Below, one piece after another: positions 1 through 37,389 of a DNA stretch of 37,389 nt. The stretch is taken from IMG/VR virus record IMGVR_UViG_3300026519_000030, positions 1 to 37,389 of that record; one strand, given 5' to 3'. The notes below the pieces were generated by a model. That model did not search any database. It was not told the origin of the DNA and saw nothing but the letters and a program-made list of their open reading frames with translations. How positions within the stretch are numbered: the first letter of the stretch is position 1; each line of letters begins with the position of its first letter. This stretch comes from a virus. The position numbers were made by a program, and so were the translations under genes.

Positions 1-173
1 AATCTTAATTTTGCCAATAATTGTTTACAAATGCAATCATTAACAAAATCTTAATTTTGCCAATAATTGTTTACAAATGCAATCATTAACAAAATCTTAA
101 TTTTGCCAATAATTGTTTACAAATGCAATCATTAACAAAATCTTAATTTTGCCAATAATTGTTTACAAATGCA
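1..173. repeat. 46-bp tandem repeat, about 3.75 copies
   Basis: Unit starts fall at 1, 47, 93 and 139, giving an exact 46-bp period. The last copy breaks off near 173. The copies read here show no differences. The unit is AT-rich and contains TTGTTTACA and CATTAACAAA blocks. No open frame crosses it. The array could be iterons of an origin, a regulator-binding array, or a slippage repeat at which assembly stopped; the sequence does not decide. From 174 to 263 the DNA stays extremely AT-rich, with a short direct repeat of ATTAATAAATTG near 211-236, and nothing codes. Confidence 0.9.
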
Positions 174-263
174 CATTGTTAATTATACGTAATAAAACCT
201 TAATATTTGATTAATAAATTGATTAATAAATTGATTATTTTTTATGCGTTATTTTAATGTTTT

Positions 264-318
264 ATTAACATAAACATGATATTATTAATAATGATGAAAA
301 ACAAAAGGGAAAATAAAA
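264..318 (+). promoter_or_regulatory. Repeated leader, copy 1
   Basis: This 55-bp stretch is identical to 825-879, ending just before an ATG in both. It contains the perfect 12-bp palindrome ATTATTAATAAT (281-292), a -35-like TTAACA, an AATAAT -10-like hexamer about 16 bp downstream, and an AAAAGGGA ribosome-binding segment. Only the downstream part of the longer leader is conserved here; the upstream GTTAAT half-site is absent. Confidence 0.7.
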
Positions 319-498
319 ATGTTTGATATTAAAAAATTAGCCTCAAATAAATTATTTGACATTAACAAAATTTTAAAAATTAACTTTGACGTTGAATACA
401 AAAATAACGCATACATTATTAAACATAATAATGGGCAATCAATTTTCAATGATTTTTTATCGGCGAAAAATTTTATTGATAATAATTATTCGTGTTAA
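319..498 (+). CDS. Small hypothetical protein, cassette gene 1 (59 aa)
   Basis: An uninterrupted ATG-TAA frame of 59 codons, MFDIKKLASNK to DNNYSC. It begins exactly one leader-length after the conserved palindrome and behind the same AAAAGGGA ribosome-binding segment used by its neighbours, which is the main reason to call it real despite its size. The product is Lys/Asn/Ile-rich, small and without a signal peptide or membrane segment; I recognise no family. Its stop codon lies inside the next leader copy, so the gene and following leader are packed with no spacer. It forms the first of four like-oriented cassettes. Confidence 0.65.
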   Translation: MFDIKKLASNKLFDINKILKINFDVEYKNNAYIIKHNNGQSIFNDFLSAKNFIDNNYSC

Positions 499-559
499 TC
501 AAATATTAATATAAACATGATATTATTAATAATGATGAAAAACAAAATGGAGACAAACA
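481..559 (+). promoter_or_regulatory. Repeated leader, copy 2
   Basis: Matches copies 3 and 4 over the first 70 bp with three differences. Carries palindrome ATTATTAATAAT at 522-533 and the GTTAAT-N5-ATTAAT inverted element at 494-510, where the last base of the second half-site differs from the other copies. The ribosome-binding segment reads ATGGAGA rather than AAGGGA. The last codons of cassette gene 1 lie inside it. Confidence 0.7.
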
Positions 560-802
560 ATGTTTATACAATTCAATGCAATTAAAAATATGGCTCATTC
601 ATGCAAAGATGAAGTTGATCGTTTTGCCATTAAAATAAATGGTGCAATGTCAAAATTAAAAAAATACGCCGAATTTGAATTTGAAATCACTTCATTTGAC
701 GAATCTGATTTATTCATTGATGGTGTTGATAATTATTCAATAACAATTGAAACATTGGGTGTTGATGCACAAACGGTTTTTGTGTTGAACATTAATGAAT
801 AA
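560..802 (+). CDS. Small hypothetical protein, cassette gene 2 (80 aa)
   Basis: An 80-residue acidic protein starting MFIQFNAIKN, preceded at good spacing by TGGAGA in leader copy 2. The N-terminal half looks helical and mixed-charge; the C-terminal half alternates hydrophobic and polar residues as in beta strands (ITIETLGVD, TVFVLNI). No transmembrane segment, Cys cluster or catalytic motif is visible and I recognise no family. Its stop codon touches the start of leader copy 3. The position, an AT-rich block of tiny genes each with its own promoter-like leader beside the packaging operon, fits early-expressed host-takeover or anti-defence proteins, which is inference only. Confidence 0.75.
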   Translation: MFIQFNAIKNMAHSCKDEVDRFAIKINGAMSKLKKYAEFEFEITSFDESDLFIDGVDNYSITIETLGVDAQTVFVLNINE

Positions 803-879
803 TAATTATTCATGTTAATCAAATATTAACATAAACATGATATTATTAATAATGATGAAAAACAAAAGGGAAAATAAAA
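801..879 (+). promoter_or_regulatory. Repeated leader, copy 3
   Basis: Identical to copy 4 over 71 bp (801-871 against 1101-1171) and to copy 1 over 55 bp. It has an inverted element GTTAAT-CAAAT-ATTAAC at 814-830, then palindrome ATTATTAATAAT at 842-853, then AAAAGGGA. Candidate promoter elements are TTAACA (826-831) and AATAAT (848-853) with a 16-bp spacer, so the 12-bp palindrome would overlap the -10 element, as expected for an operator. Confidence 0.75.
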
Positions 880-1098
880 ATGATTGATTTTACGACTGAA
901 CAACTCGCCGCACTACATAAATATGTGAATGACTCAAAAATTATTTGCAAAAACTCCAAGGTGTCATTTAATGTCGCACATAAAAAATTGATGCATGAAT
1001 ATGACCAATGTGTTGAAATATCCACATTATCAGACGCCGATAATTATGTTATCGACTTTTTTTCCATGCGATACAATTTATGCCATAAATTTGATTAA
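880..1098 (+). CDS. Small hypothetical protein, cassette gene 3 (72 aa)
   Basis: A 72-residue protein, MIDFTTEQLA to CHKFD, directly behind leader copy 3 with AAGGGA about 9 bases before the ATG. It has three Cys and four His residues scattered without a clear zinc-finger spacing. The N-terminal third is predicted helical. No family recognised. It has the same orientation, AT-rich codon use and packing as the other cassette genes; the next leader begins three bases after its stop. Confidence 0.75.
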   Translation: MIDFTTEQLAALHKYVNDSKIICKNSKVSFNVAHKKLMHEYDQCVEISTLSDADNYVIDFFSMRYNLCHKFD

Positions 1099-1100
1099 AT

Positions 1101-1179
1101 AATAATTATTCATGTTAATCAAATATTAACATAAACATGATATTATTAATAATGATGAAAAACAAAAGGGAGAAGTAGA
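1101..1179 (+). promoter_or_regulatory. Repeated leader, copy 4
   Basis: A 71-bp exact match to copy 3, starting exactly 300 bp downstream of it. Palindrome ATTATTAATAAT at 1142-1153 and the GTTAAT/ATTAAC inverted pair at 1114-1130. It diverges only in the last bases, where the ribosome-binding segment becomes GGGAGAAG. Confidence 0.75.
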
Positions 1180-1560
1180 ATGAAAAATAATGAGATTAAA
1201 CGTGCAATTGATTATATTCAACAAAAAACAAGTGACGATTGTCGCGTATTTATTCAAAACATTTGTTTAAATGAGTTTGATGATGATGATTTTAAATTGT
1301 TGTGTAAAATGGATCAAATGGGATACAAAACGCGCAATGAGTTCAGCGACATGGTAGTGTTGTCTGAGCCGTCTAACAACAATGATGTAGTCAAATGGCT
1401 GAAACAGATTGATGAAATATTAAAGAATCACAAATACACTGTGACGATAGATTTAAATGTGTTGGACAAAAAAAATGAATGTCATTGGGTGGAAGGCGAA
1501 ACACATTTCGAAGATCAATTCGTGATTTATGTTGTGCGCATCGATCTAATTGACAAATAA
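1180..1560 (+). CDS. Hypothetical acidic protein, cassette gene 4 (126 aa)
   Basis: The largest of the four cassette genes. It is rich in Asp/Glu (a DDDD run near residue 34), consistent with a soluble acidic protein; small acidic phage proteins sometimes mimic DNA or bind host enzymes, but nothing here proves that. The C-terminal third has a beta-like pattern (VTIDLNVLD, QFVIYVVRID). A GGGAGAAG ribosome-binding site lies just upstream. GC content rises slightly in the second half. No recognised family and no membrane segment. It is followed by a decayed fifth leader rather than another cassette. Confidence 0.8.
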   Translation: MKNNEIKRAIDYIQQKTSDDCRVFIQNICLNEFDDDDFKLLCKMDQMGYKTRNEFSDMVVLSEPSNNNDVVKWLKQIDEILKNHKYTVTIDLNVLDKKNECHWVEGETHFEDQFVIYVVRIDLIDK

Positions 1561-1590
1561 TTGAACATAATTAAACATGATTAACACGCG

Positions 1591-1630
1591 CAATTATTGT
1601 GCTTGTTAATCGAATGTTAACATAAACATG
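1591..1630 (+). promoter_or_regulatory. Degenerate fifth leader copy
   Basis: The stretch keeps GTTAAT-CGAAT-GTTAAC followed by ATAAACATGA, matching the upstream half of the leader, then departs completely at about 1630 where the palindrome should begin. The DNA beyond is clearly less AT-rich. It marks the end of the cassette array and a likely recombination junction. Confidence 0.55.
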
Positions 1631-1890
1631 ACGTTGCCCACCGCCCAACGCTTCAAAAAATCAAAGGCGCTACTTACCTGCTTTCTAGTTTTAGCGCTAT
1701 TCAAAACCGGGTTTTACATATCACAAACCAACAAGGCGCTACCACACAATCGTCTTACGCCAATTACTCAACTGCAATAATGCTATTCAACGATAACGTC
1801 CACCTTGTCGAAACCCAATACGGCACTAGCTAACACGCCAGCAAAGTGGTTTTTAAGACTCCTCTACTGCGGTTTTATGCACATGGTTAA
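1630..1890 (+). pseudogene. Coding-like frame without a start codon (possible gene remnant)
   Basis: Between cassette 4 and the terminase there is no conventional gene. One frame is open for 67 codons (1630-1830), then has TAA at 1831-1833, then continues 18 codons in the same frame to TAA at 1888-1890. Its composition looks protein-like (GATYLLSSFSAIQ, SYANYSTAIMLFND), but it has no ATG, GTG or TTG near its beginning and starts right at the leader junction. The SYxxYxTxI pattern vaguely recalls a family of small phage proteins, from memory only. A competing ATG frame at 1628-1780 gives 50 aa with one hydrophobic stretch but no ribosome-binding site. It may be a 5'-truncated gene, or not coding at all. 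Confidence 0.3.
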
Positions 1891-1933
1891 CGGTTATAAA
1901 AGGTCCCAGCTTGAGGACCCCACCGGTATCTAT

Positions 1934-1968
1934 TTTACAAAACCTATTTCCTGCATTATACTATCTAC
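1934..1968 (+). promoter_or_regulatory. Sigma70-like promoter abutting the terminase start
   Basis: TTTACA (1934-1939), a 17-bp spacer, then TATACT (1957-1962). The usual start point about 7 bases after the -10 element is 1969, the A of the terminase ATG. There is no Shine-Dalgarno sequence between promoter and ATG. This predicts a leaderless transcript for the late operon. A small hairpin (GGTCC/GGACC) lies just upstream, near 1902-1920. Confidence 0.6.
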
Positions 1969-4503
1969 ATGGAAATAAAAAATAGAATAACTATTGAACA
2001 TGTGCGAAACCTGCCAGCAGACCTTCAAGCTGAGTGGTGGAGCAGTCTGACACCCGAAGAAGCTGACGGTTACTTGCATAGCTGGGAGTTCTTAGCGCGA
2101 GATGAGCAGCTCCCCCCAGAAGGCGACTGGACGCATTGGTTATACTTAGCGGGACGGGGAGCAGGCAAAGCCCTGGCGCTAGACACGCCTATTCTCACAG
2201 TAAACCGTAGCTGGACGACCATGGGCGAACTCACGACTGACGACGTTATCTTTGACGACGAAGGCAAGCCCACTGCTATACTGCAAGTTCACCCGGTTCA
2301 GGAGAAACGTACCTGCTTCAAGATTATCTTTGACGAGGGGCATATCGTAGCTGATGGCGACCATTTGTGGGAAGTTGATACCTGGTTTCAAAACCATCCG
2401 CGTATGCGTCGCCATGTTATCTCTACTTTTAAACTGCGTAATATGCAAAGCACGTTTGATCGTCCTCGCCACTCAATAAAGACAACGAAGCCTCTGCAAT
2501 ACCCAGAAGCAGAAATCCCCGATCCATACCAGACTGGTTTACTGATGGGATCAGGTTTGCTGAAAGACAACTTGCCCGTTACCCGGATCGTGACAACGAA
2601 GCATCTCGAATCCTCGGTAGAGCAAAGGGTTGCGCTGCTGCGCGGATTGATGGATCTTGGGGGTTGCATCACAGAGACTGGCGCGTATGAATTTTCAACA
2701 CACGATTTCGAGTTAATGAAAAGCGTTATGCCCCTTATCTGGGGGCTTGGCATGTCGTCAAAACGTAGGTTTCGAGGGGAAGCTGTCCTGGAGCACTATG
2801 CTTGTTTTCGCTCAGATGATTTTAACTTCCTTACTGGACAAGAATGTTCACCTGTAAGAAGGCGGTTGATACGTAGTATTGAAAGCGTGAAAAAGCAGTC
2901 AGTGCGCTGTATTACTGTGGATTCACCCTCCAAACTGTTCTTAGCTGGGCGGCAACTCATACCCACGCACAATACACGCACCGGGGCGGAATCTGCTAGG
3001 CAGAAAGTTAAGGAAGGTTGCATGCGCTTAGGTTTAATAGCGCCCACAGCGTCTGACGCGAGGGACGTTATGGTTGAGGGGGAGAGCGGTATACTTGCGA
3101 CTTCGTGGGAGAATGATGTCGACTGCAAAGGTAATGAGATGGGGAAACCGTTATACGAGCCCTCGAAAAGGCGGTTGACTTGGGACAATGGCGCGATCGC
3201 GACATTATACTCGGCTGATGAACCGGAACGGTTACGGGGTCCTCAGCATGATTATATCTGGGCGGATGAACTGTGCGTAGCTGAGGGCACCACTATTTCA
3301 ACGCCTTCGGGAGATGTTAAGATTGAAGACATTAAAGTAGGCGATCTTGTTACGACAAGGGCCGGGCCTCAACGGGTTTTAAATTCAGGCAAGACGGATC
3401 GTACTTTGAAGACGCTTTTTCTTTTGCTCAAGGACGGGTCCGCGCTGGAGGCTACACCAAACCATCCTATTATGACAAGGACGGGTTGGCGTGCGATGAA
3501 AGATCTACGCGTCTCAATTGACCAAGTTATAACTGAATGTGGTCATGCTAGTATTGAAATGATAATACCTAACAAATTTCATCGTTGGGTTGAGGTTTAC
3601 AATATTGAAGTAGAGGAATTTCACGAGTATTTTGCAAATGGTATACTAACGCATAATTGCTCCTGGCGGCGCCCAGAGACATGGGATCTTGCCATGTTTG
3701 GTTTACGCCTCGGTCGTAATCCCCAGGCTTTCATCTCGACAACGCCAAAGCCCAAGAAGCTTATAATGGAGCTGCTTAACGACCCTAGCTGCGTTGTCAC
3801 TAAAGGCACCACATATGACAACAGGGCTAACCTAGCTGAGAATTTCTTTAAAACTGTTATTACCAAGTATGAAGGCACTCGGCTTGGTTCGCAGGAATTG
3901 CTTGGCGTTCTACTTGAGGAAGCTGAAGGGGCGTTATGGTCAAGGGAGATACTAGACGCGACGCGTGTTAGGGAGTTTGATTGGAAGCGCGATGCGGTTA
4001 GGATTGTGGTTGCAGTGGATCCTGCTATAACGAGCAATAAAGAAACCTCAGACGAGTGCGGAATAATCGTTGCAGCCATCGACTCCGTTGGTCACGGCTT
4101 TGTCTTAGCTGATTATAGCGGTATCTATACGCCTGCAACATGGGCTAAGAAAGCTGTTAAAGCGTACAAAATGTTTGAAGCGGACCGCATCGTAGCTGAA
4201 GGCAATCAAGGCGGCGAAATGGTGAAGCACACTATTCTAACAGAGGATAGCGCGGTACCTGTTAAAATAGTTCATGCCTCAAGAGGTAAGGCCGCACGCG
4301 CCGAGCCCATCTCCTCACTCTTTGAGCAAAACCGAGCGCACATTGTGAGCAGTTTAACTCAGCTTGAGGATCAGTTATGCACATGGGAACCGCTATCTGG
4401 AACAGCTTCCCCTGATAGGCTAGACGGGATGGTGTGGGCTCTAACTGAGTTGATGATAGGTAAAGGCGTAACAGGTGTGGGTAAATTGACCGGTGCGTTT
4501 TAA
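1969..4503 (+). CDS. terL: Terminase large subunit precursor with two inteins (844 aa)
   Basis: DNA-packaging motor: ATPase plus headful nuclease that loads DNA through the portal. Removing the two inteins (residues 68-335 and 436-563) leaves a 448-residue protein, a normal length for the family. Joined, it shows Walker A GRGAGKT (residues 62-67 joined to T336), Walker B-like YIWADEL (429-435) continuing into CSWRRPETWD, the nuclease acidic motif VVAVDPAITS, an AEGNQGG segment and the C-terminal DRLDGMVWALTEL typical of phage terminases. The start has no Shine-Dalgarno site and coincides with the predicted transcription start. No small terminase gene lies beside it, which is unusual. Both inteins interrupt the ATPase site, so the unspliced precursor should be inactive. 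Confidence 0.95.
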   Translation: MEIKNRITIEHVRNLPADLQAEWWSSLTPEEADGYLHSWEFLARDEQLPPEGDWTHWLYLAGRGAGKALALDTPILTVNRSWTTMGELTTDDVIFDDEGKPTAILQVHPVQEKRTCFKIIFDEGHIVADGDHLWEVDTWFQNHPRMRRHVISTFKLRNMQSTFDRPRHSIKTTKPLQYPEAEIPDPYQTGLLMGSGLLKDNLPVTRIVTTKHLESSVEQRVALLRGLMDLGGCITETGAYEFSTHDFELMKSVMPLIWGLGMSSKRRFRGEAVLEHYACFRSDDFNFLTGQECSPVRRRLIRSIESVKKQSVRCITVDSPSKLFLAGRQLIPTHNTRTGAESARQKVKEGCMRLGLIAPTASDARDVMVEGESGILATSWENDVDCKGNEMGKPLYEPSKRRLTWDNGAIATLYSADEPERLRGPQHDYIWADELCVAEGTTISTPSGDVKIEDIKVGDLVTTRAGPQRVLNSGKTDRTLKTLFLLLKDGSALEATPNHPIMTRTGWRAMKDLRVSIDQVITECGHASIEMIIPNKFHRWVEVYNIEVEEFHEYFANGILTHNCSWRRPETWDLAMFGLRLGRNPQAFISTTPKPKKLIMELLNDPSCVVTKGTTYDNRANLAENFFKTVITKYEGTRLGSQELLGVLLEEAEGALWSREILDATRVREFDWKRDAVRIVVAVDPAITSNKETSDECGIIVAAIDSVGHGFVLADYSGIYTPATWAKKAVKAYKMFEADRIVAEGNQGGEMVKHTILTEDSAVPVKIVHASRGKAARAEPISSLFEQNRAHIVSSLTQLEDQLCTWEPLSGTASPDRLDGMVWALTELMIGKGVTGVGKLTGAF
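2170..2973 (+). other. Intein 1 in terminase, class-3-like, with decayed LAGLIDADG domain (268 aa)
   Basis: Residues 68-335 of the precursor, inserted between the Walker A lysine (K67) and threonine (T336). Block A begins ALALDTPI, so residue 1 is Ala instead of Cys or Ser. Block B is ADGDHLW with Trp134, block F is RCITVDSP with Cys314, and block G ends PTHN with Thr333, His334, Asn335. Ala1 plus this Trp-Cys-Thr triplet is the signature of class 3 inteins, in which a block F Cys makes the first branched ester. The middle has LAGLIDADG-like motifs, GLLMGSGLL (190-198) and LLRGLMDLGG (223-232), in which the expected catalytic Asp positions read Ser and Gly, so the homing nuclease is probably dead. 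Confidence 0.9.
3274..3657 (+). other. Intein 2 in terminase, class 1 mini-intein (128 aa)
   Basis: Residues 436-563 of the precursor, inserted directly after the Walker B segment WADEL. Starts with Cys436 (CVAEGTTI), has block B TPNHPI (496-501) with the conserved His, block F YNIEVEEFHEYF and block G ILTHN ending at Asn563, followed by Cys564 as the +1 nucleophile. At 128 residues it has only the splicing domain, with no endonuclease. All canonical class 1 residues are present, so it should splice. It shares no close sequence similarity with intein 1, so the two were acquired separately. Confidence 0.93.
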
Positions 4504-4564
4504 AAACTAGTTAAAGACGTACCTTAACTGTGTTACAAGTACGAGAACAAGGTACGAGAAGAAA

Positions 4565-5992
4565 ATGTCTGATAGTATAACAACGCAGCACCGCTACTAC
4601 AACCGTTACACCGCCCAGTGGGACAAGGTACGTCATTGTATTGAGGGTGAGGACACGATCAAAGATCAGTCAACCCGCTACCTTCCTCAGCCATCTGGGC
4701 AGACAATTAATGAGTACGAATCCTACCGTACGCGAGCGTCTTTCTATTCAGTAGCAGAACGTACGTTACGCGGAATGACGGGCATGATATTCCGCAACGA
4801 ACCTGTTTTGCGATTACCGGAGGCGCTTAATCCGTGGAGAGTAGCGGCTACGAACGAGCTTATGTGCTTGCAGATGTTTATAGAAGAGGTAACTCGTGAG
4901 GTTATTGCGATGGGGCGTTACGGCGTCTTGCTAGATTTTCCAGCTGGTGCGAGCGTGGGAACATTGCCGCATATGGTAGCGTATAATACAGACAGTATTA
5001 TAAACTGGCGCGAGGAGTTCGTAAATGGCAAGAAAATTCTTACAAGCTTGACATTGAAAGATTCGCTTTCTGGGGACGATTCCACCGTGGATTCCAGCTG
5101 GCTTAAATTGGAACTTGTTGAAGGTATTTACACTGTGCAACGCTGGGCGATGGAACTTGTTGAAGGTAAACCTGTTGCGACTATGCGCGGCAGCGCTGTT
5201 ACGCCTACAGTTAATGGAGAATTGATTAAACATATTCCTTTTGTTTTCTTCAACCCATACGATCACAGGCCCGAGCCGTCGAAACCCCCGTTTATAGACC
5301 TGTGCAACATGAATCTTGCCCATTATCGCAATTCTGCAGATTATGAACATGCGTTATACCTGACAGCGCAACCGACACCGTGGGTCGCCGGGCAACTCGA
5401 CGAAAAGACTAAACCCACGGCTATCGGTTCAGGTACTATATGGTATCTTCCGGAAGACGCAAAAGCGGGAATGTTAGAATTTACAGGTAAGGGACTTGAG
5501 GCGCAGCGCATGGCTATGCAGGATAAAGAGGATCGCATGGCGTCTTTGGGCGCTCGAATGATAAAAGACACAACACGCGTGCAGGAGAAGGCTGAGACAG
5601 CAAGGCTGCGAACACGCGGCGAGACTTCACTCGTTCTGGACACTTTGCAGTCCGTGGAAAAAGGGCTTTCCATGTTAATGCGCCAGGCAGCTGTCTGGGT
5701 GGGGGCTGATCCGGATGAGGTGGAGCTCAGACTTAACCGCGACTTCGTGGACTCCAAGATTGACGCTAACATGCTAGCGGCGCTTGTTAAAACTTGGCAA
5801 ACGGGAGCTATATCCCGCGACACACTCCACGCGAACTTACAGCGCGGCGAGGTTATGGACATGGGACGTACGGCTGAAGAAGAAAAAGAGCTTATAGATG
5901 AGGAGGGTGAGTTTATACCCGACGCGGATGCACCCGTAAACCTCGGAGGAGACGGAATAGACATAACGCCTACGGTTCCAGGTGACAGATGA
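4565..5992 (+). CDS. Portal protein, DUF4055-type (475 aa)
   Basis: Forms the dodecameric ring at the capsid vertex through which DNA enters and to which the connector binds. Length, position directly after the terminase, and the N-terminal pattern (RASFYSVAERTLRGMTGMIFR around residues 58-78, then a helical segment with VIAMGRYGVLLDFP) fit the DUF4055 portal-like family. The middle has HIPFVFFNPY and a helix-rich region with MIKDTTRVQEKAETARLR near 338, and the C-terminus is acidic. The ATG follows an ACGAGAAG ribosome-binding segment. Its TGA overlaps the next start by 4 bases (ATGA), implying translational coupling. Function is inferred from family and gene order. Confidence 0.85.
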   Translation: MSDSITTQHRYYNRYTAQWDKVRHCIEGEDTIKDQSTRYLPQPSGQTINEYESYRTRASFYSVAERTLRGMTGMIFRNEPVLRLPEALNPWRVAATNELMCLQMFIEEVTREVIAMGRYGVLLDFPAGASVGTLPHMVAYNTDSIINWREEFVNGKKILTSLTLKDSLSGDDSTVDSSWLKLELVEGIYTVQRWAMELVEGKPVATMRGSAVTPTVNGELIKHIPFVFFNPYDHRPEPSKPPFIDLCNMNLAHYRNSADYEHALYLTAQPTPWVAGQLDEKTKPTAIGSGTIWYLPEDAKAGMLEFTGKGLEAQRMAMQDKEDRMASLGARMIKDTTRVQEKAETARLRTRGETSLVLDTLQSVEKGLSMLMRQAAVWVGADPDEVELRLNRDFVDSKIDANMLAALVKTWQTGAISRDTLHANLQRGEVMDMGRTAEEEKELIDEEGEFIPDADAPVNLGGDGIDITPTVPGDR

Positions 5993-7056
5993 CCGTAAAC
6001 GAAGATTTACTATCCTTTCAAATTGCTCAGCAGGTTAGGTGGCTGCGGCTTGCAAACTCCGAGGCACGATCGGCAAGGAAGTTACTCGCTAGCGTAGACA
6101 AAAAGCTCCAGTCCCTTATCCTGAGTATTGACGTAGACTACGGTCCTTTAACATACTCGCAAGCCAGGCTTGCCTCTTTGCGCAAACAAGTAAAGGACCT
6201 GCTTTACGCGACACACGCTGATGTTGCCGAGAAAGTAACCTCCTCCGTTCTAAGTATTGCAAACGCATCTGCCGACATCGAGGAAAAAGCTTTGCTGCTC
6301 AGCATCCCGGTAGCCATAGATGTGGTAACACCTAACCTAGGGGTACTCGCAACTGCTGCTAAGTTAACGCCTTTCCGTGGCGCAAACCTCGCGCAATGGC
6401 TCGAGGAGTTACGAGCTAACGACCTTAACCGCACAATGCGTACCATACAAGAAGGTTTAATCTCAGGTGAGGATACGCCGTCTATCGTCCGCAATGTAAT
6501 AGGGACACGAGGCTTGCAGTACAAGGACGGCATCCGCGAGGTATCGAGGCGCGGCGTTGAGATGCTTGTCCGTACAGCTGTTAATCACGCGGCGTCGATG
6601 GGTCGTCAAACTGTTTGGGAGGAAAACACTCACCTGATCTCATCTGTCCGCTGGGTCTCGACCTTGGATGGAAAGACGTCGGAAATATGCCGGTTCCGCG
6701 ATGGGAAAGTCTACCCTGTAGATTCAGGTCCCCGCCCACCAGCCCACCCTTCCTGCCGTTCTACGACAGTAGCGGTTACCAGGTCCTGGAGAGAACTCGG
6801 CTTCAACATTGACGAGATGCCTTTGGGTTCACGCGCCTCTATGAACGGTCAAGTGCCCGGTGAACTGACGTACTATGACTGGCTTAAAACACAACCTAAA
6901 ACTTTTCAAGTGGAAGTACTCGGTCCCCGACGGTATAAATTATGGCGAGGAGGTGGGGTTGAGTTAACCTCTTTTCATAACGACGCGGGCAACTTGCTTA
7001 CGCTGAAGGAGCTGAAGTCGAAGATGCCTGCTGCTTTCGACGCTGCTTTCGGTTAA
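5989..7056 (+). CDS. Phage head morphogenesis protein, Mu gpF/SPP1 gp7-like (355 aa)
   Basis: Minor head protein carried inside the capsid with the portal. The MuF signature occupies about residues 185-265: a helix RTAVNHAASMGRQ (195-207), then WVSTLDGKTSEICRFRDG with Cys234, and RPPAHPSCRSTT with His253 and Cys256, the Cys/His set usual in this family. The N-terminal 180 residues are helical. A roughly 95-residue tail follows the MuF core and ends AFDAAFG; its role is not apparent. Overlaps the portal by 4 bp. In the gene order terminase-portal-MuF-scaffold-coat it sits where expected. Confidence 0.88.
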   Translation: MTVNEDLLSFQIAQQVRWLRLANSEARSARKLLASVDKKLQSLILSIDVDYGPLTYSQARLASLRKQVKDLLYATHADVAEKVTSSVLSIANASADIEEKALLLSIPVAIDVVTPNLGVLATAAKLTPFRGANLAQWLEELRANDLNRTMRTIQEGLISGEDTPSIVRNVIGTRGLQYKDGIREVSRRGVEMLVRTAVNHAASMGRQTVWEENTHLISSVRWVSTLDGKTSEICRFRDGKVYPVDSGPRPPAHPSCRSTTVAVTRSWRELGFNIDEMPLGSRASMNGQVPGELTYYDWLKTQPKTFQVEVLGPRRYKLWRGGGVELTSFHNDAGNLLTLKELKSKMPAAFDAAFG

Positions 7057-7081
7057 GGTTATTAAATTAAAATTAATACCT

Positions 7082-7096
7082 GGTTGCATTTCAACC
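7082..7096 (+). terminator. Weak hairpin followed by TTTATTAT
   Basis: GGTTG-CATTT-CAACC followed by a T-rich run in the 126-base gap between the MuF and scaffold genes. A second, AT-rich imperfect hairpin lies just upstream (about 7055-7079). The 5-bp stem is weak; it may be a partial terminator or processing site that adjusts scaffold and coat expression. Confidence 0.3.
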
Positions 7097-7188
7097 TTTA
7101 TTATGAGTATTATTTCTATGACCTAATGATAGGCAGAGCCAGTCTCGAGGTCTAGGCAGAGCTGAAACTTTTACTAAGGAGTATGAAT

Positions 7189-7974
7189 ATGAGTGAATCC
7201 AACGCTGGTGGCGACGGAGGAGATAAAGTAGCATTGGATCCTAGTGATCCTCAAATTGCTGACCTTATCAACGCAGCAGTAAAATCCGCAACGGGTGGGC
7301 TTTCTTCAAAGAATAGCGAACTACTAGCGGAGAAGAAAGAGCTGTCTAGCAAGATGGCTGAACTGGAAAAACAATGGTCTGGATTTGATTCCGATCAGAT
7401 TAAAAACCTGATGGATAAGATCAACAACGACGAAGAGACTAAGCTTATCGCAGAGGGTAAGATTGACGAGGTTATTGACAAGCGCGTACAAGCGCTTAAA
7501 AATGATTACGAATCTAAGCTTGAAGCGGCTACTAGTAAAATAGGTGAGCTTGAAATCGGACTCGGAGAAAAGGATTCTAAGGTTAAGACTCTTATTGTGG
7601 ACGGACATGTCCGACAAGCAGCAAGTAAACTTAGCATTGTGCCTTCAGCCATTGATGACGTAATCCACAGAGCAAAACAAAAATTTGCTCTTGATGATAA
7701 AGACAAACCAGTTGCGCGTGACTCTGAAGGTTCACTTCTTATCGGTAAAAGCGGAAAAGACCCATTATCAGTTGAGGAGTGGCTCGATTCTATGAAAGAG
7801 ACAGCGCCTCATTGGTTTCCAGGATCCTCTGGTGCCGGAGCTGGTGGTGGAAAAGACGGAAAAGGCGGAGCCTATACCATTACTAAAACGGATGCGACTA
7901 ACCCGCAAGCGTATCGAGCCGCGAAAGAGGCAGCGACGAAGGCAGGAGTGCAACTCCAGATGGTAGATGGCTAA
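7189..7974 (+). CDS. Capsid scaffolding protein (261 aa)
   Basis: Internal scaffold that guides coat assembly and then leaves the prohead. Evidence is position between MuF and coat, a highly charged helical/coiled-coil composition (about residues 40-145, Lys/Glu-rich), a low-complexity Gly-rich linker (SGAGAGGGKDGKGG) and an Ala/Lys-rich helical C-terminus, the part that usually contacts coat. I chose the second of two nearby ATGs: AAGGAG at 7176-7181 is 7 bases before 7189 but only one base before the ATG at 7183. No protease motif is visible, so a scaffold-protease fusion is unlikely. Confidence 0.82.
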   Translation: MSESNAGGDGGDKVALDPSDPQIADLINAAVKSATGGLSSKNSELLAEKKELSSKMAELEKQWSGFDSDQIKNLMDKINNDEETKLIAEGKIDEVIDKRVQALKNDYESKLEAATSKIGELEIGLGEKDSKVKTLIVDGHVRQAASKLSIVPSAIDDVIHRAKQKFALDDKDKPVARDSEGSLLIGKSGKDPLSVEEWLDSMKETAPHWFPGSSGAGAGGGKDGKGGAYTITKTDATNPQAYRAAKEAATKAGVQLQMVDG

Positions 7975-8029
7975 AGACTTTCCAGGTTTATTTTAATCAT
8001 AAAAGCGCGGAAACGCAGAAAGAAATCCA

Positions 8030-9256
8030 ATGGCAAATATTTTAGGTAACTACAACCCAACCTTCTTCGCAAACGAGGCTCTTATCCAGCTATATAAAGC
8101 CCTGGGCATGGCGGGACGGGTTCACCGTGGAGCAGAGATTGAACGAAATACAAGTGGGCGCGAACTCGGTGACGAGATCAATATTCGTAGACCTTCACAT
8201 TTTACGGCGCAAACCCATGTTCCAAACACAGGCAGCACCGCTCAAGATGTAGTAGGGCAGAATGTCCAGATTAAACTCGACCAGTGGAAAGAAGTTAAGT
8301 TTTCGCTTAACGACCAGGAACTGGCATATTCGTCTGAGCGTATTATAACCGAGCATATTGCTCCAGCAGCGTACGCCTTGGCAGATAAGATTGATGCAGA
8401 TTTACATGATTTAGGTTCTACAGTAGGTCCTAAGGCGTTTATCTCTGGATCAGCATCGACTTCTTGGATAACTAATCCGCGTAAGGTTCTACGAAATAAT
8501 GAAGTGCCTATGACACCGGGCATGTTACATTACCTTGTAGATTCAGGCGTAGAAGCTGCTTTCCTAGACCTCAACATCTTCCACTCTGCGGATACCACTG
8601 GTCAGGGAGGCAATACAGACTCTCTCATGAATGGTTCGCTAGGATCTCGTTTTGGCGTAGAAGTATTTGCTACGCAGAACGCAGATGTTGCAGGCCCTAC
8701 AATGACTTCTACAGCCACCGCATCGGACGGTTCCGGTGATGAGGTTTTAGCGGTGGACGGAGCTGTTGCCGCAAACGTAAATCAAATCTTGCTTAAAGAC
8801 GGTACGCTTGTGCAGACTCTACAGATTGGCGACACTTTCACAGTGGCTGGCGACCCTACGACATATATCTTAACTGCAAATACAACACTTGCAGCTGGAG
8901 CAGGCACGGTGACTTTCTACCCCGCACTACGAAAATCTGCAGGCGATTCCGCAGTTATCGTATTCAACAACTTGAACGCGATTGAGGAGGCGTCTAATCT
9001 AAGGAACCTTATGTTCCACCGAAATGCATTTGCACTAGCGTTTGCTCCACTTCCTTCTACCGGTGATGGTAAAGGCGCAGATATTACTACTGTAACAGAC
9101 CCTGTTACAGGCTTATCTGTTCGTGCGCGTATGTGGTATGACGGTGATACTGCCAAGAACAGCATTGCGCTTGACGTACTTTACGGTAATCAGGTTCTTG
9201 ATCCAATGCTAGCGACACAAGTTAGACGTGCTGCTACCGTGGCACCGGCAGCTTAA
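8030..9256 (+). CDS. Major capsid protein, P22 coat-like (408 aa)
   Basis: HK97-fold shell subunit. The N-terminal two-thirds carry features I associate with the P22 gp5 coat family: an early ALIQLYKALGMAGRVHRG segment, GDEINIRRPSHF (about 48-59), then QNVQIKLDQWKEVKFSLND and a long helix ending ALADKIDADLHDL. A beta-rich insert at about 225-310 (VNQILLKDGTLVQ, FTVAGDPTTYILT, GTVTFYPAL) is placed like the P22 I-domain. The C-terminus returns to the fold with RARMWYDGDTAKNSIALDVLYG. The ribosome-binding site is weak (AGAAAGAAA) for such a highly made protein. A strong hairpin follows. Confidence 0.87.
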   Translation: MANILGNYNPTFFANEALIQLYKALGMAGRVHRGAEIERNTSGRELGDEINIRRPSHFTAQTHVPNTGSTAQDVVGQNVQIKLDQWKEVKFSLNDQELAYSSERIITEHIAPAAYALADKIDADLHDLGSTVGPKAFISGSASTSWITNPRKVLRNNEVPMTPGMLHYLVDSGVEAAFLDLNIFHSADTTGQGGNTDSLMNGSLGSRFGVEVFATQNADVAGPTMTSTATASDGSGDEVLAVDGAVAANVNQILLKDGTLVQTLQIGDTFTVAGDPTTYILTANTTLAAGAGTVTFYPALRKSAGDSAVIVFNNLNAIEEASNLRNLMFHRNAFALAFAPLPSTGDGKGADITTVTDPVTGLSVRARMWYDGDTAKNSIALDVLYGNQVLDPMLATQVRRAATVAPAA

Positions 9257-9267
9257 CTATAACCCGC

Positions 9268-9298
9268 TTGGGTCCGCTGCTGTTTAAGGCGGACCCAA
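9268..9298 (+). terminator. 10-bp stem hairpin after the coat gene
   Basis: TTGGGTCCGC (9268-9277), an 11-base loop, then GCGGACCCAA (9289-9298): a perfect 10-bp stem 11 bases after the coat stop codon. It is followed by AACTTTAAC rather than a uniform T run, so it may act as a partial terminator or an mRNA-stabilising 3' hairpin that raises coat expression over downstream genes. Confidence 0.7.
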
Positions 9299-9322
9299 AA
9301 CTTTAACATTTAGGAGATCAAC

Positions 9323-9607
9323 ATGACGAAACCTGATATAAATAACTTGGTACCTGTCGAGAAGAACGGTAAATTCTTAGGTTATGCAGATGCTCGCCAG
9401 CTAAAGAGAAATAAGAGCATAAAACCTTACGATAAAGCCAAAGCTGCTGCTAAAATTGCGTTACAAGAGCAGAAGAAGGCAGAAGAAGATCTTAAGAAAG
9501 AAGAACTTATCGCTGCACGAGATAAGAAGGCAGAAGAAGATCTTAAGAAAGAAGAACTTATCGCTGCACGAGATAAGAACGCTAAAGCGCCCCCTGCTAA
9601 GAAATAA
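9323..9607 (+). CDS. Hypothetical Lys/Glu-rich protein with internal duplication (94 aa)
   Basis: A small charged protein starting MTKPDINNLV after a TTAGGAGAT ribosome-binding site. Residues 51-67 and 68-84 are an exact 17-residue duplication (KKAEEDLKKEELIAARD), and the 51-bp DNA unit (9473-9523, 9524-9574) looks identical too, so the duplication is recent. The repeat should form a charged helix or coiled coil. The tail AKAPPAKK is basic. Genes between coat and connector in other phages often encode head-decoration or stabilising proteins; nothing in this sequence proves that role. Confidence 0.7.
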   Translation: MTKPDINNLVPVEKNGKFLGYADARQLKRNKSIKPYDKAKAAAKIALQEQKKAEEDLKKEELIAARDKKAEEDLKKEELIAARDKNAKAPPAKK

Positions 9608-9677
9608 GGCTTTCAAACACGTTTTTTGCTCTAAAGGAGGCGGCTTACTATAGCTACTCCTTTATTTAAGGAAAATT

Positions 9678-10130
9678 ATGGAAAAAGACTCAAATATAGC
9701 TGACTTGATAAAGGTAATAGTGGAAAACCAAGGCAGTTCTGAGAAGCGGTTTCTCCAGGCAATAGAGCAGAACAGGGTACCTATCGCTAGACCTGAAACG
9801 GTTTTCGTCGATATGGCTATGAAAATAGGCGTTGCGTTGTGCGTTGCCGGTATAATATATGTAGGTTCCACGCTTCAGTCAGTGCAGATAAAGACAACTG
9901 AAACCTCAGCAGTACTTGTATCGGTAAAAGAAGCTGTTACAGATTTAAAAAATAAATATGATCGCACGAGTCTGCGGCAACGCGAAAACTTCTCTACGTC
10001 TATAAGACCGTACGACCAGCGACTTCAGGTAGCTGAGGACGCGATAAAAGACAACGTTAAAACTACTTCTGAAATAAAGAACGTACTCGGTGAAATAAAG
10101 TACTCTGTGGACAGGCTTGGAGCAAAGTAA
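9678..10130 (+). CDS. Membrane-anchored helical protein of unknown function (150 aa)
   Basis: One transmembrane segment at about residues 47-67 (MAMKIGVALCVAGIIYVGSTL) separates a 45-residue N-terminal part from a coiled-coil-like C-terminal region (about 75-150). There is no signal peptidase or lipobox site. TAAGGAAAATT precedes the ATG, and its stop is immediately followed by the connector gene start. A membrane protein inside a head-tail connector operon is unusual; it could be a superinfection or DNA-entry factor. No family recognised. Confidence 0.72.
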   Translation: MEKDSNIADLIKVIVENQGSSEKRFLQAIEQNRVPIARPETVFVDMAMKIGVALCVAGIIYVGSTLQSVQIKTTETSAVLVSVKEAVTDLKNKYDRTSLRQRENFSTSIRPYDQRLQVAEDAIKDNVKTTSEIKNVLGEIKYSVDRLGAK

Positions 10131-10613
10131 ATGTCAATAACAGTAGGAACAGACGCATATGACATGGTAGCTAACGCGGATGCTTACTGGCTTGATCGTG
10201 CTAACGCGGATTGGGCGTCTTCATCCTTGGGAGACAAAGAGGTTAACCTTAGAAAAGCAACAGATTGGATAGAGCGTAACTTCCGTTTTCGAGGTGTACG
10301 CGCTACTGGCACTCAAAGGCTTGCGTGGCCTAGAGAACGAGCGTTCGACGATGACGGGTATGCTATAGGATTAACAAGCGCACCTTTGCGCGTGAAAGAA
10401 AGTATGTATATTGTAGCAGACATCTACCGGGCAGGCACAAACGACCTGGAAGGTATAGTAACAAGCAACGACGCGTCGGTAGTCAAGCAGAAAGTGGACG
10501 TTATCGAAATTGAGTACGACGCCAACTCGCGGATTCGTGGAGCAGACGTCTTATCGCACATCTACGAATTGCTGGGACCAACGATAACCGCTAACTCACT
10601 GTTACGAACATGA
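10131..10613 (+). CDS. Head-tail connector adaptor, DnaT-like (DnaT_2) family (160 aa)
   Basis: Adaptor that docks on the portal ring. The pattern NADAYWLDRANADWASSS, KATDWIERNFRFRG (about 44-57) and QRLAWPRERAFDDDG (64-78) is characteristic of phage proteins annotated as putative DnaT-like ssDNA-binding proteins, which by gene position are head-tail connector (Ad1/gp6-like) proteins. The ssDNA-binding name is historical. It begins right after the preceding TAA and overlaps the next ATG (ATGA) by 4 bp. The C-terminus IYELLGP fits a portal-binding helix. Confidence 0.8.
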   Translation: MSITVGTDAYDMVANADAYWLDRANADWASSSLGDKEVNLRKATDWIERNFRFRGVRATGTQRLAWPRERAFDDDGYAIGLTSAPLRVKESMYIVADIYRAGTNDLEGIVTSNDASVVKQKVDVIEIEYDANSRIRGADVLSHIYELLGPTITANSLLRT

Positions 10614-10981
10614 CGTTTTATTCAGACATGCGAAACGTCGCGTTAAGCATACTAGCTGAATTCGGTCAACCTGGAACACTTAGAAGTTCAAGCAGCGTTT
10701 ACTCTCCGAGCACGGGAGAGTCTGTTCAAACAGATACAGATACAGTTGTGACGTTAGCACTATTGCCTTTGCCCAGAGGTCGAGACGAGTATGCCCCTAG
10801 TTTAGTTCAGATGTCGACTAACGCGATAATAATGTCCGCTAACGAACTTGCAACTGCGGGGGTTAGACCTTCCGCCAACGATAAGATACTGATAGGTTCT
10901 AAGGTTTATGATATAACTCACTTGACAGCTATAGAACCTGCGGGGACTGTAGTTGCTTATAAAATGCTGGTGGCTAACTGA
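10610..10981 (+). CDS. Head closure/neck protein (123 aa)
   Basis: A small beta-rich protein in the position of the head-closure (Hc1/stopper) protein that seals the connector after packaging. It shows a short N-terminal helix (FYSDMRNVALSILAEFG), then strands with VTLALLPLPRGR, NAIIMSANELA and DKILIGSKVYDITHLTAIEPAGTVVAYKMLV, which is the usual layout of this family. Coupled to both neighbours: ATGA overlap upstream and TGATG overlap downstream. Function is from order and fold pattern. Confidence 0.7.
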   Translation: MTFYSDMRNVALSILAEFGQPGTLRSSSSVYSPSTGESVQTDTDTVVTLALLPLPRGRDEYAPSLVQMSTNAIIMSANELATAGVRPSANDKILIGSKVYDITHLTAIEPAGTVVAYKMLVAN

Positions 10982-11382
10982 TGCGAGGAAAAAGTGCAAA
11001 TGAATTTATTATAGATTTGAAGCGTTTCGGCAAGGTGACGCGCAAAGAAACTGAAACTATTTTTAAGAAGATAGCGTTAGACCTTGATTCTAGGGTTGTT
11101 TATTCAACCCCAGTGGATACGGGTAGGGCGAGAGGAAACTGGTATCCTAGTATAGGCAACCCCTCGAACAACGTAGAGGCAGAGCGTTTTGACAAAGTTG
11201 GGTTATCCACAGTTTCCTTAATTGTCTCAACTGTAGCAGAAGCTAAGTTGGGTGATGTTATTTGGTTGACGAATAATGTGAAGTATATTGATACCTTGGA
11301 GAAAGGTAACTCCAAGCAGGCGCCTCAAGGTATGGTTAGTGTTAATGTGGCGGAAGTAGCTGCTTTCTACGGAGGCAAGTGA
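10981..11382 (+). CDS. HK97 gp10-like tail-completion protein (133 aa)
   Basis: Neck/tail-completion subunit. The diagnostic piece is YSTPVDTGRARGNWYPSIG at about residues 40-58, the near-invariant PVDTGRxRxxW motif of HK97 gp10-like proteins, followed by IWLTNNVKYIDTLEKGNSKQAPQGMV, also typical (the Y-x2-LE-x-G-x2-xxAPxGM pattern). A long helix precedes it. The ATG overlaps the previous TGA; GAGGCAAG near its end supplies the next ribosome-binding site. Confidence 0.85.
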   Translation: MRGKSANEFIIDLKRFGKVTRKETETIFKKIALDLDSRVVYSTPVDTGRARGNWYPSIGNPSNNVEAERFDKVGLSTVSLIVSTVAEAKLGDVIWLTNNVKYIDTLEKGNSKQAPQGMVSVNVAEVAAFYGGK

Positions 11383-11383
11383 A

Positions 11384-11791
11384 ATGACATATGAAGCTGA
11401 GTACAACGCTCTGAGAGCCCGCTTTGAATCCCAATGGGCGAATACAACGCCAATAGCGTGGCCTAACGTGGACTTTAAACCTACCGACGAATCTCCTTGG
11501 GTGCGGTTCAGTATTGTTAGCACTGATGTGCGCCAAGCGTCCTTTGGTGCTGCAACGAATTTTTACCGTCATCCAGGAGTGATAATTGTGCAAGTGTTCA
11601 CGCCTATTCTACAAGGAGATAAAGAAGCCTTGCAACTTGCGGACCAAGTTGCTAGTATTTTCAGGAACTGGTCTGATGCGGCCAATAGGATAAGGTTTCT
11701 TTCTCCTCCTTCAGTAAAAGCAATAGGAGAAGACAAGCCTTGGTATCAAGTAAACGTTTCATGCCCTTATATAAGGGATACATTGTTCTAA
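11384..11791 (+). CDS. Tail terminator protein, DUF4128-like (135 aa)
   Basis: Caps the tail tube and joins tail to head (lambda gpU-type role). Features: an N-terminal helix EAEYNALRARFESQW, IAWPNVDFKPTDESPWVRFSI (about 24-44), VIIVQVFTPILQGDKEALQLADQVASIFRN (66-95) and a closing beta strand YQVNVSCPYIRDTLF. This strand-helix-strand layout with WVRFSI and IxVQVFTP is typical of phage tail terminators. GGAGG ribosome-binding site; a 1-base gap from the previous gene. Confidence 0.8.
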   Translation: MTYEAEYNALRARFESQWANTTPIAWPNVDFKPTDESPWVRFSIVSTDVRQASFGAATNFYRHPGVIIVQVFTPILQGDKEALQLADQVASIFRNWSDAANRIRFLSPPSVKAIGEDKPWYQVNVSCPYIRDTLF

Positions 11792-11806
11792 CAGGAGGAC
11801 CCAAAA

Positions 11807-13012
11807 ATGAGTTTCGCAACTGCAAACCGTGTCGCACTAAAGTATATAGCTGAGGTAACGGAAAACGTAACGCCTACCTCCCCTAACTTACAGTCGCAAC
11901 GCTTCACATCTGAAAGCTTAAACAATAATTCAGATTTTGTAACGTCGCAAGAAATACGCGCGGATCGAATGACTCCAGATACGGTGCAAACTAGTTTATC
12001 AGCAGGTGGCGACATAAGCGGCGAACTATCGTATTCTACCTACGACGACTTTATTGAAGGCGCCATGTTCTCTGACTGGGTCACTACAGGATCAGCCGTA
12101 GGACCTGCCGTTGATATTGCCGTTACAAAAACAAGCGGTACTCCCAATACTTGGGTGCTGGTCAACTCTGCGGCAACCGATTGGACGACAATGTCCCTTG
12201 CTGTAGGACAATTTGTTGAGGTAGCAGGTTTTGCCGTAGCTGGTACTTTTTACGCGGAGATTGTATCCGTGGACGCTACGACTTTGGCGATTAAGCCGCT
12301 AACAGATGTAGCGTCGGAAGCTGAAGGTGACGCAGTTACTGTTACTCCGCTAAATTATATACGCAACGGCACGACTAATAAGTCATTTACTATCCAGAAA
12401 TCATTTGAGGATCTAAATACAGTAGAGTACTGGAACTTCACCGGAACCAAAATTGGTTCTTGGTCACTGGATTTTTCAACGGGCGCTATTTTGAATACGG
12501 TATTCTCCTTACTGGCACGGGACGGTGTCATGACAGAAACGCAGTTTGCAGGTTCTTCTATAACGGGCGCCACTACTACAGGTGTCATGAATGCTGTTAA
12601 CGACGTTACGGCTGTTACTTTCGACGGAGACCCAGGCGCTGCCTCGTTTTCATTCAACAGTTTGAGTCTTGCAATGAACAATGCTTTACGCGGGCAAGAA
12701 GCTATTGGCACTTTAGGTTTTATAGGTGTAGTACCTGGAAGAATTCAAATAACAGGAGATATTGAACTATACTTTGAAAACTCAACGTTGTTTGATAATT
12801 TTAGAGCAGCAACAGCTTTCCAGCTTACACTTATGGTGCAGGATAGCGAAGGCAACGCTTATATTATTGTCTTGCCGCGTTGCAAGTATACTTCCATGGA
12901 GATTGTCGCAGGCGGTCTGGATACTGATATTTTTGCAAGCGCGAGTCTTGAGGCACTGATAAACGTTGCCGGGACATATCAGATTCAAGTTTCGCGTAAG
13001 GCAGCCGCTTAA
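11807..13012 (+). CDS. Major tail tube protein (401 aa)
   Basis: Hexamer-forming subunit of the non-contractile tail tube. AGGAGG ribosome-binding site and a position between the terminator and the chaperones fit a highly expressed tube gene. The N-terminus (LKYIAEVTENVTP, then QEIRADRMTPDTVQTSLSAGGDISGELSYSTYDDFIEGAMFSDW) matches the phage tail-tube family I know from siphoviruses, where the TDDF/YDDF helix is conserved. Residues about 95-175 look like an inserted beta domain (AVDIAVTKTSGTPNTW, GQFVEVAGF, FYAEIVSVDATTLAIKPL). The C-terminus resumes the tube fold (IVLPRCKYTSMEIVAGGLDTDI, TYQIQVSRKAAA). Confidence 0.85.
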   Translation: MSFATANRVALKYIAEVTENVTPTSPNLQSQRFTSESLNNNSDFVTSQEIRADRMTPDTVQTSLSAGGDISGELSYSTYDDFIEGAMFSDWVTTGSAVGPAVDIAVTKTSGTPNTWVLVNSAATDWTTMSLAVGQFVEVAGFAVAGTFYAEIVSVDATTLAIKPLTDVASEAEGDAVTVTPLNYIRNGTTNKSFTIQKSFEDLNTVEYWNFTGTKIGSWSLDFSTGAILNTVFSLLARDGVMTETQFAGSSITGATTTGVMNAVNDVTAVTFDGDPGAASFSFNSLSLAMNNALRGQEAIGTLGFIGVVPGRIQITGDIELYFENSTLFDNFRAATAFQLTLMVQDSEGNAYIIVLPRCKYTSMEIVAGGLDTDIFASASLEALINVAGTYQIQVSRKAAA

Positions 13013-13044
13013 ACAAACTTAAACTCGTAAAAGGATTTACACAT

Positions 13045-13440
13045 ATGGCTAGATTTGACTTATCGGAATTTAAAACGGATTCAAAGAAACAAACTGAGGG
13101 CGTTTGGGTAGACTTTGGCGGTAACGCTGAGTTTAAAATTGCTTCCATAACGAACTCATCTTTCCAAAAAGCTTTCACGTCCAAGAAAGCGCCCTATGAC
13201 AAGATGCGACGCGAACTTACCGAAGATCAGATGCTGGACATAATGGTATATTGCCTAGCGCATTACGTAGTCCTAGACTGGACAGGTGTATTTGAGGGTG
13301 AAGAAGAGCTGGCTTACACTACTGAAAACGCAGAACGTGTTCTTGCTGAGTTTGACTGGGTAAGGGAACGCGTAATCGAAGAGTCACGATTGATATCTAA
13401 TTTTGTAGCGGAAGTAGACGAGGAAGTAGCAAAAAACTAG
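13045..13440 (+). CDS. Tail assembly chaperone, G-type (131 aa)
   Basis: Chaperone that coats the tape-measure protein during tail assembly, by position the lambda gpG equivalent. Acidic, starting MARFDLSEFKTDSKK, with a helical C-terminal half (MLDIMVYCLAHYVVLDWTGV, then AERVLAEFDWVRERVIEESRLI). AAGGA ribosome-binding site. The last codons GCA-AAA-AAC-TAG contain the slippery heptamer A-AAA-AAC; a -1 slip there continues translation into the overlapping downstream frame. The translated length and family layout match short chaperones (TAC) of siphoviruses. Confidence 0.85.
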   Translation: MARFDLSEFKTDSKKQTEGVWVDFGGNAEFKIASITNSSFQKAFTSKKAPYDKMRRELTEDQMLDIMVYCLAHYVVLDWTGVFEGEEELAYTTENAERVLAEFDWVRERVIEESRLISNFVAEVDEEVAKN

Positions 13441-13465
13441 CTGACTGTGTTAGGTGGCTAGTTAC
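13434..13465 (+). promoter_or_regulatory. Programmed -1 frameshift site (G/GT)
   Basis: A-AAA-AAC in the correct codon phase, ending at 13437 and directly followed by the TAG of the G frame. The -1 frame is open from 13437 to the next stop at 13775. A small inverted repeat CTAGC/GCTAG (13437-13441 and about 13457-13461) begins at the site and could add a stimulatory structure. Lambda-type tail chaperones use such sites to make a few percent of fusion protein. Confidence 0.82.
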
Positions 13466-13775
13466 TTACGGCGACAGAACGCAGTTTCTAGAGGAGCAAG
13501 CAAAGAAGACAGGTTTGAAGTCCCAAGCTCTGTTAACAAGGCCTGTAATACTTGAAGAGTCCTACCCTTACTATAACGCTTTTATACTCTTGCAGTGCGC
13601 TAGAACTTTTGATTTTAACGGGAATCCTAACGGTATTCCTATGACTGAAATTGAGGCCTTTTGTAATCTCTGTGGATATGATACTCTTGAAGAGAGGCAT
13701 TATGTCTTAAACTACATTCGCATATGCGACAAGGCGTACTTAGAGGTAGCGAGAAATGACAGAAGTAAAGCTTAG
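13437..13775 (+). CDS. Tail assembly chaperone T extension, reached by -1 frameshift (GT fusion)
   Basis: The frame 13437-13775 encodes 112 residues (LADCVRWLVTYGDRTQFLEE to ARNDRSKA) that would be joined to the G protein for a fusion of about 243 aa. Without frameshifting the only internal start is the TTG at 13515 (86 aa), with no ribosome-binding site, so fusion is the better model. The T part holds ESYPYYNAFILLQCARTF and ends over the start of the tape-measure gene, the usual G-GT-tape measure order. The fusion protein is expected to link the tube subunit to the tape measure. Confidence 0.83.
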   Translation, partial: LADCVRWLVTYGDRTQFLEEQAKKTGLKSQALLTRPVILEESYPYYNAFILLQCARTFDFNGNPNGIPMTEIEAFCNLCGYDTLEERHYVLNYIRICDKAYLEVARNDRSKA

Positions 13776-16305
13776 GGTAGGAGTGGACTCAAGGCCCGCC
13801 GAGGCGGGAGCCGCGAGGGTAGAACGTGCTTTAGGTAATCTTGGTCGTAAAGCAAAGAAAACTGAAACTCAATTACAGCGGTTAACTCGTCAACTTGGGG
13901 GCATGCAATCGGTTTTTGCGGGTTTAGGGGTAGGCATAGTCGTTACGCAGTTCACTAAATTGCTCGATGCAGCTACTACAGTGGATAACAAACTTCGAGT
14001 GGTGACTAATACTACAGCAGAGTTAAACGCAGTTTATGACGAGCTTATTCGCGTGTCAAATCTCACGCGTACTTCGCTGGAGAACAATGCAGGTTTATTC
14101 CAACGGGTTGGTTTAGCCACTAAAAGCCTAGGTTTAACTTTCAAAGAACAAACCGATCTCATAGAAGGTTTCAATAAAGCCTTAGTTATTTCAGGCACAA
14201 ACGCTCAAGAAGCGCGCGCCGTTACAACTCAGTTCGCGCAAGCCATTGGCTCAGGGTTCAAAGGAGACGAATTGCGTTCTATTATTGAACAAGCGCCTAG
14301 GGTGGCAGAAGTTATTTCAGATAGCCTAGGATTGTCATCTGTCCAAGAACTTAAGAAATTCGCGTCAACGGGTCAGTTGGTTCCGCAGCTCGTGGTCGAT
14401 GCATTCAAAGAAGCTCAAGGGCAGCTTGCTTTCGAGTTCTCTAAAGTTAACATAACTATTGGACAGGGATTCCAAGTTATGAGTAACTCAGTATTAAGCT
14501 TGATAAGGGACTTCAATAATATGTCTAAAACTAGCATAATGTTAGGCGGTATGCTTAAAGTACTTGCTGATAACATAGACGTGGTTGCGGGCGCTGCTCT
14601 AGGTCTCGCTGTTATTATAGGGACGCAATTAGTTTCAGCTTTCGCACGTATGACTGTTGTGTTCCTAACAAACCCAATCGGCGTACTGATAACAGCTTTT
14701 GTGGCGGCGGGCGCTGCCGCCGCTCATTTTGGAGGAGAAATTTTCAAAGTAGGAGAGAGATCTGCCTCGGGTTTCCAGATTGCGAGGGCAGCTTTCCAGA
14801 CTTTCTTTGAAGTACTTCAACCTGTAATAAACCTTGCTGTTGCAGGTTTTGAAATGATGGCTAGGGGAATCCAGAGCTTTGTGTCTTCTTCCTCCGAGGA
14901 CTTGCCTAGCTTTAGCGATGTTGTAGTCACAGTGTTCAATTTCGTTCTTTCCACCGTTAAGTTTACAGCAGATGCAATCGTTATTGCGTTCGGGGATATG
15001 CCTTCAGCCCTCAAGCTTCTCTTCACTGAAGCCGCTAACGGGATAATAACTGTCTTTGAGAAAATACTTAATAGCACTACTGAGTTGGTGGCTAAATCCG
15101 CCTCTATTATAGCACTTTACGACGTTGACCTAGCTCAGAAAATTCAAGCGGGGATAAGAAAATCACTAGGGATACAACTAACCCGAATTGCACTTTCTAA
15201 CGAGGAAATAGACACGGCGGGGAAGTTAAAAGTTGCGTATGACAGCGCGTTCTCCACTGTCCAAGTTGAGAAATTCGGGAAAAGTTTCAGTACTAACCTT
15301 ACAAAAATTCAAACGCAAGAGAAACTTGGTTTACCCGACCCCACACAGCTTTCCAACGTGTTCTCGACAGGTAGTGGCGCTGATACGCGTTTGACCGACC
15401 CTGGTGAAAGCGGCGGGCTTAAGAAATTACAGCAAGAGAGAAAAAGCTTTGTAAAAGGACTGGAGGGGGATTTTGAGTCCTTACGCTCTGAGACGGGTCA
15501 AGCAAAACAGGTTGTTAATGAGTGGTACGACTCGCAAAAGCAACAAGTGGCAAGTTTAGGTCTTTCCTGGGAGGAATATGGCGGCAAGATTGAGGCTGTC
15601 TTCCAGGATAAACTCAAAGAAGCTTACTTGAAGGATCTAGAAGCTGCTGATGACTGGGCCTCAGGAGTAGAACGCGCTGCATTTAAGCTAGGAGAAAGTA
15701 TGGGAACCTCAGCAGACGCCGCAGCTAGCGCGTTTACGTCTGTTTTCGGAGGCATGGAAGACGCATTAACAGAATTTGTTTCGACAGGTCAACTCGACTT
15801 TAAGAAGTTTGCGGATTCTATCCTGAAGGATTTAACGCGTATAGCCGTCCAGCAAGCAATAATAAAGCCCCTTTCGCAATCGTTTACGGGAGGCGGAGGA
15901 GGCGGAGGAGGCGGTATGCTCGGCGGTTTATTTGGAGGAGGAGGCGGAGGAGGCGGTATGCTCGGCGGTTTATTTGGAGGTTTATTTAAAGAAGGTGGTT
16001 TGTCCACACAGCCCACGTCCGTAGGGTTGATGCCCAGCAATCTCAGCAACGTGCCGCGTTTTGCGTCCGGTGGGATGACAAGTGGAGGAGGCTTCCCCGC
16101 TATACTTCATCCTAATGAAGCAGTTATTCCGTTATCAGGTGGGCGTAAGGTACCTGTAGAGATGAATGGTCAAGGGCAAGGTGGAACCAACAATATAGTA
16201 TTTAACATTTCTACACCCGACGCCGATTCTTTCCGTAGATCTCAAGGTCAAATATTGGCTAAGACGCAAGCAACAATGGCTAGAGCATCAAAAAGGAATA
16301 ATTAA
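13756..16305 (+). CDS. Tail tape measure protein (849 aa)
   Basis: Sets tail length and is ejected at infection. The N-terminus VDSRPAEAGAARVERALGNLGRKAKKTETQLQRLTRQLGG (8-47) and the following VDNKLRVVTNTTAELNAVYDELIRVS region match the tape_meas_nterm family. Hydrophobic stretches lie at about residues 270-325 (VVAGAALGLAVIIGTQLV, NPIGVLITAFVAAGAAAAHFG). A lambda gpH-type C-terminal section has LTEFVSTGQLDFKKFADSILKDLTRIAVQQAIIKPL (about 671-706), followed by a Gly-rich linker with an internal duplication. At about 1.5 angstrom per residue, 849 residues suggest a tail of roughly 125 nm. Confidence 0.93.
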   Translation: MTEVKLRVGVDSRPAEAGAARVERALGNLGRKAKKTETQLQRLTRQLGGMQSVFAGLGVGIVVTQFTKLLDAATTVDNKLRVVTNTTAELNAVYDELIRVSNLTRTSLENNAGLFQRVGLATKSLGLTFKEQTDLIEGFNKALVISGTNAQEARAVTTQFAQAIGSGFKGDELRSIIEQAPRVAEVISDSLGLSSVQELKKFASTGQLVPQLVVDAFKEAQGQLAFEFSKVNITIGQGFQVMSNSVLSLIRDFNNMSKTSIMLGGMLKVLADNIDVVAGAALGLAVIIGTQLVSAFARMTVVFLTNPIGVLITAFVAAGAAAAHFGGEIFKVGERSASGFQIARAAFQTFFEVLQPVINLAVAGFEMMARGIQSFVSSSSEDLPSFSDVVVTVFNFVLSTVKFTADAIVIAFGDMPSALKLLFTEAANGIITVFEKILNSTTELVAKSASIIALYDVDLAQKIQAGIRKSLGIQLTRIALSNEEIDTAGKLKVAYDSAFSTVQVEKFGKSFSTNLTKIQTQEKLGLPDPTQLSNVFSTGSGADTRLTDPGESGGLKKLQQERKSFVKGLEGDFESLRSETGQAKQVVNEWYDSQKQQVASLGLSWEEYGGKIEAVFQDKLKEAYLKDLEAADDWASGVERAAFKLGESMGTSADAAASAFTSVFGGMEDALTEFVSTGQLDFKKFADSILKDLTRIAVQQAIIKPLSQSFTGGGGGGGGGMLGGLFGGGGGGGGMLGGLFGGLFKEGGLSTQPTSVGLMPSNLSNVPRFASGGMTSGGGFPAILHPNEAVIPLSGGRKVPVEMNGQGQGGTNNIVFNISTPDADSFRRSQGQILAKTQATMARASKRNN
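15898..15980 (+). repeat. 42-bp tandem duplication inside the tape measure gene
   Basis: Two 41-bp identical segments (15898-15938 and 15940-15980) at a 42-bp period encode two Gly-run plus MLGGLFGG units. The reading frame is kept. Such glycine linkers can gain or lose units by slippage without breaking the gene. Confidence 0.85.
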
Positions 16306-16306
16306 C

Positions 16307-16933
16307 ATGGCTTTTCATGACGTGCAATTCCCCGCAGCTATCTCTTACGGATCTTCAGGCGGCCCACAATTCAAGACAACCATCCTAGAATTGTCATCTG
16401 GTTACGAGAAGAGGAACGTGGACTGGTCACTAGTGCGCGCCGCCTACGATGTCTCCCACGGTATAAAAACAAAACCTGATATGGATGCAATACGTTCTTT
16501 CTTCTACGCCCGCCAAGGCAGGGCGTACGGTTTTCGTTTTAAAGATTGGGGTGATTTCGAACTTGCGCGGCAGAGCATAGGCGTGACAGATGGCGCTACG
16601 CTTGCGTATCAAATTTATAAACGTTACTCCTCAGGCGTAACTGACTTTGACAGGAACTTAACCAAGATAGTTTTAGCGAGCGTGACTTTGTGGGTTAATA
16701 GCACTGTTATCGCTGAAGGTAGTGGGGCTGGTGAATATGCTGTAGACTTAGCTACAGGTATCGTGACGTTGGGTTCAGCACTCGCAGCCACCACAGGTCA
16801 AGATGTCGAGATCACGTGCCAGTTTGATGTACCTGTGCGTTTTGACACTGACCACTTAAACTCTTCTCATGATTTTTATGAGGTTGAAAGCTGGGATGCT
16901 ATTCCGCTTGTAGAGGTTAGGGACACAACATGA
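16307..16933 (+). CDS. Distal tail protein, DUF2460/TIGR02217 family (208 aa)
   Basis: First of a run of tail-tip genes that parallels gene transfer agent genes g12-g15. FHDVQFPAAISYGSSGGPQFKTTILELSSGYEKRN at the N-terminus, AIRSFFYARQGRAYGFRFKDWGDFE (about 62-86) and VPVRFDTDHLNSSHDFYEVESWDAIPLVEVR at the C-terminus are the hallmarks of the family. It forms the distal ring capping the tail tube in GTA-type particles. Its ATG is one base after the tape-measure stop codon; it overlaps the next gene by 4 bp. Confidence 0.9.
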   Translation: MAFHDVQFPAAISYGSSGGPQFKTTILELSSGYEKRNVDWSLVRAAYDVSHGIKTKPDMDAIRSFFYARQGRAYGFRFKDWGDFELARQSIGVTDGATLAYQIYKRYSSGVTDFDRNLTKIVLASVTLWVNSTVIAEGSGAGEYAVDLATGIVTLGSALAATTGQDVEITCQFDVPVRFDTDHLNSSHDFYEVESWDAIPLVEVRDTT

Positions 16934-18849
16934 AATCTATAAGCGCTGGACTAGCTACTCATCTAGAGGGGACCTTAACTTCATTAGCGACTATTTGGCG
17001 CATAGCACGTATCGACGGAGAGTCTTTTTATTTCACAGATCATGACCAGGATTTATTATTTGAAGGGAATGTCTACAAGGCGCGCAGCGGCTACAACCGA
17101 ACCTCAATCAGCAATAATGTGGGACTGAGTGTGGATAACCTCGATGTGGAAGGCGTTTTTGACAGTGAGGATATTTCAGAAGTTGATCTGAGGGCGGGTC
17201 TTTTCGACTACGCTGAGATAAAGATAAGTCTAGTCAACTGGTCAGACCTGTCTCAGGGTGAGCTTAAACAGCGTCGCGGTAAACTGGGTGAAGTTATACT
17301 CACGCAGAATGGTATTTTCCGTGCCGAGCTTAGGGGACTTGCTCAGCAGCTCAGTCAGGCGATTGTAGAAGTTTACCAGGCGGAGTGTCGCGCAGATTTA
17401 GGCGGTACGCAATGCAGCGTCGTTATTCTCCCAAACGTACTCGGGCGCCTGCAACCCGTTTTGCTCGGCGAGTCTTACCGCGTGCCTACAGGTTTGACGT
17501 CGAACGTGACCTACACTAACCTAGTAGTCAACGGCGGTTTTGAACTGGACACAGTCGGCAGCAACAAAGACGCGCTTATTGGCTGGAAGATAGTAATGGG
17601 CCCAGTAAACATTGCAGATTTGGACGACAGCCTTAGTGCTTACGAAGGAGCTAACTATTTTCGAGGAGGATCGGGGCTTTCTTGCGAAATTCAACAGGAT
17701 ATACCGTTAGCTAACAGTTTCGGGATCGACCTAGCGCAAGTAGACTTAGGTAACGTAACAAGCGATTTTTCGTGCAGGAGAGCCAACAATGCCGTAGACG
17801 ATACAGGCCGCGTTGTTGTCCAGTTCCTTGATACTGACCTCAACCCGTTATCTACTATGTACGATTCCACGGCGGAAGAAATAACACCCGTTGATACTTG
17901 GGTCGCGAGATCGGCGTCCACAATTCCAGTTCCCGCAAATACGCGGTTTATTCGTATAAGGTTTATTGGCACACGCGTTACTGGTCCGCAGCTAAACACT
18001 TGCCTGGATGCTGTCGCCCTCACATTGACAGATGCGGGTTCCGAAAATACATTCCAGGATGTCTACGAGGACCGCGTGTATGAAGTAACGAGTGCAGGAA
18101 CTACTAATGCCTCACAACCCACTTACAATACCGCTATAGGTGCCGCAACTGCCGAGGCAAGTGCCCCTTCCTCGGGAACTGTTGAGCTAACAGGAGGAGC
18201 TGCGGGCTCTGTAGATAGCATAACGGTGGATTCAGTAGAAGTTATGAGCGCCGCCGTTCCTTTCGACACTGACTTAGAAACCACAGCTACTAACGTTGCC
18301 TCCAATATAACTGCTAACACCTCAGCGCCCAACTACACTGCCGCCGCAGCGGGTACTATTGTAACTATAACCGCGACTATAATGGGAGCAACGACTAACG
18401 GTTTCGCCGTAGTCAGTGCAGCGACTACTCTTTCCACCGCAGATACGAGTATGGCAAATGGCAGCGACGGCGCTACTTTAGTAGCCAGGGATTCTTTTAT
18501 GCGCAGTGCTGTAATAACGAATATAACAGATCAAAAGACATTTAACATAGCTGTAGACGACGCGAGAGCTGTAGACGACTGGTTCAATAACGGGGCCTTG
18601 ATCTTTGAGTCGGGACTCAATGAGGCCACCGTTAGCGAGATAAGGAGCTGGGATGCTGCCACAGGGGAAATAAAACTATTTTTACCTTTGCCTTTTACCA
18701 TGTATAATGGCACGAAAGTAAGGTTGTATCCAGGTTGCGATAAACGCGTAGCAACTTGCGTCAGTCGTTTTGATAACATTTTAAACTTTAGAGGGGAACC
18801 GTTCGTTCCGGGACAAGATGAGCTCACAAACTATCCAGACGCCCGTTAG
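16930..18849 (+). CDS. Tail hub protein, DUF2163/TIGR02218 family with large insertion (639 aa)
   Basis: GTA g13-like baseplate hub. Residues 1-185 have the expected start (LATHLEGTLTSLATIWRIARIDG, FTDHDQDLLFEG, VDNLDVEGVF, RRGKLGEVILTQNGIFRAELRGLAQQL) and the Cys-containing ECRADLGGTQCSV. The C-terminal 45 residues carry the family's closing block (PGCDKRVATCVSRFDN, FRGEPFVPGQDEL). Typical members are near 300 residues, so about 340 extra residues (roughly 190-535) are inserted here. The insert is beta-rich and Thr/Ala/Ser-rich, with a jelly-roll-like part (NGGFELDTVGS, TRFIRIRFIGTRV) that resembles carbohydrate-binding or adhesion modules. Overlaps the next gene by 32 bp. Confidence 0.88.
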   Translation: MKSISAGLATHLEGTLTSLATIWRIARIDGESFYFTDHDQDLLFEGNVYKARSGYNRTSISNNVGLSVDNLDVEGVFDSEDISEVDLRAGLFDYAEIKISLVNWSDLSQGELKQRRGKLGEVILTQNGIFRAELRGLAQQLSQAIVEVYQAECRADLGGTQCSVVILPNVLGRLQPVLLGESYRVPTGLTSNVTYTNLVVNGGFELDTVGSNKDALIGWKIVMGPVNIADLDDSLSAYEGANYFRGGSGLSCEIQQDIPLANSFGIDLAQVDLGNVTSDFSCRRANNAVDDTGRVVVQFLDTDLNPLSTMYDSTAEEITPVDTWVARSASTIPVPANTRFIRIRFIGTRVTGPQLNTCLDAVALTLTDAGSENTFQDVYEDRVYEVTSAGTTNASQPTYNTAIGAATAEASAPSSGTVELTGGAAGSVDSITVDSVEVMSAAVPFDTDLETTATNVASNITANTSAPNYTAAAAGTIVTITATIMGATTNGFAVVSAATTLSTADTSMANGSDGATLVARDSFMRSAVITNITDQKTFNIAVDDARAVDDWFNNGALIFESGLNEATVSEIRSWDAATGEIKLFLPLPFTMYNGTKVRLYPGCDKRVATCVSRFDNILNFRGEPFVPGQDELTNYPDAR

Positions 18850-19264
18850 GCAGCTTATACAGGAAAAGGCTCGAACCTACCTTGGGGTCAAATGGCGGCA
18901 CCAGGGGCGCAGTAAAGCTGTGGGCATTGATTGCGCGGGTCTAGTTGTTCTAGTGGGTTCTGATCTCAGAATACTTAATTACGATACGACCAGTTACCAG
19001 AGAAACGCGCATAACGATGCTTTTGTAAGCCATTTTGCAGACAACCTGATTAAGAAACGAATCGCAGACCGTGAACCAGGCGATGTACTCCTCTTCCGTG
19101 ACAAATTGTTTTCTTGTCACTCAGCAATCTTAACTACTAAGCACGGTGTAGAACACATAGTTCACGCCTACGCAACCCGCAAGAAAGTAGTAGAAGAACC
19201 TTTGCTGCAAGATTGGCTAGACAAAATGTCTTACTGTTTTGCGTATAAAGGAGCTGAAAACTAA
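18818..19264 (+). CDS. Tail-tip cell-wall peptidase, NlpC/P60 family, TIGR02219-like (148 aa)
   Basis: Cysteine peptidase likely used to cut peptidoglycan during DNA entry; equivalent to GTA g14. Catalytic Cys39 lies in GIDCAGLV, His101 in FSCHSAIL, and a third polar position is probably His116 in HIVHAY. The KARTYLGVKWRHQGRS start (17-32) and PGDVLLFR (88-94) are typical. The length matches the family. The ATG overlaps the hub gene by 32 bp, and the stop overlaps the next start (TAATG), whose ribosome-binding site AAAGGAG is within this gene. Confidence 0.9.
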   Translation: MSSQTIQTPVRQLIQEKARTYLGVKWRHQGRSKAVGIDCAGLVVLVGSDLRILNYDTTSYQRNAHNDAFVSHFADNLIKKRIADREPGDVLLFRDKLFSCHSAILTTKHGVEHIVHAYATRKKVVEEPLLQDWLDKMSYCFAYKGAEN

Positions 19265-22200
19265 TGGCAATCCTTGTTGCAGTCGCAGGAGCGGGACTAG
19301 GTAGCGCCATAGGTATAGGTTCAAGCGCGGGATGGATAATAGGTGGAATTGTTGGTGGATTGTTATTTCCTCCCGACCCAGTAGTCACAGAAGGGCCTCG
19401 CTTGGGGGATTTATCCGTTACGAGTTCCGCGTACGGTAGTCCTAGAACAATAGGCTTTGGCACTATCAGGCAATCAGGCAATATGATATGGACTACGGGT
19501 ATACGTGAACAGAAAAATACACGCAAAGTAGGCGGCGGTAAAGGCATGGGAGGTCCTAGCCAGGAGCAAATCTCGTACACTTACTTCGCAACTTTTGCCG
19601 TTGCGTTCGGTGAGGGCGAGGCGGATGACGTGCTTAGAATTTGGGCAGACGGCAAACTTATTTTTGACAAGCGAGGCACAGGCACGAACACGCGTAAAGC
19701 AGGTCTTAACTTTAGGTTTTACCCTGGGACTGAAACCCAGTTACCTGATTCTGCTATCTCTGCGGATAAAGGCGAATCTAACACCCCCGCTTTTCGAGGT
19801 ACGGTTTACGTCGTATTCGACGATATTGCACTGGCTGATTTTGGTAATCGCGTACCTAGTATAACAGCGGAAATCGCGTATAGTGCAACAGCTGCAAATC
19901 TTAGTTTAGAGGCAACCAATTTTGCAGGAGGAACAACATCTTATGCCTCAGATTCGCTAGCTGTAGATTGGGACAGGCAACTGGCTTACGTAGTCAGCGC
20001 ATCCGATAACTACTTACGTAGGATTAATCTTACCACTATGCTAGAAGATCGCCAAGTGCCCGGTGCCTCTACTTTCTTACAAGTATCGCCTGAAACCACT
20101 GTCTGGCGAAGCGGGCCGTTAGTTGTTATGCCTGATGGAGGATTAGTCACGACTGCGAACGAGAGTGGCGGAGGTAACTCAGAGCCTATTGTACGCATTG
20201 ACCCCAATACTTTAACTGAGACAAACCGTTTTGGTTTTGCGAGCAACTCTTCGAGTATGTTCCCAGACAAGTTTGGTTTCATCACTCAGTATGCAGCGGT
20301 GAGCGTATTTAGCCAAAAAGGGCAGCTCGACTTCTTGCTTTGTGGTCAAGTTGGTGGTCAAGTTGGGCTTCTAGCTTACCCCGATTTGAGCTACATATGG
20401 GACTCAGAGAATTTAGGACCGTTGCTTTCGGGTACCATTCGAGGTATGTGTTCGGGTTTATTCGGACAAGGTTTCGGGGAAGCTTATTTCATAAGCTCCG
20501 ATAGCCTCCCAATATCAGGACCCATAAATATCTATAAAATTAGTATTGATGCAGGCGCTGCTTACGATGCAGGCAGTGTTACAGCTGGCGGGATCTCGGT
20601 GTCACTTATTGCATCTTTTTCACCGGGGGATATTGTTTCAGGAGAAACAGCCTTACTCGACTTATCGGGACTAGTTTACGACGAGACGGACAACACTCTA
20701 ATGTTTGGAGCCCGTAAAAGTTCAGATTCCGCGTGGGTGTACAGGAAGTTTGATCCAGCTACAAGTACATTTGTTTGGCAAACATCTAATCTTGCAGGAG
20801 GCCCGAATATTGGGTTACGCTGGGACTTTGGGCGCATCCAAGATAACACATTAGGCTTCTTTTACGGGCAGGCTAACGGTGTGCTTATAAACACTCAAAC
20901 AGGCGCCTTACTGCGTAATGGAGAGCCCCCTGATTGGTCGCTTTTAAGTCACGGTAACACTGCTGGATTATACGACAGTAGAACAGAGAGCTGGGTAAAC
21001 GTAACAGCAGCAACAGAAACACCTGTTCTTGGAAGGTGGTTTTTTAGGCGTGGTTCAGGTGACGGGTCGACACTTGCAAATATAGTGCAGGTACTGAGCA
21101 ACAGAGCGGACTTAAACAACGTGGATCTTGACGTCACAGACCTGGCTTCCATAGACGTGCCGGGTTTTGTTGTGGGTAGGCAGACAACGGCTCGTGCGGC
21201 GATCGAGACTCTTTCCCAACTTTACTTTTTTGATGGCGTAGAGTCGGATTTCCTGCTTAAATTTACCCTCCGCGGAGGAGAATCTGTTCGCACTATCCCG
21301 CAACAGGATATGGCATTCATTGAGCAGGAAAAAGGTGAGTTTATAAAAGAGAATAGAACCCAAGAAGTCGAGCTGCCAGAGCGTTTTACAGTTACATATA
21401 TGGACAAAGACAAGGACTATACACAAAATGCTCACAACGCGAAAAGAGTACTCCAACCAGAGCCCTCAATGTACAGCAGGAATCAGATGGGTATCTCTGC
21501 TGCCGTAGCTATCTCTTCCGACACAGCAAAGCAGCAAGCAGAAAAAGCACTTTACAGCGCGTGGATAGAGCGGAACAGTTACGAGCTACGATTACCTTGG
21601 TCTCATCTTGTTCTTGACCCAGCAGACGTGGTTACTTTTACGCTGGATAACGGGGTAGAATTTAGAACTCGAATTGCTCAATTCGATGTGGGAGTAGGTT
21701 TCGCAATCGACGTTAACGCGTTGAGCGAGGAGGTCGCGCAATTCACGTCGTCGATAATAGCGGACTCAGGATCAGGAGTGCCTGAGCAAACAGTAAAATC
21801 AGAAGAAGTCATAAAGACCTTATTACTGGACGTACCATTACTTCGAGACGCAGACGAACCTACCGGCAGAACATACAGTCCGTTATATTTCTTCATGGGA
21901 GGTTACTCGGATGCTGGGTTTACACGAGGCTCTCTTTATAAAAGCAGTGACGAGGTAGTTTATGATAACGTTAGCTCACTTCTGTCTGGGATGTCTTGGG
22001 GCGCCACCTCGAACGCTATAGCAGACCCACCTTTCAACAATCCTTTTGCTACTGATACTGTAAATACCTTGACCGTTTTCATGAATACAGGCAGCTCAGA
22101 CCTGGAAAGTGTAACCTCATTGCAACTACTGAATGGCTCTAACGCCGCCGCGTTGTTTAAAACAAACGGTGAGATAGAGGTTATTCAATACCAAGATGTC

Positions 22201-22785
22201 ACACCTAACGCGGACGGGTCCTTTACGCTAAGTACCTTACTGCGTGGGCGCCGTGGGACGGATGCCATGACCAATAACCACACTGTAGGAGAGACATTCC
22301 TTTTACTCATACCGGCGGATGCAGATATTGTCCCTTTGGGTTTGAGCGAGCTTAACGTTATTAGGTATTATAGGGGAGCAGGAGCTGGTCAACTACTGGA
22401 GCAAGCTGAAAGACTAACTAACACCAGTAAGCACAGGCCTTTAATGCCATATGCACCTGTTCAAGTTGAAGCGGTTGTCAATGTTACTGATATTGATATA
22501 TCATGGACGCGTAGGACCCGCGTAGGAGGTGCTTTGCTCGACTTGCTAGACCGCGTACCGCTAGCAGAGGACAGTGAACGGTACGAGATAGACATATTAG
22601 ACGGGCCTGACGGAACAATACTGCGAACGATAACGAGTCTTACTGCGGTAAGTTACAAATACCTTAATACTGACATTCTAACTGACTTTGGCTCTATGCC
22701 TACCCAAATGTCATTACGCGTCTATCAGGTTAGTGCCCAAGTGGGGCGAGGATTTACAAGAGAGGTGACAGTAGATGTCCAATAA
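19264..22785 (+). CDS. Large tail-tip/host-specificity protein, GTA g15-like with predicted beta-propeller insert (1173 aa)
   Basis: Central fibre-like tip protein. The N-terminus is Gly/Ala-rich and hydrophobic (1-34) followed by PRLGDLSVTSSAYGSPRTIGFG (46-66) and IWADGKLIFDKRG, as in gpJ-like and GTA tip proteins; PAFRGTVYVVFDDIALADFGNRVPSITAEI closes the first domain at about 175-204. Residues about 215-595 contain recurrent blade-like motifs (VVMPDGGLVTT, IDPNTLTETNRFGF, FDPATSTFVWQT), which I read as a beta-propeller inserted in the chassis. Residues about 600-830 hold the conserved Phage-tail_3-like region (QQAEKALYSAWIERNSYELRLPW). The last part has fibronectin-like strands. Confidence 0.85.
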   Translation: MAILVAVAGAGLGSAIGIGSSAGWIIGGIVGGLLFPPDPVVTEGPRLGDLSVTSSAYGSPRTIGFGTIRQSGNMIWTTGIREQKNTRKVGGGKGMGGPSQEQISYTYFATFAVAFGEGEADDVLRIWADGKLIFDKRGTGTNTRKAGLNFRFYPGTETQLPDSAISADKGESNTPAFRGTVYVVFDDIALADFGNRVPSITAEIAYSATAANLSLEATNFAGGTTSYASDSLAVDWDRQLAYVVSASDNYLRRINLTTMLEDRQVPGASTFLQVSPETTVWRSGPLVVMPDGGLVTTANESGGGNSEPIVRIDPNTLTETNRFGFASNSSSMFPDKFGFITQYAAVSVFSQKGQLDFLLCGQVGGQVGLLAYPDLSYIWDSENLGPLLSGTIRGMCSGLFGQGFGEAYFISSDSLPISGPINIYKISIDAGAAYDAGSVTAGGISVSLIASFSPGDIVSGETALLDLSGLVYDETDNTLMFGARKSSDSAWVYRKFDPATSTFVWQTSNLAGGPNIGLRWDFGRIQDNTLGFFYGQANGVLINTQTGALLRNGEPPDWSLLSHGNTAGLYDSRTESWVNVTAATETPVLGRWFFRRGSGDGSTLANIVQVLSNRADLNNVDLDVTDLASIDVPGFVVGRQTTARAAIETLSQLYFFDGVESDFLLKFTLRGGESVRTIPQQDMAFIEQEKGEFIKENRTQEVELPERFTVTYMDKDKDYTQNAHNAKRVLQPEPSMYSRNQMGISAAVAISSDTAKQQAEKALYSAWIERNSYELRLPWSHLVLDPADVVTFTLDNGVEFRTRIAQFDVGVGFAIDVNALSEEVAQFTSSIIADSGSGVPEQTVKSEEVIKTLLLDVPLLRDADEPTGRTYSPLYFFMGGYSDAGFTRGSLYKSSDEVVYDNVSSLLSGMSWGATSNAIADPPFNNPFATDTVNTLTVFMNTGSSDLESVTSLQLLNGSNAAALFKTNGEIEVIQYQDVTPNADGSFTLSTLLRGRRGTDAMTNNHTVGETFLLLIPADADIVPLGLSELNVIRYYRGAGAGQLLEQAERLTNTSKHRPLMPYAPVQVEAVVNVTDIDISWTRRTRVGGALLDLLDRVPLAEDSERYEIDILDGPDGTILRTITSLTAVSYKYLNTDILTDFGSMPTQMSLRVYQVSAQVGRGFTREVTVDVQ

Positions 22786-23506
22786 TTTAGATTTAAGCCA
22801 AGTTGCAGGTAACCAGGACCAGAAAGAGGTTACCATAAACGATCAGGCAGGGGAATTAGACGCTGCTTTAACAGAACAGGTGACCATAAGTGTCACCTCA
22901 ACGAGCGCTGTTACACTCACAAATTCTCAGCTTAGGTCGTCGCTTTACTTCATAATAGACGAAGATGTTGCCGATCCAGCGAGCGGGGCTATAACGGTAA
23001 CAATACCCGCAATAAAAAGAGGTTTATTTATTGTTAGAAACGATTCCGCTTTCGAGGTCTCAGTTACAATAGCAAGCCAAATAAGCACTGTGCCTACAAT
23101 AGCGTCTGGTGGAACTTCCCTCTTGTCGTGCGACGGTGCAAACGTGGAGCAACCTGCTGGAAGCGGAGGAGGAGCTTACGACGTAGGTTCTGCTTTCGGA
23201 GGATCTCCTACTTCTGCGGAGATCATTTTCCAATTTATCTTCCCTCGTGCGGTCACCTTACCTATCGCGTTAGCAGAGTCGCGAGGTACAGCGGGTACAG
23301 CTTCAACAGGTACAGCTACTTTCGATGTAAAGAAGAACGGCGCAACCGTTGGCACCATGGTTTATACAGCATCCACAACAGCTACTTTTACTATGGCTAG
23401 CGCAACTTCTTTCGTAGCGGGTGATGTCATAGAGATTGCAGCTCCTGCCACTGTAGACGGTACATTGGCGGATCTTGTGTTTACACTTGTGGGAGCTAGA
23501 GGCTGA
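22775..23506 (+). CDS. Putative tail fibre/tip accessory protein (243 aa)
   Basis: Beta-rich, Thr/Ser/Ala-rich protein with few charged residues (ITVTIPAIKRGLFIVRND, FEVSVTIASQIST). A Gly-rich hinge AGSGGGAYDVGSAFGG at about residues 126-141 divides it into two domains; the second (SAEIIFQFIFPRAVTLP, TFDVKKNGATVGTMVYTAS) looks like a beta-sandwich often found on phage tail surfaces. Starts 11 bp inside the tip gene after AGAGAGGTGA and overlaps the next ATG by one base. No enzyme motif. Adhesion or receptor contact is inferred from position. Confidence 0.7.
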   Translation: MSNNLDLSQVAGNQDQKEVTINDQAGELDAALTEQVTISVTSTSAVTLTNSQLRSSLYFIIDEDVADPASGAITVTIPAIKRGLFIVRNDSAFEVSVTIASQISTVPTIASGGTSLLSCDGANVEQPAGSGGGAYDVGSAFGGSPTSAEIIFQFIFPRAVTLPIALAESRGTAGTASTGTATFDVKKNGATVGTMVYTASTTATFTMASATSFVAGDVIEIAAPATVDGTLADLVFTLVGARG

Positions 23507-24252
23507 TGGGTCAATACGAGTATCCATTATTAAACCAGTGGGGACAATCTCCTGAAGGCGACGAAAACACTATTTACGCGAATGCAGGACTCGGCGAAGA
23601 CAACGTACCTTCCACTGCAGGTATTACACATAACTGGGCGACCCCAAACAACATAACCCTGGCGAGTCTCAGCACCGCAAACCTCGCTTCCTCAGGCGGG
23701 TCTTATGTTTTCCCCTATATACGCGCAAGCAGTTTTGGTTTTGCAATTCCTGCAGCCGCTACAATAACCGGCGTAGAAGTAGCGATACAGTGGACAGCTT
23801 CCTCAAGTCAGTACACCCTGGAAGAACTAAAACTTGCCTGGGGAGCTAGTGCTGCAAGCCTCAGTGCTACAAATAAAGGAGTGGGGCAGAATTTAGGTTT
23901 AGGTACGGGGGACGTTACAACGTACGGTGGCGACCCCGATTTGTGGGGAGAACTTGCAGCCACCTTAACCCCCGCAGTTGTTAATAGTGAGGACTTTGGT
24001 TTCGTTCTAAAACCGGGTAAAGTATCTACAAGCAGTAGTTCCTTGAGAATAGACGCTGCTAGAATGAAAATTTATTACGACGTAACTGTAGATGGAGCAG
24101 TAAGGGCTAGTCAAACGGAGGCGCTTGTCCTCGCTACTTACAGTGAGGACGTACGCATAACTCAGAGTTATGCTGAAATTATTATGAGTACAGATGCGGC
24201 AAGCGGTGCACCGAAACTAGGTCGTCGTCAAGTCGTGGTAGTGACAACCTAA
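23506..24252 (+). CDS. Putative tail-tip structural protein (248 aa)
   Basis: Beta-sandwich-like protein with low charge and many Ser/Ala residues. Patterns such as FAIPAAATITGVEVAIQWTASSS (about 77-99), LWGELAATLTPAVVNSEDFGFVLKP and DAARMKIYYDVTVDG recur in phage and bacterial surface proteins with jelly-roll folds. The short C-terminal arm (QSYAEIIMSTDA, GRRQVVVVTT) is separate. Translationally coupled to the preceding gene (TGATG). No receptor specificity can be read from sequence. Confidence 0.7.
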   Translation: MGQYEYPLLNQWGQSPEGDENTIYANAGLGEDNVPSTAGITHNWATPNNITLASLSTANLASSGGSYVFPYIRASSFGFAIPAAATITGVEVAIQWTASSSQYTLEELKLAWGASAASLSATNKGVGQNLGLGTGDVTTYGGDPDLWGELAATLTPAVVNSEDFGFVLKPGKVSTSSSSLRIDAARMKIYYDVTVDGAVRASQTEALVLATYSEDVRITQSYAEIIMSTDAASGAPKLGRRQVVVVTT

Positions 24253-24265
24253 GGGAGAAGTTAAA

Positions 24266-25330
24266 ATGGCGATAATATTTGCAGATGGCATGGATAGTTA
24301 CACCGCCACAGCGGACCTAACCGCAAAATTCGACAACAATTCTGACGTTATCGACAACACGTTCAACTCAACTGCCGGTAGGTTTGGCGGAGGAGCAATT
24401 GTTTGTGCAGACGACGGTCAATGGTTAGATAAGATTATACCTCCGACGGGTAGCGCTGTGACGACGGACGAGCTTTTCGTGTCTATCGCAGCTAGTTTCT
24501 CGGATCTAACGTTTTCTACAAGTCAAGGGTTTCTCGGATTCAGCCAAAACGGAGACATCGGTGCAGCGACTGCTAGTACCTTAGATGGTTTGTGGATAAC
24601 TGCTAACGCTGGAGTACTACAGCTATATAGAGGTTCAAGTTTAATAGCAACAGGTAGTTTTGCGTTGTCGACAGGTGTCTGGTACAGGATCGAGTGCAGG
24701 GTTGTTATTAATGCAAGTTCAGGAATCTTCCAGATACGCGTCAACGAGACGCTAGACATAGATTTTTCTGGCGACACTGACGACGTGGGACCTCTAAGCA
24801 TAAACGTGGTGAAACTAGGTAGTATAAACGCCATAGGAGCAGTAACTTACGACGATATAGTTATCCATAATTCAGCAGGAGCAGCGCCTACGGGCTTCTT
24901 GGGCGATCTGAGGATCGAGACTTTGCGACCTGACGGTGCAGGTGATAGTAGCGGCAGCACAGTTACAGGAGCAGCTACTCGCCACGAAGCAGTGGATGAT
25001 CCGGGCATGCACGACGGCGATACGACATACGTCTCAATGGGTGCGGCTGCTGAGGACCTTTACACCTTGAGTAATTTATCTTTCTCTCCAGCAACAGTAC
25101 ACGCGGTAGTCACTAACATAGTTTCAAGAGCAGATGGGACGACGCCTAGGATCATGCGCGGTAAGGTAAAGCAGGGAACCACTGAAGGCAATGGCACGTC
25201 TCGAACCGTTAATTTTGGGGCGTCTTACACTATTACTCAAGATAGTTTCCCCACAAATCCAGACACCGCCGCCGCCTGGACAGAAACGGAGATTAACTCA
25301 ATGCAAGCAGGACAGGAAGTGACGACATGA
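24266..25330 (+). CDS. Putative lectin-like tail protein (354 aa)
   Basis: N-terminal 210 residues resemble a concanavalin-A/LamG-like jelly roll: IIFADGMDSYTATADLTAKF, DGLWITANAGVLQLYRG, GVWYRIECRVVINASSGIFQIRVNETLDIDFSG (about 135-168), then VTYDDIVIHNS. The WYRIExxVxI...GxxxxxVN pattern is typical of sugar-binding jelly rolls in phage tails. The C-terminal region carries HDGDTTYVSMGAAAEDLYTLSNL and a second beta domain. Good ribosome-binding site (GGGAGAAG). It ends the structural operon, overlapping the lysis gene by 4 bp. Receptor recognition is inference. Confidence 0.75.
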   Translation: MAIIFADGMDSYTATADLTAKFDNNSDVIDNTFNSTAGRFGGGAIVCADDGQWLDKIIPPTGSAVTTDELFVSIAASFSDLTFSTSQGFLGFSQNGDIGAATASTLDGLWITANAGVLQLYRGSSLIATGSFALSTGVWYRIECRVVINASSGIFQIRVNETLDIDFSGDTDDVGPLSINVVKLGSINAIGAVTYDDIVIHNSAGAAPTGFLGDLRIETLRPDGAGDSSGSTVTGAATRHEAVDDPGMHDGDTTYVSMGAAAEDLYTLSNLSFSPATVHAVVTNIVSRADGTTPRIMRGKVKQGTTEGNGTSRTVNFGASYTITQDSFPTNPDTAAAWTETEINSMQAGQEVTT

Positions 25331-25770
25331 CTTATCTCGATAACAAACCCACTCTTTTTAAATCGCCAAAAGACGTGCCTATGCCTTGGCCTTATAAGAA
25401 CTTCAAACCTGAAGAATTTGCGTCTAACGGTAACGGTGAAGTATTGGTTGTGCCTAGTTTTATGGATAAATTGCAGCTTTTACGAGACAAATACGGTCGT
25501 CCCATGTTAATATCGTCGGGTTATAGGGATCCAGCGTACAATTCTCGTGTATCGTCTACGGGAACAAAAGGTCCTCACACTACGGGCAGAGCAGTGGACG
25601 TACAGGTTTTCGGTAAAAAGGCTTTTGCACTCATTGCACTGGCAGGTGCTTTAGGCTTCACCGGTTGCGGTGTCGCACAAAAAGGTAGTCATAGAGCGCG
25701 TTTTATACACTTAGACGACCTTATGCCTGAGGACGGGCACTCGATACGTCCTTGGATTTGGTCATATTAG
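25327..25770 (+). CDS. Endolysin, peptidase M15-type D,D-carboxypeptidase fold (147 aa)
   Basis: Zinc peptidase that should cleave peptidoglycan cross-links at lysis. The M15A signature is complete: SSGYRDPAYN (63-72), GPHTTGRAVDV with ligands His84 and Asp91, and RFIHLDD with His128. No signal peptide, so it needs a holin for release, and the holin-like gene follows directly. The N-terminal YKNFKPEEFAS is the usual start of the domain. Overlaps the tail gene by ATGA. Confidence 0.93.
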   Translation: MTYLDNKPTLFKSPKDVPMPWPYKNFKPEEFASNGNGEVLVVPSFMDKLQLLRDKYGRPMLISSGYRDPAYNSRVSSTGTKGPHTTGRAVDVQVFGKKAFALIALAGALGFTGCGVAQKGSHRARFIHLDDLMPEDGHSIRPWIWSY

Positions 25771-25779
25771 GGGATTGCC

Positions 25780-26034
25780 ATGAATAAATTAACGCCTAAA
25801 CAGCAAGAAACTCACTTTACGACGCGCAGACGAGTAGCGCTGTACTCGTTTTGGTTTATCTTGCTAATCGGAGGGCTTTTGGTTATCGCCGGGCTCTTGG
25901 ACGATGCTATCGCACTTAGAATTGAGAAGATGGGGTTTCTGATTACCACTATTCTTGGAAGCTGGGTTGCAATTGTTCTCGCATATTTTGGAGCGTCTAG
26001 CTTAGTTGATAGTACGAAATTAAAGAATGAATAG
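25780..26034 (+). CDS. Holin-like membrane protein (84 aa)
   Basis: Two transmembrane segments at about residues 22-43 (LYSFWFILLIGGLLVIAGLL) and 54-72 (LITTILGSWVAIVLAYFGA), a basic N-terminus and a charged C-terminus. The size, two-helix layout and position between the endolysin and the spanin pair are those of a class II-type holin; many phages place such a gene here. An AGGGGATTG ribosome-binding site precedes the ATG. It overlaps the next gene by 8 bp. Confidence 0.75.
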   Translation: MNKLTPKQQETHFTTRRRVALYSFWFILLIGGLLVIAGLLDDAIALRIEKMGFLITTILGSWVAIVLAYFGASSLVDSTKLKNE

Positions 26035-26428
26035 ATTTGTAATCTACGGAATTGCTGTAACTCTGGGTCTTGGAGCTATAAGTGCTTTCTACTGGCACTA
26101 TACCGGCCTTATTGAAGAAAGAACACAACTTAAGATTGACAAACAAGAGCTAGAAAAAGAAGTGTCCGCCACAAGAGCAGTTTTACAAGAGCAGAGAAAC
26201 ATAACTTTCGAGGTAGTAAACCAGGCCGCAAAAGCCACAGGAATAGTCAGGAGAAATGATGAGATATTCGCGGAACATAACTTCCAGAAACTACTTAATG
26301 CTAAGCAAGGACTTATTCTTATGCGTGTCAATGATGGCGTTGCTCGCTCTAGTAAGCTGCTCGAATGCCTCACAGTATCGAGAGAAACCCGAGGTGGTCC
26401 TCCCTCCACCTGCACCGATAAACCTTAG
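26027..26428 (+). CDS. Inner-membrane spanin, Rz-like (133 aa)
   Basis: Single N-terminal transmembrane anchor (FVIYGIAVTLGLGAISAFYWHY, about 4-25) followed by a coiled coil (LIEERTQLKIDKQELEKEVSATRAVLQEQ), the standard i-spanin layout. The Rz1-like gene is nested in its +1 frame, as in lambda. The protein spans the periplasm and joins the outer-membrane lipoprotein partner to fuse membranes in the last step of lysis. Presence of spanins argues for a Gram-negative host. Confidence 0.88.
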   Translation: MNRFVIYGIAVTLGLGAISAFYWHYTGLIEERTQLKIDKQELEKEVSATRAVLQEQRNITFEVVNQAAKATGIVRRNDEIFAEHNFQKLLNAKQGLILMRVNDGVARSSKLLECLTVSRETRGGPPSTCTDKP

Positions 26429-26567
26429 GGAAGTAATCTTTCAGGGTTGTGAAGTAGGCGATAAAAAGCTGTTAGGATTGGATGGACAGAACTACGCGAA
26501 CCTTTCTCACAACACAGCAGAGACAGCGCGTTGGATAGCCGAAGCAGTCTTCCGCTTAGAACGCTAG
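26298..26567 (+). CDS. Outer-membrane spanin lipoprotein, Rz1-like (89 aa)
   Basis: Nested in and extending beyond the Rz-like gene in another frame. From the ATG at 26298 the product begins with a short signal peptide ending in lipobox LALVSC (Cys21), then proline-rich VVLPPPAPI, the features of o-spanins. The frame stays open to an upstream ATG at 26256, but that start would put 14 hydrophilic residues ahead of the signal, so 26298 is preferred. The C-terminus (ARWIAEAVFRLER) is helical and likely pairs with the Rz-like coiled coil. Its stop overlaps the convergent regulator's stop at CTAG (26564-26567). Confidence 0.85.
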   Translation: MLSKDLFLCVSMMALLALVSCSNASQYREKPEVVLPPPAPINLREVIFQGCEVGDKKLLGLDGQNYANLSHNTAETARWIAEAVFRLER

Positions 26568-26821
26568 CCTTTTGTGCTACCCCTAGTATCATAAGTAACT
26601 TGTAATTCTTCCCTCAGAGCAGCCCCGGCTTTTTTCAAACTGCCGTGCTTCTCGACAAGGCCGTTCAGTAACCTGTTAACGTACATAGGCACTGACTGTG
26701 ATCCTGTTCTCCAATTGCTAATAGTTTGACTTGTTTTAACAAAGAACGCTGCCGTCTGCTCATTTGACCAACCGAGTTGTAACTGTATTTCGAGGAATTC
26801 TACTGCCGTTATTTTCTGCAT
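26564..26821 (-). CDS. HTH (Cro/XRE-type) transcriptional regulator (85 aa)
   Basis: The only minus-strand gene I support. Residues about 6-50 form a helix-turn-helix: EFLEIQLQLGWSNEQTAAFFVKTSQTISNWRTGSQSVP, with the recognition helix in SQTISNWRTGSQ. Short, no extra ligand or dimerisation domain beyond a C-terminal helix. An AAGGTGAG ribosome-binding site precedes ATG. Its own upstream region has the direct repeat TTGTAA-C-TTGTAA (26833-26845), a possible autoregulatory operator. It points away from the replication genes across a palindrome-rich spacer, as in early-gene switches, but no integrase is seen, so lysogeny is not established. Confidence 0.85.
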   Translation of the reverse strand: MQKITAVEFLEIQLQLGWSNEQTAAFFVKTSQTISNWRTGSQSVPMYVNRLLNGLVEKHGSLKKAGAALREELQVTYDTRGSTKG

Positions 26822-26832
26822 ATCTCACCTTA

Positions 26833-26845
26833 TTGTAACTTGTAA
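26833..26845. promoter_or_regulatory. Direct repeat TTGTAA-C-TTGTAA upstream of the HTH gene
   Basis: Two tandem TTGTAA hexamers one base apart, between the regulator's ribosome-binding site and its promoter region. A second GTAACTTGTAA occurs near 26593, inside the regulator's own coding sequence. Candidate binding site for the regulator. Confidence 0.4.
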
Positions 26846-26974
26846 ACTAGTCCGATGTCTTACGCCCTAGGTTTTTTATTCATGAAGACAGGCGGCATTT
26901 TTAAGTTAAAAGAAACTAGCATACGATCGACGAATGCAAAAGTACTTTTTTAGGTGAGAGATGAAGGCCTGTTC

Positions 26975-27140
26975 TTAATGCGTTGCACGCGTACACGTAA
27001 GGGGATTCGACCAGTTCACACGTACGCGATCGCAACGCGCAACGCACGTACGTACGCTGCAAACCGCGTTCACAGTGTGATTTATGCTCTATCATAAGCG
27101 GTTAGTAGAGTTGAGTACATGTACGCGTCCAACGCATTAA
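26975..27140. promoter_or_regulatory. Palindrome-rich control region or origin between regulator and early genes
   Basis: A 26-bp inverted repeat with three mismatches borders the region: TTAATGCGTTG-ACGCGTACA arms at 26975-27000 and 27115-27140. Between them lie GCAACGC twice in tandem (27032-27045), with its reverse complement in the left arm, the palindromes CGTACG (27021-27026), GCGATCGC (27026-27033) and TCACAGTGTGA (27070-27080), and ACGTACGTACG (27046-27056). No gene fits here. The density of symmetric elements between divergent genes fits operators or iterons of an origin. A possible -10 hexamer TATCAT at 27090-27095 has no well-spaced -35 box. Confidence 0.65.
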
Positions 27141-27215
27141 AGACAGTTCCTAATCTCTGAGTTGTTTATCGCAGATTTTCTCATAAACTGTAAATTCTTT
27201 AGAAGGGAAACGGAT

Positions 27216-28949
27216 TTGCGGATCAGTGTAGAAAATGGTTGGGGAGTTATTGATGGTTTGACCTTGAGGCAGAGGCAGAAACTAGTCAAAGTACTCGAAA
27301 CACAAACTGAGATTATTGGTGATAGAGTCAAGTTTAAGCCGTCTATTAGCTCGATATTGCACTTGCGAGACGCCGGAGCAGAATTCGAGGATACTTGCAG
27401 GACAGCCTGGGCGGGTTTGTTTAAACAGCAGAATAAAAGCGCGGTTTTTGCATTCAAAACAAAACCTTATAAGCACCAGCTGGACGGTTTCGAAGCAGCA
27501 AAGAACCGTAAGTACTACGGCTTATTTTGGGAAATGGGCTTAGGTAAAACCAAGACGGCACTTGACATAGCAGCGTGGAAATATTCCCAGCACAGGATAA
27601 ATGGGTTGCTCGTTGTGACACTCAATGGTGTCCATCGAAATTGGATTAGGAAAGAGGTTCCGGCTCATTTCCCTTTTTCGAGCGCGGCGGCTTTCTGGGA
27701 CCCAAACCGCGTAGAACACGGCATGCGAGGTATTATAGAATCCGAGAAGTTTGCCATAGCCACTATAAATTTTGATTCTGTCCACACTAAGAAAGGGGAG
27801 CAGTTCTGCAAAAGGTTCCTGACTCAACGGAGAGCAATGATGGTCGTCGACGAATCCCATTGCATGAAAAGTCCTTCAGCAAGGCGAACAAGAGCAATAA
27901 TAAGGATTGGAAAGCTAGCAGCATCAAAGATGATTATGACAGGTACGCCCGTTGCGAACAGTCCTTTGGACGTGTTTAAACAGTTTGAGTTCTTGTCCCC
28001 TTCAATACTCCAAGAGAGGAACTACACTACATTCAAAAGGCGCTATGCAATAATGCAATCGATAGATCACCTGCCTTCCTATCATGCGCGCGACGAACGC
28101 GGTAAACTCAAGTATGCAAACGGGTTGCCTGTAATGGAGCCCATTAAGGAGATAGTGGGTTACAGGGATTTAGAACGTCTTACTCAGCTTATAGCCCCTC
28201 ATTCTTCTCGTAAAACGAAAGTAGAATGCCTTGATTTGCCGCCAAAAGTGTACCGTAGACACACTTTTCTTCTTCCACCTGATTACAAGAAAGCCTACAA
28301 CGCAATGCGGAGTGAAATGCTTCTAGAATTAAAAGATGGCAGGACCTCAACCGCTAAGATAGCATTAACAAAATTGTTAAAATTGCAGCAATTGACTTGC
28401 GGTTTTGTTGTGCCTGATGACCTTGATCCTTTTTGCACTGAGATAAAAGGTGAGGCTTTCTCAAAAACTAATCCTAGGCTAAAGGCGCTTCTTAAAGTGC
28501 TCGAAGAAGTGCAAAGTAAGGCAATAATTTGGGCGACATATCGTTACAGTATTTTAGAGATTGAGAGCGCTATTGTAGCTTTACACGGCAGGAACAGCGT
28601 CGTCACATTCTCAGGCATGACATCTGACAACGACCGGGACAAGGCAGAGGACGACTTCCAGGATGCTAAAAGTCCTGTTAGGTTCATGGTAGCGCAACCA
28701 CAAGCTGGTGGGACAGGAAGGACTTTCACAGCAGCAAGAGACGTTATCTACTGGAATAATTCCTACAATTTAATACACAGATTGCAATCTGAAGATAGAG
28801 CGCATAGAATTGGTCAGCTCGGAACTGTGACTTACACTGACCTTGAAGCTGAGGGAACTGTGGATGGTAAGATTATCGAAGCTCTAAAAAGCAAGGTGGA
28901 CATAGCGGCTCAGATTACAGGTGACAACCTTACCGACTGGTTGTCTTAA
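27216..28949 (+). CDS. SNF2-family DExH-box helicase/ATPase (577 aa)
   Basis: DNA-dependent ATPase/translocase of the replication or recombination module. I start at the TTG at 27216 because AGAAGGG lies 8 bases upstream; the frame is open to a TTG at 27162 with no such site. An N-terminal domain of about 80 residues precedes the helicase core. Motif I MGLGKTKTAL (Walker A at about 106-112), motif II DESH (about 212-215), motif III MTGTP, and C-terminal helicase lobe motifs QAGGTGRTF and the SNF2 hallmark DRAHRIGQ. Phage SNF2 proteins of this size usually remodel forks or promote strand exchange; the exact job is unknown. Confidence 0.88.
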   Translation: MRISVENGWGVIDGLTLRQRQKLVKVLETQTEIIGDRVKFKPSISSILHLRDAGAEFEDTCRTAWAGLFKQQNKSAVFAFKTKPYKHQLDGFEAAKNRKYYGLFWEMGLGKTKTALDIAAWKYSQHRINGLLVVTLNGVHRNWIRKEVPAHFPFSSAAAFWDPNRVEHGMRGIIESEKFAIATINFDSVHTKKGEQFCKRFLTQRRAMMVVDESHCMKSPSARRTRAIIRIGKLAASKMIMTGTPVANSPLDVFKQFEFLSPSILQERNYTTFKRRYAIMQSIDHLPSYHARDERGKLKYANGLPVMEPIKEIVGYRDLERLTQLIAPHSSRKTKVECLDLPPKVYRRHTFLLPPDYKKAYNAMRSEMLLELKDGRTSTAKIALTKLLKLQQLTCGFVVPDDLDPFCTEIKGEAFSKTNPRLKALLKVLEEVQSKAIIWATYRYSILEIESAIVALHGRNSVVTFSGMTSDNDRDKAEDDFQDAKSPVRFMVAQPQAGGTGRTFTAARDVIYWNNSYNLIHRLQSEDRAHRIGQLGTVTYTDLEAEGTVDGKIIEALKSKVDIAAQITGDNLTDWLS

Positions 28950-28995
28950 TTCAACTTAGTTATATTATTAATTTCAAATTGAGAAAGGGTTTATT

Positions 28996-29544
28996 ATGGA
29001 TAATTTTTTAGACGAGATTGAACTGGACACAGAAGTACCTAGTGACTCTGCTTTAAACAAAGTAGCGGAACTTGCGACTGTTCAGATTAAATTGGAAGGC
29101 GAACTTGACAGAGCCGAGAAAAAGGTAAAAGATATCAAAGTAAAACTTATAAAAGTTAGTAACGAGCAGCTCCCTGAGGCAATGGCTGAAGCCAAACTAG
29201 CAGAGTTTAAACTGGAATCAGGGCAGACAGTTTCTATAAAAGAGGAACTCACATGCTCGGTACCTGCCAAACGTAGAGCCGAGATTATTGCGAAACTACG
29301 CGAGGATAGGTTTGACGAGCTTATACTTAACATAGTTGAAATAGACTTCGACAAAGGGCAAGATAACTTAGCAGGCGACGTGCTAGGTCATGCAGAAGAA
29401 TTAGGGTTGCTCGCAAAGCGTACTGAAAAAGTGCATACCGCCTCACTTAAGAAGTATTTGCGGGAGAAATTAAATAAAGGAGAGGAAGTGGATCTATCAT
29501 TTTTTGGAGCCTTCCTGCTTAGACACTCTAAAATTAAACAGTAA
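28996..29544 (+). CDS. Hypothetical coiled-coil protein (182 aa)
   Basis: An acidic N-terminus (MDNFLDEIELDTEVPSDS) is followed by a coiled-coil segment (about 25-55, LATVQIKLEGELDRAEKKVKDIKVKLIKV) and an alpha/beta region (LAEFKLESGQTVSIKEELTCSVPA, then FDELILNIVEIDF). Many phages carry a protein of this layout beside helicase and SSB genes, but I know no proven function. The C-terminal part (TASLKKYLREKLNKGEEVDLSFFGAFL) is typical of that group. It follows the SNF2 gene by about 45 bases with its own ribosome-binding site and precedes the SSB-like gene. Confidence 0.75.
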   Translation: MDNFLDEIELDTEVPSDSALNKVAELATVQIKLEGELDRAEKKVKDIKVKLIKVSNEQLPEAMAEAKLAEFKLESGQTVSIKEELTCSVPAKRRAEIIAKLREDRFDELILNIVEIDFDKGQDNLAGDVLGHAEELGLLAKRTEKVHTASLKKYLREKLNKGEEVDLSFFGAFLLRHSKIKQ

Positions 29545-29570
29545 ACTTTTAAACAACCAGGAGAAGAGTA

Positions 29571-30440
29571 ATGAGTAAAAAAGAAGTACAAGTAAAGGAA
29601 GAAAGTAAGGACGTTGTCATTGACAGCTTCTTAGACGAACTAACAGCAGATTCAGAGACGTACAAGGAGTCGCTGTCGCAAGATGATATGGCGATACCGT
29701 TCCTTGTGATACTCCAAGCATTGTCTCCTGCTTGCACAGAGGGGGACCCAGGTTACATTGAAGATGCAAGACCCGGCATGCTCTTCAACACAGTTACCAA
29801 GGAAGTTTACGACGCCAAGAAAGATCCCCTTTTGATATTACCAGTAGCTTACAAATCTAGTTACATTGAGTGGGTTCCTCGTTCAACAGGTAAAGGTGGT
29901 TTTGTGGCAGAACACTCGGCGGCAGGAGGTTTGCAAGCTATAACGATACGAAATGATGATAACGAGGACATTGTCCAAGCAAATTCGCCTATCGGGCAAC
30001 CGGGTAATCAGCTCGCTTATACGCATACGCACTTTATCTTCGTTATCGATAAAGATACAGGAATAGGAGAACCTGCTGTGCTGACGATGGCAAGTTCGCA
30101 GATTAAGCACTCGAAGAAGTTTAATCAAATGGTTAACAACCTCAAGCTACCTAACTCAAACAAAGGTGCGCCTAGATTCTTTGGCATATGGGAGCTTTCG
30201 ACTGAACTTGAAACCAAAGGCGACAACAAGTGGCAATCGTGGTCATTTAAAAAGAGTTCTGACGTTGTAGAATTTAAGGGCGGCAAAGAACTTTACCATT
30301 CTGCAAAAGAGTTTAATGATGGTCTAAAATCCGGGGAGCATAAAGCGGAGTATGACAAGGTAGCACCTGAAGCGAGAGAAAACCCCTCCTTAGACCCCGT
30401 ACCTGCTGACGCAGAAGAAGATAGTGAAATACCTTTCTAA
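29571..30440 (+). CDS. Putative single-stranded DNA-binding protein (289 aa)
   Basis: No OB-fold domain is certain by eye, but the C-terminus is highly acidic and ends ADAEEDSEIPF, the acidic tip with terminal Pro-Phe that bacterial and phage SSBs use to recruit partners. The core has strands such as DPLLILPVAYKSSYIEWVPR (about 84-103), FIFVIDKDTGIGEPAVLTMASSQ and PRFFGIWELSTELE, then an SWSFKKSSDVVEF end strand. Position between SNF2 helicase and primase supports an SSB role. Similar proteins in other phages are often unannotated. An AGGAGAAG ribosome-binding site precedes the ATG. Confidence 0.65.
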   Translation: MSKKEVQVKEESKDVVIDSFLDELTADSETYKESLSQDDMAIPFLVILQALSPACTEGDPGYIEDARPGMLFNTVTKEVYDAKKDPLLILPVAYKSSYIEWVPRSTGKGGFVAEHSAAGGLQAITIRNDDNEDIVQANSPIGQPGNQLAYTHTHFIFVIDKDTGIGEPAVLTMASSQIKHSKKFNQMVNNLKLPNSNKGAPRFFGIWELSTELETKGDNKWQSWSFKKSSDVVEFKGGKELYHSAKEFNDGLKSGEHKAEYDKVAPEARENPSLDPVPADAEEDSEIPF

Positions 30441-30450
30441 GGAACTTTAA

Positions 30451-32007
30451 ATGCCAAATACTGCGGAAAGATTTATGCAACTTTACCGTGGTTACGAATT
30501 ACGGCACGGACAGTATACAATTACTCGAGAAGAATTATCGGGTAAACTAAGTGGACGTGCCGACACGGTGGATAAAGCTCCATCGTTACAGGACTACAAA
30601 GATCATCTTGATGGAAAAAAAGGTATAGGCATTATCCCGCTAACGAATAAGAATCTAGCTTATTTTGCAGCTATAGATATTGACAACTACTCGATGGACG
30701 TAAATGATCTTGTATGGCGAGTTAGAAAGCTACCTGTTTTTGTGACCCGGTCAAAGTCTGGCGGTGCCCATGTCTGGTTATTTTGCCCGGAGGGAGCGCC
30801 TGCTTGTCTACTTGTTCATGTGTTAAAGCACTGGGCGGGAGAGCTGGGAGTTGGGGGATCCGAGATTTTCCCAAAGCAGACAGCCCGCGCGTCTAAGGAG
30901 GACATAGGCAACTGGATCAACATGCCATACTTCGGGAGTTCTCGTGTCTGCGTAGTTGTCGATGATGCCAAGAAGCAGACATTTAAAGAGCTCAGCATAG
31001 ACGAGTTCCTGGACTTTACAGAGAAATACTCTGTCAAAGTAAACTCCGATTACTTAAAGAATGAAGCGCCCAAAGTAACTTCAAGAGCAGAGAAAGGCTC
31101 GAAGAAGGACTTTGTAGATGGGCCTCCTTGCTTACAAAGGATATGGAATGACGCGCCGCCTGAAGGCGGCAGAAATAAGTTTTTCTTTAACCTGGCAGTC
31201 TACCTTATGCGTAAATATAACTCAGAAGATACTGTAGAAGCCAAGTGCGTAGCCTATAACGAGCAATTGGCTGACCAGAAATTGCCTTTGCAGGAGCTTA
31301 AAACTACAATAAAGTCAGCAATACGCAAGGAGTACGGATTCCAATGCCAACAAGAGCCTTTAAAAAGTTTCTGCCAACGAGCGGAATGCCTTAAAAGGAC
31401 TTTTGGTGTGGGATCAAGATCGCTCGACATGCCTTTCGAGATAGGTGGATTTTCCAAGATACTAACTAACCCGCCTATGTATGGGTTCAATGTTGACGGT
31501 ATTCGGGTCGTCATTAAGTCCTCGCATGAACTACTTAACCAGAAGAGATTTCGTGCTTACATTGTCGACGCGTCGTCTAAGATAATGCCTATACTTCAGC
31601 AACAGAAGTTTGATGAATTGATGCAGGACTGGCTTGACCACGCGGAAGATGTTGTGCCGCCACCAGACGCGGATGCCCGTACGCAGATAATAGACGCTTT
31701 GCGCGAATTTGTAGAGAGCAGGAGTCACGTGCAACGCGACAGATTACTGAAAGGCCATGCTTTTATAGACGAAGAAACGCAGCGGGTTTATTTCAGGATA
31801 AATGACTTTAAAAGGTACTTAAAGCAGAACCATGTAGTATTTGACGATAGAGACTTGCACCAATATCTACGAGAGAAAGCAGGAGTAACTTACGACGACA
31901 AAGGTACTACCATCCGTGATAAATCAGTACGCTTATGGAGCGCGCCTATCGGAGAATTGTTATCAAGTGAGGAAGTTGAACCAGTACCTCCTGACGAGGT
32001 ATTCTGA
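30451..32007 (+). CDS. Archaeo-eukaryotic primase, TOTE-type (518 aa)
   Basis: Primase-polymerase that could start DNA chains. AEP motif I is AIDIDNY with Asp76 and Asp78; motif II is SKSGGAHVWLF with Ser103 and His107; motif III lies in EIFPKQ (about 139-144). These match the AEP domain of the TOTE group. Residues about 225-315 resemble a PriCT-like zinc-containing domain (PPCLQRIW, NKFFFNLAVYLMRK, then a Cys cluster in YGFQCQQEP, KSFCQRAECLKRTFGVG). The C-terminal ~190 residues form a further domain I do not recognise. The TGA overlaps the helicase ATG. No DNA polymerase gene is in the window, so this may do more than prime. Confidence 0.87.
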   Translation: MPNTAERFMQLYRGYELRHGQYTITREELSGKLSGRADTVDKAPSLQDYKDHLDGKKGIGIIPLTNKNLAYFAAIDIDNYSMDVNDLVWRVRKLPVFVTRSKSGGAHVWLFCPEGAPACLLVHVLKHWAGELGVGGSEIFPKQTARASKEDIGNWINMPYFGSSRVCVVVDDAKKQTFKELSIDEFLDFTEKYSVKVNSDYLKNEAPKVTSRAEKGSKKDFVDGPPCLQRIWNDAPPEGGRNKFFFNLAVYLMRKYNSEDTVEAKCVAYNEQLADQKLPLQELKTTIKSAIRKEYGFQCQQEPLKSFCQRAECLKRTFGVGSRSLDMPFEIGGFSKILTNPPMYGFNVDGIRVVIKSSHELLNQKRFRAYIVDASSKIMPILQQQKFDELMQDWLDHAEDVVPPPDADARTQIIDALREFVESRSHVQRDRLLKGHAFIDEETQRVYFRINDFKRYLKQNHVVFDDRDLHQYLREKAGVTYDDKGTTIRDKSVRLWSAPIGELLSSEEVEPVPPDEVF

Positions 32008-33500
32008 TGTTAACACTTGTACTGGGCGGACCGGGGTGCGGTAAAACCACAGCTTTGCTTGACATTATCGACGGGCTTTTCGAGAAAGGGGTCTCTTCTC
32101 ATCGCGTGGGTTATTTAACTTTCACACGGAAAGCAGCTCACGAGGGGAGAGAAAGATGTTCTGAAAAGTTCGGCATCCACCCCGACGACTTGCCCTACTT
32201 CAGTACATTGCACTCCTTTGCGTTCCAACAACTCGCCTTGTCTCCGGCGGAGATTATGTCGCAGAGTAATTATGTAGAATTCGGAAATCACATTGGCCTA
32301 GAACTAACCCGCGGTCCTTTGTCTGAAGAAGGCTTTCTCTTTACAGGAAGTAGATTACGCGGAGATACGTTCTTGGCATTAATCTCGTTTGCCAGGATAA
32401 CGCAACGTACTTTGCAGGAGGTTTGCGCTGACGCGAAAGTTGACTTCGCAGAAGCCGAGTGGATCAGGAAGTCGCTTGAACTGTTTAAACAGTCGCGAGG
32501 CGTTATGGACTTTACAGATTTACTTGACACGTACCTTGTGAAAGGCGACGTACCTTGTCTAGAAGCGCTTATTGTGGATGAAGCGCAAGACCTATCTGCG
32601 CTACAATGGAGGATTATCGAAAAACTCGCAGCTAATACGCCTATTCAGTATTTTGCGGGTGACGATGACCAGGCTATTTATGAGTGGGCGGGAGCAGACG
32701 TGGAGTACTTTCTTTCTTTAAAAGGTGTAAAACGCGTACTACCTGTGTCTTACAGGTTAAAACGTAACATTTTCAATATTTGCCAAAGCATCGTGGGCAA
32801 CATAGGTAAGCGTTTCGAGAAGCAGTGGGAGCCTCACGCGGAAGGAGGAAGTGTCGAGCGAGTAAACAGGATTGAACACGTGAAAATTGAACCAGGCACG
32901 TGGTTAATGTTAGCGCGGAATAAGTACTTGCTGAACGCGATAAAAGAGTATCTCTACTTCAAAGGTTTCCCGTTTGTTTACGATGGCGAGTCGTCAATAG
33001 ATAATGACAAAGTCAGAGCCATATTGTACTGGGAAAATTTGCGTAAAGGTAGATCAGTTACAGGCAAACAAGCCAAGCTGGTGTACGCCCATCTGCGTAA
33101 GAACCTAATTGACAGGAAAGAACCAGCTGTGGGTGATGAGGAACCCGTTACCATAACGCAGTTAACTGATGATAACGGTTTGAGAACAACAGAAACGTGG
33201 ATGAGCGCCTTGCGTATGCCTGAGCATGAAAGAGAGTACTACCGAGAAATAAAGCTGCGCGGCGAGTCGCTTATAGACGCGCCTAGAATAACCCTTTCTA
33301 CAATTCATGGGGTAAAAGGAGGGGAATCAGACCATGTCCTACTCGTAACTGATATGTCCCTTGCGGCTTACAAGCAACTTGTAACAGAACCTTCCTCGGA
33401 GTCCAGGGTTTTTTACGTCGCTGCATCTAGAGCGCGCGAAAGCCTGACTATACTGAACCCGTTAACCAGCAAGTTTTATCCGTTAGGAGAATCGCTATGA
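32007..33500 (+). CDS. UvrD/Rep-like superfamily 1A helicase (497 aa)
   Basis: DNA helicase probably acting with the primase. Motif I GGPGCGKTTALL (7-18), motif Ia GYLTFTRKAAHEG, a TLHSFAFQQL motif, motif II VDEAQDLS (about 191-198), motif III GDDDQAIYEWAGAD, motif IV VSYRL, motif V TIHGVKGGESDHVLLV and motif VI FYVAASRARESL are in order. It is shorter than cellular UvrD (about 700 aa), as in several phage helicases, with reduced accessory domains. Overlaps neighbours on both sides (TGATG upstream, ATGA downstream), forming one operon with primase. Confidence 0.92.
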   Translation: MLTLVLGGPGCGKTTALLDIIDGLFEKGVSSHRVGYLTFTRKAAHEGRERCSEKFGIHPDDLPYFSTLHSFAFQQLALSPAEIMSQSNYVEFGNHIGLELTRGPLSEEGFLFTGSRLRGDTFLALISFARITQRTLQEVCADAKVDFAEAEWIRKSLELFKQSRGVMDFTDLLDTYLVKGDVPCLEALIVDEAQDLSALQWRIIEKLAANTPIQYFAGDDDQAIYEWAGADVEYFLSLKGVKRVLPVSYRLKRNIFNICQSIVGNIGKRFEKQWEPHAEGGSVERVNRIEHVKIEPGTWLMLARNKYLLNAIKEYLYFKGFPFVYDGESSIDNDKVRAILYWENLRKGRSVTGKQAKLVYAHLRKNLIDRKEPAVGDEEPVTITQLTDDNGLRTTETWMSALRMPEHEREYYREIKLRGESLIDAPRITLSTIHGVKGGESDHVLLVTDMSLAAYKQLVTEPSSESRVFYVAASRARESLTILNPLTSKFYPLGESL

Positions 33501-33751
33501 CGCAATCCACTTTCATGTCGTTCGCGGAAGCAGCGGTGTCAAACTTATTCGGTATTGCTCTATCAGTACTGGTGCAAATGGTTGTCTTTTCAGTTTATGA
33601 TATTGAGGTATCCCTCATTGACAACTTAAGTATTGTGCTTATCTTTACAGTGGTAAGCATAATACGAACTTTTATCTTTCGCCGCTTGTTCAACTGGCTG
33701 GGAGAGAAACCTTTAAACTATATTAGGAGAAAACTTAAATGGAACATTTGA
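33497..33751 (+). CDS. Small membrane protein, DUF7220-like (84 aa)
   Basis: Two hydrophobic segments, about residues 16-33 (LFGIALSVLVQMVVFSVY) and 43-58 (NLSIVLIFTVVSIIRTF), then a basic C-terminus (RRLFNWLGEKPLNYIRRKLKW). The SFAEAAVSNLFGIALS start and SIIRTFIFRRLFNWL end match a small phage membrane family I know as DUF7220-like; the identification is from memory of the pattern. Overlaps the helicase stop (ATGA) and the next start. Function unknown. Confidence 0.7.
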   Translation: MTQSTFMSFAEAAVSNLFGIALSVLVQMVVFSVYDIEVSLIDNLSIVLIFTVVSIIRTFIFRRLFNWLGEKPLNYIRRKLKWNI

Positions 33752-34272
33752 TAACACGCGAAATTGGAATCGACGCTGGGCACAGGGTAACATACCACGG
33801 TTCGAAGTGCAGAAACCTGCACGGACATAGGTATACCATTCAAGCCACCTGTAAAGGCGCGTTATTTGAAGCGGGGGAACAGCAAGGCATGGTTTTAGAC
33901 TTTGGTTTCCTCAAGGATGAAATGATGAACGAAATTGATGAACCTTGTGACCACGGTACGATATTATGGGATAAAGATCCTCTTTTAAGTACATTTATAC
34001 CTAATCTTAAACCAGGGTCTAAAGGTCTGGCAATCTTGGAGCGACTCATTGCTAGCCAAGGGTACGTTGAGCTGCCGCATAACAACGTCCTGGTGCCCAT
34101 TTGCGGTAAAATGTATGTTGTACCCTTTGTACCTACAGCAGAGAACCTAGCACGTCACTGGTATGAGCGATTACAGCCGCGTGTAGAAGAACGCACCGGA
34201 GGCGCTGCGACATTGGATAATATAAAAGTATGGGAAACGCCTAATTGCTCGGCACAATTTCCGTTCAAATAA
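33739..34272 (+). CDS. queD: 6-carboxytetrahydropterin synthase, QueD-like (177 aa)
   Basis: Converts dihydroneopterin triphosphate to 6-carboxytetrahydropterin, the second step of 7-deazaguanine (preQ0) synthesis. Zinc ligands His15, His28 and His30 (DAGHR, LHGH), catalytic Cys24 in the same motif, Asp71-His72 in CDHGTIL, and Glu166 in WETPNCSAQF are present, with PTAENLARHW before them. It is longer than a typical 120-residue QueD because of an insert around residues 80-130. Starts 13 bp inside the membrane protein gene. FolE, QueE, QueC and a transglycosylase are not in the window, so the host or unseen phage DNA would have to supply them. Confidence 0.88.
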   Translation: MEHLITREIGIDAGHRVTYHGSKCRNLHGHRYTIQATCKGALFEAGEQQGMVLDFGFLKDEMMNEIDEPCDHGTILWDKDPLLSTFIPNLKPGSKGLAILERLIASQGYVELPHNNVLVPICGKMYVVPFVPTAENLARHWYERLQPRVEERTGGAATLDNIKVWETPNCSAQFPFK

Positions 34273-34316
34273 TGTATTTTTAAATAAATAACAAAACCGT
34301 GAAGGAGATAAAAAAA

Positions 34317-34541
34317 ATGGTTAATATAATACAAGAAGCAAATAAAATTTTAGAAGAAGAAGAGAGTAAGAGATTGCTTGAAAAGTATGTCAAAATTAAG
34401 CGCAAGCTTATTTCTTTGCAGGGGGAGTTACACAAGAAAGAAGAGGCTCTAAGAGATTTTAATGAACTTGCTGATGATGCCGTTAAGGATTCAAACGTTG
34501 AGGCTTTGGACGAACTTTTGAGTGGACTTAATATGTTCTGA
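34317..34541 (+). CDS. Small coiled-coil protein (74 aa)
   Basis: Predicted mostly helical and charged (NKILEEEESKRLLEKYVKIKRKLISLQGELHKKEEALRDF), a probable coiled coil. I chose the ATG at 34317 because AAGGAG lies 9 bases upstream; the GTG at 34299 has no site. It marks a drop in GC content after queD. It ends NMF-TGA, and the frame is open again directly after this TGA. Confidence 0.75.
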   Translation: MVNIIQEANKILEEEESKRLLEKYVKIKRKLISLQGELHKKEEALRDFNELADDAVKDSNVEALDELLSGLNMF

Positions 34542-34718
34542 AAGCCCCGACAGCCTATTTGCGATTATTGCGAGGGAATTCTAGAGTCCGACGACCAAAT
34601 TTGTTCTATTGATTGCGAAACCTGTGGTGATTCTTTGGATTATATTTATTGTCAAGAAGAGCCTTTAGACAATAATTTAACAATGGTTTGTGGTAAGAAC
34701 CAATGGTGCTGTCCATAA
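34542..34718 (+). CDS. Cys-rich mini-protein frame directly behind a TGA (58 codons)
   Basis: In the same frame as the coiled-coil gene, immediately after its TGA, 58 sense codons run to TAA. The translation has nine Cys, including PICDYC, CSIDCETC and QWCCP, a zinc-binding-like spacing that rarely arises by chance. There is no ATG, GTG or TTG near its start (only ATT codons; the first TTG is 31 codons in). It could be made by TGA readthrough as a C-terminal extension of the upstream protein, by initiation at ATT, or may be a former fusion split by mutation. Confidence 0.5.
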   Translation, partial: KPRQPICDYCEGILESDDQICSIDCETCGDSLDYIYCQEEPLDNNLTMVCGKNQWCCP

Positions 34719-34727
34719 AAAGCAATG

Positions 34728-34741
34728 AGGGCGAAAGCCCT
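34728..34741 (+). other. GAAA-tetraloop hairpin
   Basis: AGGGC-GAAA-GCCCT, a 5-bp stem with a stable GNRA loop in the short gap before the GHKL-like gene. It is followed by TCAACTTATTT, not a clear T run. Could be a weak terminator or an RNA processing/stability element. Confidence 0.5.
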
Positions 34742-34769
34742 TCAACTTATTTAAAACGAGAAAATAATA

Positions 34770-35765
34770 ATGAAAACTACAACATTTAAAAATAAAGGCG
34801 ATTTTGCTATTGAGTGCATATCCGTATTCGGCGCTAGTGCTAAAAGCTCACAAAGTTCTATAGGTAAATTTGGGACTGGCTTGAAATACGCAATAGCAAT
34901 TCTATTAAGAGAAGGTATTGAAATATCACTTTGGATAAAGGGGAGTGAATACAAATTCGGTACAGCAGATTTGAATATGCGCGGCAAGAATTTCGCTCAA
35001 GTCACCATGAACGGAAATACGCTACCTTTTACTACAGAATTAGGTTCTCATTGGGAGTTATGGCAGGCATATCGCGAGCTGGAAAGTAATTGCCGTGATG
35101 AAAATGGTCATACCGAGGTCTGGAACGATATTTCTTACGCAACTGATGGTGATGTTTGTTTTGTGGTACATAGTGATGAATTCGCCGAATTTGTTGATGA
35201 CACAAGCGTGTTTTTAGACGCGCAGCCAGATATTGAAAATAATAATATTTCAGTAACGTTTGAGCCATCAAATATTATCTATAATAACGGAATTAAGGTT
35301 TATGAGAATGAGGTTGCGTATGCAAACACATATAATTTAACGGGTTCTTGTGTTGAGCTAACGGAAGATAGAACATTAAAAGATGTCGGCACAATATCAG
35401 CTAATATAATTACCTTACTAAGATTGAATACTGATTATAGCCTCTTTAAAACCATTGCAACAAAAACAGATACCGCAAAAGCGGAAGACAGTATTCCTTT
35501 TTGGTATTCATGCCCTACTGGCGGTTTCTTGAATAATATAGAACGAGCTTTGGAAGAGGGTTTAACTTTAAATTCGTCACTAATGACCGAATACGAGCGG
35601 GTAATGCAGGGGTTCACTGTCGACGCAAGCAATGAGTTAGTTATTAGGGTGTTTCACAAAAATGAGTGTGAGCTGGATGATGTTTATCTAAAAGAAATAA
35701 TCCAAAATAATTTAGAAGAATTAGACATTATAACAATAGAAGTGGAGAAAAGTAATGGAACATGA
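34770..35765 (+). CDS. GHKL/HSP90-like ATPase-fold protein (331 aa)
   Basis: The N-terminal segment [41 protein letters not shown] (about 18-58) looks like a GHKL ATP-lid motif ([12 protein letters not shown]), as in phage proteins I remember with this start. The usual upstream Asn of the N-box is not obvious. Downstream is beta-rich ([31 protein letters not shown]), then an acidic helical tail. Function is unknown; such proteins occur as moron genes. Weak ribosome-binding site (ACGAG). It overlaps the DfrB-like gene by 11 bp, so the two may be expressed together. Confidence 0.6.
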
Positions 35766-36099
35766 AAACGCAATTACCGATGCTATTAAAATCCTTAGGA
35801 GAATTCGTCAATATGGATATTCGATGGATCATGACCTTGCTAAGGTAGAATCCGCGGAGATGAAGCTAAGTAAGATACTTAAGGCTAGAGAAATATTGAA
35901 AAACGATCCAATCTTTAGCCGCGGAGACAAGGTTCGTAAAAAAGGAAATAAGGGTCAATGGCACGGTGTTATATGTGGAGAATATAGCACAGCCATAACG
36001 CCAGAAGGTTATGCTGTAGAAAGTGTTTATGAAAAAGGAAGCGTGCAAATTTATCCTGTAAATGCGCTGGAGAAATGGGAGAAAATAAATGAAAAATGA
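35755..36099 (+). CDS. Type II (R67/DfrB-like) dihydrofolate reductase homologue (114 aa)
   Basis: Residues 54-107 align by eye with plasmid R67 dihydrofolate reductase over the SH3-like barrel: [10 protein letters not shown] for [20 protein letters not shown] for [10 protein letters not shown], and [12 protein letters not shown] for [13 protein letters not shown]67 active-site positions Lys32, Gln67, Ile68 and Tyr69 correspond to Lys62, Gln98, Ile99 and Tyr100. One residue is inserted before Trp69 and R67 Trp45 is Glu76. The family works as a tetramer with one pore and gives trimethoprim resistance. Unlike R67 it has a 53-residue helical N-terminal extension. Activity is unproven; it could instead be an SH3-like adaptor. 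Confidence 0.85.
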
Positions 36100-36256
36100 A
36101 GGAAAATCTCATTCCATGGCAATGTGGATTAAAGATAGCTTGAAAAAAGGTAATACTGTTTATTTTGCTTCCGCTGATCCTAATAAATCAAGTGTTGTTG
36201 TTGATGTTGTTGATGTTTATTTAAAGAAAGGAAAAGAAAATGACCAAAACATATGA
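36089..36256 (+). CDS. Small hypothetical protein (55 aa)
   Basis: ATG at 36089 overlaps the end of the DfrB-like gene, with GGAG nearby. The product, [20 protein letters not shown] to GKENDQNI, has a run of Val/Asp strands ([12 protein letters not shown]). It overlaps the next ATG (36240) by 17 bp. No family recognised. The overlap at both ends and the ribosome-binding site support translation. Confidence 0.6.
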
Positions 36257-36548
36257 CAATTTTATCAAAGCATTAAAAGAACTGACTGATGAGGATATCG
36301 TTATGCTATCCGACTTTTCCAGTTTTTCAGATGAAGGAATGTTCAGTCGTGATGTATATGATGCTGTTGAAGATAGAGTTGATCTAGCTAACGTTCCTAG
36401 AAAAGATTTAGATGAAAATTTTTGTCTTAAAAATCAAGAGTACTATTGCGGCTTTAGCTTTAGAACTGTTCTTCTTGATTTGTATTACACTTATGAAGAA
36501 TATCCAGAATTTAAAGAGTATAAAATTTCAGAAAGGGAAAATAAATAG
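36240..36548 (+). CDS. Hypothetical acidic protein (102 aa)
   Basis: Starts after AAAGGAAAAG. Acidic and mostly helical; motifs such as LTDEDIVMLSDFSSFSDEGMFSRDVYDAVEDRVD and YYCGFSFRTVLLDLYYTYEEYPEF are distinct but not known to me. No membrane segment. It is in the AT-rich accessory run at the right end, packed with its neighbours. Its stop TAG lies inside the ATAG where the next frame begins. Confidence 0.7.
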   Translation: MTKTYDNFIKALKELTDEDIVMLSDFSSFSDEGMFSRDVYDAVEDRVDLANVPRKDLDENFCLKNQEYYCGFSFRTVLLDLYYTYEEYPEFKEYKISERENK

Positions 36549-36562
36549 ATTATCATGAAGAA

Positions 36563-36718
36563 TTGAACGAGTTAGAGAAAGAGGCGCACAAAGCTTTTGA
36601 AGAAGTTGCTAGCCAAAAACCCAGCTTTATAAACATAACGTTCCTTAAGTTTACAGCATGGATAGTCAGACAATGCATAGCAAGTAAACGAGAATTACGC
36701 GAAGATGACATACGCTAA
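36563..36718 (+). CDS. Small hypothetical protein, start uncertain (51 aa from TTG)
   Basis: The frame is open from ATA at 36545 to TAA at 36716-36718. GAAAGGG lies about 8 bases before the ATA but 25 bases before the only standard start, TTG at 36563, so the natural start was probably at 36545 as ATG and is now ATA, an extremely weak start. The product would begin DYHEELNELEKEAHKAFEE and end KRELREDDIR. It overlaps the 116-bp direct repeat at 36690. It may be expressed from TTG, or be inactive. Confidence 0.45.
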   Translation: MNELEKEAHKAFEEVASQKPSFINITFLKFTAWIVRQCIASKRELREDDIR

Positions 36719-36805
36719 GGAGATTATTATGGATTATTATGAGTTAACAGATGACACTAAAACGTTGCCTAATGGCACGAAAGTCTACAGAATAAGAGCT
36801 ACACT
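36690..36805 (+). repeat. 116-bp direct repeat, left copy
   Basis: Identical to 37274-37389, offset 584 bp. It covers the last codons of the small gene before it, the ribosome-binding site and the first 25 codons of the beta-helix gene. The right copy runs to the last base of the window. Confidence 0.95.
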
Positions 36806-37292
36806 GGATTTTGCCGATATTAAAAAAGGCGAGTTAGGGGGATGGGTAGAGCATAAAGGTAATTTGCTGTACCCCGCTTGGGTTTCTGATGAAGCTAAGG
36901 TTTTTGGCAGGGCTAGGGTTTCTGGAGAAGCTAGGGTTTCTGATGAAGCCTGTGTTTCCGGAGAAGCTAGGGTTTCTGATGAAGCCTGTGTTTTTGACAA
37001 AGCGAGGGTTTCTGATAAAGCTAGGGTTTCTGATAAAGCTTGTGTTCTCGGAGAAGCTAGGGTTCTTGGCAGGGCTAGGGTTTTTGGCAGGGCTATAATT
37101 TCTGGCAAAGCTAGGGTTTCTGATAAAGCTTGGGTTTCTGATAAAGCTTGTGTTTTCGGAGAAGCTAGGGTTCTTGGCAGGGCTAGGGTTTCTGATGAGG
37201 CTAGGGTTTCTGGCAAAGCTAGGGTTTCTGATGAAGCCTGTGTTTTTGGCAGGGCTATAATTTCTGGTTGGATGAGAATTACGCGAAGATGA
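36729..37292 (+). CDS. Hexapeptide-repeat left-handed beta-helix protein (187 aa)
   Basis: Start ATG at 36729 chosen because AAGGAG lies 8 bases upstream; an in-frame ATG at 36705 lacks one. The N-terminal domain (about 1-48), YYELTDDTKTLPNGTKVYRI, is a known starter of such phage proteins. Then 22 hexapeptide units, V-x-x-x-A-x, fit the left-handed beta-helix consensus of about 7 coils. The sequence runs into the second 116-bp repeat at its C-terminus (WMRITRR), so the true C-terminus is uncertain. Function unknown; related proteins occur in many phages. Confidence 0.8.
   Translation: MDYYELTDDTKTLPNGTKVYRIRATLDFADIKKGELGGWVEHKGNLLYPAWVSDEAKVFGRARVSGEARVSDEACVSGEARVSDEACVFDKARVSDKARVSDKACVLGEARVLGRARVFGRAIISGKARVSDKAWVSDKACVFGEARVLGRARVSDEARVSGKARVSDEACVFGRAIISGWMRITRR
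36876..37271 (+). repeat. 22 tandem 18-bp units in the beta-helix gene
   Basis: Exactly 22 in-frame 18-bp units, drawn from a small set of variants such as GCTAGGGTTTCTGATAAA, GCTAGGGTTTTTGGCAGG and GCCTGTGTTTCCGGAGAA. The mosaic order suggests unit shuffling or slippage. Because the period is a multiple of 3, other frames and the opposite strand are open too. Confidence 0.95.
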
Positions 37293-37389
37293 CATACGCT
37301 AAGGAGATTATTATGGATTATTATGAGTTAACAGATGACACTAAAACGTTGCCTAATGGCACGAAAGTCTACAGAATAAGAGCTACACT
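37274..37389 (+). repeat. 116-bp direct repeat, right copy at window end
   Basis: Identical to 36690-36805. It starts 3 bases after the last 18-bp unit of the beta-helix gene. Contains a second ribosome-binding site and start (37313) of the same gene. Confidence 0.95.
37313..37389 (+). CDS. Second copy of the beta-helix gene start, cut by the window end
   Basis: The first 25 codons (MDYYELTDDTKTLPNGTKVYR...) match 36729-36803. The gene continues outside the window if the duplication is real. It could be a true tandem paralog, or an assembly artefact at a repeat. Confidence 0.5.
   Translation, partial: MDYYELTDDTKTLPNGTKVYRIRAT

Follow-up and report, generated by a model that had tools for sequence, protein, structure and literature searches.

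The terminase gene and its two inserts

The window, by which we mean the whole stretch of DNA that was analysed, spans 37,389 bases and constitutes one IMG/VR virus record. Its plus strand carries, at positions 1969 to 4503, an 844-aa open reading frame that by its motifs and domains is the precursor gene of a large terminase subunit (TerL), combining a Walker A/Walker B ATPase with an RNase H-like nuclease. Pfam matched Terminase_6N at aa 570-662 (E 5e-13) and Terminase_6C at aa 682-826 (E 1e-13) of this frame, and also found a Hint domain inside it. The surrounding genes, as recognized by Pfam, encode a portal protein (DUF4055), a Mu F-like head protein, a P22-type coat protein, a tail tube, a tape measure and baseplate proteins, a neighborhood that looks as expected for a tailed phage. 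Elsewhere in the window, a replication block (27162-33500) encodes an SNF2 helicase, Pam3 gp33- and gp34-like proteins, an AEP-TOTE primase and a UvrD helicase; Pfam scans of this block showed no further inteins. The window also contains a 177-aa homologue of 6-pyruvoyl tetrahydropterin synthase (QueD-like; 33739-34272; PF01242, E 5e-31) and, at 35755-36099, a 114-aa frame resembling R67-type dihydrofolate reductase (PF06442, E 2e-18), which is an unusual phage gene.

The initial annotation had placed two inteins at the two halves of one terminase ATPase site, and the extein alignment bears this out. Excision of aa 68-335 and 436-563 leaves a 448-aa extein that is 62 to 67% identical to four intein-free TerLs (L004, L005, L006, and L008), with zero gaps at both junctions. 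The N-extein (aa 1-67; 1969-2169) ends in the Walker A sequence GRGAGK (2152-2169). The middle extein (aa 336-435; 2974-3273) runs from Walker A Thr336 to the Walker B sequence YIWADE (3253-3270) and Leu435, and the Asp433-Glu434 pair of Walker B is invariant across 42 aligned rows. The C-extein (aa 564-844; 3658-4500) opens with the Cys at position +1 and, as judged from Terminase_6C and the alignment, contains the RNase H-like nuclease domain. Such inserts are not a chance result, because neither the E values of the intein matches nor positions exactly at motif boundaries would be expected by chance. A structural model of the whole precursor was matched by Foldseek to terminases (Sf6 gp2 and D6E TerL), to PI-SceI and to class 3 inteins. 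The second insert was poorly predicted in that model (pLDDT 23 to 44 over most of its length) because no aligned row covers it, and we therefore folded it alone.

Two inteins of different classes

Intein 1 (aa 68-335, 268 aa; 2170-2973) has the junctions K67/A68 and N335/T336, where the slash marks the insertion point. Because the extein aligns without gaps to intein-free TerLs, the intein can be placed precisely between Lys67 and Thr336 of Walker A, the position given for it in the initial annotation. Its first residue is Ala68, so that the Cys, Ser or Thr nucleophile is missing from position 1; its block B reads DGDH-x-W, with D129-x-x-H132 followed by W134; and it ends in T333-H334-N335, with the nucleophile T336 at position +1. 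These are the features of class 3 inteins, whose definition and chemistry have been described (PMC6195587, PMC7664689). The characteristic WCT triplet is made up of Trp134 in block B (intein position 67; 2368-2370), Cys314, the block F nucleophile (intein position 247; 2908-2910), and Thr333 in block G (intein position 266; 2965-2967), followed by His334-Asn335.

When viral contigs were scanned with a codon-degenerate pattern for His-Asn preceding TRTG[AG]E, the continuation of Walker A, 17 viral stretches were recovered, 15 of them TerLs. When the window's intein was aligned with those of 11 relatives, the block B Trp, the block F Cys and the terminal Thr-His-Asn were invariant in all 12, and none of the 12 had Cys, Ser or Thr at position 1. 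A profile built from five class 3 inteins (the window's and those of four relatives) and compared with the PDB matched the class 3 DnaB inteins 6rix, 6riy and 6bs8 best (E about 1e-34), followed by gp41-1 entries at 2e-10 (an engineered WCT) and 2e-7. Class 3 membership, which the initial annotation had proposed from Ala1 and the triplet, is thus well supported by sequence. A class 2 intein, or a degenerate class 1 intein that has lost its N-terminal nucleophile, would by itself account for Ala at position 1; we consider either very improbable, as the WCT triplet and the block B DxxH are both present, the triplet is common to all of the aligned Walker A homologues, and the PDB profile is much nearer to class 3 than to class 1. 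Two other contigs (L101 and L102) have a TerL whose N-terminal half, with the start of the Walker A intein, is out of frame with what follows, which reflects a frameshift or a sequencing error.

Intein 2 (aa 436-563, 128 aa; 3274-3657; junctions L435/C436 and N563/C564) begins just after Walker B, one residue past the catalytic Glu434, again as first annotated. It has the residues of a class 1 mini-intein, namely C436, TPNH in block B (T496-x-x-H499), H562-N563 and C564, and it was matched by Pfam Hint_2 and NCBIfam intein_Cterm. Among intein-only chains in the PDB, the class 1 RecA intein of Mtu was closest to its profile (E about 2e-14). Folded alone, intein 2 gave an AF2 model with a pLDDT of 94.2, whose best Foldseek matches to solved inteins had TM scores of 0.81 to 0.89; it is thus confidently modeled as a Hint fold. 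Block F has Asn (VYN) at a position where class 1 inteins usually, though not by strict definition, have Asp; the relatives with an intein at the nearby Walker B site W/CDEL have N, C or D there. The splicing blocks were looked for in both inserts, and every terminal and block residue required for splicing is present, so both inteins look able to excise themselves. The class 1 assignment in the initial annotation therefore holds, while its description of the two inteins as unrelated was too strong, since their classes differ but the Hint fold is common to both.

Compared with W/CDEL, the common Walker B site, the insertion point of intein 2 (DEL/C) is shifted downstream by four residues. Codon-degenerate patterns recovered no second intein at DEL/C from 2.9 million viral contigs or from bacterial genomes, where three matches sat in frames of 27 to 68 aa and were dismissed as chance. 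The outcome of this search hinges on which extein residues make up the pattern, and records closely similar to the window may have been passed over. Of 25 intein-free relatives, 9 also have Cys at the position of Cys564, the closest among them. The sister terminase described below differs at both positions, reading WCDELAS, as do phages with a W/CDEL intein, which suggests that the residues flanking that intein came in together with it. In a tree, intein 2 sits on a long branch without a supported grouping, and its origin is not placed by the tree.

Related terminases and loss of the homing endonuclease

The sister of the window's TerL (79% identity; support 100/99) lies at positions 3998-7723 of a 70-kb contig (L003; IMG/VR 3300037722_000708) and contains three inteins: a class 3 intein in Walker A, at the same site as intein 1 and with intact LAGLIDADG motifs; a class 3 intein at VEGE/S, a site also occupied in Microbacterium phage Pumpernickel; and a class 1 mini-intein at W/CDEL, inside Walker B. 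Two further terminases were completed from their records. One (L153; IMG/VR 3300035670_000243) has two inteins, class 3 in Walker A and class 1 in Walker B; the other (L152; IMG/VR 3300020027_000006; 49-4785, 1578 aa) has three, including a class 3 intein in Walker A. All three genes resemble the window in that one TerL combines a class 3 intein at Walker A with one of class 1 at Walker B. They differ from it in that their Walker B intein is at W/CDEL, four residues upstream, and in that the LAGLIDADG motifs of their Walker A inteins are intact; L003 and L152 additionally have the third, class 3 intein. Each of these two three-intein terminases combines two class 3 inteins with one class 1 intein, and together they occupy four different sites. 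The initial annotation regarded the combination in the window as unusual. This view is weakened by these three terminases and by the class 3 and class 1 inteins of Mycobacterium smegmatis DnaB, as the pairing of classes is not unique; what does set the window apart is the DEL/C site, unique in our survey, and the apparent immobility of both inteins.

A scan for the W/CDEL site added 28 viral stretches to L003, with L153 and L152 among them, and the inteins whose start was in view were all of class 1. Walker A was in view in 23 W/CDEL TerLs and was intact in 20 and interrupted in 3, a possible excess of Walker A inteins in counts that include near-duplicates among the 20 and have no matched base rate. 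Searches of the viral contigs with peptides back-translated from each intein alone gave no match, the chosen peptides not being conserved, and the extein-profile scan was biased toward intein-free genes, as its patterns span both insertion points. One W/CDEL terminase (L136; IMG/VR 3300031251_000016) has two class 1 inteins, at W/CDEL in Walker B and at RVDA/C in the nuclease domain.

The larger class 1 inteins at W/CDEL are themselves of interest. They are 266 to 348 aa long, and their middle reads as filler rich in Ser, Thr, Ala and Arg. All 15 that we tested (L113, L115, L116, L121, L122, L123, L125, L128, L131-L133, and L135-L138) have a long out-of-frame ORF within the central 150 to 250 codons, across which the intein frame also stays open. 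Five of these ORFs were scanned, and each proved to be a zinc-finger HNH endonuclease (HNH_3, E 7e-12 to 2e-18). In several pairs of inteins, substitutions pile up at position 2 of the intein-frame codons, which serves the HNH frame as its wobble position; in one example pair, the counts at intein-frame codon positions 1, 2, and 3 were 22, 83, and 47 of 227, respectively. It looks as if these larger inteins hide a homing endonuclease in another frame. An out-of-frame HNH is known from phage methylases, in an insert that is not an intein (PMC11855218); the literature that we searched contained none inside a splicing intein.

Intein 1 contains the remains of a LAGLIDADG endonuclease, which the initial annotation had missed. 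Alignment with endonuclease-bearing relatives, whose motifs take the forms GxWLG[DN]G and G[LM]xD[TS]DG, identifies a degenerate first motif at 2536-2556 (GLLMGSG; consensus GxWLGDG) and a degenerate second motif at 2644-2664 (GLMDLGG; consensus GLxDTDG), and the catalytic Asp is lost from both. Much of the stretch between the two motifs is missing as well, leaving a shortened domain. The LAGLIDADG_3 model scores 13.3 bits in intein 1, below its cutoff of 22.5, compared with passing scores of 29 to 31 bits in L003 and in another relative, L099. Intein 2 has no endonuclease, and a LAGLIDADG domain with both catalytic Asp residues is thus found in neither intein. With the endonuclease of intein 1 decayed and intein 2 lacking one, both look unable to home on their own and are probably immobile.

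The splicing part of intein 1 has fared differently. Between the window and L099, pN is 0.29 for the extein, 0.30 for the Hint part of intein 1 and 0.53 for the endonuclease remnant. Since the Hint part diverges like the extein and the remnant much faster, this comparison suggests that intein 1 is under selection for splicing alone: its splicing part appears to behave like an essential part of the terminase, and its endonuclease remnant does not. Between the window and L003, pN of the Hint part (0.29) exceeds that of the extein (0.18). Synonymous sites are saturated, so dN/dS could not be computed and the argument is carried by pN. Both inteins have long branches in their trees (1.6 and 1.77), and mild splicing defects are possible for that reason.

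Probable maturation by two splicing reactions

The reading that we favor, and consider very probable, is that the TerL precursor matures through two autocatalytic splicing reactions, one class 3 and one class 1, carried out by separate former mobile elements that are now inherited with the terminase. On the class 3 route, Cys314 of block F would attack the Lys67-Ala68 bond, the N-extein would then be transferred to Thr336, and Asn335 would cyclize, restoring the P-loop GRGAGK-T. On the class 1 route, Cys436 would form a thioester, transesterification to Cys564 would follow, and cyclization of Asn563 would restore the Walker B sequence WADEL-C. A continuous ATP site would need both reactions. 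The initial annotation held that ATP cannot be bound before both inteins are removed; the precursor very probably lacks a P-loop and is expected to be inactive, and from the anatomy of the gene it is likely that assembly of the full site requires both excisions. A P-loop intein in P. horikoshii RadA is reported to disrupt ATPase activity, as cited in PMC6195587. The dead endonuclease of intein 1 and the lack of one in intein 2 argue for inheritance with the gene, and both inteins would have been kept because failed splicing would ruin an essential protein. Endonuclease-less inteins persist since their precise loss is rare.

The initial annotation went further and had two independent splicing events gate packaging. 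Read as a claim about regulation, this finds no backing here, no sequence result having a bearing on timing or control. In such a scheme, one or both reactions would be conditional, for instance redox-sensitive through Cys314, and would act as a checkpoint on the start of packaging. In M. smegmatis DnaB, oxidation indeed inhibits the class 3 P-loop intein but not the class 1 intein (PMC6195587), the same idea was proposed for a two-intein TerL by the authors of the Mic1 study (PMC7156551), and both inteins of the window are kept despite having no working endonuclease, with the splicing part of intein 1 conserved. Against this, nothing in the window points to regulation, relatives carry none, one or three inteins, and retention would be expected anyway, as in an essential gene an intein must either keep splicing or be lost exactly. 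We therefore regard conditional splicing as unlikely, and we are equally doubtful of its fuller form, in which two immobile and chemically different inteins are kept to lock maturation in two steps, two separately sensitive splicing reactions have to take place before the ATPase is active, and intein 2 marks a site, DEL/C, unseen elsewhere in the survey. It is more economical to read the inteins as two once-mobile elements that are now passed on with the gene, and splicing would then be constitutive. Somewhat less likely again is that one insert does not splice, or only cleaves, leaving a broken gene or a split terminase. The long branches, the Asn in block F of intein 2 and the short, decayed middle of intein 1 would fit this, yet both inteins retain all terminal and block residues needed for splicing, the Hint part of intein 1 and the extein show about the same degree of conservation when compared with L099, and the frame is intact, with ATPase and nuclease motifs retained. 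An assembly chimera is the least probable of these alternatives: the contig is from an uncultivated source and the site of intein 2 was not found elsewhere, but the gene is one continuous ORF, its sister has the same intein 1 site together with an intein in Walker B, and the Walker A/Walker B pairing recurs among independent contigs.

With the other states seen among relatives (three inteins with active-looking endonucleases, one intein, or none), TerL in this phage group offers a natural series for intein gain, site shift and endonuclease decay. The pairing recurs in the wider survey, and TerL ATPase motifs therefore attract inteins of both classes. The window's TerL is also a natural construct for asking whether splicing reactions of two chemistries proceed independently of each other within a single precursor.

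Each single element of this gene is of a known kind. In mycobacteriophages, TerL is the main intein host, the Lys/Thr site is TerL1-a and TerL1-e is a Walker B site (Kelley et al. 2016, PMC5050341). According to the sections of that paper that we consulted, TerL1-a has the identical P-loop insertion point to intein 1, and the ATPase domain is an intein hot spot in which class 3 inteins are found. The same sections assign the TerL1-c and TerL1-e inteins to class 3, whereas the Walker B-side insert of the window is class 1, and they describe no two-intein TerL; compared with the inteins they cover, neither of those in the window has a working endonuclease. Our literature search found no report of exactly a Walker A class 3 intein with a Walker B class 1 intein in TerL. 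M. smegmatis DnaB (PMC6195587) likewise joins an endonuclease-less class 3 P-loop intein (DnaBi1) and a class 1 intein (DnaBi2) in one ATPase, but it is a helicase, and its class 1 intein lies in the H4 DNA-binding loop and has kept its endonuclease. The TerL of Microcystis phage Mic1 (PMC7156551) also has two different inteins, in its ATPase and nuclease domains, neither of them at Walker A. The crAss-like Delta TerL (PMC7886860) again has two inteins per TerL, which are of another type, Hint-Hop, in a TAG-recoded gene. The window joins these systems as a clear example of inteins of class 3 and class 1 converging on a single ATP site, one at each half.
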